DNA of 56,986 bases, from contig NZ_VDGI01000009.1 of NCBI RefSeq assembly GCF_006861825.1, positions 1 through 56,986 on the forward strand, in the 5' to 3' direction. The position numbers and the translations under genes were made by a program. This DNA is from Psychrobacillus vulpis. GTDB taxonomy: Bacteria > Bacillota > Bacilli > Bacillales_A > Planococcaceae. This document shows, piece after piece, positions 1-56,986 of this stretch. The stretch's first letter is position 1; every line of letters starts with the position of its first letter. The notes beneath the pieces are model-generated. The model saw only the letters and a program-made list of their open reading frames with translations. It searched no databases and was not told where the DNA came from.

Positions 1-21
1 TATCTAGGGTAAACTTTAATT

Positions 22-94
22 GGGTCATTATTAATCTCTCCTCATTGTTTATCGTCGTTGAAAACATTGTAACCAAGAGGGATTAATTTGACCC
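22..94. repeat. Imperfect inverted repeat, possible terminator
   Basis: The arm GGGTCATTATTAATC (22-36) is matched by an inverted GATTAATTTGACCC arm ending at 94, with a loop of about 45 bases, followed by CTTTTCCTTTTT. It could be a long-loop terminator of a gene left of the window or an element end. The loop is too long for a confident call. Confidence 0.3.
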
Positions 95-124
95 TTTTCC
101 TTTTTACACAATTATATGGACTTA

Positions 125-478
125 ATCGCATACTCAATACTTATGCGCGGATAACTCGATAATACACTCGGATAAACTAGGTATGCGAGCATAGCTGCTC
201 GATATGCTCGCATACTCATTACTTATGCGCGGATAACTCGGTGGTATGCTCGGATAAGCTAGGTATGCTCGTATAGTCGATCGATATGCTCGGATACTCA
301 TTACATATGCGCGGATAACTCGGTGGTATGCTCGTATAGCCGCTTGATATGCTCGGATACTCATCACTTATCCGCGGATAACTCGGTGGTATGCTCGGAT
401 ACTCGGTACATATGCGCGGATAACTCGATGATACACTCGGATAAGCTAGGTATGCTCGCATAGCAACATGATTTGCTC
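125..478. repeat. Tandem ~21-bp repeat array (VNTR-like)
   Basis: About 16 degenerate units of roughly 20-21 bp follow the pattern TATGCTCGGATAACTCG plus 3-4 variable bases. The more conserved sub-motif ATGCGCGG recurs at 143, 225, 307 and 412 (with ATCCGCGG at 370), so spacings are near multiples of 21. Because 21 is divisible by three, both strands stay open and would encode heptapeptide repeats (for example YPSIPPS). No ribosome binding site supports translation, so I treat it as non-coding repeat DNA downstream of ligD. Confidence 0.85.
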
Positions 479-487
479 AATTTCGTA

Positions 488-2323
488 CTATTTTTTCATT
501 AGTCCCTTTAATTGATCGAGGACTGCTCCGAACTTTTTTTCATCTATATTTTCTCGAAAGTCTCGAAATGGATTAGCTTGTTTTTTTAATCTTTCTAAAA
601 CATTTGGAATAGAAAACATATCTGGCTTTAGCGAGCTATTTACTTCCTCCCAATTTAGTGGGGTTGCAACTAAACCTAGGTCATTTCCCCTTGTAGAATA
701 AGGAGCTATTATTGTTTTTCCTTCGGCGTGCTGAATGTAGTCTAAGTACAATTTATTTTCTCGGTTTTTCTTTAATCGTTCTATCGTAAACCATTGAGGT
801 ACTTGTTCGCACAAAAATTGACAAACAAACTCCGTGAAAACACGAGTATCTTCATAGGAATACGTATCAAATGGCAGCGGAATATAAATTTGCAATCCTT
901 TTCCTCCAGAGGTTTTTACAAAGGATTGTAGTTCGAATTGGTCAAATATTGCTTTCATTCTTATTGCAGCTTCTACCGCTAAAGAAAACTCCTTCACAGA
1001 AGGTGGATCCAGGTCAAATACGATTTCTGTTGGTTTATTTGTTTGGATAGTTTGAAATGGAATGTGAAACTCTAACGCAAGCTGGTTCCCTAACCACAAT
1101 AGGGATTCGACGTCATTACACAAAATATAATCGATGTCATCACTACGCTTAGTTGTAATGTAATCTGGAATATAATCTGGACTATTTTTTTGATAAAAAC
1201 TTTCACCAGGTACTCCGTGAGGAAAACGAATAACGGTCAAAAGCCTCTCACGTAAAAACGGCAGGATGTATGGTGTTATATTTTGTAAGTACAACAAGTA
1301 ATCGTCCTTTTGAATATCACTTGCCGGCCAAACAGATTTTTCGGGATGTGTTATTTGTAAAACTTCAGGTAAAGGAAATAGCTGTCTTTGCATCTTCTGC
1401 CAGTTACAATCGAACGCCTCGATTTCAAAGTTAAATGCATGGAATCGAGGTTCTCTTAAATGCTTTCCATCAAAATCAATACAAACAATATCTACGCAAA
1501 TGGATGGTTCCAATTCCCATATATTTTCGGATAGTTTTGTTCCATTTGATTGAAATAATGCTATTAATGTATGTAATTCTTCCTCTTTCAAACCATGGCG
1601 TAATGTTACGACTTCCGTTAACTCGTCATTGTGATAAACTGCTCCATGAAAATAGCCATTACTTTTATCATATTTAATTAAAATGACACTAACGTATCTC
1701 CAATTTTTGATTTTTACCCAATTAACCGTACGCGTATTGCTTTCCCAATTGCTAGTTTTTCGCTTGGCAACAATTCCTTCCCCATTACTAACTTCAATAT
1801 TGTTCCACAATCGTTCACTATCCTGGAAAGTATCAATTGCCTGTACTCGATGCTTGTCTTCGTAATTGATAGTAATAGGAATCTTCATTTTCTGAAAAAG
1901 CTTATCTAAAGTTTGTTTTCGTTTTGTTATTGGAAGACTCGTTACACTTTCTCCTTTATATTTCAGCAAATCAAACACAACATAGTGACACGGAAATTGT
2001 TGTACATGTGTGCTAATCACATCTTGATTACTCATCCTACCTCTTAACTGAACAATGGAAAAGTTACTTTTCCAATTGTTTATTAAATAAACTAGTTCAC
2101 CATCCAGCGTTAAAGGTAAGTAAGGTTTAATTTGTTCATGTATTTCATAACAGAAGCTAATGATTTCTGGAAACATATTATTGAGAACTTTGCCATTTCT
2201 ACTTTTAAGAATAGGTTCACTCTCCCACTCTAATAGGCATCGAAAGCCATCATATTTCGTCTCGTATATCCAGTCTTTTCCTAATGGAATTTCATCTACT
2301 CCAGTTAACAGCATAGGTTTCAT
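488..2323 (-). CDS. ligD: ATP-dependent DNA ligase LigD (ligase-polymerase fusion)
   Basis: A 611-residue NHEJ ligase that seals Ku-bound double-strand breaks, mainly in spores and stationary cells in this group. The N-terminal ligase domain (about 1-300) carries the nucleotidyl-lysine motif ETKYDG with lysine at residue 23. The C-terminal archaeo-eukaryotic primase-type polymerase domain (about 320-611) carries the metal-binding FDLDPP motif. No N-terminal phosphoesterase domain is present, which matches the two-domain Bacillus form. I prefer the ATG at 2323 because AGTAGG lies six bases upstream; a TTG two codons earlier is possible. It is divergent from ku, with about 100 bp between the starts. 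Confidence 0.95.
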   Translation of the reverse strand: MKPMLLTGVDEIPLGKDWIYETKYDGFRCLLEWESEPILKSRNGKVLNNMFPEIISFCYEIHEQIKPYLPLTLDGELVYLINNWKSNFSIVQLRGRMSNQDVISTHVQQFPCHYVVFDLLKYKGESVTSLPITKRKQTLDKLFQKMKIPITINYEDKHRVQAIDTFQDSERLWNNIEVSNGEGIVAKRKTSNWESNTRTVNWVKIKNWRYVSVILIKYDKSNGYFHGAVYHNDELTEVVTLRHGLKEEELHTLIALFQSNGTKLSENIWELEPSICVDIVCIDFDGKHLREPRFHAFNFEIEAFDCNWQKMQRQLFPLPEVLQITHPEKSVWPASDIQKDDYLLYLQNITPYILPFLRERLLTVIRFPHGVPGESFYQKNSPDYIPDYITTKRSDDIDYILCNDVESLLWLGNQLALEFHIPFQTIQTNKPTEIVFDLDPPSVKEFSLAVEAAIRMKAIFDQFELQSFVKTSGGKGLQIYIPLPFDTYSYEDTRVFTEFVCQFLCEQVPQWFTIERLKKNRENKLYLDYIQHAEGKTIIAPYSTRGNDLGLVATPLNWEEVNSSLKPDMFSIPNVLERLKKQANPFRDFRENIDEKKFGAVLDQLKGLMKK

Positions 2324-2429
2324 ATTCAACCTACTTTCGATTTTCTTCTAGCATTTGATTATTTCCTATTTAAAATACATAAAAACATTCAAACCGTGCA
2401 TAGTAAAAAGAAAAAGTGGGTGGAAGTAT

Positions 2430-3257
2430 ATGCATACAGTTTGGAAAGGTAGCATTAGTTTTGGACTTGTTAATATTCCAATTAAACTCCATGCTGCAAC
2501 TGAAAATAAAGATATAAAATTGCGCCAACTCCATAAAGAATGCCATACTCCAATTTCTTATGAAAAAGTTTGTGAAGGTTGCAAAAAAGAAGTGAAAAGT
2601 GAGGATATTGTAAAGGCTTACGAGTACTCTAAAAATAAATTTGTAGTATTAGACGATGAGGAACTCGAGAAGTTGAAAAAAGAAAATGAAGATAAAGCAG
2701 TGGAAATTATTGATTTCGTAAAGTTGGAAGAAATAGATCCAATCTATTTTGAACGAACCTACTTCATGGCACCAGACAGTGGAGGTGGAAAAGCATACAC
2801 CTTGTTAAGAAAGGCACTAATGGAATCCGGTAAGATTGGTGTCGCAAAAATTATGATTCGTTCCAAAGAACAATTAGCCGTAGTTCGAGTGTACAAAGAC
2901 ACACTAATAATGGAAACCATTCACTTTCCAGATGAAGTGAGAAGTACAGCAGATGTTCCGAATATACCTAGTGAACAAACAGTCGTTCAGAAAGAACTCG
3001 ATACCGCTCTTTTATTAGTTGACCAATTAACAACAACTTTTGAACCGGAAAAATATACAGATGATTATCGTACGGCATTAATGGAACTAATAGAAGAGAA
3101 GAAAGCTAATAATAGTACAGTTTCTGCAAGCGATAAACAACCTGCTATGCCTTCCAATGTAACCGATTTAATGTCTGCTCTCCAAGCTTCCTTAGATAAG
3201 ACAAAAAAGAAAAAGCCAACTACGAGAAAGAGAACTCCGAAAGTAAAAACGTCATAA
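2430..3257 (+). CDS. ku: Non-homologous end-joining protein Ku
   Basis: A 275-residue bacterial Ku, the homodimeric ring that binds DNA ends and recruits LigD. The family signature starts at the N-terminus (VWKGSISFGLVNIPIKL), followed by a CHTP...CEGC cysteine segment and the Ku beta-barrel. The last 20 residues are lysine/arginine-rich (KKKKPTTRKR), as in other bacterial Ku tails. The frame extends 25 codons upstream, but the family N-terminus and a GGTGG-type site just before 2430 favour this ATG. Its partner ligD is divergent next door, so a shared control region of about 100 bp lies between them. Confidence 0.95.
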   Translation: MHTVWKGSISFGLVNIPIKLHAATENKDIKLRQLHKECHTPISYEKVCEGCKKEVKSEDIVKAYEYSKNKFVVLDDEELEKLKKENEDKAVEIIDFVKLEEIDPIYFERTYFMAPDSGGGKAYTLLRKALMESGKIGVAKIMIRSKEQLAVVRVYKDTLIMETIHFPDEVRSTADVPNIPSEQTVVQKELDTALLLVDQLTTTFEPEKYTDDYRTALMELIEEKKANNSTVSASDKQPAMPSNVTDLMSALQASLDKTKKKKPTTRKRTPKVKTS

Positions 3258-3751
3258 TGATGAAAGTCCTTATATTTAACTTTGCCAGATGGAGGCCAAT
3301 ATCCAAATGAATAAGAAAATCGTTGAAACGGCTCCCTTTCCGCGGGCGTTGCCTTAGCCTCCTCTCTACGCTGCGGGGTCATCGGCTAACGCTATTCCCG
3401 CAGGAGTGTCGCCTTTTTCAACGATTTTCTAAAAACGAATAAATATTTACCTTAAAAAATAGACAGTTCTTCAGTGCCTTCGCTACGCTCCTGCAGGGTC
3501 TCGCCTGTCTCACTTTTCCCTTAGAAGTCGAGCTGTAAACTTCGGAGATATGCAGAGGGTCTGAAAAGTCCCTATCATTCGACTTTGCCAGATAAGAGTA
3601 TCCAAACCCAATAAATAAGAAAATCGTTGAAACGGTTCCCTTTCCGCGGGCGTTGCCTCAGCCTCCTCGCTGCACTGCGGGGTCATCGGCTAACGCTATT
3701 CCCGCAGGAGTGTCACCTTTTTCAACGATTTTCAAGACAGGGGTCTCTAAT
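3258..3751. repeat. Two copies of a GC-rich ~180-bp repeat (TIR-bearing)
   Basis: The cores are 3315-3429 and 3619-3733. Each starts GAAAATCGTTGAAACGG and ends TTTTTCAACGATTTTC, so they have terminal inverted repeats, and carry the GC-rich centre TTTCCGCGGGCGTTGCC...CTATTCCCGCAGGAGTGTC. Both are preceded by a shared flank (ACTTTGCCAGAT...AATAAGAAAATC). Between them (about 3470-3530) lies another palindromic GC-rich stretch (CTTCGCTACGCTCCTGCAGGG). The same family returns in opposite orientation at 56.4-57.0 kb. No gene is seen here. Confidence 0.85.
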
Positions 3752-4741
3752 CTAAAAAATACTTAAATCCCAACTATCTGCTATTTGTTTTAATAACATT
3801 ACACCTGCTACGCTACTGCCATACTCGTCAATAGCTGGTCCATAAATGCCTATTCCGCAACCTTGTAATAATGGAAGATTTTCATTTCTAACACGAGGTG
3901 GTACTGCTGCCATAATTCCTCCGGACACGCCTGTTTTGGCTGGGATTCCAATGGAAGCAGCGAACTTACCTGAAGCATTGTATACACCACATGTGAGCAT
4001 TAAGCTTTTGGCTAACCGGGCTACCTCTTTAGGTAGGATTTGTTCGTTTCGGATAGGGTGATAGCCATCTTGAGCTAGAATTAATCCTATTAATGCGATG
4101 TCTTCTGTAGTTACTTCAAGCGAACATTGTTTCAAATATACTTCTAGAGCTTCCTCTACTTCTATTTCTAAATAGCCTGTTTCTTTCAAATAATAGGCTA
4201 ACGCTCGATTTCGATTTGCCGTTTGCCATTCAGAGAGAAACACTTCCTCATTTAATCTCGGTCTCTTCCCTACCATTTTCTCCATTAATGAACGTATAGA
4301 TTCTAATTTCTTTGTTGAATTGTCTCCTGGAAGAATGGAGGAAACTGTAATTGCTCCAGCATTAATCATAGGATTGAACGGCTTTCCTGGCTTATGCATT
4401 TCTAAACGAATGATTGAGTAAAAGGGATCTCCAGTCGGTTCTAAATCGACCTTATCTAATACATAAGGAATACCATGATGCATACATGCAGCAATAAAAC
4501 TAATTACTTTGGAAATGCTTTGCAAAGTAAAAGGAATGTCCCAATCTCCAGACTTGAAATTGGTTCCATCTGGCCCTATTAAAGTAATACCTAATTGTGA
4601 TGAGTTAACCTTTTCTAACGCAGGAATATAAGATGCATTTTTTCCTTCCTTAGAAAAGGGACGATAGTTGGTTACCCATTCATCAATTATATGAATACTT
4701 TGATTATCTTTTGGAATGCTTGTTTGTACCATTCTCTCCAT
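3752..4741 (-). CDS. glsA: Glutaminase (beta-lactamase-fold)
   Basis: A 329-residue glutaminase, close to the family length, hydrolysing glutamine to glutamate and ammonia in the cytosol. The catalytic S-x-x-K pair is visible in LQSISKV (Ser75, Lys78). Further family blocks are GDWDIPFTLQSISK, NPMINAGAI, ...NRALAYYL and a glycine-rich KTGVSGG segment near the C-terminus. The start is uncertain: ATG at 4741 or the ATG three codons later, because the purine-rich GGGATGGAGAG overlaps both. The gene is single and faces away from the MgtC gene's promoter region. Confidence 0.93.
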   Translation of the reverse strand: MERMVQTSIPKDNQSIHIIDEWVTNYRPFSKEGKNASYIPALEKVNSSQLGITLIGPDGTNFKSGDWDIPFTLQSISKVISFIAACMHHGIPYVLDKVDLEPTGDPFYSIIRLEMHKPGKPFNPMINAGAITVSSILPGDNSTKKLESIRSLMEKMVGKRPRLNEEVFLSEWQTANRNRALAYYLKETGYLEIEVEEALEVYLKQCSLEVTTEDIALIGLILAQDGYHPIRNEQILPKEVARLAKSLMLTCGVYNASGKFAASIGIPAKTGVSGGIMAAVPPRVRNENLPLLQGCGIGIYGPAIDEYGSSVAGVMLLKQIADSWDLSIF

Positions 4742-4854
4742 CCCTTTACTATAAAATTACTATTTTTATACTAATAAATTGATTCTATTTTCTTAATATA
4801 GAATAGAACAATATTCAAAAAAATACTATACAATTATTAATTAAAATAATCAGT

Positions 4855-4901
4855 AAAAAAAAAGCTACAATGACCACTATTTGCGGTACTGTAGCTTTTT
4901 C
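4855..4901 (-). terminator. Terminator after the MgtC-like gene
   Basis: AAAAAAAGCTACA pairs with TGTAGCTTTTT around a ~20-base loop. It lies 12 bases past the stop of the minus-strand MgtC gene, with a T-run on the minus strand; it may also work in the other direction. Confidence 0.75.
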
Positions 4902-4912
4902 TCTATCATTTT

Positions 4913-5389
4913 TTATTCTCCATCACTATCATCTTCTTCTTTTTCTCGTGACGGTAGTATCCCCATTTTCTCCACTAGTTTTGGTAAATTCATTGCAACA
5001 AACATTAAAATTGCAGTAATAATAGCTAAATCATATGCACCATAGCCTATTGTCAAACCTACACAAGCTGTAATCCATAGATTAGCTGCAGTAGTAAGTC
5101 CACGTTTTGCATTAGCCTTATCTACCCAAATTACGCCTGCACCAAGAAAACCAATACCACTAATTACTTGTGCAGCTAATCGCATAGGGTCCATATATGG
5201 CCCTTGGTTTAAAGTTGATAAAGACATTGCTAATGTTGATCCTAAACACACTAATATATGAGTTCTAATACCAGCTGGCTTATCTTTAATAGCTCTTTCT
5301 AAACCAATTAAAAACCCTAAAAAAGTTGCAACAATTAGTCTAATATATAATTCAAAATGTAAATCGAATAACGATCTAATAAAATCCAT
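4913..5389 (-). CDS. MgtC/SapB family membrane protein
   Basis: A 158-residue protein with about four hydrophobic segments. The MgtC signature is visible near the N-terminus: RLIVATFLGFLIGLERA, then KPAGIRTHILVCLGSTL, and later AAQVISGIGFLGAGVIW and GLTTAANLWITACVGL. Members sit in the cytoplasmic membrane; some support growth at low magnesium, and the exact biochemical role differs between homologues. The ATG at 5389 has AAGGAG eight bases upstream, so it is preferred over the GTG/ATG pair just before it. The C-terminus is short and acidic (EKEEDDSDGE). Confidence 0.9.
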   Translation of the reverse strand: MDFIRSLFDLHFELYIRLIVATFLGFLIGLERAIKDKPAGIRTHILVCLGSTLAMSLSTLNQGPYMDPMRLAAQVISGIGFLGAGVIWVDKANAKRGLTTAANLWITACVGLTIGYGAYDLAIITAILMFVAMNLPKLVEKMGILPSREKEEDDSDGE

Positions 5390-5524
5390 ATGCATCACTC
5401 CTTATTATCTTCTAAATGATTTCTTTACTTTCTACTGAGGTCATTTTTATCCACCTTTATATATTCTATAACCAATTCCTAAAACCCTTTGCAAGATAAA
5501 CATATAGAAGTTCCTCCTGCTTAC

Positions 5525-5556
5525 CTTCTAAGTCTTAGGTCTTAGAAAAATATAAT
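5525..5556 (+). promoter_or_regulatory. Possible operator and -10 box upstream of the RND pump
   Basis: A 7-bp inverted repeat TTCTAAG/CTTAGAA with an 8-base centre lies just before a TATAAT hexamer. The arrangement resembles a repressor site over a promoter, but no clear -35 box or adjacent regulator gene is seen. A small SD plus TTG-started four-codon frame follows near 5637. Confidence 0.3.
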
Positions 5557-5706
5557 CCTAAGGTTCAATGTGGAATAGTTTTCTATTTTTTACAATGAAA
5601 TAGCTAATGAGAAGATTTTAGAAGGGAGCTCATAGTTTGAAATACAAATAAACCGGACTTTTATCGTTTATCGTACAAAATGAAAATTTTTAGGAGGAAT
5701 CATTAT

Positions 5707-8700
5707 ATGTCGTTTTTTACTAAATGGGCTTTTGGTAACAGGGCTGCTGTCGCTGTATTAACCATTTTAATATTAGTGATAGGTGTTGTCAGTTACTTTA
5801 GACTGCCTATGGAATTTTTACCCTCAGCGGATAATCCGCAAGTGACCATTATTTCTATGGGTCAAGGGACTGACTCCAAAACAATGGAATCCGAAGTTAC
5901 CATTCCGATTGAAAGAGCAGTTACACGTGTGAATGGAAAAACATCCGTCTATTCTACAACTGGAGACGGATTTTCAAAAGTAGACCTGTTTTTCGAGGCA
6001 GGAACTGATATGAAGCAAGCAAAACTAGACGTTCAAGATGCGTTAAGTAATGTAGGTTTGCCTTCGTATATATCCAAGCCAACCATTTCACAGCTTAATA
6101 CATCTATGATTCCAATTGTTAATATTGCCGTCACTTTTGATGAAGGTATGACGACAGAAAATATGGATTTCGCACGTGAAAAGCTTCAAGCTCACTATCA
6201 AGAAATCAAAGGAGTTTCCAGTGTTGATGTATACGGAATCACAGATTCCATCATTTCCGTCAAGATTGATGATGAAAAATTAGCTGAAAATCAAATTCCT
6301 CTACAAGCGGTTATGGGTGCACTTCAAGGTCAAAATACTGCTTTAGCTGTCGGTGAAAAGATTATAGATGGAAAAACAAGCAATATTAAAGTAATTGGTG
6401 ATTTAACAAGCATTGAAAAACTGAAAGGGTTAACGGTAGCTCCTAATGTAACACTTGGAGATATAGCTACGATTGAAGAAACAAAAGATGCTAATTTCAT
6501 TAGCCGTTTTAATGGCAAGGATAGCTTAGATATTAGCATCACGAAAGACAGTCAATCCAATGCAGTAAAAATTAGTAAAGAAGTTGAAAAAGTAACAAAG
6601 GAAATCAATGAAAAATATGATCAGCAGGAATCAGTCGTTTACGTATCTTCTGCTGATTTAGTCGAAAATTCGGTTCATACGATGATAAAAGAAGTTCTTC
6701 TTGGTGCACTATTTGCAACGATTGTCATTATGCTCTTTTTACGAAATATCCGTTCTACTTTTATTACAATCGTATCGATTCCTTTATCACTTTGCTTCAC
6801 ATTATTCTTACTGTCAATGTCTGGTGTGACATTGAATATTTTAACGCTTGGCGGTGTCGCTGTTGCGGTTGGACGCTTAGTGGATGATAGTATTGTTGTA
6901 ATCGAAAATATTTTCCGTAAAATGCAAACAGAGAAATTCTCCGTAAAAATGATTATTGACGCAACTAAGCAAGTGGGAGTCGCTATTACTGCTTCTACAT
7001 TAACAACAGTAGCCGTTTTCTTACCAATGAGTTTATTAAATGGAGGACTTCAAGATTTCCTATTACCATTTGCATTAACGGTTACGTACTCCTTGCTTGC
7101 TTCTTTAATCGTTGCGTTGACTGTTGTTCCAGTTATGAGTGCAGGATTATTGAAGAATGCAAAGATTCCTGAGCATAAACCAGCTGTTCGTTTCCCAAAA
7201 ATAGTTACATGGTCCTTGAACCATAAATGGATCGTGTTTACAATTTCCATCCTTCTATTCTTTGGTTCAATCGCTACTTATTTTGTCATCCCAAAAGGAG
7301 CAGTTGACAATTCTTCTGCTGACTATGTCATGGCAACGCTCAGTTACCCGAATGATACACCAATAGAAGAAGTAAAGGAAAAGACATTGGAACTGGAATC
7401 ATCTATTCTAGCAATGGATAAAGTGCAACATGTGTTTTCGCAGGTAGGTTCTCCAGCGGAAGCAGCTCAATATGGCTACGTAGGATCGCCGACTGAAGCA
7501 TCGTTTAGTATTTTATTAAATGATAAAAAAGATACAGAACACATCGTGAAAGAAATGGAAAAGAAAAAGGATCAATATCCTGATGCCATTTTAGAAGTTA
7601 GTGCATCTTCCTTTATGATGGGAGGAGCAAGTACGAATATTACGATCGATGTGGTTGGTGAAAATTTAGCGGATTTGGAAGAAGTAGCAACAACTATTAA
7701 AGAAAAAGTACAGGACATTGAAGGCGTAGAGGAAGTTACGACCAATCAAGACGAAAAGAAAACTGTACACTCTCTCGTAGTTGACCCTACAAAAGGAAAT
7801 ACAGAACAAGTTGCCCAACAGTTAGGTGTGATGTTAAATAAAACACCAATTGGAACGATTAGTTTAAATGATAAACAAAAAACTGTATTCCTAGAACCGC
7901 TCCTAGATACGAAAACACCAGGAGACCTGAAAAAGATACAAGTCATGACCGATACAGGTCTTGTTCCTGTTTCATCGATTGCAAAGTTACAAAGTGAAGA
8001 GCGTTCAACTAACCAGTTCCATAAAGACGGAGATGCCTACCTTCGAGTAACAGCAGCAGTTGATCCTGCAAAGCTATCAGAAATCTCAAGTAAAGTGAAT
8101 GTAGAGATTTTCGGTGATAAAAAGGACAATGAAGGCATGGATATTCCAGAGAATGTCGACGTTCTAATCGGTGGTTCTAGTAGTCAACAAGCAGAGGATT
8201 TTACAGATTTATTCCTTATTATGCTTGTTTCCATCGGGATTGTATTTTTAATTATGGTCATCACATTTAAATCAATCAAAGCACCAATTGCTATTCTTTG
8301 CTCGTTACCACTTGCTGCAATTGGAGCTATTTTAGGAATTCTTATTAGCGGTATATCCGTAGATATTACAGCTCTTCTTGGAGCATTAATGCTAATTGGT
8401 ATCGTCGTAACAAATGCGATTGTGCTTTTAGACCGAGTGAAACAAAATGAACAAAAAATGATCATTCGCGATGCACTTGTAGAAGCAACAGCAACAAGAA
8501 TGAGACCAATCTTCATGACTGCAATCGCAACAATCTGTGCGATGCTTCCACTATTATTGAAGCAAGCAGAAACAGGAAGTTTAGTATCTCAAAGTCTTGC
8601 GATTGTTGTTATTGGCGGGTTAGCTATGGCTACTCTGCTAACACTGATTGTGATCCCATGTATATATGAATTGCTTTATTTTAGGAAGTCTAAGAAACAA

Positions 8701-8739
8701 CGTGTTAATCAAGCAGCTGAGCAAGAGGTTTCCAATTAG
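5707..8739 (+). CDS. RND-family efflux transporter (SwrC/AcrB-like)
   Basis: A 1010-residue proton-driven RND permease, about the full length for the family. It has one N-terminal membrane segment, a large extracellular loop, a central block of membrane segments, a second large loop and a C-terminal membrane block. The proton-relay aspartates of TM4 are visible in GRLVDDSIVV (Asp393, Asp394). Gram-positive relatives such as B. subtilis SwrC export surfactin-like lipopeptides and other amphiphiles; the substrate here is unknown. The ATG at 5707 is chosen because AGGAGG lies nine bases upstream. A single-gene unit followed by a hairpin terminator. Fragments of its 3' end are repeated at 9.63 and 20.05 kb. 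Confidence 0.93.
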   Translation: MSFFTKWAFGNRAAVAVLTILILVIGVVSYFRLPMEFLPSADNPQVTIISMGQGTDSKTMESEVTIPIERAVTRVNGKTSVYSTTGDGFSKVDLFFEAGTDMKQAKLDVQDALSNVGLPSYISKPTISQLNTSMIPIVNIAVTFDEGMTTENMDFAREKLQAHYQEIKGVSSVDVYGITDSIISVKIDDEKLAENQIPLQAVMGALQGQNTALAVGEKIIDGKTSNIKVIGDLTSIEKLKGLTVAPNVTLGDIATIEETKDANFISRFNGKDSLDISITKDSQSNAVKISKEVEKVTKEINEKYDQQESVVYVSSADLVENSVHTMIKEVLLGALFATIVIMLFLRNIRSTFITIVSIPLSLCFTLFLLSMSGVTLNILTLGGVAVAVGRLVDDSIVVIENIFRKMQTEKFSVKMIIDATKQVGVAITASTLTTVAVFLPMSLLNGGLQDFLLPFALTVTYSLLASLIVALTVVPVMSAGLLKNAKIPEHKPAVRFPKIVTWSLNHKWIVFTISILLFFGSIATYFVIPKGAVDNSSADYVMATLSYPNDTPIEEVKEKTLELESSILAMDKVQHVFSQVGSPAEAAQYGYVGSPTEASFSILLNDKKDTEHIVKEMEKKKDQYPDAILEVSASSFMMGGASTNITIDVVGENLADLEEVATTIKEKVQDIEGVEEVTTNQDEKKTVHSLVVDPTKGNTEQVAQQLGVMLNKTPIGTISLNDKQKTVFLEPLLDTKTPGDLKKIQVMTDTGLVPVSSIAKLQSEERSTNQFHKDGDAYLRVTAAVDPAKLSEISSKVNVEIFGDKKDNEGMDIPENVDVLIGGSSSQQAEDFTDLFLIMLVSIGIVFLIMVITFKSIKAPIAILCSLPLAAIGAILGILISGISVDITALLGALMLIGIVVTNAIVLLDRVKQNEQKMIIRDALVEATATRMRPIFMTAIATICAMLPLLLKQAETGSLVSQSLAIVVIGGLAMATLLTLIVIPCIYELLYFRKSKKQRVNQAAEQEVSN

Positions 8740-8821
8740 TAAGAAAAGCTACCCTGTACGTAATCGTTTCCGGAGTGCTTTGGATCAGACTTTTGCTACA
8801 CCATTACCGTTGGATAATTAA

Positions 8822-8858
8822 AGGAGCTGGAAGTGACCGTGGTCACTTTCAGCTCCTT
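8822..8858 (+). terminator. Terminator after the RND gene
   Basis: AAGGAGCTGGAAGTGACC pairs with GGTCACTTTCAGCTCCTT, followed by CTATTT. A diverged copy occurs at 20317-20348 in the duplicated segment. Confidence 0.75.
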
Positions 8859-8973
8859 CTATTTCGGTAATCGTGTGGCGATCGTCTGTCCGTCGTACTC
8901 CTACAACTTTTAGGCACATGGTTGCTATCGTTTGGATAATGAAAGAATTAATTCTGTCCTACTCATAAAGCAT

Positions 8974-9002
8974 GCGACCGAAGATACAATTTCGGTCGCA
9001 CT
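8974..9002. terminator. Hairpin between RND and DUF1801 genes
   Basis: GCGACCGAA and TTCGGTCGC pair around ATACAAT. It lies about 40 bp past the minus-strand DUF1801 gene and may terminate it, although the T-run is weak. A copy lies at 20467-20494. Confidence 0.5.
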
Positions 9003-9040
9003 TTACTGCTCTATAGGATGGTTGCTTCTAAGTTTTCTTT

Positions 9041-9484
9041 CTAAGGACACGTAATTTCTAACCAAATAGTTATTACTTTTTTTAGTTCTTGTTCCTTTGC
9101 TTTCACATCATTTATACTAGTAAATTTAGCTATAGCTCTATCATGAGCAACCCACTCTAGTATTCCTGTTGTATCATCAATCAGATGTTGTACATCAACA
9201 TTATCCTTAACCTTTGATCCGCAATGAAAGATAAGTCGAAAAAATCCTTTACCGTGTAGATTAAATGTTATTCTGTCCTCACCTTCAATGTGATAACTAG
9301 GCGCATTCCATTTGATATGTTCAGAAATAATAATATTAGCATTTAAAATGATTTTTCGGACTTCCTCTATTTCTTCTTTAAGCGGATGGTCAAGATTATT
9401 CATAAATTCTATCACTTGTTGTGGTCCAGTCCATTTTACTGATTTCTTATCTGTTGTTTCGGATGGCTTATTATTTTTTGTCAT
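9041..9484 (-). CDS. DUF1801 domain protein
   Basis: A 147-residue protein of the DUF1801 (YdhG-like) family, with the usual features: VIEFMNNLDHPLKEEIEEVRK near the start, a central HIKWNAPSYHIEGEDRITF and FFRLIFHCGSKV. The family adopts a small alpha/beta fold; its biochemical role is not established. The ATG is preceded by GGGAGGT at suitable spacing. It stands alone. The extreme 3' end appears to be included in the duplicated segment near 20.55 kb, where similar but frameless sequence remains. Confidence 0.85.
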   Translation of the reverse strand: MTKNNKPSETTDKKSVKWTGPQQVIEFMNNLDHPLKEEIEEVRKIILNANIIISEHIKWNAPSYHIEGEDRITFNLHGKGFFRLIFHCGSKVKDNVDVQHLIDDTTGILEWVAHDRAIAKFTSINDVKAKEQELKKVITIWLEITCP

Positions 9485-9626
9485 AACACCTTACCTCCCT
9501 TTCAATTTTTATTTGTATTCAAAGAAAATAGTGTTTACTACTTTTGACAAATAAACTAAAATTCCTTCTTGAAATGGGATAAGAGCTTAAAAAATGCTTA
9601 ACTCTTGCCTGGCCTGGACTCTAATT

Positions 9627-9711
9627 GATTCCTTGTATATATGAATTGCTTTATTTTAGGAAGTCGAAGAAACAGCGTGTTATTCAAGCAGCAGAGCAGG
9701 ATGCTATTTAA
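9627..9711 (+). pseudogene. Remnant of an RND transporter C-terminus
   Basis: Reads IPCIYELLYFRKSKKQR followed by a short tail and TAA, nearly identical to the last ~27 residues of the RND gene ending at 8739. There is no upstream coding sequence. It is a leftover gene end from a lost or recombined RND copy. Confidence 0.8.
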
Positions 9712-9723
9712 TGTGAACATAAA

Positions 9724-9761
9724 GAAACCAGACCATAGCTTAAACGCTATGATCTGGTTTT
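9724..9761. terminator. Bidirectional-looking terminator
   Basis: AAACCAGACCATAGC pairs with GCTATGATCTGGTTTT around TTAAAC. It lies just past both the RND remnant and the minus-strand zinc-ribbon gene. Confidence 0.7.
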
Positions 9762-9774
9762 CATGTGTTTCTTA

Positions 9775-9984
9775 TTAGCGCGAAGGTCTAGCTTCTTGAC
9801 AATTTGAACACTTTTTTTGATTGCTACCTTTAAATTTAGTAAACGTCTTTTCAAAAGTATTTCCACATGAACATTTAAACTGTAATTTTTGCGAGTAACC
9901 TATATATTCATTAGAAAGTAGTTCACTCTCTGAATTCTTCTTGACATAATCACGGATGCCTTCAATGGTCCATTTTTTATTCAT
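9775..9984 (-). CDS. Small zinc-ribbon-like protein
   Basis: A 69-residue protein with an N-terminal helix-rich segment (WTIEGIRDYVKKNSES) followed by a C-x-C ... C-x-x-C arrangement (FKCSCGN and KKCSNC). The pattern resembles the small treble-clef/zinc-ribbon modules found next to phage and homing-type nucleases, but no nuclease domain is attached here. The ATG at 9984 is chosen because GGAGGTGT precedes it; the frame continues 17 codons further without another site. Function unknown; DNA binding is a guess from the fold type. Confidence 0.65.
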   Translation of the reverse strand: MNKKWTIEGIRDYVKKNSESELLSNEYIGYSQKLQFKCSCGNTFEKTFTKFKGSNQKKCSNCQEARPSR

Positions 9985-10120
9985 ATTTACACCTCCAATA
10001 TTAACAGGAAGAAGTTTCTGATAAATTCCTTCCAATTTCCTGAATATCCTATTATACCATCACTTCCACTCTCCTGTGTTTGACTGAAATGTTTCTCAAT
10101 TTGTGGATCACATAGGAATA

Positions 10121-10149
10121 TTGTTTGGGCAAGGAATTTATGCTATACT
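10121..10149 (+). promoter_or_regulatory. Sigma-A-like promoter for a candidate small RNA
   Basis: TTGTTT at 10121-10126, a 17-base spacer and TATACT at 10144-10149. No coding sequence follows before the hairpin at 10270-10306. Confidence 0.5.
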
Positions 10150-10155
10150 AAGATA

Positions 10156-10306
10156 GCAAACAATGATTTTGACATCCAAAAATACCGATTGTCATTCACT
10201 GAGTTGAACCAGTCGAGATTATTGGGTGCCAAACCCGCAAGAATTCTTTAGGAACAAGGAATTCTTAAGAAAAAAAGCATTATCTCTTTTGAGATAATGC
10301 TTTTTT
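10156..10306 (+). ncRNA. Candidate small RNA, about 150 nt
   Basis: The stretch between a good sigma-A-type promoter and a strong hairpin-T-run contains no gene. It shows a small hairpin GGGTGCCAAACCC (about 10225), a second one with GAATTC arms (10241-10267) and a final terminator. Against this, the last hairpin also sits at the end of the convergent sspE gene and may belong to that gene. I do not recognise an RNA family. Confidence 0.4.
10270..10306. terminator. Strong hairpin terminator (bidirectional)
   Basis: AAAAAAGCATTATCTC pairs with GAGATAATGCTTTTTT around TTTT, with T-runs on both strands. It can serve both sspE (minus) and the candidate RNA (plus). Confidence 0.85.
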
Positions 10307-10368
10307 ATATACATACTTCAGAACCTATTCTTGAGTTAACCAAAAATTTGGGTACATATGAATAATTA

Positions 10369-10716
10369 TTAGTACTTATTGTTTTTTCTTTGAGCTTGTG
10401 CTTTTTGATTTGCTTGAGCGTTTTGTTGTCTAACTTCTTGTGCATTCGTTTCACTTTCAATTGAAACGCCAAATTCAGAACCGAATTCAGTAGACAGGTT
10501 TTGTGATGCTTTTTGATTTGCTTGAGCATTTTGTTGTCTAACTTCTTGTGCATTTGTTTGAGTTTCATTTGATACGGCAAATTCAGAACCAAATTCATTA
10601 GACATGTTTTGTGACGCACCTTGAGCTTTTTGAGCAGATTGTGCATTTTGTTGTCTAACTTCTTGTGCATTTGTTTGACTTTCATTTGAAACATTGTTTT
10701 TATTGTTGTTTGCCAT
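10369..10716 (-). CDS. sspE: Gamma-type small acid-soluble spore protein
   Basis: A 115-residue, glutamine/asparagine-rich protein built from three similar repeats, each containing TNAQEVRQQNAQ and (in two) FGSEF. This is the hallmark of gamma-SASP, the amino-acid reserve stored in the spore core and degraded at germination by the Gpr protease, which cuts at the FGSEF-type sites. The ATG follows GGAGGTGAAG. A sigma-G-like promoter lies 50-80 bp upstream. It shows directly that the organism forms endospores. Confidence 0.97.
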   Translation of the reverse strand: MANNNKNNVSNESQTNAQEVRQQNAQSAQKAQGASQNMSNEFGSEFAVSNETQTNAQEVRQQNAQANQKASQNLSTEFGSEFGVSIESETNAQEVRQQNAQANQKAQAQRKNNKY

Positions 10717-10763
10717 TCTTCTTCACCTCCATAAATTATGTTTTCCAAAACAGAGCTTATCAT

Positions 10764-10794
10764 TAGTAGCAAATGTTGGAGTCAACTGTATTAA
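10764..10794 (-). promoter_or_regulatory. Sigma-G-like promoter of sspE
   Basis: On the minus strand TTAATA (10794-10789) and GCTACTA (10770-10764) are separated by 18 bases, resembling the forespore sigma-G pattern TGAATA/CATACTA. The match is partial, but the expected regulation of sspE supports it. Confidence 0.45.
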
Positions 10795-11034
10795 GTTTTT
10801 TAACTCAATTTTATGGCATACTATTTAGCGAAGAGAAGAGAAAATATGTAGTGATAAAAATAGGGTTATTCAACTAGAGTTCAACTCCCGTCAAATATCT
10901 AAATCCTTTAAATGATTGTGACGCTATAATTACCCAACAATAAACAATAACATTTCTAACCTTCTTGCTACAAGATTTAAAGAAAACACAATATGTTAGT
11001 ATCAATAAATACTACTCTTACTGTTTAAGTTCAT
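10795..11034. other. Intergenic stretch, no gene seen
   Basis: AT-rich with no supported gene. It contains AGTTCAACTCCCGT near 10878, also found at 50040 in the hairpin beside ssrA; the significance is unclear. Confidence 0.5.
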
Positions 11035-11338
11035 TTAGAGTTTTGCAAGTCCAGTTATCAATAGATGTTTTCCAATCCCTTTTCCTTGGTGGCTAGGATG
11101 AACATATAATGACCCTAAGAACACTTCTTTGTCAGATAAATTTCCAGAGAAAAAAGCATATCCCATAATCTCTTTGTTATTTTCAGCAACCATATTTTAG
11201 AGAGGATTTAAAGCGTTTATTCATCTCCTCATTAGAGTAAATATCCTTTAAAACTTTATCATGTATACCTTCTGGAATAAAACTACTATATGTATCTCTC
11301 CAGGTAGGAACTGAAATAACCCTGACCAGAAACCGCAT
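11035..11338 (-). pseudogene. Broken GNAT acetyltransferase gene
   Basis: The minus strand reads VPTWRDTYSSFIPEGI and continues to KRFKSS, typical of the N-terminal half of GNAT enzymes. It then shifts frame near 11195 to MVAENNKEIMGYAFF... and VHPSHQGKGIGKHLL, the acetyl-CoA-binding motif A. A stop follows about 10 residues later, so the C-terminal strand and helix are lost. At least one frameshift plus the truncation make it non-functional. Confidence 0.75.
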
Positions 11339-11515
11339 CAATTAACACAGGACTTTACCTGCTGCTGGAGTTCCTACCACTGGGGTTCAATAATTTCTTC
11401 TAGATAATCGCCTAATTGGCATGTTAAAGCTGGATAAACTCAAGAATATTTCGTTGAAAGAAAAAAACTTATTCTTGGAAATACCATTAATCTAAGCACA
11501 AAATGGCATAATCAT

Positions 11516-12634
11516 CTATTCGTTTATTTCTATTTCCTTCTTTTTCGTTCTTTTTCGTATTGCATATACGACTACCATCAAAAGAGGTAAAAAAAGTCCG
11601 ATTGATAATGTTAAGGAATTACCCGTTGTACTGTCCCAATGTTGTTGGTACATGACATTAGGATAAATCACGAGAGAAAGGACCACGGCAATCATTCCTA
11701 GTGGTAATGTTAAAGGGCGGTAATCTTTCAAATTCAGAATTTGTGCCATCCCTAAAACGGAAGCGTAAAAATAAAGGGTCGTTTTAAAATAGAGGGTGAT
11801 AACCCAAAGTGAAGCCATTAATCCCTCAATACGCTGCACAAAATTCCCGATATTTATCCTTTTGGTCAATTCATAGCTTGGATATATCTCTCCAGCAGTT
11901 TTCTCAACACCAAATACCGAAACACTCAAAAATGTAATAACGATGATGACGATGCCGCCTATTAAGTTTCCAAGTAAAAAAGATTTTTTTACTTGTTTCA
12001 TTTTGTTAATAAAGGAAGGAAAAATCATTAAGAGAACAACGGCATCAACTGAAGATACTACGACATAAAAAATGGATGATTGAACGATCTTTTTTGTCCC
12101 CATCTCATATACAGGCTGTATGTTTTCAAACTTCATTTCAGGTGAAATAAACGCTACTAAAATGAAAAAAATGACGAAGAAAACGACAATTAAGATTTCT
12201 GCAGTACGAGCGAAGGTTTCTAATCCAAGACGGACTCCCATCACCATAACCCCCGCCAGAAGAATACTAAGGACTACCATTGGAGTACTTGGCATCATAT
12301 GGATGTTTAGGAATAGCCCAAAATAATACAAAAGTTCTGAAGCATATATAAGAGACATGAGTACAAACAAAGCAGAAAAGGCTTTACCTACCCATTTTCC
12401 AAATAGTTTTTCAAGGAGTTGGACATAGGTGAGGTTAGGGAACCAAAGAGCTATAGTGATGAATAGCCATATGACCAATAACCCTATACCCGTACCAAAT
12501 ATAGCGGCAAGCCAGGCATCTTGCTTCGCGTCAGTTGCTAATGCTGATGGTACAGTTAAGATGCTCGTACCAATCGTAAATAAAATAACTAATACTAGAA
12601 ATTGATACGAATTTATTTTAACGTCTCGAATCAT
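11516..12634 (-). CDS. Spore germinant receptor subunit B (GerAB/GerKB family permease)
   Basis: A 372-residue integral membrane protein of the APC-superfamily GerB type, with about ten hydrophobic segments, in line with family length. It begins INSYQFLVLVILFTIGTSILTVP, characteristic for this subunit. In spores it sits in the inner membrane and contributes the germinant-binding pocket of the GerA-GerB-GerC complex. It is the last gene of the operon, 33 bp after the small D gene. A short basic tail (RKRTKKKE) ends the protein. Germinant specificity cannot be read from the sequence. Confidence 0.93.
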   Translation of the reverse strand: MIRDVKINSYQFLVLVILFTIGTSILTVPSALATDAKQDAWLAAIFGTGIGLLVIWLFITIALWFPNLTYVQLLEKLFGKWVGKAFSALFVLMSLIYASELLYYFGLFLNIHMMPSTPMVVLSILLAGVMVMGVRLGLETFARTAEILIVVFFVIFFILVAFISPEMKFENIQPVYEMGTKKIVQSSIFYVVVSSVDAVVLLMIFPSFINKMKQVKKSFLLGNLIGGIVIIVITFLSVSVFGVEKTAGEIYPSYELTKRINIGNFVQRIEGLMASLWVITLYFKTTLYFYASVLGMAQILNLKDYRPLTLPLGMIAVVLSLVIYPNVMYQQHWDSTTGNSLTLSIGLFLPLLMVVVYAIRKRTKKKEIEINE

Positions 12635-12667
12635 TTCATATCATACCTTCCCCTATACACTGTTCTT

Positions 12668-12901
12668 TTATTTCAACAAATGAGAAATAACGTCATCAAG
12701 CGGTTTAAAAATAATAGTGAGTAAATCTAGTGGATTTGGAATAGGTTTTTCAAATCCAAGTGTAATACTTAGACCTACCCCAATTGCAAGTAGAATTGAA
12801 AACACAAGTAACTCTTTTTTATATTTTTTTTCCAAGAGAGGCGGAACTTCAATCCACAGAATGGCTGCTGCAATCAGGAGTATTCCTATACTTTTTATCA
12901 T
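12668..12901 (-). CDS. Small GerD-type (GerKD-like) membrane protein of the receptor operon
   Basis: A 77-residue protein with two hydrophobic segments (about 4-20 and 31-49). It lies two bases after gerC and before gerB. Small two-TM 'D' subunits of similar size occur in many Ger operons and modulate receptor activity; assignment rests on size, topology and position rather than on a sequence signature. Cotranslation with gerC is likely given the spacing. Confidence 0.75.
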   Translation of the reverse strand: MIKSIGILLIAAAILWIEVPPLLEKKYKKELLVFSILLAIGVGLSITLGFEKPIPNPLDLLTIIFKPLDDVISHLLK

Positions 12902-12903
12902 GA

Positions 12904-14094
12904 TTATCTACCCTCTATCTCTTCTAAAAATGAATTACCTACTGTACCCGTATGCACAAGTTTTACGTCTACTTTAACATTCGCTGTCATCTCAGGGAAT
13001 TCCTCATCCCACTGTTCTTTAATCTTTTTCCATTCTTTCGGATTAGATCGATGAATGGCATTACCAAATCCAAATATGTCTGACTTATACTGTTTTTGTA
13101 CCGTTTCAATGGTCGATTTAATGCGCTCTTCCATCTCTTTTTCAGTATTCTTCTCTAGCTCAACAATTGTTTCTGGGTCATTAAGATTAATTTGACACTC
13201 TACTTCCCCAACATTTCCTTTTACTTTAATATTGATATCCACTTCAGGCTTACCTTTGTTCATTTTGCCTTTCATTTTAGAATCGAATTGAATAATCTCT
13301 AAAGTGGCTTTCCCCTCTTCAGGACAAGATATAGCTGTTACAGTATTTTGCACTTCGTTGACGATGGCATTATACCTTCTGCCATCTATTTCAGTTAACC
13401 AGCCTACCAGTTTATCTTTTTTAAACACCGCTAAACCATTATATTCAATTCGCGCAGAAGGAGTAATCGATTCCACATTCTGTTTGCTTGATCCCATTTC
13501 TTGTTCCCCTGTTACTATAATCCCTGTTAATACGGCTTCCTTTCCATCACTTGTAAGATTGGCTATCAACTCATCTAATATAAAGGCGTTCGTTGCAGCC
13601 CAGGAGGCTTCTGACGTTTTTAGCGTGTTAAACATTTTATTGGCAGGTATATTTTCAATCGTTGTTGTGACATTCAGTACTTCCGCTGCAGTCATATCCT
13701 TAGCAATAACAACAAAGAAATCAGATCGAAATTCCCAATCTCTTGACAGAAAATCTAAGGATTCGGCTATACCTTCTTCAGCTAAATCCTCACCAAGCAC
13801 AAGCGTTCGAAGATGTCCAGGATATATTTTTCTAGGCGAGATCTTTGTAATTTTTCGAAGGGCTTCATATACCGTTTCTCCGGTCGCCTGAAACAGGGTG
13901 ACTGGTGAACGCCCAGTACTTGTTTTCGACGATATTTCCGAAGGTACAACCACTTGAGCAGTTACTTGGTATTCATCTTCTACTTTATCGATTCCTAATG
14001 CCAACGTAATGCCAAGCTCATTTAATTCCCTCCGGTCCCAACACCCCGTAAGAAAGAGGCTGAGAATCAGGAGAACAAACATGCACTTTTTCAT
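12904..14094 (-). CDS. Spore germinant receptor lipoprotein C (GerAC/GerKC family)
   Basis: A 396-residue lipoprotein. The signal peptide ends in the lipobox LTGC with the lipid-modified Cys18, followed by WDRRELNELGITLALGIDK, the standard start of mature GerC proteins. It is anchored on the outer face of the spore inner membrane, where it is required for receptor function; Gdt (GerF/Lgt)-dependent lipidation is known for the family. Three bases separate it from gerA upstream. Length is normal for the family. Confidence 0.94.
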   Translation of the reverse strand: MKKCMFVLLILSLFLTGCWDRRELNELGITLALGIDKVEDEYQVTAQVVVPSEISSKTSTGRSPVTLFQATGETVYEALRKITKISPRKIYPGHLRTLVLGEDLAEEGIAESLDFLSRDWEFRSDFFVVIAKDMTAAEVLNVTTTIENIPANKMFNTLKTSEASWAATNAFILDELIANLTSDGKEAVLTGIIVTGEQEMGSSKQNVESITPSARIEYNGLAVFKKDKLVGWLTEIDGRRYNAIVNEVQNTVTAISCPEEGKATLEIIQFDSKMKGKMNKGKPEVDINIKVKGNVGEVECQINLNDPETIVELEKNTEKEMEERIKSTIETVQKQYKSDIFGFGNAIHRSNPKEWKKIKEQWDEEFPEMTANVKVDVKLVHTGTVGNSFLEEIEGR

Positions 14095-14097
14095 CGT

Positions 14098-15717
14098 TTA
14101 AACCCCTTCATACTCCTTATTTTTTGGTGGCTCTGGTTTTGCAGAGGCTGAATCTTGTTGCCTAACTATATTTTGTTGATTGATTAGACTAGGTCGAGTA
14201 AACATTTTCCATCTAGGCAAGCGAATAAACGTATCCTCTTGATCGGGAAGATTAAATGGAGCTACTGGAGACATATAAGGCACGCCAAAAGAACGCAAAC
14301 TGCATAAATGCAGAAGTAGGGCAATTAAACCAATCGTTATTCCTACTAAACCAAAAGAAGCAGCTAGTGCCATAAACCCAAAGCGTAGCATCCTGACAGA
14401 GATAGCTAAGTCGTAAGTTGGAGACACGAAACTAGAAATAGCGGTTATTGAAACCACGATTACCATCGCAGCAGAAATTATGCCTGCTTCAACCGCTGCT
14501 GTTCCAATAACAAAAGCGCCTACTATAGACATGGCTGAACCGATGTTTCGTGGCATTCTTACGCCTGCTTCACGCAAGATTTCAAAGGTGACTTCCATTA
14601 TGATTGCTTCAACAAATGCAGGAAATGGGACACCTTCTCGTTGGGCTGCCAGACTAATAAGGAGTGCAGGCGGTAGCATTACATGATGAAAAGTTGTGAT
14701 TGCAATAAAAAATGCAGGTGCAAGCAATGCAATCGTGAATGCAAAAAAACGAAGGAGTCGAATAAGACTCGCAATATCCGCCCGTTGATAGTAATCTTCA
14801 GAGGATTGGAAAAATTGGGTGAATAATGCTGGAACAATTAGCACAAAGGGTGTTCCATCAACCAAAATTGCAATTCGCCCTTCCAATAGTGCCGCAGCTA
14901 CAATATCGGGACGTTCTGTATTGAAAACAGTGGGAAAAGGTGATAGAGGCGCATCCTGAATCAATTCCTCGATGTTTCCACTTTCAAGAATTCCATCAAT
15001 ATCTATTTTATCCAAACGCAAACGGACTTCTTTCACTGTTTTGTCATTTACAATTCCGTTGATATACATCATGGAAACATTCGTTTTCGTTCGTTTTCCA
15101 ATAACTTTTGATTCCATCCAAAGATTCGGGTCTTTAATTTTTCTACGGACTAAGGCTGTATTTACACGCAAATTTTCGGAGAATCCTTCGCGTGGCCCTC
15201 TTACTACCATCTGTGCCGTTGATTCCGTTACTCCACGCTCAACCCATTGCCTATTGGAAATGATTAAACCTTGGGCATATCCATCGATTAAAAGAATCGT
15301 ATCCCCCGATAAAAGTCCAGAAAAAAGTTCTTCAAAATTAGTTAGTTCTTTAATTTCTCCTACTGTCATGGCAAAATCTTTTAATACGCTAATAAGATTT
15401 TGTTCAGGAGATACCTTTTTCTGTAATTCGGTCCCTTTGATATCGAGCATGAGCGTTTCCAAAATGAAATTTTGTAATGAGTCTGTATCGGTTAATCCAT
15501 CTGTATAGATGATACCGGCTTTAATAGTTTCTTCTTTTCCGATTCGAATTTCTCGAATGATAATATCCGAGCTTTTTCCAAGGGAATCTTTTATTATTTG
15601 TATATTTTCTTGTAGATTTGTTTTTAATTCGTTTGTTGAACTTGTCTTCATCATTTGGCTAGTTGAAATAGAATTAGAATGTATTTTAGAATTACTTTTC
15701 TTTCTAAAAAAGCTCAT
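14098..15717 (-). CDS. Spore germinant receptor subunit A (GerAA/GerKA family)
   Basis: A 539-residue first subunit of the receptor. A hydrophilic N-terminal half (to about 300) contains DTILLIDGYAQGLIIS and RGPREGF motifs, and the C-terminal half has about five membrane segments with the conserved ILVDGTPFVLIVPALF and PALLISLAAQREGVPFPAFVE blocks. GerA subunits assemble into pentameric ion channels in the spore inner membrane. The start has GAGGTAG upstream. It heads the gerA-gerC-gerD-gerB operon, which faces nothing convergent; a short SD-led reading frame lies about 110 bp upstream. Confidence 0.95.
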   Translation of the reverse strand: MSFFRKKSNSKIHSNSISTSQMMKTSSTNELKTNLQENIQIIKDSLGKSSDIIIREIRIGKEETIKAGIIYTDGLTDTDSLQNFILETLMLDIKGTELQKKVSPEQNLISVLKDFAMTVGEIKELTNFEELFSGLLSGDTILLIDGYAQGLIISNRQWVERGVTESTAQMVVRGPREGFSENLRVNTALVRRKIKDPNLWMESKVIGKRTKTNVSMMYINGIVNDKTVKEVRLRLDKIDIDGILESGNIEELIQDAPLSPFPTVFNTERPDIVAAALLEGRIAILVDGTPFVLIVPALFTQFFQSSEDYYQRADIASLIRLLRFFAFTIALLAPAFFIAITTFHHVMLPPALLISLAAQREGVPFPAFVEAIIMEVTFEILREAGVRMPRNIGSAMSIVGAFVIGTAAVEAGIISAAMVIVVSITAISSFVSPTYDLAISVRMLRFGFMALAASFGLVGITIGLIALLLHLCSLRSFGVPYMSPVAPFNLPDQEDTFIRLPRWKMFTRPSLINQQNIVRQQDSASAKPEPPKNKEYEGV

Positions 15718-15823
15718 ACACTACCTCATTTACTGTTTGTTTTTTTTTCGAACTTAAATATAATTTTGTTTATTACTTTGCCAATTAGGAAAATATCGCT
15801 TGATTCGTTAACTTTTCTATTAA

Positions 15824-15862
15824 TCAAGTTGATGAGTTATAGATTCTCATTTTCATTAGCAT
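15824..15862 (-). CDS. Possible 12-residue leader peptide upstream of the ger operon
   Basis: AAAGGAG lies seven bases before an ATG that opens the frame MLMKMRIYNSST and ends in TGA. The site is stronger than that of gerA itself. Either a small upstream reading frame that influences operon translation or a chance match; nothing else supports it. Confidence 0.3.
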   Translation of the reverse strand: MLMKMRIYNSST

Positions 15863-16166
15863 GAAGAAACTCCTTTTAACGAAAAAGACTGAAAACACAT
15901 ACAATTTGTTTTAATTTGTTAAATCATACTACATTTAATAAATAGCAGGATATTTTCGACAAAACTTCTAAATAAGGGACAAAAAAAGTGAATAAACAAA
16001 TGCACTTACCAAATCTACCTATGAATAAAAATACTGCAGTGATGAATTATGCTTTCGTCGACACTGTACACCCAAGTGCCACTCTCCACTCTCAAAGATT
16101 AGTGACAATAGTTTTGACAATGAAACTTATTTTGTCAACGTGACTTGGAAACTACGAATAGTCTAC
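15863..16166. other. Intergenic stretch upstream of the ger operon
   Basis: AT-rich, no gene supported. It should hold the ger operon promoter, but I cannot identify a convincing sigma-G -10/-35 pair. At its right end begins a 21-bp match to tmRNA. Confidence 0.4.
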
Positions 16167-16187
16167 CCTAGCCACATGGGCGATGGA
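16167..16187 (-). repeat. 21-bp match to an internal segment of ssrA
   Basis: CCTAGCCACATGGGCGATGGA is identical to 50299-50318 plus one base in the functional tmRNA gene, just past its tag-coding stretch. The surrounding sequence (CTACCC before, GGCGGATAAA after) also resembles tmRNA loosely. Probably a relic of an old ssrA copy. Confidence 0.55.
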
Positions 16188-16210
16188 GGCGGATAAATCA
16201 TAACACAACC

Positions 16211-16253
16211 AAAAAGCCACGATCACCGAGCATTTTCGGTAATCGCGGCTTTT
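16211..16253 (-). terminator. Terminator of the nupC-like gene (hairpin family copy 1)
   Basis: AAAAAGCCACGATCACCGA pairs with TTCGGTAATCGCGGCTTTT. It lies about 85 bp past the minus-strand nucleoside transporter gene. Close relatives lie at 17663-17707, 18373-18416 and, decayed, at 19909-19947. Confidence 0.75.
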
Positions 16254-16337
16254 ATATTTTCATTAATCGAATTCAATCAAATGAATAACTTTATGGTGCT
16301 TTTGTTTTTTTATTACTGTTTACCATTCTTTTTCTGA

Positions 16338-17516
16338 TTATAGGATAAAGCTTACAATAACTGCTGACAATATGCTCACTAACGTTGCTCCGTATAAAAG
16401 TTTCAAGCCTAATCGTGCTACAACGTTTCCTTGTTTTTCATGAAGCCCTTTTACAGCACCTGAAATGATTCCAATGGAAGAGAAGTTTGCAAAGGAAACA
16501 AGGAACACTGAAATGATTCCGATTGATCGTTCACTTAAATTTGACGCTAATTCATTTAATGAGAGCATCGCTACAAATTCGTTTGTAACTAATTTGGTAG
16601 CCATAATACCACCTGCTGTTACTGATTCTGAAACAGGGATACCCATTAAAATCGCAAATGGAGCAAAGACATATCCCATAATTTCTTGGAACGAGACCCC
16701 AAATATCATATCAAATAAGGTATTTACTCCTGCCATTAATGCTACGAATCCAATTAACATCGCCGCAACTATGGTTACAACCTTGAATCCATCTAAAATA
16801 TACTCCCCCAACATTTCGAAGAAGCTTTGTTTTTCTGATTGCACAATAAGGAGATCTTCTTCTTCGGTTACAGTGTATGGATTGATGATGGAAGCAATGA
16901 TGAATCCTCCAAATAAATTAATCACGATTGCCGTTACGACATATCTCGGTTCAATCATTGTCATATAAGCTCCGACAATAGACATCGATACAGTAGACAT
17001 CGCAGACGCAGATAATGTGTATAGACGCTGAGGGGATAATTGTCCAAGCTGTTTTTTCACTGTAATAAATACTTCAGATTGTCCAACTATAGCGGATGCT
17101 ACCCCGTTGTATGATTCTAATTTACCCATGCCGTTTACTTTACTGATTGCCCAGCCAATCCATTTCATTATGAAAGGAAGCACTTTAATATGCTGCAGAA
17201 TTCCAATCAGAGCCGAAATGAATACTATCGGAAGTAGAGCAGTTAAGAAGAAAGGAGCTTGTCCTTCATTCGCAAGGCCACCGAATACAAAATTAATTCC
17301 TTCGTTAGCGAATTCGAGTAATTTTTCAAACCCAGCTGCGATTCCCTCAATAAGAATCAATCCAAATTTCGTATTCAGTAATAAAAAAGTTAAAATTACT
17401 TGAATAACGAGCATCTGGATAATTGGTCTGACTTTTATTTCTTTCCGATTGTTACTTGCAATCCAGGCAAGACCTAGCACGACAATTAAGCCGACGATTG
17501 AGATTAAATAATTCAT
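16338..17516 (-). CDS. nupC: NupC-family concentrative nucleoside transporter
   Basis: A 392-residue CNT-family permease, matching B. subtilis NupC in length. It imports nucleosides with protons or sodium across the cytoplasmic membrane. Family blocks visible are the N-terminal three hydrophobic helices, [36 protein letters not shown] (split across the central region), and [26 protein letters not shown]. The ATG follows GGAGG with suitable spacing. It is transcribed alone and ends at a hairpin terminator. The specific substrate (pyrimidine versus purine) is not resolvable here. Confidence 0.9.
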
Positions 17517-17662
17517 TTAATGCCTCCACAAAGTTGTATTAATGAAAGGTCGAACGTCTGACCAATTAAATCACTTAATAAGTATACATTTATTACTTAC
17601 CATGTCCAAGGAAACTATTCCCTCTTGTCTTTTTACTAAACCAATCTTCCGATACAGATAAC

Positions 17663-17707
17663 AAAAAAAGCCACGATCATCGAATCATCTTCGGTAATCG
17701 TGGCCCT
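17663..17707. terminator. Hairpin family copy 2
   Basis: AAAAAAAGCCACGATCATCGA pairs with TTCGGTAATCGTGGCCCTT. No gene ends immediately beside it; it lies upstream of nupC and past the 49-residue gene. Confidence 0.7.
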
Positions 17708-17763
17708 TATCTTAAACTCAAATTTCCCATTTATTTATGTCGTTATGCATAATTACTAATGAT

Positions 17764-17800
17764 AAAAAAAGATGCGAGTCCTAAACTCCCATCTTTTTTT
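17764..17800. terminator. Hairpin with T-runs on both strands
   Basis: AAAAAAAGATG pairs with CATCTTTTTTT around CGAGTCCTAAACTCC, where GAGT/ACTC adds a second stem. It lies 20 bp left of an ssrA-3'-end-like sequence and past the 49-residue gene on the minus strand. Confidence 0.65.
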
Positions 17801-17819
17801 ATATTTACCAATTTTTTTA

Positions 17820-17849
17820 TGGAGGTGGCAGGATTTGAACCCGTGTCCA
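17820..17849 (-). repeat. ssrA 3'-end-like sequence (possible old attachment site)
   Basis: TGGAGGTGGCAGGATTTGAA continuing to CCCGTGTCCA matches ssrA 50112-50141 at 26 of 30 positions, in the same orientation. It contains the T-arm-like sequence and acceptor strand but no full tRNA or tmRNA. It is best read as a relic attachment site or an ssrA fragment. Confidence 0.6.
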
Positions 17850-17875
17850 TTAGTCTTCCTATGTTTTCATTCATA

Positions 17876-18025
17876 TTATTTATCTGTTTGTTTTTGCTTT
17901 TTTTTCAAATACTCCGCACGTATTTTTTCAAGTTGCTCCTTTTTATCAAATTTGGCAGGCTTGTGTTTTTCATGATACTTTGCCACAGCCACCTGACCTT
18001 TGGTATCCAATTGATATTTACCCAC
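17876..18025 (-). CDS. Small lysine-rich protein of unknown function
   Basis: A 49-residue frame starting with GTG and led by AGGTGA five bases upstream. It begins MGKYQLDTKGQVAVAKYHEK and ends in a charged, lysine-rich helix (about 26-49). The even, codon-like composition and the ribosome binding site make it a credible gene, and small proteins of this character occur in related bacilli. No domain recognised. It ends beside the ssrA-like relic and a hairpin. Confidence 0.6.
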   Translation of the reverse strand: MGKYQLDTKGQVAVAKYHEKHKPAKFDKKEQLEKIRAEYLKKKQKQTDK

Positions 18026-18372
18026 TTTGTTCACCTACTTTTCTTGTCTTTAAAGAGAATCTATTCAACAAATATAATATACCTTATTTTACTGAAGTAA
18101 ACCTTTTTACTTTATTATTGTACTGCCTAACCTTGCATATACCAGTAAAAACTTAGTAAAATAATTCATAGCCAAATTGTATTCATTATACTTATCTTTA
18201 CGACCTTAAATTTGCTGATTCATTTTAAAGTCATCAATCAAGTCGCTAATTTTAACTAAAACAAAAAACCTCTTCCAGTTATTTGTTATAAATAAATAAA
18301 AGAGAGTTTAATTTTTGAAATATAAATAGTTGTACGTTGACTGCCATGATCCGGGTCAATCATTACACAACC
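18026..18372. other. Intergenic stretch, no gene seen
   Basis: AT-rich. A possible promoter for the 49-residue gene (TTTACT, 17 bases, ATTATA on the minus strand) lies near 18070-18105. Nothing else is supported. Confidence 0.35.
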
Positions 18373-18416
18373 AAAAAGCCACGATCACCGAATCATCTTC
18401 GGTAATCGTGGCTTTT
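18373..18416 (-). terminator. Terminator of sstT (hairpin family copy 3)
   Basis: AAAAAGCCACGATCACCGA pairs with TTCGGTAATCGTGGCTTTT. It lies about 50 bp past the minus-strand sstT stop. The flank TCATTACACAACC to its left also recurs beside copy 1. Confidence 0.8.
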
Positions 18417-18466
18417 AAATCATCTAAATCGCAGTCTATTAATTCTTTCTACTATTGTCGTAGATT

Positions 18467-19708
18467 CTAGGAATTCACAGAAACTACTTTACCCTGTTTA
18501 CCTTCTTTACGTTCTTTAGCGTACTCCGCAGTAGCTGTGAACAGTACGTCAGAAGATGAATTCAGTGCAGTTTCACAAGAATCTTGAATAACACCGATGA
18601 TAAAACCAACACCTACAACTTGCATTGCAATATCAGCTGGAACTCCAAATAAATTACATGCTAGTGGGATAAGTAAAAGTGATCCACCTGCAACACCTGA
18701 TGCACCTGCTGCAGAGACAGCTGCTACAACAGTAAGCAGAAGTGCAGTCACAAAATCAACTTCAATACCAAGCGTATTTACTGTTGCAAGAGTTAGCACA
18801 GCAATTGTAACGGCTGCACCGGCCATATTAATAGTAGCACCTAAAGGGATTGACACTGCATAAGTATCCTCATCTAAGCCTAGTTTTTCACATAATTTCA
18901 TATTTACCGGAATATTTGCAGCTGAACTACGTGTAAAGAATGCATAAATACCACTTTCTCTTAAAACCATGAAAACAAGTGGATAAGGATTTTTTCGCGT
19001 ATAGATGAATACGATTAACGGATTCACTACAAGTGCGATAAACAACATACATCCAACTAAAATTAAAATTAATCTACCGTAATCAAGTAAAGCAGAAAGA
19101 CCACTTGTTACAATTGCACTAAAAACAAGCCCCATAATACCAAGCGGTGCTAAATTAATCACCCATTGTACTACTTTAGTGATTGCATCCGAAAAATTAC
19201 CTAACATGTCTTTCGTATTTTGATTCGCATTTTTTAATGCAATCCCAAGAACGATTGCCCACATTAATATACCTAGATAGTTAGCATTTATGATTGCAGC
19301 AACTGGATTGGAAACTAAGTTAAATAGTAATGTTTGAAGAACTTCCAGAATACCTTCTGGTGGAGAGACGTCTTCTGCTCCTGTTGTCAATGTTAATGTA
19401 ACTGGGAACATAAAGCTTGCAACTACAGCAACAGCCCCAGCTAGGAATGTACCAATACCATAAAGACCAAGAATCGATTTCATATTCGTTTTCTTGCCCT
19501 TTTTATGTACGGCAATCGCATGCATTACTATGAATAATACTAATATTGGTGCAACTGCCTTTAATGCACCGACAAATAAAGATCCGAAAATGGAGACCCA
19601 ACTTGCGGCTTTAGGAACCGTTAAAGCTAAAATAAGACCTACAATAATACCAATCATAATCCTTTTTACTAAGCTCATTTGATTCCATTTAACAAATAAA
19701 TTTTTCAT
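18467..19708 (-). CDS. sstT: Serine/threonine:sodium symporter (SstT family)
   Basis: A 413-residue DAACS-family symporter, importing serine and threonine with sodium. The N-terminus ([18 protein letters not shown]), the re-entrant-loop serine-rich [19 protein letters not shown] and [17 protein letters not shown], and the C-terminal [16 protein letters not shown] and [20 protein letters not shown] are all typical of SstT. I start at the ATG at 19708, since GGGGGA lies ten bases upstream; the TTG five codons earlier overlaps that site. Single gene with its own terminator. Confidence 0.93.
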
Positions 19709-19908
19709 TCTACTATCCCCCAAAATTTTCTTAAAACTCCCATAATAAAAAAAATCACAATCACTTCTCCCCGATAAAATAATATGTACTTATTTTAACT
19801 TTAAGTAGACTGATATTTTATTCTAACACAAATTTTTAGAATTTTGTAATGGTTATTTATGTTAGAATACTTTTTACATGGAAAAGTTTGGGGTATTATA
19901 GAAACAAC

Positions 19909-19947
19909 AAAAAGCCACAATCACTGAATTATCTTCAGAATCTTAGT
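19909..19947. repeat. Decayed copy 4 of the hairpin family
   Basis: CAAAAAGCCACAATCACTGAA ... TTCAGAATCTTAGTG keeps the left arm and loop of the family, but the right arm no longer pairs well. No T-run remains. Confidence 0.55.
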
Positions 19948-20053
19948 GTGTGTCCCTGTGTCAGAGACAAACATGAAAATCATAACATTCACGTTTGTTT
20001 GAATTAACATGAATGTTTTTAACACAGGGTAGCTGTTTTAAATCTCGCTATAG

Positions 20054-20575
20054 TTGTTAATTGGCATGTTAGCTATGACTACTCTGCTGACTCTGCCTTG
20101 TATATATGAATTGCTTTATTTTAGGCAGTCGAAGAAACAGCGAATAATTCAAGTAGCTAGCAAGAGGTTTCCAATTAATAAGAAAAGTACTTATAGAGCT
20201 ATCAAAGAGAGTAACTTTTTCATAAGAAGCTTTATTAAGCTAACTGTACTTAATCGTTTCCAGAGTGCTTTGGATCAGACTTTGGCTACACCAGTACCGA
20301 CGGATAATAATTAAATGAGCTGGAAGTGAGCGTTTTCACTTCCAGCTCCATCGTTTTCGGTAATCGTGTGGCGGTCGTCTATCCGTTAAACTCCTGCAAC
20401 TTTTAGGCACATGTTGCCTATGATTTTGTTAATGAGAGAATTAATTCTGTCCTATTCATAAAGGTGAGACCGAAGATACAATTTCGGTCGCTCTGTTGCT
20501 GCTTTATATGATGGACGCTTCTTAGTTTTCTTTTTCTTCTTCCTTAGTTTTCGCATCATTCATACTAGTAAAGGG
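20054..20575 (+). pseudogene. Eroded second copy of the RND 3' end and downstream region
   Basis: The first part reads LAMTTLLTLPCIYELLYFRQ, matching the RND C-terminus with a small deletion. The similarity continues beyond the stop through CGTTTCCAGAGTGCTTTGGA, the GAGCTGGAAGTGA hairpin (20317-20348), the GACCGAAGATACAATTTCGG hairpin (20467-20494), and into sequence like the 3' end of the DUF1801 gene (near 20550). It therefore duplicates about 8.62-9.12 kb. The remaining open frame (to 20314) is not a working gene. Confidence 0.85.
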
Positions 20576-20608
20576 ATATCTTTAGGAATCAAAAATTTTT
20601 AAGAAGAC

Positions 20609-22330
20609 TTATAACTTTGAATCGTATTTTTCTAGTATCTTCTTTTCTAAATCTCTAAAATTATTTTGACTTTTTAAAAATTCCCTATTGAGAACATTGT
20701 CTTCTAAATCGATTACTAAATAGAATAATCCTAAATCATCCAAAAACTCAATCAAGGTGTTTTTCCTATTTCCATACTCATGAATCCAAGCAAACCCTTC
20801 ACTATTTAAGAAAATTGTTGGTTCAATATAGTCATTTGAAACAAAAATATTACAATGATACGACAAGTAATTGATATTTGCTGAACCTGTATCAGAATCT
20901 ATTTTTTCTGTTTCCTGTTTGCATATACAAATGAAATCTATACAATCTATCCAAGCCTCAATATAATATAACCAATCTTTTAACTCGGGTGTATCTATCT
21001 CTAAAATATTATACTTATGAAGCTTTTTAAATGAATTGTAATATAGTTTTTTTGGTTGATGATATTTTTTTATTTCTTCTCTCAAAATCGAATTATCAGG
21101 CAATATTATTTTTTCGTAATCATTTAAATTAATTACTTCATGTATTAATCTACTGATAACCGAACACAAAATAGTGTTTTCACTGTAGTTTTCGCTTATT
21201 TTTTCTAACTCATTTTTACTAAGTGGACCAACCATTATAAAAGTATCTATTACCTCGTATAAAAAATCCTTAACAAAGTCTTTAATTAAGTCCGGCAAGT
21301 TAGCTATATATGGAATATTCATGAAATAATTAAATAATAAAAAACACTTCAAGGAATCTGTTTGTTTATAAATATGATATCTATTTTTATTATATAATTG
21401 TAAATTAATCAGTTTTCTGTAATTGCCTCTTGTGTTATAGAAAGCTTCGCGTAATTGATTTACTGAAATGTCTGTATCCATTCTTGAAGCAATTATCAAA
21501 AATTCCGGCCATTCCAGATTAGATATATATATATTTTCTCGAATTATAGATTCCATTAATGAATTATTATACTGTAAATCTATACATTTTTCCTTGTCTA
21601 TTATAAAGAAGAATGACAAGTCAGCTTCCAGAAAAAGCATTTTATTTTCTAATACGAAGCTATTAAAACTAAGATTATCCATTTTATCTAATTCATCAAT
21701 AATGAAAAAAACTTTATAGTAATTGGAGATTAGATTTAAAATTTTGATTAGTTTATTTTGTATATCGTCTTTATAAAAATTTTTTGTTTTAATAATTTTT
21801 GTTTGAAATAAATCCTTATCTTTTTCAGATCTGCTTTCTGAAATACTTCCATTAAAATTAAATATTTCAACAAATGGGATTTTAATTTTAAATCCCGCTT
21901 GGTCCTTAGATTCTTGGGAGACTAAGTGTTCTTTATTGATTATTTCTTCATGTATAACATTAAAGAAAATCTCATATTTTAAAGATTTTATAAGAGATAT
22001 AATTTCAGATTTTGTATTTTCATCAATTTTTTCAGAATCTAAATTTATATTTTCCACATATGTAAACACATCTCTAAAAAAATTATTGTTATTTTTAGTT
22101 AAGTTAAATTTGAAAAAAAGGTAATCTTTTTTATCTTTAAATTTATTTAGATAATAATTTATTATAGTAGACTTACCCACACCTCTATTTCCAGACAGTA
22201 CTGTTAGCCCAGGTATACAATTAATAATTATTTCTTCTATTCTATTCACTTTCTGAAAGTAATTCGGTGAAAATAAAGTGAATTTAAGTTGTTCATCGCT
22301 TAATGCTTTGATTGTATAATTCCTTTTCAT
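20609..22330 (-). CDS. Orphan P-loop ATPase (AAA/STAND-like), unknown role
   Basis: A 573-residue ATPase. Walker A is GNRGVGKS (residues 47-54) and Walker B is FFIIDELDK (208-216), so the first 300 residues form an AAA- or KAP-like NTPase core. The rest is helical with no domain I recognise. The composition is very AT-rich and lysine/asparagine-rich, unlike the transporter genes to the left, suggesting transfer. The ATG at 22330 has AGGGGGAAAAG upstream, whereas the frame continues 15 codons further. It stands alone beside the attachment-like sequence at 22.7 kb, so a single-gene defence role is possible but unproven. Confidence 0.8.
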   Translation of the reverse strand: MKRNYTIKALSDEQLKFTLFSPNYFQKVNRIEEIIINCIPGLTVLSGNRGVGKSTIINYYLNKFKDKKDYLFFKFNLTKNNNNFFRDVFTYVENINLDSEKIDENTKSEIISLIKSLKYEIFFNVIHEEIINKEHLVSQESKDQAGFKIKIPFVEIFNFNGSISESRSEKDKDLFQTKIIKTKNFYKDDIQNKLIKILNLISNYYKVFFIIDELDKMDNLSFNSFVLENKMLFLEADLSFFFIIDKEKCIDLQYNNSLMESIIRENIYISNLEWPEFLIIASRMDTDISVNQLREAFYNTRGNYRKLINLQLYNKNRYHIYKQTDSLKCFLLFNYFMNIPYIANLPDLIKDFVKDFLYEVIDTFIMVGPLSKNELEKISENYSENTILCSVISRLIHEVINLNDYEKIILPDNSILREEIKKYHQPKKLYYNSFKKLHKYNILEIDTPELKDWLYYIEAWIDCIDFICICKQETEKIDSDTGSANINYLSYHCNIFVSNDYIEPTIFLNSEGFAWIHEYGNRKNTLIEFLDDLGLFYLVIDLEDNVLNREFLKSQNNFRDLEKKILEKYDSKL

Positions 22331-22625
22331 AAACTTTTCCCCCTTGTATTTTGATGAAAGCTTGTACCTTAGCAATAGATTTCATAATTCTCTTACCCTC
22401 CAATATACAATAATTATTGGATATTACTTAGCTAATTTTTCTAAGTAGAGTGGGGATTATTTATTTTTTTAAGATAGGACATAATTGCTGGTTAGGATCC
22501 TAACTTTCTAACCTTTTAATTTCAGACTGTTGAATTCTTTTATTTGATAAACTTCTCCTCTTATTAGCACAAATCAGATTAGAGAACTTAATCTTGATAA
22601 AGGATAAAACATCCTAAATAAAAAT

Positions 22626-22661
22626 AAAACATAAACTTTCCAAAAGGAAAATTTATGCTTT
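22626..22661. terminator. Hairpin left of the island edge
   Basis: AAAACATAAACTTTCC pairs with GGAAAATTTATGCTTT around AAAA. It lies ten bases left of the attachment-like sequence. Confidence 0.6.
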
Positions 22662-22671
22662 ATGTCACTTT

Positions 22672-22722
22672 GATATGACTACGTTTCTCAGCCATTTAAA
22701 TATAGAGCGGCGGGACTTCAAC
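22672..22722 (-). repeat. Left attachment-like copy of the ssrA 3' end
   Basis: GATATGACTACGTTTCTCAG ... TATAGAGCGGCGGGACTTCA ACCC aligns with 50090-50141, which is the ssrA 3' end plus its outer flank, with roughly 85% identity over about 50 bp and two or three single-base gaps. Same orientation as ssrA. The pair defines a 27.4-kb segment. Confidence 0.7.
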
Positions 22723-22761
22723 CCAAGCCTCTCTAAAACGCTGTCATATAAAGGTTTCGAG

Positions 22762-22797
22762 GCGTTTTTCATGCTTTTTCCATGCGTTTTTCATGCC
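22762..22797. repeat. Short iterated repeats beside the attachment-like site
   Basis: GCGTTTTTCATGC, TTTTTCCATGC and GTTTTTCATGCC follow head-to-tail with a period of about 12. Iterated sites of this kind near an attachment core are often recombinase arm-binding sites; no recombinase gene is present. Confidence 0.5.
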
Positions 22798-23029
22798 CTT
22801 TTAATATCTCTGACCACTGTTTTGACTATGTTTTTAAAAATCTGCTTACGGAGACGAGAAATTTTATTGTAATGGAGTTTCACTCCATTGATATTAATAA
22901 ATAATTGCAGAAAAATTTGTATAAAAAGAATTCAATTCCTACCTATTTCTATCGTCTTCAAGGATATATTAAGATGAATAAACTTAGTTCTAATGATATC
23001 AGTACATTGCCTCTCCAACATATCCCTAT

Positions 23030-23794
23030 TTATTTTGAATTTTGTAATTTTTCTAAAAGTACCTGCGCATATTCTTCTATGCTTCTAAATACTGTTTGTT
23101 GGTCCAAATCAATACCATTTAAGATGATTTTTCTATGCGCTTTTAAAAATTCTATTTCAAATACTGGGTCAAAGGTTTCCAATTCAAGATAAAATTTGTA
23201 ACCAGCGAAGCTGAAATCAAAAGGTATTCGAATGATAGGTATGCTAGTATAAATGTAGTCTATTTCTTTATTTAATTGATATAATTCCTCAACTGATGAA
23301 GCATTTGCAAGACTTTCATAGAAATTCGTTGTATTTACAATTGGAATTTCTGTATTGATTTCAACATCTTTTCCTAAGTAATTATGTGAAAAAATTATGG
23401 CTTTTAGTGATGTAATTTCAGTTTGTACAGAGTATCTTTGTTTGATTAATTCCCAATTTTCTTGAATAGCAAATAACTGATCTGGCGCTTTTTTTAGAGC
23501 ATCTCTAAACTGATTATCCAGACTCTTAATTTCTGAATAAGAATTTGGATTAAAAAAATGTTTTACTTCAATATATAATACAAAACCATTATCATTATCT
23601 ACAATTAAAATATCTAATTCTCTTTTTTGTTTCTTTTTATTAGGTATAGGGAGATTAAAATTTGTTATTACAATTGACTCTGGATATTTTAACTTAATAA
23701 GTTGTTCAATAAGAGGTATTACTCTTTCTTTAAGCTTGTCTTTTATTCTTAAATACCGCTCGTTGTCGTATTTTCTTAAATTATTTAATAACAT
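23030..23794 (-). CDS. Predicted PD-(D/E)XK nuclease
   Basis: A 254-residue protein with a nuclease-like core. KKQKRELDILIVDNDNG then LYIEVKHF gives the arrangement D61...E76-x-K78 of PD-(D/E)XK enzymes, comparable to NERD-type nucleases. The C-terminal half (IPIIRIPFDFSFAGYKF onward) is unrecognised. The frame is open upstream of the first ATG without a better start, and no good ribosome binding site is seen, so translation may be coupled to the gene 38 bp upstream. Together they look like a two-gene module, possibly defensive. Confidence 0.7.
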   Translation of the reverse strand: MLLNNLRKYDNERYLRIKDKLKERVIPLIEQLIKLKYPESIVITNFNLPIPNKKKQKRELDILIVDNDNGFVLYIEVKHFFNPNSYSEIKSLDNQFRDALKKAPDQLFAIQENWELIKQRYSVQTEITSLKAIIFSHNYLGKDVEINTEIPIVNTTNFYESLANASSVEELYQLNKEIDYIYTSIPIIRIPFDFSFAGYKFYLELETFDPVFEIEFLKAHRKIILNGIDLDQQTVFRSIEEYAQVLLEKLQNSK

Positions 23795-23832
23795 AGTCTC
23801 ACTTGAATCATTTGATAATAATACGAGTGGAT

Positions 23833-24705
23833 TTAATAATAGATATCATCTTTTGTGCATATGACTGGTGAGTCTGAAAGATGAGATTTTGGAAATAGTC
23901 CATTCCCAATTGGTTTATATATTAAGTCATTGAGAACTTTTTCAACCATTTCTTTATCCTGAGAAATAGTGTATTCTACTAATTTTTCTCTACCATATGG
24001 AGATAATACCACCATTACTTTAGCCGGCTTTATTCTATTGAGATTAAAATCTTCTCTATATAGTCTAATAAAACGCCTCATAGCAGCGGAAGTAAAAAAT
24101 GATGAAATTCCTCCCCAATCTTGACGTGAATATGGCTCAAAATCATCATACATCATATTTTCGTTCCAAAAACTAAAATATCCCTCAGTTAATTCCCAAG
24201 CGGCTTCCTCAATTGGCTTTTTTTCTAACATCCCTGATGTCATCTGTAATGTATAGCTAAGTGACTTTTTCATTATATATTTCAAAAAAAATTCATATTG
24301 TCCACGGGGCAAATTATCTTGTTGAACAGTAATTGTTTTTTTTTCTTCGTTTATATTCATTCTTGTTTTGTTTGACCTTACAGCAGGAAAAACTTCACAC
24401 AACATTGAATACTCCATACCAAATATCAAGTTTTCAAAGCAAACCAAATATAAATTTTGATCAAAATTAAAATCAGTAGTATCCTCTTCCTTTAATTTTT
24501 TATAAGCAAGAAATGTATTATAACTTAATGAAAATACTATATGTTTCTCAACCTGTGAAAACCAAAGTTGATTTTTGATAATATAATCTATATAAACTAA
24601 GTTCATATGGTAAATATATTTATATCTAGGTATATTCTCATCTAATTTATTGTATAAATATTGATCTACCTCATCCTCAATTTGTTTTATTCGCTCATTG
24701 ATCAT
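23833..24705 (-). CDS. Protein of unknown function paired with the nuclease gene
   Basis: A 290-residue soluble-looking protein, AT-rich, led by AGGTAGG before an ATG. I recognise no domain. The middle has NEEKKTITVQQDNLPRGQYE, a WELTEGYFSFWNE segment and a C-terminal part with KVMVVLSPYGREKLVE. It is immediately followed by the PD-(D/E)XK gene in the same direction, so the two are probably one operon. A sensor or regulatory subunit is conceivable. Confidence 0.65.
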   Translation of the reverse strand: MINERIKQIEDEVDQYLYNKLDENIPRYKYIYHMNLVYIDYIIKNQLWFSQVEKHIVFSLSYNTFLAYKKLKEEDTTDFNFDQNLYLVCFENLIFGMEYSMLCEVFPAVRSNKTRMNINEEKKTITVQQDNLPRGQYEFFLKYIMKKSLSYTLQMTSGMLEKKPIEEAAWELTEGYFSFWNENMMYDDFEPYSRQDWGGISSFFTSAAMRRFIRLYREDFNLNRIKPAKVMVVLSPYGREKLVEYTISQDKEMVEKVLNDLIYKPIGNGLFPKSHLSDSPVICTKDDIYY

Positions 24706-24954
24706 ATTGCTACCTACCTTTTATCAATTATATTTAAATACATTAGAGTTTCTTTTTAAATTTAAACGCTCGATATTCATCCTTCTATGCAGAATAATTC
24801 GATAATGTTAAATTCGCACTACTTCTCTACTTTTCATCTGGAGCAAAATTAATGGGTTCATTGTTATAATAACTACATATGTTACCTTGTCAAAAATTTT
24901 TGGAGCTATAGCTTTAGGAAAGAAATTAAATCCATTATTCAATTGTTCTCATTT

Positions 24955-25255
24955 TTATTCAAATTCTTTAAAATTTCGTGAGTTACCTACCTTCTCTCTA
25001 GTATTTATAAGTAGTTTGTATGCAGACTCGGGTAGTGCGTGGAACTGTTCAGGCCCTATTATATGTGTAATCACTTTTAATGAATGTTAAAAAAGCATAT
25101 GAAGTTACCCACTCACTATCTTGGAGTTTAGACTTCATATGCTCTATTTTAATTCGTTCATCGAAATGTAAATAATTCTTTTGTTTATACTTTGACCATT
25201 CGATACTAGAAGAGCTAGGAAGGTAATTTAATGGTCGTGATCCCTTCCGTATCAT
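24955..25255 (-). pseudogene. Deletion remnant, possibly of an antiviral-type reverse transcriptase
   Basis: A strong AGGAGG leads an ATG at 25255 opening a frame with LHFDERI and WVTSYAFLTFI, a pattern that I associate with the N-termini of defence-type reverse transcriptases. From about 25075 the sense moves to another frame reading ITHIIGPEQFHALPESAYKL and ending at 24955 with KEFE, like a natural C-terminus. An internal deletion of most of the gene explains this. The family assignment is uncertain; that it is a remnant is more secure. Confidence 0.5.
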
Positions 25256-25748
25256 AACAGAGCAACCTCCTAGACTAATGTTGTATCATTTATTCATAAG
25301 AATAAATGCTCTGCTGACCACTATACTTTACTTTGTTAAAAGCGAAAGTCTTTAAAACACTCAATTATAATTACATTGTGGAGGTAATTACAACTGTGAT
25401 AAGTTTAACTGACTTGCCAGACCTGCAACTACTGTTACTGTATCTAGAAATCATATGACAGTTTGGTGAGGTTCTTAACGTTAAGAAACTTGCCAAGAAT
25501 GAAAGCTATCTCTCTCATAACTATTTTTAAGACTACTAAATTATATAATCTATACTAATTTTAGTCAATTTAACCTATTATAATATCTTCAGGTTTAATT
25601 AATAATTTTGGAAAGAGGGTTTTGAAGAGGCCTTTTCCATTAAATGAGCTCCACATGAACCCAAACTATTCAGAATTATAATAGTGCCTGTAATAGAAAT
25701 AAAGATGGTTCATTTGTCACGTTTGTATAAATATTGTTTACCAATCCA
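25256..25748. other. Intergenic stretch, no gene seen
   Basis: AT-rich sequence with stops in all frames. Nothing recognisable beyond the promoter region expected for the remnant gene at 25255. Confidence 0.4.
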
Positions 25749-26063
25749 TTAACACCCAATCAAATGGACGCCTTCAATCTTTCGTACCCGAATTTGTTTT
25801 TCAAGTTCTTTCCGTGCTTTCTTGTTTCCCAATATGCTTAAAGTTGTACTAAACCCACCATTATTAACATCCCGATACAATCCTTTAATTTTTCTCTTAA
25901 TATAGTTGGCCAAATAGAAAGTAATGGCATGACGTTCACACTCATACACTTTATTATTAATTAACCAATCCGCAAGACGCTCGACATGTATCTCGTCTAG
26001 CAAAAGGTAGAAACCCTCTAGGTACTTTGCTAACCCAATAATTGTGTTTACTTTCGCATTTGC
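25749..26063 (-). pseudogene. C-terminal fragment of an unknown protein
   Basis: The frame is open from 26063 to the stop at 25749 and reads as a plausible protein end (LANYIKRKIKGLYRDVNNGG, then RKIEGVHLIGC). It has no ribosome binding site, no ATG, and an in-frame TAG directly at its upstream end. The charged, helical composition is protein-like. Origin unknown. Confidence 0.4.
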
Positions 26064-26278
26064 CTACTTTGCACAACTAGCTCCCAATTGATCGTAATGC
26101 TCTTGTCCCTTATATTAACAAGCATAATATTTTATCAGAGCAATCGCTTCACTTTTTTCAACATTGAATTCGATTAAATCATTCTGTGCCCCCCTGAACC
26201 ATTAGGAGGGCACCGAAAAAATATAGAAAATATAAAAAACATGGCAGAAATTTGCTATTTTCATAATTCTATAAAAGT

Positions 26279-26322
26279 AAAAAGTCGATTTGTACCAAAA
26301 TTTTGGTACAAATCGACTTTTT
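26279..26322. terminator. Perfect 44-nt palindrome, probable bidirectional terminator
   Basis: AAAAAGTCGATTTGTACCAA AA is followed directly by its exact reverse complement, ending in CTTTTT, so 22 bp pair with no spare loop bases. A-rich and T-rich ends suit termination in both directions. No intact gene is adjacent. Confidence 0.65.
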
Positions 26323-26424
26323 CAGGTCCTCCCCATTAGTCCGAGGGAACATAAAATACTCTTCAACATCCAACTAAAATCTATTAACCCTATTGATATC
26401 AAGCTATTTTAACACTATTAACGC

Positions 26425-26481
26425 CATGCACTCCACATGTGTGGAGTGTATGTGGCAACACAAGGGATGTTGGTGGGTTTA
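26425..26481 (-). repeat. Gene-end repeat, copy A (rlmCD/rumA-like)
   Basis: The minus strand reads CCACATACACTCCACACATG then TGGAGTGCATGGCG, in one frame encoding HIHSTHVECMALIVLK followed by TAG. HVEC-type ends are typical of uracil-C5 RNA methyltransferases (RlmCD/RumA), a known integration target. Shared with four other copies at 30.45, 32.24, 35.17 and 37.59 kb. No methyltransferase body precedes it. Confidence 0.65.
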
Positions 26482-26785
26482 ATTATATAAAATCGGTTCC
26501 CATTAAGCGGAATCGAGTTTTTTTACTAATCGTCTACTGTTGCTTATCCAAGGATTATCTCCTTCCTTATAATAACTGGTAAAATACGTTTATTAACTTC
26601 AATTAGGTTCTAGATGGTTGATTCCTCGACAATTATTTTTACTTGCTATTGCTCTGTTTTAATATTTGGATGAAATGCTATTATCCAAGCTTCTTTGCAA
26701 TCGCTTAAATAACCTTTTTCAACTACATAGATATTCGAAGTTTATGTGCTTTGCAATAAAAGAAAGGTGGGAAAGTTCCTTGAAT
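26482..26785. other. Intergenic stretch, no gene seen
   Basis: No supported gene. Only the short repeat to the left and the terminator of the DUF5677 gene to the right are recognisable. Confidence 0.4.
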
Positions 26786-26828
26786 AAAAAACGTAACAGA
26801 ATCTGCCGAAGCTTAATCCGTTACGTTT
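26786..26828 (-). terminator. Terminator of the DUF5677 gene
   Basis: On the minus strand AAACGTAACGGATTAAGC ... GCAGATTCTGTTACGTTTTT forms a stem with a TTCG loop and ends in a T-run. It lies 38 bp past the gene's stop. Confidence 0.75.
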
Positions 26829-26865
26829 ATATGAACTATTACAAAGCTAAAAGACAAATATAGAA

Positions 26866-27978
26866 CTATCTTTCTTCGCGAAGACTAAGCTCATCATTAA
26901 TAATTTCTTCTTCAACCTTCTCAAATTCTTCAAAAATTTCATTCATGAACTTACCCAATGTTTTTATATATATTAAATTGTCTATTGAAGGGTCCGTATT
27001 AAGATACGTTACTATAGTCTCATACAAAGTAAATATTTCTAGTTGTCCAGGGATTCTTAATCCTAAATTACTTGGACCAAAAATATATGCTGGCGATTCC
27101 ATACCTTCCATGTCTATTGTACCTAAGCTAGCAAATGTACCTAAAGGGCTTGAGTGTATTTGATAGTTCGCTTTCTGATAAAAAGAAGTAGTTTCCTCAT
27201 GAACTCTTATATGATTTTCAAGATCTTTAAAGTAAATACGTCTTTTTAGGTTACTAAAAATTGGTCTTGCCCATTCGTAATCCCATCTAAATTTATCTCC
27301 ATATTTTTTAAGAACCTTATGGTAGTTAATTTTTAAATCATTATAATATGTATTTTCTGGGGTAGTTTTCCCATAGTTTCTAAGTTCTTTATACTCCTCT
27401 ATTATTGATGCATCATTAAATCTAGTTAAAAGCTCTTTCAAAATCCTTTCATCATCAGAACACTTTAAAAATAGCAACAGAATAATTTTTGATTCATGGG
27501 CTGTTCGCCAACGAGAGAGTGCAGCATCTGCAAAGCCCCCCTCTAAAAGATAAATTATTTCCTTTGCTAAAATAATCTGTTTTGCAAGTAACTTCATAAT
27601 TGTATAATATTTCAAAGTATGTTCGGAAGTATTCTCATCTAATATCTTAATTTCCTTTGATTTATTTATATCATTAGCACAAATTTCTTCAGTAATAATA
27701 ATAAACCCATTAAACAAAGCTAAAGGTTTTAACCATCGTTGTTTAATGCGTGATCTAAATTCGCAATGTAATAGCCTTTCCGATTCCAAAGGTTCATACA
27801 TATTATCTTTCAAAATTTGATAAAAACCCTCGGCAATATTATCGAATAAATCTTCATCAAGTGAATTTTCAATGGCCTGTAATAATATATCTTCAGACAA
27901 TTTCTTTCCTTCTCGTTCATATTGCTCAGATATATTTTCTACAGCTTTATTGAATAATTGTTCGAAAGTTAAATTCAT
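26866..27978 (-). CDS. DUF5677 family protein
   Basis: A 370-residue protein with the DUF5677 hallmark around residues 145-165 (LEGGFADAALSRWRTAHESK), followed by further helical blocks and a segment ANYQIHSSPLGTF near the C-terminus. The family is largely helical; members often occur in variable and defence-rich loci, with no established activity. The ATG has GGGGGG five bases upstream. It stands alone between copy A of the gene-end repeat and the membrane-protein module. Confidence 0.85.
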   Translation of the reverse strand: MNLTFEQLFNKAVENISEQYEREGKKLSEDILLQAIENSLDEDLFDNIAEGFYQILKDNMYEPLESERLLHCEFRSRIKQRWLKPLALFNGFIIITEEICANDINKSKEIKILDENTSEHTLKYYTIMKLLAKQIILAKEIIYLLEGGFADAALSRWRTAHESKIILLLFLKCSDDERILKELLTRFNDASIIEEYKELRNYGKTTPENTYYNDLKINYHKVLKKYGDKFRWDYEWARPIFSNLKRRIYFKDLENHIRVHEETTSFYQKANYQIHSSPLGTFASLGTIDMEGMESPAYIFGPSNLGLRIPGQLEIFTLYETIVTYLNTDPSIDNLIYIKTLGKFMNEIFEEFEKVEEEIINDELSLREER

Positions 27979-28087
27979 TATTTCCCCCCTGAATTTCTAT
28001 TAGTCTAAACTTATATCTTTGAATAACACTTCTAACCTTTTAATTGTAGTAGTACTTTACTATTGTATTTATCATAATTCTAATTCT

Positions 28088-28309
28088 TTATATTCTTAGT
28101 CTATTACTCAATTCAAGACTCGATATCAAATAACTAGATAATAATTCTGTTCTATTATCTATATTCTCAATGGTCCATGATTTTTTATTAACTATTTCAT
28201 TATTTAAAGAAAGTCCATTCTTAAATCCAATGTAAATTCCATTTTTATCTTGTTTATTCGATTTAATATTAAATGAAGAGTTGGACAAACTAGCATTGTA
28301 CGCTGTCAT
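28088..28309 (-). CDS. Small unknown protein, or second half of a frameshifted gene
   Basis: A 73-residue frame whose ATG overlaps the end of the preceding small frame by 20 bp. It contains KSNKQDKNGIYIGFKNGLSL and ends in a helical stretch. Only a weak TTAGGT lies upstream. It may be a real overlapping gene, or the continuation of the 28290-28448 frame after a one-base shift, which together would give about 120 residues. Not recognised. Confidence 0.4.
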   Translation of the reverse strand: MTAYNASLSNSSFNIKSNKQDKNGIYIGFKNGLSLNNEIVNKKSWTIENIDNRTELLSSYLISSLELSNRLRI

Positions 28310-28448
28310 TGGTTAGATTACCTAACTTATGTACATGCTCAAATTGTAATTCTTTTGCTAGCATTTCAGCACCATTTGCAATCATACAAATCCATTCATT
28401 CGGGAAACTTATATATACAACATTTAAAAAGAGCCTAGAAATTTTCAT
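28290..28448 (-). CDS. Small unknown protein following the membrane gene
   Basis: A 52-residue frame from an ATG at 28448 (TGATATTATG at the end of the membrane-protein gene, suggesting translational coupling). It reads MKISRLFLNVVYISFPNEWI and then a helix-like GAEMLAKELQFEHVHKL. It is probably the third gene of the module at 28.1-30.0 kb, or the first part of a frameshifted one. Not recognised. Confidence 0.4.
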   Translation of the reverse strand: MKISRLFLNVVYISFPNEWICMIANGAEMLAKELQFEHVHKLGNLTNDSVQC

Positions 28449-28452
28449 AATA

Positions 28453-28971
28453 TCATTTTCTGAAAGCTGATGAAAAAACATCATTCAACATTGTTATAAC
28501 TAAGTTAAATAAGCTAAGTATACCTAAACTAAGCATATTAATATAACATATTTTCGATATTTTAATATATAAAGGGTCTAATGGAGTTTTTACAAAGGGT
28601 CCAAATAAGGATATTAATCCTGTTATTAAAAATAATAAGGCAGTGAATACATACGGCCCTATAAAATCAATTAAAGCTTGTCCTTTTTTAACTTCATCAC
28701 TTTCATAACTTGCTAACTTTTTTAAATCTTCATCTCTAAATGCATCTTTACCCGCAACAAATAACGCTAAAGTAAGTGTCAATCCAGTCGATGATATTGA
28801 AAAATATTCTTCCATTTTAAATGATGAGAAATCTATGAAATTTAGCCAAAAAACACCGATAATTGAGCCAAATAAGAAAATCATCCAAATTATAAACAAA
28901 TATGAAGGCATTAAATTACTTTTTGCTTTCCAAATTACACTTATTGGATTCTTATAAAAATTCCCTTCCAT
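28453..28971 (-). CDS. Membrane protein with about four TM segments, unknown
   Basis: A 172-residue protein with hydrophobic segments at about 23-47, 53-68, 105-125 and 137-162, separated by a charged loop (GKDAFRDEDLKKLASYESDE). AAGGGAG precedes the ATG, and 17 bp separate it from the upstream 328-residue gene, so they form one operon. A small multi-pass membrane protein next to a soluble coiled-coil protein is the layout of several abortive-infection systems; this is inference from architecture only. Confidence 0.75.
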   Translation of the reverse strand: MEGNFYKNPISVIWKAKSNLMPSYLFIIWMIFLFGSIIGVFWLNFIDFSSFKMEEYFSISSTGLTLTLALFVAGKDAFRDEDLKKLASYESDEVKKGQALIDFIGPYVFTALLFLITGLISLFGPFVKTPLDPLYIKISKICYINMLSLGILSLFNLVITMLNDVFSSAFRK

Positions 28972-28988
28972 ATGGATAAGCTCCCTTC

Positions 28989-29975
28989 TTATAAGGTAAT
29001 ATCTAAATTAGCTACTTTTTTAATCTTTTTCACTATATTTTTCCCCTTATTCACGCCTTTACCAACCAATGATTTTAAATAACCATTTTTAGCTTGTTCA
29101 TTTAGCTCGGCTTTTAAACTTTCTAATTTTAAAGGTTGCCCATCTGGACCAACAAGAGTAGTATGTAATTCTTTGGCTTCTGAATTTTTTAATATATTAT
29201 GCCTATCTAATGGTGGATTACCGTTTGGATAAACAATTACAAAGCTAATTTCTGTATACTCTTTTTGTTCAAATGTTATTGATTCGTAAACGGGGTTAAT
29301 ATTAATTTTCCCTATTTTCCCTATAGCAAATGAGTCATTATTAATAATTCTTTCTAAAGCCGTTATATAATATAGTGCATCCTCTTCAGATTTACTTTCT
29401 ACTAATATATGTTCTTTTGTAGGCTTGTAATAAGCCTTTAGATTCAAAGGATTTACCAGTTGCTTCTTATTTTTGTCTACATATAATTTTATTTTATAAA
29501 ATTTTCTTAAATGAGTAATACCCGTACCGATCTTATTTTCGAATTCAAAATTTTCTTCCTCATCAATTTTGTCATCAGTAATTAAATTATATGATTTTAT
29601 TATAGCGGGATATTTTTTTTCGAATTCATTTCGCAATCGTTTACATTTGTCATTTAATTGTAAAAACTTTTTTGAATAAAAAATTTCTTCTTTTTCTTTG
29701 TATTTTAATAATATTTCTTTATACAGCTCATATAATTTGCTACTTTCGTCCTCTAATTTTATAAACCTTTCATTAAATTCTACTTCATTATTTAATTCAG
29801 GAATTAATTCATAGACAGTTTCTTTAAATCCTTCTTTTTGTTTTATTCCTATTACATGATCCAGTACAGCAGGAATTAGCTTATTAATTAAATATTCGAA
29901 TTCATTTTCATTTTTAAAACTAACTATAGTATTAGGTTGAACATTTAATTTAAAAACAAAGTAATTTATATTCAT
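28989..29975 (-). CDS. Soluble coiled-coil protein of unknown function
   Basis: A 328-residue protein. The N-terminal ~60 residues look like a compact beta/alpha unit (MNINYFVFKLNVQPNTIVSF), residues about 75-130 form a lysine/glutamate-rich coiled coil, and the C-terminal part (170-270) looks beta-rich with YTEISFVIVYPNGNPPLDRH. It ends in a basic tail (GKGVNKGKNIVKKIKK). No known domain. AAAGGGAATG leads the ATG. It heads the operon with the four-TM protein and the small frames downstream. Confidence 0.75.
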   Translation of the reverse strand: MNINYFVFKLNVQPNTIVSFKNENEFEYLINKLIPAVLDHVIGIKQKEGFKETVYELIPELNNEVEFNERFIKLEDESSKLYELYKEILLKYKEKEEIFYSKKFLQLNDKCKRLRNEFEKKYPAIIKSYNLITDDKIDEEENFEFENKIGTGITHLRKFYKIKLYVDKNKKQLVNPLNLKAYYKPTKEHILVESKSEEDALYYITALERIINNDSFAIGKIGKININPVYESITFEQKEYTEISFVIVYPNGNPPLDRHNILKNSEAKELHTTLVGPDGQPLKLESLKAELNEQAKNGYLKSLVGKGVNKGKNIVKKIKKVANLDITL

Positions 29976-30293
29976 TTACATTCCCTTTTCCTTTCTAAAA
30001 TTTTATACATCCAATTATATCCTAATAATGACCATAAATTATAATTTTAAGTATATTAATGTTTAATGAGCTATATGGTTATCTCTAACTCCGGAAAAGG
30101 GAAAGTCATTTAAAAATAAAAGAAGAAACCTGGTATGTAGGGGGGAATCAGAAAATACCGTTAATGATTGAAACAAGTCCCTAAGTACCAGTATACTTGC
30201 TCTTCAAATAAGGAATCGAGGTGAAGCGCTTGTTACCACTCACAGAGCTAGCACCAACCACCATCTAAGCTCGCTTCATTCATAAAATCACAG
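29976..30293. other. Intergenic stretch, no gene seen
   Basis: Promoter region of the 328-residue gene plus sequence with no supported gene. Nothing recognisable. Confidence 0.4.
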
Positions 30294-30350
30294 TAAAAGC
30301 AGACGGTCAATAAGAGGTGCATTACCGCACTTCTAAACCGTCTACTTTTT
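30294..30350. terminator. Long hairpin terminator
   Basis: AAAAGCAGACGGT and ACCGTCTACTTTTT pair, with an inner stem AGAGGTGC/GCACTTCT around ATTACC. No gene ends directly beside it. Confidence 0.6.
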
Positions 30351-30450
30351 ATGTTTCAATAAATATTAAGTTAGATATTCCAAAGACACACTCTAATAAA
30401 GCCATACGTAAAAAAAAAACGCTTAATTTTGGCTTAGTCTGTTAGTTAAA

Positions 30451-30513
30451 GCCACGCATAGCATTCACAATGTGGGGAGTCTATGTGGCATCACATGGGT
30501 GTTGGTGGGTTTA
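30451..30513 (-). repeat. Gene-end repeat, copy B
   Basis: GCATTCACAATGTGGGGAGT, then CTATGTGGCA...GGTGTTGGTGGGTTTA. In the frame shared with the other copies the minus strand ends CHIDSPHCECYAWL and TAA. Confidence 0.7.
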
Positions 30514-30880
30514 GAGTAACTTAACTTCATTTATTATTAAGTTGAAAAGAGTTTTTTATATACAGTATTGTTATCATAGGCCATCTGATGACAATTTTGT
30601 TAACACTGATACTTCCAGACATCATTTGAATCACTCTCCTATTTTGATTTGATTCAGTTAGATATATTCATCAACATTTCCTTTTTTTCGATGAATATTA
30701 TCACTTCGTAGTCTAAGAGTTATATTATACTTTGCTACAATCCTTCTCTTCAGCGCCGGATATATTAGTTGATATTAATCATTCCAGCAACAAACTCTTC
30801 GGAAAGTAAAGATATTTCCTTAATTATTTTATATATAAATGTTAAAATTAAAATATTATAATTAAGGTAGGGTATTCTAA

Positions 30881-31732
30881 ATGGAGATACTAAAATTACT
30901 AGAAATGTATGGATTAGATACAAACAATAGTATTAAAATTGTTAGACATCAAGATCCTCGTCTTGGAGTAGAGGGAATCCGTAAAGTATATGAAAATAAT
31001 GAGCTAGAACTATATCAGTCATACCAGGAAAAGGACAAATTTGAAATCGGAGATTATTTAATCTCTTCTATCGGTATAGAAAATTGTCAATCTCTATTTG
31101 TAGGTGTATATAAAGTCAAAGATAAAAAAAGTGTAAATGGTTTTCCTAGTAATTGTAATGCATCATTTAAAGGTTTAGCAAAAGTTAATAGTAAATTTAA
31201 ATATACTTTAGAAAAAATAAATAAATATGAAGATTTAAAAGGACGCGTCATTATAAACTTCGCTGATCGTACCTGGTGTCAAAATGCTAAGAATAAATCT
31301 ATAAAAGTCGTACAGATTTTACCCAAAGGTTATGTTAAAGAGTTTCCTGGTTATCTGGATTTTATTCTTACTTATCAAGAACTAAAAAATATTATTGATA
31401 ATAAAACTTCTAATAAAGTATGGCATGACACGCTTTCTAATGTAGCAGGTATCTACTTAATTGTAGACAAAGAAACAGGTCTTCAATACGTGGGTTCTGC
31501 CTATGGTAAAGACGGAATACTGGGTAGATGGAAAGTATATGCACAAAGCAAACATGGCAATAATAATCGATTAATAGTGTTAATTAACAAAGACCCTGAC
31601 TATGCTGATAACTTCCGTTTTACAATTCTTCAAACCATGTCAAAATCGTCTTTAAAAAATGAAGTAATTGCAAAAGAAAGCTTTTATAAAGAAAAACTAG
31701 GCTCTAGAGCTTTTGGATTAAACTCCAACTAA
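30881..31732 (+). CDS. GIY-YIG nuclease with a novel N-terminal domain
   Basis: A 283-residue protein. The C-terminal domain (about 185-275) is GIY-YIG: AGIYLIVDKETGLQYVGSAYG, then GILGRWKVYAQSKHGNN and a KESFYKEKLGSR helix, giving the tyrosines, arginine and glutamate expected. The N-terminal ~180 residues are unrecognised and probably bind DNA or sense a target. AAGGTAGGG precedes the ATG. Standalone GIY-YIG proteins of this layout include type II restriction enzymes and homing-like nucleases; without a partner methylase its role is open. Confidence 0.8.
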   Translation: MEILKLLEMYGLDTNNSIKIVRHQDPRLGVEGIRKVYENNELELYQSYQEKDKFEIGDYLISSIGIENCQSLFVGVYKVKDKKSVNGFPSNCNASFKGLAKVNSKFKYTLEKINKYEDLKGRVIINFADRTWCQNAKNKSIKVVQILPKGYVKEFPGYLDFILTYQELKNIIDNKTSNKVWHDTLSNVAGIYLIVDKETGLQYVGSAYGKDGILGRWKVYAQSKHGNNNRLIVLINKDPDYADNFRFTILQTMSKSSLKNEVIAKESFYKEKLGSRAFGLNSN

Positions 31733-31888
31733 TAAACCAAGTTTTTCTTAATTAACTTGCACTAAAATAGTTTTAAATTAAAGTCGGCTTTTTGAAATTT
31801 CATGTATTATTTATCGCCGATTTGTTAGATAGCTAGTTGCCCCCATTATATAAACAGAGTTAACTGTAATTAAAGTATTTTTTTTTGC

Positions 31889-32125
31889 TTATCCCTTTTT
31901 CCCCAGCCAACCATCTTTCATAGTAAGGAAAGACTTTTTCAAAATTATCTTTGTATATAGGGCAGGGCTTTTTAACTTACTAGATGGTTCCATTTCTGAT
32001 TTATACACAGTCAAAAATTCTCCATTGGAAACCAGTTTGAAATGGAGCCCTCTTTTAGTTTTTAGTCCTGTTCGATTTTCCACACTTTCTGTAACTAGAC
32101 TTTTCCAAACTTCTTCTGCATTCAT
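31889..32125 (-). CDS. Small unknown protein
   Basis: A 78-residue frame with an excellent AAAGGAGGAG before its ATG. It reads MNAEEVWKSLVTESVENRTG and ends KDGWLGKKG. The start signals look genuine. It could be a complete small gene or the 5' part of a longer one that has been cut. Not recognised. Confidence 0.55.
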   Translation of the reverse strand: MNAEEVWKSLVTESVENRTGLKTKRGLHFKLVSNGEFLTVYKSEMEPSSKLKSPALYTKIILKKSFLTMKDGWLGKKG

Positions 32126-32186
32126 TAGTACTCCTCCTTTAATTTAAATTAAAGAATCTACTATCGTTCTTTTAAATACATTCTAT

Positions 32187-32221
32187 AAAAAAGAACGGAT
32201 TCCTCTATTCGGAATCCGTTC
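32187..32221 (-). terminator. Terminator attached to gene-end repeat C
   Basis: GAACGGATTCC and GGAATCCGTTC pair around TCTATTC, with a T-run on the minus strand. It follows the minus-strand stop in repeat C, so gene end and terminator travelled together. The same hairpin accompanies copy E. Confidence 0.8.
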
Positions 32222-32242
32222 GTAAATCGTTAACCTAAATCC

Positions 32243-32306
32243 AACCAAGCAACCGCTTCGCAATGTGCAGAGTGTATGTGGCAACACAAGGATGCTGGTG
32301 GGTTTA
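32243..32306 (-). repeat. Gene-end repeat, copy C
   Basis: AACCAAGCAACCGCTTCGCA then ATGTGCAGAGTGTATGTGGC ... GGTGGGTTTA. The minus strand ends CHIHSAHCEAVAWLDLG and TAA, followed by the terminator at 32187-32221. Confidence 0.8.
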
Positions 32307-32444
32307 CTACTTTCTTAAGACCCTTTTCCTTCAGAAAACAGACTTTATCAAAACAAAAGTTTCCGGCTGCAAAGGAACTTGAAACTGAATAAAATAAGTA
32401 CACATGAGTTGATGTGATTCATTTTTTCTCTAGCTTTTTGAGAG

Positions 32445-32696
32445 TTACATCGTTTCACTGTCCCCGTCCCATAAACATTCTTTTCCAAAGTTATCAAGCA
32501 ATGCACGCACTTCATCTGATGATTTCGTGTTCATCAATTGATTTCTTAATTCACCAGCTCCACGGAATCCTTTGATATATATTTTGAAAAAGCGATGAAG
32601 CCCTGTGATTGAACGTGGTAGTGCTTCCGCATATTGATCTTGAAGATCAAGCTGCAGTCTTAAAAGATCAAGGTACTCTTTACTGCTATGCGAGCA
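32445..32696 (-). pseudogene. 3' fragment of a tRNA-dihydrouridine synthase gene
   Basis: The frame reads [39 protein letters not shown] and continues to a stop, matching the C-terminal helical part of Dus enzymes. Only about 83 of roughly 325 residues remain, with no start. The body of the gene is absent, so it is a gene-end relic inside the island. Confidence 0.75.
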
Positions 32697-32911
32697 TTTT
32701 TTTTATTCTTTCTAAAGATTACTGCTCAACAAAAAAAAATAGTAGAGCCATTATATTGAAGTTTATAGATTCATTTACTTCAATTTAACAATTATATTAG
32801 ATTAAATTAATTCTTCTCTATACTTTGTGTTTCACCAGTAGTATCCGGCTTTGCAAAAAAAGTCAGACTCGGTTAAGGTCGGACTAAATAATATGTTACC
32901 TAACATTACAT

Positions 32912-33118
32912 TCAACTTATATATACTGGTCCTCCAAAGCCCGGGTTCAACAACTTTCCATAATACGGTTCCATGACTTTCTTCACTCTGAAATACCGAT
33001 CTTCATTTTTGGCTCCTGATAATATATAAAAGGACTCTATGTGCTGATAAACAGGACTAAAATGACTGTTATCACTAAAAATCAGGATATTTTCCTTGTC
33101 ACAGCTGTATAAAGCCAC
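32912..33118 (-). CDS. In-frame continuation after the stop of the nuclease gene
   Basis: A 68-residue frame directly following the TAA at 33119-33121, in the same reading frame, beginning with GTG. It reads as protein-like (SFYILSGAKNEDRYFRVKKV, then GKLLNPGFGGPVYIS). No ribosome binding site is present. Either the last fifth of a gene interrupted by a nonsense codon, or a coupled small gene. Not recognised as a domain. Confidence 0.45.
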   Translation of the reverse strand: MALYSCDKENILIFSDNSHFSPVYQHIESFYILSGAKNEDRYFRVKKVMEPYYGKLLNPGFGGPVYIS

Positions 33119-33919
33119 TTATTCCACATGATAAACCATATGATTATCTTCTGATAAGAACACTCTAAACTCTTTAAAGAATATTTTCGAGTTACTTCCA
33201 GATTTAATTTGCTGCATATATTTGTTAATTCGTCTTTCTTCTTCTCTAATGTTGAATGTAATTCTATCGATTACCACAATAATATCAAATTTATAATTAT
33301 CTATTGCCTTTATAATCTGAAGTTCATACTCTCCCCAATTTACATTGTATTTTAGCTTATTTCTTACTTCTTCGTTATTAAGTTCAATCAAGAAACCACT
33401 GATTTGAGGTATAATGTGACCCCATAAATCATGTTTAGCTAACTCATTTTCCACTATAATAACTCTATCCAATTCATAATCATATAGAAGACCATCACAA
33501 ATTCTTCTACCTAATTTTTTTTTGACATCATAATATATTGTATTCTCTCCAAATATGTTTTTATAAGCCTTCTTGACAAAATCTTCGTACTCATTTTCAA
33601 GTTCAAAGGCGATTTCTTCATATACCTTATCACCTATGAATAATTTTATATCATTTACTAAATATTTCTTATTTAGTTTTATTACATCCTTATCCGTAGT
33701 TGCTAATCTATACCTTTTAGGCTTATAATTTTCATTCACCTCAAAAAGCTCTGAATAACGTTGTGAAAGATCTCTGGATATCATATTTATATGTCCTTGA
33801 GGACCATTTTTATTTTCCCCAAATATATTCTTATCAATGAGCTCATAAATATCTCTCGTAGTCATCCAGATATTGTTGTTTTCATTAAACACTTCTACTA
33901 TTTTATCAAACAAAGCCAT
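33119..33919 (-). CDS. HTH-plus-PD-(D/E)XK-like nuclease, probable restriction enzyme
   Basis: A 266-residue protein. The first ~75 residues form a winged-helix unit of the HARE-HTH kind (WMTTRDIYELI ... SRDLSQRYSELFEV). The middle contains RRICDGLLYDYELDRVIIVENELAKHD (residues ~140-165, split here by function: an acidic residue, then E-N-E), compatible with a PD-(D/E)XK core. GGAGGGTG leads the ATG. It is divergent from a Dam-type methylase gene 126 bp away, so a type II-like restriction-modification pair is likely. The frame continues past its stop (see 32912-33118). Confidence 0.65.
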   Translation of the reverse strand: MALFDKIVEVFNENNNIWMTTRDIYELIDKNIFGENKNGPQGHINMISRDLSQRYSELFEVNENYKPKRYRLATTDKDVIKLNKKYLVNDIKLFIGDKVYEEIAFELENEYEDFVKKAYKNIFGENTIYYDVKKKLGRRICDGLLYDYELDRVIIVENELAKHDLWGHIIPQISGFLIELNNEEVRNKLKYNVNWGEYELQIIKAIDNYKFDIIVVIDRITFNIREEERRINKYMQQIKSGSNSKIFFKEFRVFLSEDNHMVYHVE

Positions 33920-34044
33920 TTAACACCCTCCATTGATATTGTGGGCTAATAGCTGATGTTTTAGTACTAAAAAGGTAATTCCCCCCATATATATTTAAAT
34001 ATCAACAAATAATGAGTCCCACTTATCTAAGAATGGAGGGTAAT

Positions 34045-34842
34045 ATGAGAAGTCCAATTAAATGGGTTGGCGGAAAATACAAATTGGCAAAACATCTCGT
34101 TTCAATAATACCACCTCATGAAGGCTATGTTGAAGTTTTTGGCGGTGCTGGTTGGGTCTTATTTGCCAAGCCAACATCAAAATGGGAAGTGCTCAACGAC
34201 TTAGATAACAATTTATTTAACTTTTGGCATGTAATAAGAAATCAAAAAGAAGAATTCATTAAAAGCTTTCAATATGAAATAATTAGTCGTACAAGTTTCA
34301 ATAATTACAAACAAATATATAAAAGTAACTCTTATAAAGACTCTATTGAAAAGGCCCATATTTTATATTACCTATTAGAAGCTGGTATAGGAGCGAGTTT
34401 ACCTGACGGTGGCGGGAGTGGATTTGGTGCTGCTAAAGATAGAAGTAGGTTAAGACTAGATAAGCTTCCGGATGATATTGAAAAAGCCTACGATAGACTA
34501 ATTAATGTGACTATTGAGTGTAAAGATTTTAGAGAAATCATTAAATTCTATGATAGTCACACAACCTTTTTCTATTTAGATCCTCCTTACCGTAATACAA
34601 GGCGTACTTCATACCCCGTCGGTAACTTTACTGATAAAGATTACGAAGACTTATACCTATTATGTAAAGATATTAAAGGGAAATTTCTCCTAACCCTAAA
34701 TAACGACCCTTTTATTCAATCACTATTCTCTGAATTTACCATTCTTGATAAAAGAGTATATTATAATGTAAGTACCTCTAATAAAGGTAGAGGAGATTTT
34801 TCAGAGTTAATTATTTTAAATTATTCACAGTGCTATTCTTAA
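34045..34842 (+). CDS. D12-class (Dam-like) adenine-N6 DNA methyltransferase
   Basis: A 265-residue enzyme. The N-terminal IKWVGGKYKLAKHLV and VFGGAGWVLF form the SAM-binding motif, and FYLDPPYR (Asp179-Pro-Pro-Tyr) is the catalytic motif IV. It should methylate adenine within a short site, often GATC-like for this class. ATG at 34045 follows GGAGGG; the frame begins 11 codons earlier. It is divergent from the putative nuclease, whose cutting it would block. Normal length, no sign of damage. Confidence 0.9.
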   Translation: MRSPIKWVGGKYKLAKHLVSIIPPHEGYVEVFGGAGWVLFAKPTSKWEVLNDLDNNLFNFWHVIRNQKEEFIKSFQYEIISRTSFNNYKQIYKSNSYKDSIEKAHILYYLLEAGIGASLPDGGGSGFGAAKDRSRLRLDKLPDDIEKAYDRLINVTIECKDFREIIKFYDSHTTFFYLDPPYRNTRRTSYPVGNFTDKDYEDLYLLCKDIKGKFLLTLNNDPFIQSLFSEFTILDKRVYYNVSTSNKGRGDFSELIILNYSQCYS

Positions 34843-35164
34843 TCCAGTGATACTTCAATGGAGTAATTGACTGTTATAAAATAAAGCAGTCGAAGTCCAA
34901 GAATCTATTACAGATCCTTGGCCCCATCTGACCATCATCTCTTTAAAATATCCCCCCTCATTTCCACACATTATCGTTCACGTTTTTCTCGATTTTTAAT
35001 AAAAATTTTCGAACCCATTCATTTTTCCAAGGCTTGTGGCGGAGAGTTTTATCGTGTTTTACTCACGAATTTCACGAAATCATTATTCCAAACTGAGCGG
35101 GAAACTCATACATAGTTATTTTAAAAATGAAGTGAATATTATGGGGTTACACTTATAATAACTC
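34843..35164. other. Intergenic stretch, no gene seen
   Basis: No supported gene. AT-rich and without a clear terminator for the methylase gene. Confidence 0.4.
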
Positions 35165-35230
35165 CAACCAAGCAACCGCTTCGCAATGTGCGGAGTGTAT
35201 ATGGCAACACATGTGGTGCTGGTGGGTTTA
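35165..35230 (-). repeat. Gene-end repeat, copy D
   Basis: AACCAAGCAACCGCTTCGCA then ATGTGCGGAGTGTATATGGC ... GGTGGGTTTA. Minus strand ends CHIHSAHCEAVAWLELL and TAA. Nearly identical to copy C over 64 bp but without the attached terminator. Confidence 0.8.
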
Positions 35231-35470
35231 TTAATCATTGTAATACTTTTAGGAGGATAAGTTTTAACTCTCCTCAATTCTTGTCGAAACTGAACATTCT
35301 TGTATACCAATTGCTAAATATCAATTTCGTATTCTACTTAAAATGGTGACGAAACCAAATTTATAAAGAAGGGTGTCACCAATATTTTATAGAAAAGCTA
35401 CTCTTTTGTTCAACTTTCACTAGCACTTTTAAACAATCCGTAATCAGTAAAAAAATCACTCGTAACAACA

Positions 35471-37480
35471 CTATACATTTGCAAAAAACTCCTTAGTAGC
35501 AATTTCAACGCCTTCGATCAATTCAGAATCGTCTATTTTCGAACGTTGTTTAATTATTTGTTCTACTGCATCTTCCACTATATTTTCTCTAGCATATCTG
35601 CGACTACCTAAATCGTAGCTTGCTTTATACATATCTTTTAGTTTAGATTCCAACGACTTATTAAACACGATTTCTTGAATTTCCGTAAATTCAGCATCCG
35701 TCATACTAATTGACATTACTATATCAATATACTCTTCTTTTAATTGAGCAAACATTTCGATTCTGTCATCTTGAATGAAATGGTCAATGACTTTCTTAGA
35801 ACCAACCGTTCCGACGATTCCACCAGCAACTCCGGCAAATGCCCCCACTACAGTACCGACAACATTTCCCGCACCAGGAATTACGGAGCCTAACAAGGCG
35901 CCCGCACCTGCACTTGCACCAACTGCTGCCAGAAAACCACCTCCTGCCACTAGAGTATTCTTTAATAACTGTTGACTTGAAATTCTTCCTGTGAGCGAAT
36001 TGAAGATATTAGGCACCATAACTATACCGAATGAAATAACCATACCAGAACGTTTAGCCACTGTTTCCGCCATGATTTTTTTACCCGTTTGTGAAGCGAT
36101 CCTAGCAGTCATAATTTTTGTAATTTGCTGCGATCCCGCATAAACTACCGTTCCCATTACTAAAGTTTTAGTTCCAGCTTTTGCTGCCATAACAGCAGCG
36201 TCTTTTGTTTCAGCACCAGACCATTTTGCTTGTGCGAACACAATAGCAAAACTTATTCCTGAAACTGGCAAGGATTGAACAACTCCGTCAAGTGCATCGT
36301 ATTTTAATGAAGTAAGATTGCCACCCTTAGCAATCAGTTTAGACTCTGTCCAAGTAACCTGTCCTTTTCTAATTATCTTGTAAGCATCTTTTGGATTTGA
36401 ATGTTCTGGAACTTTCCCTTCACCTATTTTCCCTTTCATTAGTTCAATCGCTTCATTATATTGATCCTTAGGAACTTCTAGTTGCATACCACCATATTTG
36501 TATTCTCCTCCATCTACTTTTGACTTAAACGCAGCGTTTACAGAGTTTCTTGCACTAGATAAATATTTTGTTTGAATTCTTGTTGAACCAACAACACGAT
36601 CAGCACCATCCTTAGCATTGCCTTGCCCAACTCTTTGTACTTTCAAAAACGGATGCTTAATTTTGTCTATTAAATCATTTGCATATTCAGCAGCAAATCC
36701 ATGTCCTTGAGGATTGTTAACAATCCCATTTAAAACTTCCTCATGAAAGTGTGAATCAACATTAGCATAAACCGTCCCCATTGCACCTATTGATAAAGGA
36801 ATAGCACCCGGTGTTGTCATCAAGTTTTTTTCATATTTATCAAAATCAACTTGGATCTTTTCTTTGATGATGCCTGTTTCAATATCATTTGTATATCCAG
36901 TATTAATAAGCGAGTTGATAGTTAGCACTAATGCTAGAGCGTATTGTTCATTACCATCTATGTGAAGCTTTTGAATTTTCCTTCTGAAATAGTAGAACTT
37001 AATTACCTTTTGTTCTGGAATATATTTAACTTTCCAAAGACCTGCAAATGGAAAAAATTCCGAAGTTATTGTACCCTTTTCCTTTTTCCCCTTTTTCTTA
37101 TCTTGCTCAACTATTTGATAGCTTGCAAAAATCCCCTCTTGAGCTAGTAAGATACCATACTCTTTAAATTCCAGTTCTTCTTTGCTTCTGATTGGAGAGT
37201 AGCCGTAAAATTCAAGGTCGTTAGCATCAATAGCTTTCCTGAAAGTAGAATCACTATTTACAAACCATTTTGCACGACCGTAAGGAAGCTTTTCGCCAGA
37301 AAGCGAAAAAGACTGATGGGCAATATTATTGAGCTTATTACGTACAACATCAGGATCATAATTGTGAATTCCTTCAATTTTCTTTTTCCATCCTCTAAAC
37401 TGAATTTCGGTTATTATCTTTTCATAGTTTATTGCACCAACAACTGCTAATGCAATAACTCCTATTATTACTATTGACAT
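35471..37480 (-). CDS. Large membrane-associated protein with a nuclease-like QxK motif
   Basis: A 669-residue protein. One N-terminal TM segment (2-20) is followed by a soluble region. Around residues 285-305 lies GNAKDGADRVVGSTRIQTKY, whose D...QxK spacing resembles QxK variants of PD-(D/E)XK nucleases. A glycine/alanine-rich hydrophobic stretch (about 505-566, glycine-zipper-like) and a helical C-terminus follow. GGAGATG leads the ATG. A single gene between repeats D and E. A membrane-tethered or pore-forming effector is possible; the catalytic reading is inference. Confidence 0.7.
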   Translation of the reverse strand: MSIVIIGVIALAVVGAINYEKIITEIQFRGWKKKIEGIHNYDPDVVRNKLNNIAHQSFSLSGEKLPYGRAKWFVNSDSTFRKAIDANDLEFYGYSPIRSKEELEFKEYGILLAQEGIFASYQIVEQDKKKGKKEKGTITSEFFPFAGLWKVKYIPEQKVIKFYYFRRKIQKLHIDGNEQYALALVLTINSLINTGYTNDIETGIIKEKIQVDFDKYEKNLMTTPGAIPLSIGAMGTVYANVDSHFHEEVLNGIVNNPQGHGFAAEYANDLIDKIKHPFLKVQRVGQGNAKDGADRVVGSTRIQTKYLSSARNSVNAAFKSKVDGGEYKYGGMQLEVPKDQYNEAIELMKGKIGEGKVPEHSNPKDAYKIIRKGQVTWTESKLIAKGGNLTSLKYDALDGVVQSLPVSGISFAIVFAQAKWSGAETKDAAVMAAKAGTKTLVMGTVVYAGSQQITKIMTARIASQTGKKIMAETVAKRSGMVISFGIVMVPNIFNSLTGRISSQQLLKNTLVAGGGFLAAVGASAGAGALLGSVIPGAGNVVGTVVGAFAGVAGGIVGTVGSKKVIDHFIQDDRIEMFAQLKEEYIDIVMSISMTDAEFTEIQEIVFNKSLESKLKDMYKASYDLGSRRYARENIVEDAVEQIIKQRSKIDDSELIEGVEIATKEFFANV

Positions 37481-37539
37481 ATCAACATCTCCAAATCGAT
37501 AAAATAATTTATTTTATCTATATACATTCAATAAAAAGA

Positions 37540-37568
37540 GAACGAACTCCTCTATTCGGAATCCGTTC
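37540..37568 (-). terminator. Terminator attached to gene-end repeat E
   Basis: GAACGAACTCC/GGAATCCGTTC around TCTATTC; one arm is slightly mutated compared with the copy at 32193-32221. Flank TACATTCAATAAAA is also shared. Confidence 0.65.
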
Positions 37569-37590
37569 ATAGATTATATTATGCTAACTT

Positions 37591-37635
37591 CAACCAAGCG
37601 ACAGCCTCACAATGTGGTGAGTGCTGGTCATGGTA
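37591..37635 (-). repeat. Gene-end repeat, copy E (shorter)
   Basis: CAACCAAGCGACAGCCTCAC, then AATGTGGTGAGTGCTGG. The minus strand encodes HDQHSPHCEAVAWLKLA and TAA, with a terminator 20 bp further. The 5' portion found in the other copies is missing. Confidence 0.75.
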
Positions 37636-37676
37636 CAGACATTAAATATAGATGTAGTAGAATCACCTATTTTAAG

Positions 37677-39104
37677 CTATAAAAGTTTCAATAATGGTTC
37701 AGACAACCTTTTGAACTTTGCATCCAACTCAATTTTATCAATGGGACCTGTAAATTCTAAAATCAAATCAATTAGTTCTTGAGCAGATTTAGAAGTGACT
37801 TTAGCTTTAAGTAAGCTAACCATTTTAAAATACTGATCTTTTCGTAATCTACTATTGCTAATTAAAGCCTTGATACGTTTATCAAAAATAGTTAAAATAG
37901 CCTTCAAGGCCATCTCATTGTTAAACTTCGCCAATAATTCTTGATATACCGGTTCCGCATTCCAAGTAATACCACTACCATTACTTAGAAAAACTTCCAC
38001 CAAAGATTCTATATACTTATTTTTAATCGTATCAGGGATTTCACCTTCACCAATTAACCTTTTCATTTCTCTTGCAAAAGCTGGTTCGGAATAAAAATTA
38101 TTCAAACCTCTATGTGCTATTAATAATTCATCTAAAGCCGTATCAATTTCTGTAGCTCTAATTTTTTCAGGTATATAAGATTGACCCTCAACAATTTCTA
38201 AAAATTCACGAGCAAGTTTCTCTTCTTCCACAAAGTTGTTAACTGAGTACTTCCCATATTTTATACCGATAGTATGACGCTGCTCTTCATTTGTAAAGCC
38301 CCATAAGTATGGGAGTATCAACTTAATATTATCTCTAACCTGTTCAGAAGTACTTTTTCTTGTATATATACCAAAGAAACCTGATAAAAGATTATTGATT
38401 TGATCGTTAGTTAATGTATCAAAAAAAGTTCCTATAACTTTGGCATTGTCGGCAGTTAATGTATTTGTTTTTACATTGGACAATAATTTTCGAATTTCTA
38501 AAGTTACGTTAGAGAGGGGTAGTGATATCACTTCGTTAATACACGTTTCAAGCCATGAAATTAATTGTAATCCTGTTATTTCTACTTGATTAGGATGCGC
38601 TGCACTACCCCAATTCCGCATATATTTTATATAATCTAAATGCTGAAATCCTACATCTGAAATTAACCCAATTTCTTTCGCACCATAAATTAATTCCGCA
38701 TCACTTAGTTTCTCTAAATCTTCTTCATCTACTAAACTTTTGCGCTTTTCTGGGCTGGCAACGGCTGTATCATAAAAATAACCTAAATCATATTGCGCTA
38801 CTCTCCGTCGCAACTCTTGAATCGTTTCATTCCATAGATAGTTTAAAGCTGCATCAAATAACCCTGCACTCGAAGCTGCTATAAATTTTGAAATATAATT
38901 TGATGTACTTTTAACTTCAGTGGGTAAATTTATTAATGCATTATCAACATTTGAAAATACTACAATTCGTTGTGGAACTGCAGTTAAAACATTTTCAGTA
39001 GGCAGATTATTGAATTCTAAAAAACTTTTCAAAGATGTTTCATATGATGAAATATTTTCTTTAACAGTCAATGAAGCACTACCGGATAATTGTAATTCAC
39101 TCAT
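37677..39104 (-). CDS. Unknown protein, last gene of the type I RM operon
   Basis: A 475-residue, mostly helical protein. Residues about 165-195 (MRNWGSAAHPNQVEITGLQL) recall the RN..AH segments of HEPN/DUF4145-type folds, but the match is weak. The rest is unrecognised. GGAAGGG leads the ATG, and 54 bp separate it from hsdR, so it is cotranscribed with the RM genes. It may modulate the restriction complex or act as a separate effector. Confidence 0.7.
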   Translation of the reverse strand: MSELQLSGSASLTVKENISSYETSLKSFLEFNNLPTENVLTAVPQRIVVFSNVDNALINLPTEVKSTSNYISKFIAASSAGLFDAALNYLWNETIQELRRRVAQYDLGYFYDTAVASPEKRKSLVDEEDLEKLSDAELIYGAKEIGLISDVGFQHLDYIKYMRNWGSAAHPNQVEITGLQLISWLETCINEVISLPLSNVTLEIRKLLSNVKTNTLTADNAKVIGTFFDTLTNDQINNLLSGFFGIYTRKSTSEQVRDNIKLILPYLWGFTNEEQRHTIGIKYGKYSVNNFVEEEKLAREFLEIVEGQSYIPEKIRATEIDTALDELLIAHRGLNNFYSEPAFAREMKRLIGEGEIPDTIKNKYIESLVEVFLSNGSGITWNAEPVYQELLAKFNNEMALKAILTIFDKRIKALISNSRLRKDQYFKMVSLLKAKVTSKSAQELIDLILEFTGPIDKIELDAKFKRLSEPLLKLL

Positions 39105-39158
39105 AATATCCCTTCCTTTACTCCTTAAATAATATCAAAATAATATTTTCTATTTTAA

Positions 39159-42100
39159 TTAAGATATATCCTCCGCATTCCGATTTATTCGATCAATAAT
39201 ATCCAAAATCCCGCGCGCTTTTGGCAGCTGGTCTTTGAACACTACCATTATCCCACCTACTGAACTAAACGGGTCTTGCTGTAATGCTTGGCGCTCTAGT
39301 GTACCGTTTTTCACGATGTAATCAATGATAATCTCGACGAACTGCGTTTGTTGGAGATTTAGATTTTGCTCTGAAATAAACGCTGAAAATGCCTCAATAG
39401 CTGCTTGGCGGTCTAGCCCTACTACTTTACGAACAAGCTTTGTTACTGGTGTATCACCGTAGTCTTTTTCGTACTGCTCTTTTGAACCAAGCTCCGTCCA
39501 CAAGATTTGTTCTAAATATGCAACATCCTGCTGCGTTAAAGATTTATTATTCCGTAGCTTGTAAATTGCAAGTGTATCTTCGTGCTGATGCTCTTTTAAG
39601 TAATGCTCGACCTTTTTGCGATAGCTTTGGAGGTCATTGACGTTTAAAATAGAAGCATTTTCGGCAACAGTCATTACTTCATCTTGGAAATCGGTATAGT
39701 AGATTTTCTGATTTGAGCGTTCGATATAACGAATTAAATCACGCATTGCCACACGTACTTTTTCTAAATCTGCTAACGAAGCTGTTTCCCAAAACTCTGT
39801 TGTTCGCACTTGATCGATGACATCTTTTTGCTCTAATACTTGCGGAATTGTACCTAGCTTTGAAAGTGCTTCAGCTGTATCTACAACACGTCGAATTGGT
39901 TTCGTTGCGTTATTTGATTGCAAGCTTGCTATTTCAATCGTCAGCATTAAAAGGTCAAAGCGTTTTGCTAATTCATCATCTTCAATCGGTACAATTAACG
40001 AGGAAATGTTTTCTTTTACTTCATTTGTTTGTACGACTGATAACGCCTGCCAGCTAGCCTCATTTTGATATTTATGGACATATTGTAAATACTGACGCAC
40101 ACGGAAGTTTTCATCATTTAAAGCACGGACATCCGATAAAATCTCTTTCAACAACTGCTCACGATATGAAATGAATGGCACTTCTTGATACTGTAGCGAC
40201 TGCAATTCGCGCACAATATCAACTTTCGAATTAAATAGCTTTTCTGTTAATGTTTGGGTATTTTTTGTTTGTTCCCCTTTTTCGTTCTCACGGAAATACT
40301 CAAAGTTTCTTAAATAGTCAAAAATCAAAAAGTACTCCTTATCCATCCCCGGGCCGAATAAATCTTTACGTAGGCGTGTACCTCGACCAATCATTTGCCA
40401 GAATTTCGTTTTCGAGCGTACCTTTTTGAAGAACACTAAATTCAAGACATCTGGCACATCAATTCCTGTATCTAACATATCTACTGAAATAGCAATTTGT
40501 GGCATTTTGTCCGTTGTTGAAAAATCATCAATTAACGATTGATAATATTCCACGCTATAATCGATTACTTCCGCAAAATTGCCTCCGTATTCAGGGAATT
40601 TCAAGTCAAAACGCTCTTTAATAGCCATTGCGTGCTTATGGTTTTTCGCAAAGAGTATCGTCTTCCCTAATTTGTCTCCACCTTCAACCTTCAAGCCATG
40701 TTCCATTAAGTCATTTAATACTTGATCGATTGTATTTTTGTTAAACACAAAGTTGTTAATGGCTGAGCTATCAATATCTTTTACTTGCGGATCGTCTTCG
40801 AAAATTTCATCAAACTCTTCTTTTTCGTCTTCTGATAAGTCCTCATAGCGAATACCATCATCTAAAATTTTCATCGTTGTTTCACGCGTACGATAATCGA
40901 CTAAATATTCGTCCTCTACGGCTTTTGATAATTCATAGGCAAAGGTTGGCACACAATTTTCCAAATCGAAAATCGTATACGTATTTTTGTCTAGCTCATC
41001 TTTTGGTGTTGCGGTTAAGCCGACAAGCATCCCATCAAAATAATCAAAAATACTCTTATACTTTTGATAAATCGAACGGTGCGATTCATCGATAATAATC
41101 AAATCAAAATGGCCGACTGTAAATAAACGATTACCATCTTTACTCTTTACTTCATCGATGGCATTCATCATCGTTGGATACGTAGAAAATACCATACGAG
41201 CGGCTTCAGGATCTGATTTTTTCTCTACCATATTGCTTAACGTCAAATTTGGTAGCAATGTATTAAAGTTACGAAACGCTTGTTTTACTAAAGAAGTACG
41301 GTCTGCGAGGAATAGCACATTTTTAATCCAATGGTTATTCGTTAATACATCGACTAACGAAATGGCAGTTCGTGTTTTACCGCTACCCGTTGCCATTACA
41401 AGTAGCCCTTTACGTTGGTTATTGCTAAACGTATCGCAAATCGCTAAAATCGCCTCTTTTTGATAGTAGCGGTTTGTAATGTTGTCGTTAATGTTGATAT
41501 TTGTTAACGGCTGTTTTAATTGACTACGGTCGATTAACAATTGCAGCTCATCTTGTGTATAAAAACCCGATACTTTTCTAGCAGCGTAATTATCATCCCA
41601 AATAAACGTTTCAAAGCCATTTGTATAGAAAATAATCGGTCGTAATCCTTGTGCTTGCTCTATACAATCCGCATATAACTTCGCTTGATTACGCCCTTCT
41701 TTCGGATCACGTGATGTACGTTTCGCTTCGACAACGGCTAAAATTTTGCCACTTTTTCCGCGCAATACATAATCGACAAAACCTTCACCTTTTACGTTCG
41801 GCATACCTGCTACAGGATACTCTAGTTCAACATTTTTGCCGATTTCCCAGCCTGCTAATTTTAAATCTAAGTCGATATAGCGTTTACGTGTTTCGAATTC
41901 CGATATCGTATCAACATCAAAATCATAATCTTCCTGTGCTTCTACTCTATTTGCAGTTAACAGCTCTCGAAGCTCTTCGTTTTGCTTACGTAATTCTTCG
42001 AGTGATTGGTCCTTTGCACTTAGCTTTTCATATAAATTACTTAATTCCTCAGGACGCTCTCGTTTGTAATCTGCGTCGTATAGTAACGCTTCATTAAAAT

Positions 42101-42497
42101 CAGTCGCCGTATATTCCTCTGCGTAGCAATAATCTATCCACGAAACAAATTGATGTAAATTATGAAGAGAAAGTACTGCCTCATCACGCGTAATCGCAAC
42201 ATTCGTATGTACAGCTGCATTACCAAGCTTCACGACATATTTCATCATTGGTAAAAGTTCTTCATCTATAATCCCTAGAAAGTGGCGATCATGAATTAAA
42301 CTTGAAAGATTGTCTTGATACGGAACTTTTACATCGTTATCAAACTGATACACCCACTTAACCGCAAGCTCCAACGCACGACGCGACAAAATCGCAACCG
42401 TCGCAGGGCTTACTTGCATAGCCTTTTCCGCTTCAAAACAGGCATTGGCAAAGCTATTAAAGGTTTGTTTATCTTTTATAAAATCGAAGTTCAACAT
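39159..42497 (-). CDS. hsdR: Type I restriction enzyme R subunit (HsdR)
   Basis: A 1112-residue motor and nuclease subunit. In order: an N-terminal DUF4145-like helical domain (1-110), a coiled linker, the HsdR-type nuclease domain with GFVDYVLRGKSGKILAVVEAK (acidic residue plus ExK, about 235-260), then SF2 helicase motifs including ATGSGKT (lysine near 374) and IIIDESHRS. It cuts unmodified DNA after translocation. AAAGGAG leads the ATG. Twenty-six bp follow hsdS. Base composition is less AT-rich than the neighbouring modules. Full length, no visible damage. Confidence 0.95.
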   Translation of the reverse strand: MLNFDFIKDKQTFNSFANACFEAEKAMQVSPATVAILSRRALELAVKWVYQFDNDVKVPYQDNLSSLIHDRHFLGIIDEELLPMMKYVVKLGNAAVHTNVAITRDEAVLSLHNLHQFVSWIDYCYAEEYTATDFNEALLYDADYKRERPEELSNLYEKLSAKDQSLEELRKQNEELRELLTANRVEAQEDYDFDVDTISEFETRKRYIDLDLKLAGWEIGKNVELEYPVAGMPNVKGEGFVDYVLRGKSGKILAVVEAKRTSRDPKEGRNQAKLYADCIEQAQGLRPIIFYTNGFETFIWDDNYAARKVSGFYTQDELQLLIDRSQLKQPLTNININDNITNRYYQKEAILAICDTFSNNQRKGLLVMATGSGKTRTAISLVDVLTNNHWIKNVLFLADRTSLVKQAFRNFNTLLPNLTLSNMVEKKSDPEAARMVFSTYPTMMNAIDEVKSKDGNRLFTVGHFDLIIIDESHRSIYQKYKSIFDYFDGMLVGLTATPKDELDKNTYTIFDLENCVPTFAYELSKAVEDEYLVDYRTRETTMKILDDGIRYEDLSEDEKEEFDEIFEDDPQVKDIDSSAINNFVFNKNTIDQVLNDLMEHGLKVEGGDKLGKTILFAKNHKHAMAIKERFDLKFPEYGGNFAEVIDYSVEYYQSLIDDFSTTDKMPQIAISVDMLDTGIDVPDVLNLVFFKKVRSKTKFWQMIGRGTRLRKDLFGPGMDKEYFLIFDYLRNFEYFRENEKGEQTKNTQTLTEKLFNSKVDIVRELQSLQYQEVPFISYREQLLKEILSDVRALNDENFRVRQYLQYVHKYQNEASWQALSVVQTNEVKENISSLIVPIEDDELAKRFDLLMLTIEIASLQSNNATKPIRRVVDTAEALSKLGTIPQVLEQKDVIDQVRTTEFWETASLADLEKVRVAMRDLIRYIERSNQKIYYTDFQDEVMTVAENASILNVNDLQSYRKKVEHYLKEHQHEDTLAIYKLRNNKSLTQQDVAYLEQILWTELGSKEQYEKDYGDTPVTKLVRKVVGLDRQAAIEAFSAFISEQNLNLQQTQFVEIIIDYIVKNGTLERQALQQDPFSSVGGIMVVFKDQLPKARGILDIIDRINRNAEDIS

Positions 42498-42523
42498 TTA
42501 CTCATCTCCTTTGTGAGTTAGGG

Positions 42524-43738
42524 TTATTGTTCGTAGAATAGCTCTCCTTTGAAGGCTTGTTGGAGTAATGAATTGAGCAAACATTCCATTTCAGCAAGGG
42601 ATTTTTGATTATAACTTTTAATTTTCTTTATCTCCTCCATCTTGTTAACAAAAATTAATTGTTTATCTATCGGTGGAACTATTATCTTAAATTCTTTTAT
42701 AATCCCTACATTAATTATACCCATAGTACCACCATGAGCATTATTTGAAATTTGCTGTAGTGTTGTAGGAAGGGACATTAAATACTTAAAGAAATAGGGA
42801 TTCACCTTATTAGATTCAAGAGATATTTTCATTAAACGTGGATTTATGATTCCTGGTTCAAAATCATTTGGTACTACACTTAATTTACCAAATGTACCAA
42901 CTAAGCTTATTAATATATCCCCCGGTTTAATGCTACAATTAATTAATTCTTGATACTTCTTTTCATCTATATAATAATCTCCGTATGACAACTCATCTCT
43001 TATTACTTGCTCCTGACCATAAATTTTATAGCCTTCTTTTACATAAAATTCTTTTTTCAAAGCAGATCCAAAAGGTCCTGCTTTTATAGCATGTTTCTTA
43101 CCATCAGATAGATATTCGATTTTTTGCTTTTCAAAATTACTTTTAATGTTATCCCCAAACATCTCTAAAAACAAACTTTGTGTTAATTCATCTAATGCTA
43201 TGATTTGGGATTGACGTTTTATTACTAGCAATTTTGCTTGATTAAGAATTCGGACAATTTTATTTTGTATATTTTTTTCAGGAACTTTAATAACTAAATC
43301 CCCAATATCTTTTAAAGAGAGGTTAAGTTGAGCTACTCCTTGTTTTCTCTTTTCAAACTGTTTTATTACAAAATCAGATTTCAAAAAATATAACAAATAT
43401 GGAATACTTACTACATCACCTTTCAACCTAATAATTGCCAAGGCTTGATTTGTATTAGCTGGTAATATTTCTTTTGTTACTACCGCAACTTTACCAATTG
43501 CACCTGCAATGGAAAACAGAATATCATTTTCTTTCAACTTAGAACGTTTAAGTTTTTCATTACATTCTTCTGAAATATGTTCCAATTTATTACTTTTAAA
43601 AGTGCCGCTTTCATCTATCGACTCAATTTTAACAAAATTAATTCCTGTACTTTGAAATGCATAACCTAATGTTGTTGGTGTCGTACCCTTAGTTATTAAT
43701 TCCGTAATTTCTGATAGCTTAATATCTTTAAATTTCAC
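42524..43738 (-). CDS. hsdS: Type I restriction specificity subunit (HsdS)
   Basis: A 404-residue specificity subunit with two target-recognition domains (about 1-160 and 205-370), each followed by a helical spacer. The first shows NDILFSIAGAIGKVAVV and the second GDILISLVGTFGKLSVV, the characteristic half-repeats. The start is GTG at 43738, led by GGAGGG and only three bases after hsdM. It decides the bipartite target site, which cannot be predicted from sequence alone. More AT-rich than hsdM and hsdR, as usual for swapped recognition modules. Confidence 0.94.
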   Translation of the reverse strand: MKFKDIKLSEITELITKGTTPTTLGYAFQSTGINFVKIESIDESGTFKSNKLEHISEECNEKLKRSKLKENDILFSIAGAIGKVAVVTKEILPANTNQALAIIRLKGDVVSIPYLLYFLKSDFVIKQFEKRKQGVAQLNLSLKDIGDLVIKVPEKNIQNKIVRILNQAKLLVIKRQSQIIALDELTQSLFLEMFGDNIKSNFEKQKIEYLSDGKKHAIKAGPFGSALKKEFYVKEGYKIYGQEQVIRDELSYGDYYIDEKKYQELINCSIKPGDILISLVGTFGKLSVVPNDFEPGIINPRLMKISLESNKVNPYFFKYLMSLPTTLQQISNNAHGGTMGIINVGIIKEFKIIVPPIDKQLIFVNKMEEIKKIKSYNQKSLAEMECLLNSLLQQAFKGELFYEQ

Positions 43739-43741
43739 TAC

Positions 43742-45232
43742 TTAGCCCTCCAACATCATTTCAAGTTCTTTTAAACCTTGTTGAATTTCATGTTCAAGTT
43801 TATTAATTTCCGTTAAAATTACAGTCGAACTTTCATAACTTACTTCCTCATACTCAATCTCTTTATACTTATTAATCGATAAGTCATATCCTTGTTCACG
43901 AATTTCATTAACTGATACAAAGAATGATTGTTCTGTTCGTTTACGGTCAACTTCACCTTGTAGGTTACCGAAACGTGCAATAATATCCTCTGTATCATTC
44001 ACTTCAATTGGTGCGCGTTTATCATCTAATGAGTACCCATCCGCTTTCATATCATAAAACCATACGTTATCCGTTCCACCTGTACCTGTTTTCGTGAAAA
44101 TTATAATACCCGTTGAAACTCCAGCATATGGCTTGAATACACCACTAGGCATAGAAATGATCGCTTCTAATTTATTGTTATCGATAATTTCTTTACGAAT
44201 CGCTTTATGGGCATTTGAGCTACCGAATAATACTCCATCTGGTACGATAACGGCTGCACGTCCACCAGCTTTTAACGTACGCAAAATAAGCGATAAGAAT
44301 AACAACTCTGTTTTCTTCGTTTTCGCTACTTTTAATAAGTCATTTGATACTGCTTCGTAGTCCAATGAACCTTTAAATGGTGGATTCGCTAATACTAATG
44401 TATATTTATCTGCATCTTTATTTCCCTCAGATAATGAATCACGGTAATCTATATTTGGCGCATCCACCCCATGTAGCATCATATTCATCGCACCAATACG
44501 TAACATCGTCGTATCCATGTCGTTTCCGAAAAACATGTCATTATGGAAATGTTCGTTTAAGCCTTGCACTAAAAATAAGTCTTTATAATTTTTACGCAAA
44601 TATTCACTCGCTGAAACGAGGAAGCCTGCTGAACCCATTGCCGGATCGATAATTGTATCCTCTGGTGATGGTTTCATTAATTCCACAATCATATTGATAA
44701 TATGGCGCGGTGTTCGGAATTGACCGTTTGTACCTGACGTTTGCAGCTTAGATAATAAATACTCGTAAATGTCCCCTTGTGTATCACGGTCTTCCATTGG
44801 GATACTATCTAGTGCTGTTACAACCTTTTGTAATGTTGCTGGCTTGTTAATTTGAAACATTGCATCTTTCATGTACTTTGAAAAAGCCGATTCCTCTTTA
44901 CCACCTAATGTTTTGATGAACGGGAAAATTGTGTTCACCATTACTTCATACATATCTTGTGCAGGTAAATTTTTAAACTGTGTCCAGCGCATCATTGCCC
45001 AGTGTCGCTTTTGCATATCTGTAAAGTCTGCTGGTATTTCTGAGAAAATGCCTTTATAGTCAAGCCCTAAAAACACTGCTTCATTTTCTTTAGTCAATTC
45101 ACCTTCATCTAAGCCTTTAATGAATAGTAAATATGTTAATTGTTCAATGTTTGTTAACGGATTTGTATTTCCTTCCGTCCATAACGTTGTCCAAATATTA
45201 TCGATTTTATTTTTAATTTCACCTGTAATCAT
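43742..45232 (-). CDS. hsdM: Type I adenine methyltransferase subunit (HsdM)
   Basis: A 496-residue methylase. The helical N-domain begins KNKIDNIWTTLWTEG; TNGQFRTPRHIINMIVELM leads into SAM motif I DPAMGSAGF (about 195-205), and motif IV is NPPF (near 282). It methylates adenine with two copies per HsdS. Gene order here is M, S, R, with S overlapping closely and a degenerate M-S fusion upstream. GGAGGTT leads the ATG. No damage visible. Confidence 0.95.
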   Translation of the reverse strand: MITGEIKNKIDNIWTTLWTEGNTNPLTNIEQLTYLLFIKGLDEGELTKENEAVFLGLDYKGIFSEIPADFTDMQKRHWAMMRWTQFKNLPAQDMYEVMVNTIFPFIKTLGGKEESAFSKYMKDAMFQINKPATLQKVVTALDSIPMEDRDTQGDIYEYLLSKLQTSGTNGQFRTPRHIINMIVELMKPSPEDTIIDPAMGSAGFLVSASEYLRKNYKDLFLVQGLNEHFHNDMFFGNDMDTTMLRIGAMNMMLHGVDAPNIDYRDSLSEGNKDADKYTLVLANPPFKGSLDYEAVSNDLLKVAKTKKTELLFLSLILRTLKAGGRAAVIVPDGVLFGSSNAHKAIRKEIIDNNKLEAIISMPSGVFKPYAGVSTGIIIFTKTGTGGTDNVWFYDMKADGYSLDDKRAPIEVNDTEDIIARFGNLQGEVDRKRTEQSFFVSVNEIREQGYDLSINKYKEIEYEEVSYESSTVILTEINKLEHEIQQGLKELEMMLEG

Positions 45233-45286
45233 ATTTCCATAACCTCCATGTAGAATATTGCCTTGGTTGACACCATTTCTTATTGT

Positions 45287-47092
45287 CTATTTTAATGTAA
45301 ATGTTTGTCCAATGCCCATTTGTTTATAAGCATGTAGTTTCGATTCCTGCAATTGTGTCAAAATCTCGTCTAATTTCTGTTTCAGCTCAAGTTGCTGTTG
45401 CTTGTATTCATTCACGATTTCCTGCTGTTGTTCTAACAGCAATTGTGGAATCATGAACCCTTCAATATCCTTCGTCGATAAATTCAAGATAGTCGAACCC
45501 GTTAGATTGTTTTGCATAATGAATTGCATTAACGGCGATTCCAAATATAACTTCAAAAATGTTGGATCAAAATCAGCTTTGCAACGAATCCCAATGAAGT
45601 TTTGCGATAGCAATACATCTTTTCGTTCGCTTTCAAACATTGCTAACTTTAGCTGCCCGCGAATCGAAAGAACAATGTCGCCATTTTGAAGGGTGTAATT
45701 ATCTAGTTTCACTCGGCCACCTAGCTCATAGCGTGTTAAACCAGCTTCTTGAATTTCACCATCCACAATATCCGAAATTTTCAGTAGCGCTACATTACCA
45801 TTCACATTTTCATCTTTCGGTAGTGCATTATAACCGCGGTAAATCGTTGCAATATCCTCTAATCGTAATGTTTTCACCTTATCAAATGCTGGCAAGTCAA
45901 TTTCAACTAAGCCATAAGAGTCTAGTACAATTTCATTTTCAAACACATAACGACTTGGTAATAATTCATAGTCTATTAATTCCTGCGTAGCAACTATTTT
46001 CGAAATGCTTTTCACTTCTTTGCGCTCTGATAAAATTGAAATAATCTCAGCAAGTCCATCTTTTGTAAGCGAAGTTTTTCTACGAATAGATTCTGATAAT
46101 GTAGCCGCATTAATAAATAAAATAGTTCCTTTTGCTTGCTCACTTTTTGCTTTATTCACTAAAACTAAGACCGATGAAATGCCTGTTGCCGGCGCATAAA
46201 AGCCCCCTGGGAACTCAATAACCGCTTCAATTACATCTTTCGTCGCTAAGCGCTCACGAATTTTTTCATCTGCACCACCACGGGATAATGCTCCTGTCGT
46301 AAAGTAAAATGCCCCTTTACCACGCTCACTTAAAGTTTGAACCCCTGCAACTAAGTACCCTAAATCCGCATTCATTTTTGACGGAACACCAAAATAGTTA
46401 AAGCGCGAATCGAACTTCAATTGCTCCATTTCTTGAGAATTCGGTTTATAGCCAAAGCGCGGTGTGTCGTAAACATAATCAAATTTTTGATTTTCAAAAG
46501 CCGGCTTAAATAAAATATTTCCGAGCTTAATGTCAGTATTTTTATAGCCTGCTAAATGCAAACGAATTTCCGCAATGGCTAAATCGTTGAGTGCAAAATC
46601 TTGCGCATAGATTGAGACATTTTCTTTCTCTCCTAGTAACTCAGTCATTTCAAACCCTTTTCCAATTCGACCGCTAAATACTGTTTCATTTTGTTGTACA
46701 TCGAAATAGCTTTTTACAATCGCTGTTTGTGTTGAATCGGCTTTTAAAACACCAGACTTTTCCTCTACTTGTTGTACGAACCAATCAAATACTTCAAGTG
46801 CTTTATTTACCTCAAGCGCCTTGGCAACCTCTAAAATTAAATCAATTATAAAGCTAGACATTAGTTTTGAAGAAAGTACAATTACCACGCTATTCAATTG
46901 TTCTTTTGTCATACTGCTATAACCTAATTGCGAAATTTGATATTCTAATGCTTCAAACACATTTGCTGAATTGGCAATACCTCGCAGAATGCTCGTATCG
47001 CCAATTGCAACTATTGCTTTCGCTACTTCATATGTTTCCTGTAACGGTAAATTACCTCTTGTTTTATCAATAAAGCTGTATAGATCTTTCAT
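45287..47092 (-). CDS. Catalytically degenerate methylase-specificity fusion
   Basis: A 601-residue protein. Residues 1-380 resemble HsdM: the later part has GVPSKMNADLGYLVAGVQTL, GGADEKIRERLATKDVIEAV and EFPGGFYAPATGISSVLVLV, typical of type I methylases. Yet motif I is replaced by VFSGRIGKGFEMTEL and motif IV reads DYVYDTPRFGY (about 205-213) rather than NPP(F/Y), so it should not methylate. Residues about 420-590 are one HsdS-type recognition domain (NGDIVLSIRGQLKLAMF, then a coiled helix). It precedes hsdM by 54 bp. Possibly a regulatory or targeting partner of the RM complex. Confidence 0.8.
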   Translation of the reverse strand: MKDLYSFIDKTRGNLPLQETYEVAKAIVAIGDTSILRGIANSANVFEALEYQISQLGYSSMTKEQLNSVVIVLSSKLMSSFIIDLILEVAKALEVNKALEVFDWFVQQVEEKSGVLKADSTQTAIVKSYFDVQQNETVFSGRIGKGFEMTELLGEKENVSIYAQDFALNDLAIAEIRLHLAGYKNTDIKLGNILFKPAFENQKFDYVYDTPRFGYKPNSQEMEQLKFDSRFNYFGVPSKMNADLGYLVAGVQTLSERGKGAFYFTTGALSRGGADEKIRERLATKDVIEAVIEFPGGFYAPATGISSVLVLVNKAKSEQAKGTILFINAATLSESIRRKTSLTKDGLAEIISILSERKEVKSISKIVATQELIDYELLPSRYVFENEIVLDSYGLVEIDLPAFDKVKTLRLEDIATIYRGYNALPKDENVNGNVALLKISDIVDGEIQEAGLTRYELGGRVKLDNYTLQNGDIVLSIRGQLKLAMFESERKDVLLSQNFIGIRCKADFDPTFLKLYLESPLMQFIMQNNLTGSTILNLSTKDIEGFMIPQLLLEQQQEIVNEYKQQQLELKQKLDEILTQLQESKLHAYKQMGIGQTFTLK

Positions 47093-47165
47093 AATTAAGT
47101 AAACCTACTTCCTTGCATTATTTTGCATACACGATTATAGTATTTTCAATACTATCTTACTGCCT

Positions 47166-47954
47166 TTAAAAATTAAATGCAACCTTCTTTTCATATTGTT
47201 GCATCATCCATTGTACTAATTGTTTATACTGTTTGTTTATTACAAATTGCTTTGGTTCCGTTGCCTGTTTCACAAATATCTGTTCTTTGATAGCTCGAAT
47301 TTCTTTAGCGTGCTGCTGTAATCTTTCTGCCATTTTCAACGTATCTTGATGAATTCGATCCATATCCCAATCATTACCGACCGCTCGGATTTCTGCTTTT
47401 GTGTTTCCTTGGTATAACACTTCCCATTGATAGTTTAATGAAAGTTCGTGCATAAACAGCTGTTGAATCATCTCAAACCATGCTCCATAATATTCCCCAA
47501 TCACTTGAAATCTCGGCGAATTTTTATAATGGCCATTGCAACCAGATACAACTCGAATTCCAGCTAAATTTGCAGCCTTTACAAATGCGGCCATGTTATA
47601 TTCAAGTTTAAGTGCATCTAATCGAACATCGAAACGATGATTGTGAAAATATCGCCAATTTGTTTGTTGCATTGCAAATGGAATACAATAAGGTTGTCCA
47701 CCAAATTTAGCTACTTTGCTATAAAAACTAAGCGGTAACTTATTCACAAGGATTTCAATTGAATTTTGTCCCTTTACTACACAAGGTACAGCTAACTTAT
47801 TTATAATTGCAACTGCTTCGACCAGATCGTTTTTACTGCTTGATTGTAAAAATTCAATATGTCCATTACACTTTTTCACTTGGAAACCTCTTGACTGTAG
47901 TGCGTCAGTACAAATCGTCGCTGCATCTTGTAACTTAAAATCAATAAAATTCAT
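47166..47954 (-). CDS. Unknown protein, first gene of the type I RM operon
   Basis: A 262-residue protein with no domain I recognise. The N-terminal third looks like a small alpha/beta unit (QDAATICTDALQSRGFQVKK). The middle has NLAGIRVVSGCNGHYKNSPR and GEYYGAWFEMIQQLFMHEL, and the C-terminal ~80 residues are helical and glutamine-rich. AAAGGCGG leads the ATG. A sigma-A promoter lies about 50 bp upstream and serves the whole operon. It probably contributes to control or specificity of the RM complex. Confidence 0.7.
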   Translation of the reverse strand: MNFIDFKLQDAATICTDALQSRGFQVKKCNGHIEFLQSSSKNDLVEAVAIINKLAVPCVVKGQNSIEILVNKLPLSFYSKVAKFGGQPYCIPFAMQQTNWRYFHNHRFDVRLDALKLEYNMAAFVKAANLAGIRVVSGCNGHYKNSPRFQVIGEYYGAWFEMIQQLFMHELSLNYQWEVLYQGNTKAEIRAVGNDWDMDRIHQDTLKMAERLQQHAKEIRAIKEQIFVKQATEPKQFVINKQYKQLVQWMMQQYEKKVAFNF

Positions 47955-47997
47955 CTTACATTCCGCCTTTCATGATTCAGTATGTTTTGTTAAGTTA

Positions 47998-48026
47998 ATA
48001 GTAATACATAAAGTTAGTATTGTAAA
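47998..48026 (-). promoter_or_regulatory. Sigma-A promoter of the RM operon
   Basis: On the minus strand TTTACA (48026-48021), a 17-base spacer and TACTAT (48003-47998), about 45 bp before the start of the first operon gene. Confidence 0.6.
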
Positions 48027-48146
48027 TAGTTAATTTAAATATATTTTTTATTTCTTTTAAAAAATTTACCTACTCATCCTCTTTAACTTGGTAGTAAACG
48101 TATTTAATACACTTTTAATCAATCCATCATCTCAATTCATTACACT

Positions 48147-48163
48147 TTGCACCTGGTGCAAAA
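48147..48163. promoter_or_regulatory. Palindrome TTTGCACC/TGGTGCAAA upstream of the RM operon
   Basis: A perfect inverted repeat of 8 bp plus flanking A/T, about 190 bp before the operon's first gene. Could be an operator or half of a terminator; no T-run follows. Confidence 0.3.
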
Positions 48164-48176
48164 GCAATTCTGACAA

Positions 48177-48551
48177 TTACCCACTATTTAAAAAGCTGTG
48201 CTGAAAATTCCAATAAAAATCGGATTTTCGGCACAGCCGTTTTTTACTAGCCTCTTCCTCACGTTTACGAGCTGCCTCTTCACGTGCTTCGCGCTCAATA
48301 CGAACCACTTCAGATTCTTCATATAACTCTATTAAAATCTCTCCAAGCCTGGATTCGATCTTTAAGTTATCTGTATCTCTAAAATATTTGCCCTTACGAA
48401 TACTTACTCTGAGCCTTCCATTGAAAACATAGTCATATTTACGTATCTTTGGTTCTGATGCCCAAGAACGACGACGTTTAGCATCTTCGTAAACAATTAA
48501 AGTTTGTGCTTCTTGCTTTGAAATTTCATGTTTGATTGTAAGCGGGAACAT
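48177..48551 (-). pseudogene. Truncated fragment of an unknown protein
   Basis: A 124-residue frame. The first ~90 residues look genuine (FPLTIKHEISKQEAQTLIVY, then RSWASEPKIRKYDYVFNGRL), ending in a charged helix EREAREEAARKREEEASKKR that I would expect to continue. Instead the frame runs directly into a transcription terminator (48190-48245), and the last 18 codons are hairpin sequence. It is therefore probably 3'-truncated, and perhaps 5'-truncated too. Confidence 0.55.
48190..48245 (-). terminator. Long hairpin terminator
   Basis: AAAAAGCTGTGCTGAAAATTCC pairs with GGATTTTCGGCACAGCCGTT TTTT around AATAAAAATC. T-rich on both strands. It closes the minus-strand units at 48.5-49.5 kb. Confidence 0.8.
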
Positions 48552-48634
48552 AAAAGAAAAACCTCATTTACTTATGGTACGGTTCACCGTTACTAATTCT
48601 AAATTATTTTGATTATAGAAATTAACTATACCAA

Positions 48635-49483
48635 CTAATTCAATTCTTTTATACTCTTACCATAAGTATCCTTCCATTCAATCAACCCATTCGCGCTTCT
48701 CCCCAGTACAATTTCTGCTGCTGTTGATGGACTAGAGAATAATAGGTCTTCCATCACTACATATTCATCATTTATGATTTGAACTTTCTTCGAATCAATT
48801 AATTCATTTCTTTTAGCCGTTAAACGCTCTGAATATGAATTTACAATGCTAATCGCAATTCTGGAACCTTGTAAAACTACAAATCCTTCTTGTGTTTGAA
48901 TTCCTTGGGCTTTCGCACCACGAGCTCCTTTTAAATACAAAAGTTCACTGTCATTTGAGTCCGAGGTATCTTTAATCTCTACAAATAATTTATGACCTAA
49001 AGTATTTACCATCATTACTAAATTACTAATAAATTCATCCATTTCCGCACGATCAGCTTCCGATATAGCGGGCATTGGCGGGATGTTTCCATTCAATACA
49101 TCATAACGATTTGCAGCTTTAGCTTTTTCATATAATTTATTTTCAATATACTTTATATGAGCTTTGTTTAAGTTCTCGTCTTTGCTAATAAATACAATCA
49201 CTTCGTTCCAAAAATCTTTTTCACGTAAATGACTTTGTAATCGTGTATAAACTTCCTCAGCTTCTCCTATGTAAACCGCTTCTTTGTCATCGTGGTTTCT
49301 TCCAAACAACATATAAACACCAGTAGAATTCAAGTTAGGTCGATCACCACATTTTTTCACTTCAGTTCGAGGTATTCTGTATGCTAAACCTGTCCAATTT
49401 GATAACTCACAAGTAAGTCTTCCACTTGGATCACCATCGATTAAAAACATTTTAATTGTTTTTCCGAAAGTCATTTCAATCAT
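48635..49483 (-). CDS. GIY-YIG nuclease-like protein with DUF4357 domain
   Basis: A 282-residue protein. A GIY-YIG-like domain occupies about 50-140 (NSTGVYMLFGRN, AVYIGEAEEVYTRLQSH, then HIKYIENKLYEKA), where the first tyrosine motif is GVY and the second YIG. The C-terminal DUF4357 unit (about 180-275) includes ARGAKAQGIQTQEGFVVLQG and SSPSTAAEIVLGRSANGLIE-W. Such proteins commonly sit beside type I RM operons; the exact role is unknown. No clear strong ribosome binding site is seen before the ATG. Confidence 0.85.
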   Translation of the reverse strand: MIEMTFGKTIKMFLIDGDPSGRLTCELSNWTGLAYRIPRTEVKKCGDRPNLNSTGVYMLFGRNHDDKEAVYIGEAEEVYTRLQSHLREKDFWNEVIVFISKDENLNKAHIKYIENKLYEKAKAANRYDVLNGNIPPMPAISEADRAEMDEFISNLVMMVNTLGHKLFVEIKDTSDSNDSELLYLKGARGAKAQGIQTQEGFVVLQGSRIAISIVNSYSERLTAKRNELIDSKKVQIINDEYVVMEDLLFSSPSTAAEIVLGRSANGLIEWKDTYGKSIKELN

Positions 49484-49644
49484 CCCTTACATAAATTATT
49501 ATCAGTATCATTATAATAAAAAATATCCACCCTATTGTTAAAAATAAAAGGCTGTATATTTTAAATACTTGAGGGCTATGAATTTTCGTAACTTCACAAA
49601 ACTACTTTATTTTGTGACTGAATACCTGACACATCACAATAATA

Positions 49645-49923
49645 TTACCACACTTCTTGTAACGGATTATCAAAACCAGCTTTCTTCATCATCTTTAAAC
49701 GGTCTTCAGGATCATCTACAATATGTGCTTTTTTATGACACACAACACATAATGCCACACAGTTTTCAATAGTATCCAGGCCACCTTGAGATAAAAATTT
49801 GATATGATGACATTCTAAATATGGTTTACCATTTTTATCATTAAAATGTGCAGGCTGTTCGTACAGTTCGCAAACACCATTTGCTCTTTTCTTTACAAAG
49901 GCACTTACATAAGGGTTTGCCAT
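49645..49923 (-). pseudogene. HNH endonuclease remnant with a lost zinc ligand
   Basis: A 92-residue HNH domain (ECHHIKFLSQGGLDTIENCV, then CVVCHKKAH) that is normally the C-terminal part of a longer restriction-like protein. The first zinc pair is CELY instead of the expected C-x-x-C. Nothing of the N-terminal region remains upstream. Both facts suggest a decayed fragment at the island's right edge, though the HNH active-site histidines are intact. Confidence 0.6.
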
Positions 49924-50023
49924 GCTTACGCTTTCTATTAGACAAATAAAAAACCTCCCATTCATTTTGATTAGAAGGTCTACGAACTGTTCAAATATGT
50001 CATTTTTCCATAGGGATTAGAAA

Positions 50024-50064
50024 AGGGATATTGCCCAAGAGTTCAACTCCCGTTCAATATCCCT
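50024..50064. terminator. Hairpin just outside the ssrA 3' end
   Basis: AGGGATATTG and CAATATCCCT pair, with an inner GAGTT/AACTC stem. It may terminate tmRNA precursor transcription; the T-run is weak. Confidence 0.45.
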
Positions 50065-50087
50065 AGTCTGTTAAATCGTTGATATGA

Positions 50088-50141
50088 CCACGTTTGCAGC
50101 CACTTTATGTATGGAGACGGCGGGATTTGAACCCGCGTCCA
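50088..50141 (-). repeat. Right attachment-like site (ssrA 3' end and flank)
   Basis: The last 30 bases of ssrA plus about 24 bases of outer flank (GATATGACCACGTTTGCAGC) are matched at 22672-22722. A 30-base part is also matched at 17820-17849. Confidence 0.7.
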
Positions 50142-50462
50142 GAAACTCTAACACTTAAGCTTCTACGCGTGTATCTTGCCTATTTAGGTTTCGCGTAGCA
50201 TTATGCCGACAAGCGGGCGTCCTGTACGCTAACTTGAGAGTCTCTTGTTGGTAGCTCAAGTGGCACTACCAACCGTATCCCACTAAAGTTGAGCTCTACC
50301 TAGCCACATGGGCGATGGATAGATAAAGCAGATCCGAGCTTACGCTGCGAATGCTAAGTTGTTGTTTGTTTTGCCTGTTATTATAAGGTCCGTTTTTACG
50401 GAGCCGAGCCTCCGACGCGCAACTCAAGCTCAGACTATCCCTGTCGAATCCATAACGTCCCC
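50112..50462 (-). ncRNA. ssrA: Transfer-messenger RNA (tmRNA)
   Basis: About 351 nt. The 5' end GGGGACG pairs with CGTCTCC at the 3' end, forming the acceptor stem, with the T-arm GGGTTCAAATCCC inside; CCA is not encoded. The start GGGGACGTTATGGATTCGAC is typical. The tag frame (50375-50340) reads GKTNNNLAFAA then TAA, giving AGKTNNNLAFAA after the alanine carried by tmRNA. It rescues stalled ribosomes with SmpB, whose gene lies directly upstream. It is also the apparent integration target of the island. Confidence 0.96.
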
Positions 50463-50497
50463 GTTTATGGAATAATGTAAGCTTTGTTACATAGCTA

Positions 50498-50526
50498 ACT
50501 ATACATCAAATTAGGTCAAATTTCAA
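50498..50526 (-). promoter_or_regulatory. Sigma-A promoter of ssrA
   Basis: On the minus strand TTGAAA (50526-50521), a 17-base spacer and TATAGT (50503-50498), about 35 bp before the mature 5' end, leaving room for RNase P processing. Confidence 0.75.
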
Positions 50527-50555
50527 GTGAGACATTCTACCAGTGTTGGTTACCC

Positions 50556-51023
50556 TTATTGGTTACGCTCTTTGAATGCTCTTTCAATATCTCGTTTTGC
50601 TTCTTTTTTCTTCAAGACATCGCGTTTATCGTAGTCTTTCTTCCCTTTTCCGATTCCGATTAATACTTTTGCATAGCCATTTTTGACATACATTTTTAGA
50701 GGTACAATCGTGTAACCTTCTCTCTTTGTTTCACCAATTAAACTGCTAATCTGCTTTTTATGTAAAAGTAATTTTCTGGATCGTAAAGGGTCGTGATTGA
50801 AGCGGTTTCCTTGTTCGTATGGACTTATATGCATATTGGAAATCCAAGCTTCGTTATTTCGTATGCGCACAAAGGCGTCCTTCAATTGAACTTTTCCGTT
50901 GCGGATGGATTTGATTTCTGTACCTTGTAGCACAATCCCAGCTTCAATTGTTTCTTCTATAAAGTAATCATGGCCCGCTTTTTTGTTCTGTGCAAGCACT
51001 TTATCATCATGCTTTTTTGCCAC
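50556..51023 (-). CDS. smpB: SsrA-binding protein SmpB
   Basis: A 155-residue partner of tmRNA. It binds the tRNA-like end and the ribosomal decoding centre during trans-translation. Visible family blocks are [39 protein letters not shown] and a basic C-terminal tail ([19 protein letters not shown]). I choose the GTG at 51023 because GAGGTGA lies eight bases upstream; a second GTG three codons earlier is less well placed. It follows rnr by 45 bp and precedes ssrA, the usual Bacillales order. Confidence 0.96.
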
Positions 51024-51068
51024 ACTATTCACCTCGCAAATACTTGGAAGGAGCGATAAATCGCTCCT

Positions 51069-53372
51069 TTATTTTTTCTTACGTTTTCTTCTTTGTTGTT
51101 TTTTTGCAACTGCTTCGTAAAATTTCTTTTTCTGTTTTACTTCTTTTTTCGGACCTGGGTTCGATTTTTCTCTTCTTGGAGAGCCTTCTTTTTTCTTCGC
51201 GTGGATAACTTTCGGTGTTTCTTTTCTAGTTCGATGGAATGCTTTTTTCATTCCTACGATTTCGAAGTCAATTGCAGATTCTTCTGGTTTTACTTCCGAA
51301 ACACGAACCGTTACTTCATCTCCGATTCGGAATTGTTTTCCGGCACGCTCGCCGATCATCATCATTTGGCGATCATCAAAACGATAATAATCGTCGGTCA
51401 TATTCATGACGTGAACGAGTCCTTCTATCGTATTCGGTAGCTCGATAAACATACCAAAGTTTGTAATAGAGCTTACGATACCTTCGAATTCTTCTCCAAT
51501 TTTATCTGCCATGTATTGTGCTTTTTTCAGTGCATCTGTATCGCGTTCAGCATCTACTGCACGTCTTTCACGCTTAGACGTATGCTCCGCAATTTCATCG
51601 ATGATTGCGCCCCAGTGATTAATAGTAGTTTGTGACACATCTCCATTTACTAAATACGTGCGAATTAATCGATGAACAATTAAATCAGGATAACGGCGAA
51701 TTGGAGATGTAAAATGCGTATAATATTCTGTCGATAGACCAAAATGTCCTAAGCAATCAGAATAATATTTTGCTTGTTGAAGCGATCTTAATAACATCGT
51801 TGAAATGACAGGTTCTTCGGGCATTCCTTCAATATTTTCAATTATTTCTTGTAGTGCTTTCGGGTGTATATCGTTACCAGTACCTTTTACAACAAGTCCG
51901 AAATTCGTTAAAAACTCGAAGAAGCGTTGTAATTTTTCAGGTTTTGGGTCTTCATGGATACGATAAATAAACGGAACATCCATCCATTTAAAATGCTCTG
52001 CTACCGTTTCGTTTGCAGCTAACATAAATTCTTCAATTAGACGCTCTGCGACTGTACGCTCGCGTATTGCAACATCTGTTGGCCAGCCATTATCGTCTAC
52101 TAAAATTTTTGCTTCAGGGAAGTCAAAATCGATTGAACCACGATTTTTGCGTTTTTCTCTTAATATAGCTGCTAACTCTGCCATCAGTTCAAACATTGGA
52201 ACTAAATCTTCATAACGCTCCATTAATGCTGCATCTTTTTCTTCCAAAATTTTATACACGTCAGAATAAGTCATTCTCTCTGTTGTTCTAATAACACTTT
52301 GGAATATTTCATGCGACTTAACCATACCAGAACTATCAATAACCATTTCACAAGACAATGTTAAACGATCAACTTGTGGGTTCAATGAGCATATGCCATT
52401 TGATAGTCGGTGCGGAATCATTGGAATAACACGATCTGCTAAATATACACTTGTTCCTCGTTCATAAGCTTCACGGTCAAGAGGGGATTCTTCTGTTACA
52501 TAGTGACTTACGTCCGCGATATGTACACCAAGTTTATACGTCCCATCTGGTAACTTAGTAACGGTAACTGCATCGTCTAAGTCTTTTGCATCTGCTCCAT
52601 CAATTGTGACAATTACTTCTTCCCGTAAATCTCTACGATCGTCTAAATCTTTTTCATCAATTTTATCTGGAACAGATTCTGCTTGATTGATTACTTCTTC
52701 AGGAAAGTCAATCGTAATGCCATGCTTGTAAATAATCGACAATATATCGACACCTGGATCATTTTTATGCCCTAGAATTTTCGTAACTATTCCAGTTGCA
52801 GACTTTCTTTCATTTGGCCAATCCGTAATTTCTACTATTACTTTATGACCTTCAATTGCTCCAAGTGTATCACCTTTAGCAACAAATACGTCCATCGGAA
52901 CTTTTTTATCATCCGGAATGACAAAGCCGAATCCTTTATTATCCTGGAATGTTCCTACTACTTGGGAAATCCCTCTTTCTGTAATTTTAATGATTGAACC
53001 TTCTCTTCGATCACCGGAAGTTACTTGGGAAACTCGAACAAGTACTTTATCTCCATTCACTGCACCATTTACTTCAGTCGGCGGGATAAAAATATCATCC
53101 ATACCGTCTTCTTCCGGTGCAACGAATCCAAAACCTTTGGCATGCCCGATAAATTTTCCTACGATTAAGTTCATTCTTGCTGGAACACCATATCGATTTG
53201 ATCTAGAACGAACAATTAATCCCTTATCTTCCATTTGAACAAGTGTTTTCACTAATTCTTTAAACTCTTCTGCATACTCAAATTGAAAATGCTCTTCAAT
53301 TTCTTTCGTCGTTAATGGTTCATATTCATCGGATCGCATTAATTCGAGTAGTGATTCTTTTAAATTTTCCAT
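51069..53372 (-). CDS. rnr: Ribonuclease R
   Basis: A 767-residue processive 3'-5' exoribonuclease. Order: N-terminal winged helix ([12 protein letters not shown]), two cold-shock/OB domains ([11 protein letters not shown] and [10 protein letters not shown]), the RNB catalytic domain with [14 protein letters not shown] (metal-binding aspartates), an S1 domain (about 640-720) and a long basic tail. It degrades structured RNAs, including messages released by tmRNA, which matches its position beside smpB-ssrA. AAAGGAGGG leads the ATG at 53372; the frame opens 10 codons earlier. Confidence 0.96.
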
Positions 53373-53414
53373 GTTACATCCCTCCTTTTTCAGCGTGTGC
53401 ACATTTGGATTGTT

Positions 53415-54161
53415 TTACACATTCCAATCGAGTGACTCTAAAAAGTTTAATATATCTTTATGCAATGTTTCTTTTTCTGAACCAAGTGTAATGACATGAC
53501 CCGAGTTTTCATACCATTTAATACTTTTCTCTATAGACTCTGCTTCATCATAAATAATGTTAGCAGAATTTATATCTATAACTGTATCCTTTTCACCTTG
53601 TGTTACGAATAACGGAGCATATATTTGATCCACATTATCTCGAACATTATAAACAAATTCTCTTAGTTCCGATAAAGTTTCCATAGGTGTTTGACGAATT
53701 GCTTCTACTTCTTCTTCTATTTGTTGTTCTGTTTTTCCTTCATACTTCTTATATTCTCTTGCATATTTAAGTACGCCTTCAAACATGACATCTGTCGTTT
53801 TCATTGTCATTGGCGAACACATCGTAACAATCCCCTTTACAGGAACTGTATACCCTAATTTTAATGAAAATACTCCTCCAAGGGACAATCCTGCTACTGC
53901 AATTTCCTCATAGCCTTCAGCCTTTAAACGATCATAGGCGCGCATGACATCTTTCCACCAATCGGTTGGACCAGTTTCAAGCAGTTCTTCGGGTGGTACT
54001 CCATGTCCTTTATAGTGTGGAGCTAAAGAAGTATATCCATTTTTCTCTAAAAATCGTCCGAGCATTCGAACATCAGACGAATTGCCTGTAAAACCATGAA
54101 GAAGTAAGACAGCACGCTTCCCTGCTTCAAAGAAGAACGGTTTTGGTGTTGATATTCGCAT
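53415..54161 (-). CDS. est: Carboxylesterase (Est30/YvaK type)
   Basis: A 248-residue alpha/beta-hydrolase. The nucleophile is Ser93 in [15 protein letters not shown] forms the oxyanion region; GEKDTVIDI and GHVITL supply the probable acid and histidine. Length and lid region fit the thermostable carboxylesterase Est30 group, which cleaves short- to medium-chain esters. The ATG at 54161 has GGAGGT upstream. It is in the conserved secG-est-rnr-smpB cluster, 42 bp before rnr. Confidence 0.93.
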
Positions 54162-54322
54162 GTAAAAAATACCTCCGATCAAATTTACCATGGCGTTTGG
54201 ACACCCAGATTCACTACTTCAACTAGCTATCTTCCGAAAATAGTTCATCGGATTATTTAATCTGTGGTGTCTAAAACTCTATCCTTATTATGCATTATAA
54301 CCAAATGCATGCTGAATTAGGT

Positions 54323-54360
54323 AAAAAAAACGCCTAACCAATCAGAAGTTGGTCAGGCGG
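54323..54360 (-). terminator. Terminator of secG
   Basis: CCGCCTGACCAAC ... GTTGGTTAGGCG on the minus strand with a T8 run. It separates secG from est. Confidence 0.85.
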
Positions 54361-54372
54361 TTCACAACTGTT

Positions 54373-54609
54373 TTAAAATTTTGTAACAGCAATAGTTAAT
54401 ACAAAAAATAACACTGCAAGTACAATCGTTACTCTATGTAATACAAGGTCCATGCCTCGAGCTTTTTGTTTTCCAAAAAGTTGCTCAGCTCCACCAGAGA
54501 TGGCTCCTGAAAGACCTGCACTTTTCCCTGATTGTAACAACACAACAACGATTAATGCGAGCGATACGATGACAAGTAAAATCAATAACAACGCATGCAT
54601 TTGTTCCAC
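54373..54609 (-). CDS. secG: Protein translocase subunit SecG
   Basis: A 78-residue SecG with two membrane segments (about 5-25 and 56-75) separated by the conserved loop [20 protein letters not shown], which gives a firm identification. It is part of SecYEG in the cytoplasmic membrane and supports preprotein export. GGAGGTGG leads the ATG. It ends at its own terminator, so the downstream genes probably have an additional promoter. Confidence 0.96.
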
Positions 54610-54794
54610 CTCCTGATAAGAACGTTCACAACAATATTAATTTTACCAAAAACAACTAGAAGTTACAACAGTCTTACAAGAATATAATACACTTTAAATA
54701 ATATAATTTTGAGTATATTTCTACTATCTTATGTAAAAAAGAGGATTTTAATAGAGGTATATTGAATTAGAGTAAGTGCAAAGGAGGATACATC

Positions 54795-56333
54795 TTGAAA
54801 AACAAACTTATATTTATTAGCTTCTTTATTGTGTTAAGTATAATCGGATACCTTTATTGGTCTACACTTCAAGAACAAATTGAACTTCCATCAAAACAAT
54901 GGAGTCGTTCCATTCCAGGTGATTCGATTGAGGGCAATTTTTCTAAGCTTCAAAGTTTACCAGAAGAAAATGGTTATACGATAAGCTTACTAGATTTCAA
55001 GAAACTTGTTGTTTTATCTTGTGACAACGACATGAAGTGTGAAGAGAATCGTACGATCGAATCATTAAACACATATAAAGACAGTTGGAGCAATCAAACG
55101 GACTCCTATTTTATAAGAGATGGCACCCTTATACATTCGAATGTTTCATCGGGAGAAATAGAAATCGCAAACAATGTTGTAAATTTTTCTAAAACAGGTG
55201 ATACACTTGTTTACTGGACGGAAGATCATAATATCGTCGTTCTAAATAGTCCGCTATCTTCTGAAAAGCAACAGTTCAAATTCGATGAGCCCGTATCTTA
55301 TGCTACTAGCTTGGAAAATCAAATCTTTATAGTAACAGAAAACAAGGAAGAAGAGTTATATACATTATATAATCTAGCAGATGGAGTATCTCAACTCTTT
55401 CAATTCAATATAAGTTCTCAAGATATTCTTTCGTCTATACATATTTTCCAACAAACAGAAGATAGTTATACCTTAGTATTAGACAAAAAAATAATAGCAG
55501 GTGGGTCAAGCACCAAAATTATCGAATCAGCAACATTTGATCTTTCTTTGAATCAATCACCTACCTTTACCAAACTATCATTTATTGAAAGTCAAACAGG
55601 TCTAAAGTTAAAAAACATTCAATTTCCGAGTTTTTATCAAGGACAACATGGACCGCTTATTACGTTTTCATCAACATTCTATGATCAATTTGGAGAAAAA
55701 GTTAGTAAAATCTTTGTTGCTAATTTCACAGGTAATACGATTCAAGCGAATGCTGTGACGAAACCGGGAAGCCGTTATGAACGTTCTGTTCTTTTAAATG
55801 AACAAACTGTTGCTTATTTTAAAATGAAAGGAGCAAATCGATATCTTCAATATTCTTCTTCAGATGAAGTAATAAAACAAGATACGAATAGAATAATGGA
55901 AGGAGATTATAAAGCAGCAAGTTATGCATTGTTAACTAAGTTCTTCAATGGCTTTCTACTTATTCTCTTTTCATTTGCTTGGATCATTCCTACTTTACTC
56001 GTTTCGTATGGATCGATGTTTTTATTGGATAAAATGAAATTTGCTCGTACTTATCAAACTGCATTTATTGTTCATCTTATTGCTTTACTCAGTCTCCAAA
56101 TGTATTTCTTATATCGATTTACTTCTATTGAAAATATAGTAAATAGTATTCCTTTTATTACGGAAAACTGGCATTTTGCATTGTTATTAATTATTTCTAG
56201 CATTCTTTCAGCAGTTCCATTATTTATTCTACGTTATAAGATATCTGAAGATAATTTTAATACGTGTGTACTCTATACAACGTTTATGAATTTGGGTATT
56301 TTATTCCTCTTAATTGGACCTTATATTATTTAA
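54795..56333 (+). CDS. Membrane protein of unknown function
   Basis: A 512-residue protein starting with TTG, led by AAGGAGGA at ideal distance. One N-terminal TM segment (about 5-22), a large extracytoplasmic region (23-375) with short beta-like repeats, then about four TM segments (from ALLTKFFNGFLLILFSFAWI onward, to 512). The outer region has alternating hydrophobic strands that could form a propeller. I recognise no family. A strong terminator follows. It is divergent from secG. Confidence 0.8.
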   Translation: MKNKLIFISFFIVLSIIGYLYWSTLQEQIELPSKQWSRSIPGDSIEGNFSKLQSLPEENGYTISLLDFKKLVVLSCDNDMKCEENRTIESLNTYKDSWSNQTDSYFIRDGTLIHSNVSSGEIEIANNVVNFSKTGDTLVYWTEDHNIVVLNSPLSSEKQQFKFDEPVSYATSLENQIFIVTENKEEELYTLYNLADGVSQLFQFNISSQDILSSIHIFQQTEDSYTLVLDKKIIAGGSSTKIIESATFDLSLNQSPTFTKLSFIESQTGLKLKNIQFPSFYQGQHGPLITFSSTFYDQFGEKVSKIFVANFTGNTIQANAVTKPGSRYERSVLLNEQTVAYFKMKGANRYLQYSSSDEVIKQDTNRIMEGDYKAASYALLTKFFNGFLLILFSFAWIIPTLLVSYGSMFLLDKMKFARTYQTAFIVHLIALLSLQMYFLYRFTSIENIVNSIPFITENWHFALLLIISSILSAVPLFILRYKISEDNFNTCVLYTTFMNLGILFLLIGPYII

Positions 56334-56342
56334 TTTCTGTCT

Positions 56343-56382
56343 ACAAAAGGTATCGAGAAGTCTCCTTCTCGATACCTTTTGT
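56343..56382 (+). terminator. Strong terminator after the membrane protein gene
   Basis: ACAAAAGGTATCGAGAAG pairs exactly with CTTCTCGATACCTTTTGT, 9 bp past the stop. Confidence 0.85.
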
Positions 56383-56390
56383 CATTCTAG

Positions 56391-56986
56391 AAAAATCGTT
56401 GAAATAGGCGACACTCCTGCGGGAATAGCGTTCGTCGAAGACCCCACAGCGTAGCGAGGAGGCTGAGGCAACGCCCGCGGAAAGGGAGCCGTTTCAACGA
56501 TTTTCTTATTTACTGGAATATTAGACAACCTCATATAGCAAAGTCGAACTATAAGGATTTCTTCATTTCTAGTAAATCGTTGAAATAGACGACACTCCTG
56601 CGGGAATAGCGTTCGTCGAAGACCCCGCAGCGTAGCGAGGAGACTGAGGCAACGCCGCGGAAAGGGAGCCGTTTCAACGATTTTCATATTAATTGGTTTA
56701 TTGGACAGCCTCATATAGCAAAGTCGAATTATAAGGACTTCTTCATTTCTAGAAAATCGTTGAAAAAGGCGACACTCCTGCGGGAATAGCGTTCGTCGAA
56801 GACCCCACAGCGTAGCGAGGAGGCTGAGGCAACGCCGCGGAAAGGGAGCCGTTTCAACGATTTTCATATTAATTGGTTTATTGGACAGCCTCATATAGCA
56901 AAGTCGAATTATAAGGACTTCTTCATTTCTAGAAAATCGTTGAAAAAGGCGACACTCCTGCGGGAATAGCGTTCGTCGAAGACCCC
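56391..56986. repeat. Tandem array of the ~180-bp GC-rich repeat (3 full copies and a partial)
   Basis: Cores at about 56391-56505, 56573-56685, 56752-56865 and 56932 to the window end. Each starts AAATCGTTGAAA and ends TTTCAACGATTTTC; spacers share CATATAGCAAAGTCGAA. The period is 180-181. The orientation is opposite to the two copies at 3.3 and 3.6 kb, with the same core and similar flanks. Copies 2-3 have lost one base within CCGCGG context relative to copy 1. Apparent reading frames through it are by-products of the repetition. Confidence 0.9.

Follow-up and report, generated by a model that had tools for sequence, protein, structure and literature searches.

Integrons hold a row of cassettes, each with one site, and all the sites lie in one orientation. 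Insertion of DNA at a gene end has been described for serine recombinases. Excerpts of two reports describe ICEs and IMEs of streptococci that have one serine integrase each and sit in rumA, where the 3´ parts of rumA and of the integrase gene are exchanged (PMC4701971, PMC5357655). In SCC/ECC, multiple attR sites were found downstream of rlmH in 16 of 32 ECCs, and Listeria prophages lie between rlmCD and fosX (excerpts of PMC6222049 and PMC8386393, respectively). An earlier note on the DNA studied here knew of no described system with its arrangement; this was too broad, since both 3´-end swapping by rumA serine integrases and multiple SCC/ECC att sites are on record in these excerpts. Keyword searches of the literature on rlmCD/rumA, serine recombinases and islands did not, however, find compact arrays in which most cassettes lack a recombinase and the old gene ends are retained.

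We analysed a stretch of 56,986 nucleotides from Psychrobacillus vulpis (the window), for which five near-identical repeats had been noted. All five copies are confirmed in their places by pairwise matches, from 26410, 30443, 32236, 35159 and 37585, and by profile matches (E 1e-9 to 2e-23), from 26405, 30439, 32230, 35153 and 37578; they are direct, in one orientation (plus strand), and each contains a gene-end peptide read on the minus strand. Repeat 1, the outermost on the left (26404..26487), joins an arm that we call P1 to an HVE-type gene end, ..THVECMALIVLK and stop (minus-strand reading ..HVECMALIVLK and stop). Arm P1 recurs in repeat 2 (30437..30517), with the gene end ..HCECYAWL and stop, which resembles HCECCAWLELAD of two genomes bearing a large serine recombinase (LSR), G034 and G189. 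It is also present in repeats 3 (32229..32311; ..HCEAVAWLDLG and stop) and 4 (35152..35235; ..HCEAVAWLEL..), whose gene-end frames were read by eye. Repeat 5 (37577..37637) has a second arm type, P2 (..CAGCACTCACCA), followed by ..HCEAVAWLKLA and stop; the profile matches its gene-end half only (positions 2-50 of about 83). Relative to repeat 3 as reference (100%), repeats 1, 2, 4 and 5 are 66, 70, 94 and 68% identical, therefore not all copies are near-identical and the term suits just two of them. The copies are unequal units, each made of a recurrent element arm and a variable old gene end. A plus-strand coding role for the arm was rejected on account of single-base indels between copies. 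The common terminator ascribed to two copies does exist, as a terminator-like inverted repeat adjoining repeat 3 (32187..32227) and shared with the one adjoining repeat 5 (37534..37574). A GAACG..CGTTC inverted repeat is also found 3´ of rlmCD in 8 of 91 genomes.

The modules between the copies are those listed by the earlier note, with one addition. Repeats 1 and 2 enclose a 370-aa DUF5677 protein together with two further proteins, of 172 and 328 aa, that match no family (26866..29975, minus strand). A GIY-YIG protein matching the PADLOC model UzuA (E 2e-87) lies between repeats 2 and 3 (30881..31732, plus strand). Between repeats 3 and 4 (33119..34842) there are a 266-aa protein without match (minus strand) and a D12-class adenine methylase (plus strand); the addition is that this module, at 32.3-35.2 kb, also has a remnant of the 3´ part of dus (tRNA-dihydrouridine synthase) at 32440..32690 on the minus strand, its limits being approximate and set by eye against a relative's locus (L005). 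The remnant matches dus cassettes of relatives. Finally, repeats 4 and 5 flank a 669-aa protein (35471..37480, minus strand) with weak PADLOC matches to PDC-M09B and LeoB. The stack in the window is loaded with likely phage-defence genes. The view of such arrays as defence islands does not hold in general: in relatives the cargo is mixed, with metabolic and transport genes making up most of it and some defence genes among them (Pfam and PADLOC tallies covering 100 of 230 cassette proteins).

What are the repeats derived from? When the window was searched with rlmCD by tblastn, the matches were the repeats only. The profile search of genome and relatives proposed in the earlier note revealed further copies in both: two at E<=1e-3 in the own genome outside the window (contigs C30 and C23), and 117 at the same threshold in 54 of 91 rlmCD 3´ regions of relatives. 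Several sites thus follow each other behind the target gene, as in SCC/ECC; up to eight copies are stacked behind one rlmCD, and the orientation is that of the gene end in 117 of 117. The repeat had been taken for the 3´ end of an rlmCD/rumA-type gene, and indeed in 10 arrays of relatives the end copy is the 3´ end of rlmCD itself, with its frame open (one of these proteins reaches 564 bits against TIGR00479 rumA, cut-off 183.55). The C-termini of rlmCD show conservation as far as FPxxxH; beyond it they change between distinct ends, for example HCEAVAWLEL, HCECCAWLELAD, HVECCALLVLDK, HVECVSQLILKE, HVEVVTELTLKE and HVECVALMSRV. Several of these types are found again inside arrays as repeats. 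An interspersed intergenic repeat of MITE or REP type that resembles rlmCD by chance would account for a few lone copies elsewhere (on C23 of the own genome, at 2.86 Mb in G016, on contig C2 of G032), but hardly for copies clustered downstream of rlmCD in one orientation, each at a filled/empty site; we regard it as extremely improbable.

We are highly confident that the repeats are att scars of elements or cassettes that LSRs inserted serially into the 3´ end of rlmCD. The argument is comparative; we infer recombination itself from site, orientation, breakpoint, filled and empty sites, and LSR genes or fragments at junctions. The crossover would take place at a conserved His codon close to where the gene ends (CA/TTGTGAA or CA/CGTGGAG, the stroke marking the exchange). 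The element would bring a new rlmCD end next to the gene. The old end with its stop, often also with terminator, would be displaced to the far side and joined to the other arm of the element, and a repeat would therefore consist of an element arm and a displaced old end. A row of repeats would then be a layered record of insertions, the latest nearest the gene.

The breakpoint fits this scheme. In 15 aligned pairs involving 14 repeats, identity breaks at one His codon, from a mean of 38% before it to 82% after it. Of 35 genome pairs without match at rlmCD itself, 26 have DNA that directly follows rlmCD in one member and begins just past a repeat in the other (2.4% expected by chance); in the remaining 9 it begins away from any repeat, and these count against the scheme. 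Empty-site partners, genomes in which rlmCD is immediately followed by the DNA that lies past a repeat elsewhere, were found for 17 genome/repeat cases, not all of them independent (G089 and G108 have two in common). Homology ends coincide with repeats in 177 of 829 bins, against 49.7 expected, and occur in 93 of 104 repeat gaps versus 88 of 129 other gaps (Fisher p 1e-4). In the earlier note, a failure of the repeats to coincide with presence/absence boundaries of modules was one part of what would refute its proposal; these enriched homology ends and the filled/empty sites indicate that the two do coincide. Its idea of serial insertion at a gene end is likewise supported by orientation, breakpoint and filled/empty sites in relatives. 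Insertion at the 3´ end of rlmCD is seen in those relatives and not for the window array itself, whose contig is without rlmCD.

As a separate observation, neighbour conservation across repeats is low (78/1694) and seems strongly so against all long gaps, yet long repeat-free gaps within arrays (40/491) are not clearly higher, and this control takes away most of the contrast.

In 21 of 91 genomes, LSR genes or fragments accompany an rlmCD end or a repeat. Twenty-three of 39 fragments are located at such a place, against 1.2 expected and a maximum of 6 in 500 placements (three of the 23 are the queries themselves and some are partly the other strand of rlmCD); 16 lie away from any detected junction. 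All 39 are convergent with rlmCD. The LSR of the own genome, on contig C18, is an open frame of 573 aa with Resolvase, Recombinase and Zn_ribbon_recom domains and overlaps the rlmCD end (L120: frame 243-1964, gene end near 311). An open frame of 544 aa is found in G189. The LSR of G034 is split; this genome, with an LSR, a far-end repeat and four empty-site partners, has the sole near-complete element with a far repeat, and its arm is P2. That no LSR could be assigned to the more common arm, P1, weakens the scheme. In the window, a C-terminal LSR fragment (30236..30403, plus strand; 80% identical over 56 aligned residues to aa 160-214 of the G034 LSR) with two in-frame stops lies 35 bp from repeat 2. 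A Rep_trans match near the LSR on C18 is weak and below cut-off, plasmids gave no match, viral contigs gave no exact match to one arm pattern, and phage relatives of the LSR are all below 60% identity.

Most cassettes are without recognisable LSR. This would also be expected if LSRs made the repeats in a distant past and exchange now proceeded solely by homologous recombination between arrays. Recombination between repeats and shared genes could yield the dus cassettes, which recur in several genera and there occupy positions 1 to 4. Breakpoints confined to one codon and the two open LSR frames argue the other way, and we consider this scenario rather unlikely. Under serial insertion by LSRs, those found at the junctions would have carried out the insertions and cassettes lacking one would have been moved with help in trans. 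A tyrosine integrase specific for the gene end is a very unlikely maker of the junctions: such enzymes typically duplicate a gene end, but LSR genes or fragments, not tyrosine integrases, adjoin the junctions. One tyrosine integrase signal near a copy at 3.41 Mb in G032 consists of broken relatives of an integrase beside groEL, and we take it for coincidence.

Single-gene cassettes with one site each also recall integrons, where the repeats would be attC-like single-strand folds moved by a tyrosine integrase. The repeat ends are imperfect inverted repeats, single copies fold to a stem with side hairpins, and this folding somewhat beats shuffles (z -0.75 to -3.32 on the plus strand). RNAalifold of 50 full copies gave, however, no consensus structure on either strand, with little power as shuffles gave zero too. 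None of the 8 PF00589 matches in the own genome is on C76 (the window contig) or C18, and a phmmer search of 91 rlmCD regions, with a single tyrosine integrase as query, gave no match. With the repeat being a coding gene end and an arm, such a mechanism is exceedingly unlikely. The arrays differ from integrons in that no IntI-type integrase was found with them and a housekeeping gene end serves as anchor. They would differ in fold as well, an attC structure not being supported.

The array of the window lies in a 32-kb stretch between the tmRNA gene ssrA (50112..50462, minus strand) and a 30-bp direct repeat of the ssrA 3´ end (17820..17849; 26/30 identical, the next best place in the window having 12 mismatches). 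ARAGORN detected no tmRNA in the first 20 array regions of relatives; therefore ssrA is not the home of the repeats and ssrA integration was rejected as their origin. The rlmCD of the own genome is on another contig than the array, which would have been carried from an rlmCD locus into the ssrA-bounded stretch.

The described systems, as far as the excerpts portray them, compare as follows. Streptococcal rumA ICEs/IMEs share the target gene family, the serine integrase and the 3´-end exchange; here too an integrase gene stands at the junction and overlaps the rlmCD end, end types switch and old ends recur. Each of theirs is one large element that also bears genes for conjugation or mobilisation, whereas here mostly 1-4 kb recombinase-less cassettes are stacked and old gene ends kept. 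SCC/ECC, too, are inserted by LSRs where an rRNA methylase gene has its 3´ end, as proposed here, and they share several att sites and variable cargo. They differ in their target (rlmH there, rlmCD, TIGR00479 rumA, here) and the cassettes here are far smaller, with displaced gene ends of several types. The one LSR tested is no Ccr equivalog, although it resembles the CcrB profile below cut-off (CcrB 122.9 bits, cut-off 900; CcrC 97.1, 900; CcrA 88.5, 700), and the SCC/ECC att motif TATCATAA is absent, by eye, from the five window copies. Listeria prophages share the insertion place in a related order, as whole prophages, one per site, with no array described.

More tentatively, and with some doubt ourselves, we propose that Bacillales rlmCD arrays might be a serine-recombinase counterpart of integrons. 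Minimal recombinase-less cassettes (one gene or operon and one junction site) would be gathered at the end of a housekeeping gene, pass from genus to genus through LSRs acting in trans and be kept in arrival order; entire stacks could also move into other islands, the one in the window being an example.

If our assumptions are true, a 45-base gene-end signature and the arms delimit cassettes in many Bacillales genomes, some of them candidate defence modules that match no family, and the relative order of insertion can be read from displaced gene ends. They would also suggest pairs of LSRs and att sites for genome engineering. LSR-driven accretion, best known from SCC, would then be able to give rise to compact arrays at another gene for an rRNA methylase.

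Searching the window for repeats yielded a core of 53 bases in five copies, at 26410, 30443, 32236, 35159 and 37585; every copy is on the plus strand, with 66-100% identity to the reference copy. The full repeat unit comprises about 83 bases, and copy 5 matches its left part only. Read on the minus strand, this left part gives a protein end (HCE/HVE...) followed by a stop. To the earlier note the repeat looked like the 3' end of an rlmCD/rumA-type gene, and the arrays (rows of repeats with cassettes between) of 10 relatives bear this out: each row closes with a copy that forms the genuine 3' end of an open frame of rlmCD, an rRNA methylase gene, the protein of such a frame being a rumA equivalog. 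Further copies, which the note had proposed to look for, were indeed found at E<=1e-3: two elsewhere in the own genome (contigs C30 and C23), and, across the family, matches in 96 of 261 genomes of relatives, bare rlmCD ends counted and at most three candidates scored per genome. The relatives' copies are grouped in clusters. Besides the gene end, each of the five window repeats contains an element arm of one of two recurrent types, P1 (..GTTGCCACATACACTCCACA) in four window copies and P2 (..CAGCACTCACCA) in copy 5. One arm pattern has exact matches in records of Neobacillus, Ureibacillus, Lysinibacillus, Peribacillus, Paenisporosarcina, Mesobacillus, Ectobacillus, Bacillus and Metabacillus as well (20 stretches).

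We compared 91 rlmCD 3' regions, 80 newly taken and 11 earlier ones; about 153 rlmCD places were available among the matches listed (252 genomes with a match). At least one copy lies beyond the gene end in 54 of the 91, a prevalence biased because the 11 were chosen for holding repeats. All 117 such copies share the orientation of the gene end, which itself matches the profile in 76 regions. RlmCD proteins share their C-terminal sequence as far as FPxxxH, beyond which it switches abruptly among several ends; HVECVALMSRV (relatives G264 and G274) is presumably ancestral, judging from Bacillus proteins. These end types recur inside repeats, for example HVECVSQLIFKND in one of G003 and HVECC[VY]LLKLR in those of G028 and G125. 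From right to left, the window ends read HCEAVAWLKLA, HCEAVAWLEL, HCEAVAWLDLG, HCECYAWL and HVECMALIVLK, a change of type along the row that outward displacement of old ends would produce.

The window array and rlmCD lie on separate contigs (C76 and C18). The distance between RNase R/ssrA and rlmCD is 0.31-0.34 Mb in three of the four relatives within the genus that have a single chromosome, and about 1.7 Mb in G013. One edge of the array-bearing stretch is ssrA (50112-50462), whose 3' end recurs over 30 bases at 17820, 26/30 identical (the next best place has 12 mismatches). Because the array lies between the two, this 32-kb stretch (17820-50141) looks like an ssrA island carrying it, probably a decayed one with no integrase recognised in it. 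Among the matches listed, at least 5 of 11 relatives have a tyrosine integrase no more than about 2 kb from RNase R; none of the own genome's eight PF00589 matches is on C76. Right of repeat 5, at 39159-47092, are type I restriction-modification genes (HsdR, HsdS and HsdM types, by eye).

Empty sites were sought with DNA directly 3' of rlmCD, first 318 bases masked, keeping for each pair of genomes the best match that was 300 bases or longer. It fell again at rlmCD in 36 of 80 genome pairs. In 35 pairs the partner had repeats and no match at rlmCD; here 26 matches begin immediately behind a repeat, where 2.4% would be expected, and nine begin elsewhere. Examples are 5.1 kb at 97% (G093 and G107 versus G109) and 2.5 kb at 95% (G178 versus G036). 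P2 forms the far junction in most of the empty-site cases, as in the large serine recombinase (LSR) element of G034; P1 is likewise present (G089 and G108 versus G091). Eighteen pairs were set side by side, and in the 15 with an alignable core (14 repeats) identity around the His codon is 38% in the 24 bases before and 82% in the 36 after.

On C18, a convergent LSR frame of 573 aa follows rlmCD and overlaps its end; at the same place G189 has an LSR of 544 aa and G034 a split one. With these three as queries, the 91 regions gave 39 LSR fragments, all convergent with rlmCD. Twenty-three, in 21 genomes, start at the rlmCD end or a repeat, against 1.2 expected by chance and at most 6 in 500 random placements; they include the query genes, and a few matches in part reflect the opposite strand of rlmCD. 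The other 16 start elsewhere. In the window, 35 bases separate repeat 2 from an LSR fragment that is interrupted by two in-frame stops. By eye, end type pairs with LSR type, ELAD-type with G034-like and HVECC-type with C18-like fragments. Away from rlmCD, a gene for a 658-aa membrane protein on C23 (stretch L078, 7935-10348) shares its place with an LSR fragment and a repeat, making up a cassette at a second site; in G006 and G010 this gene likewise comes after LSR fragments, and in G003 it stands before a repeat.

Closed cassettes (n=117) have a median length of 2168 bases, and 45 hold a single frame of 100 aa or more. Of the 230 cassette proteins, 100 were scanned; most of their families serve transport or metabolism, and Gabija-like and further defence matches occur as well. 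That repeats coincide with module boundaries, as the note had supposed, holds: homology ends at repeats in 177/829 bins versus 49.7 (sd 10.1) at shifted positions (156/801 versus 47.9 with repeats masked), and in 93/104 repeat gaps versus 88/129 other gaps 150 bases or longer. In a test of neighbour conservation, repeats could not be told apart from long gaps within arrays that lack a repeat. The same modules recur between repeats at differing positions, namely dus (tRNA-dihydrouridine synthase; several genera, array positions 1 to 4), a TetR-dehydrogenase pair (G036, G005, G012), DegV and a thiamine operon. An integron-like reading, with rlmCD-array cassettes mobilised in trans, may hold, though it is less likely than not. 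The short contig C30 carries an intact dus gene adjoining a P2-type repeat (stretch L077, 4397-5677), which may belong to the rlmCD array beyond C18. In G043, a Bacillales MAG, repeats lie at contig ends between RHS/YD-repeat-like protein fragments (L073, L074, L075).

The principle is already known from rumA elements and SCC/ECC (PMC4701971, PMC5357655, PMC6222049, PMC8386393). The rlmCD arrays presented here are compact and preserve displaced gene ends. Judged from sequence, they very probably represent an SCC-like accretion of LSR insertions.
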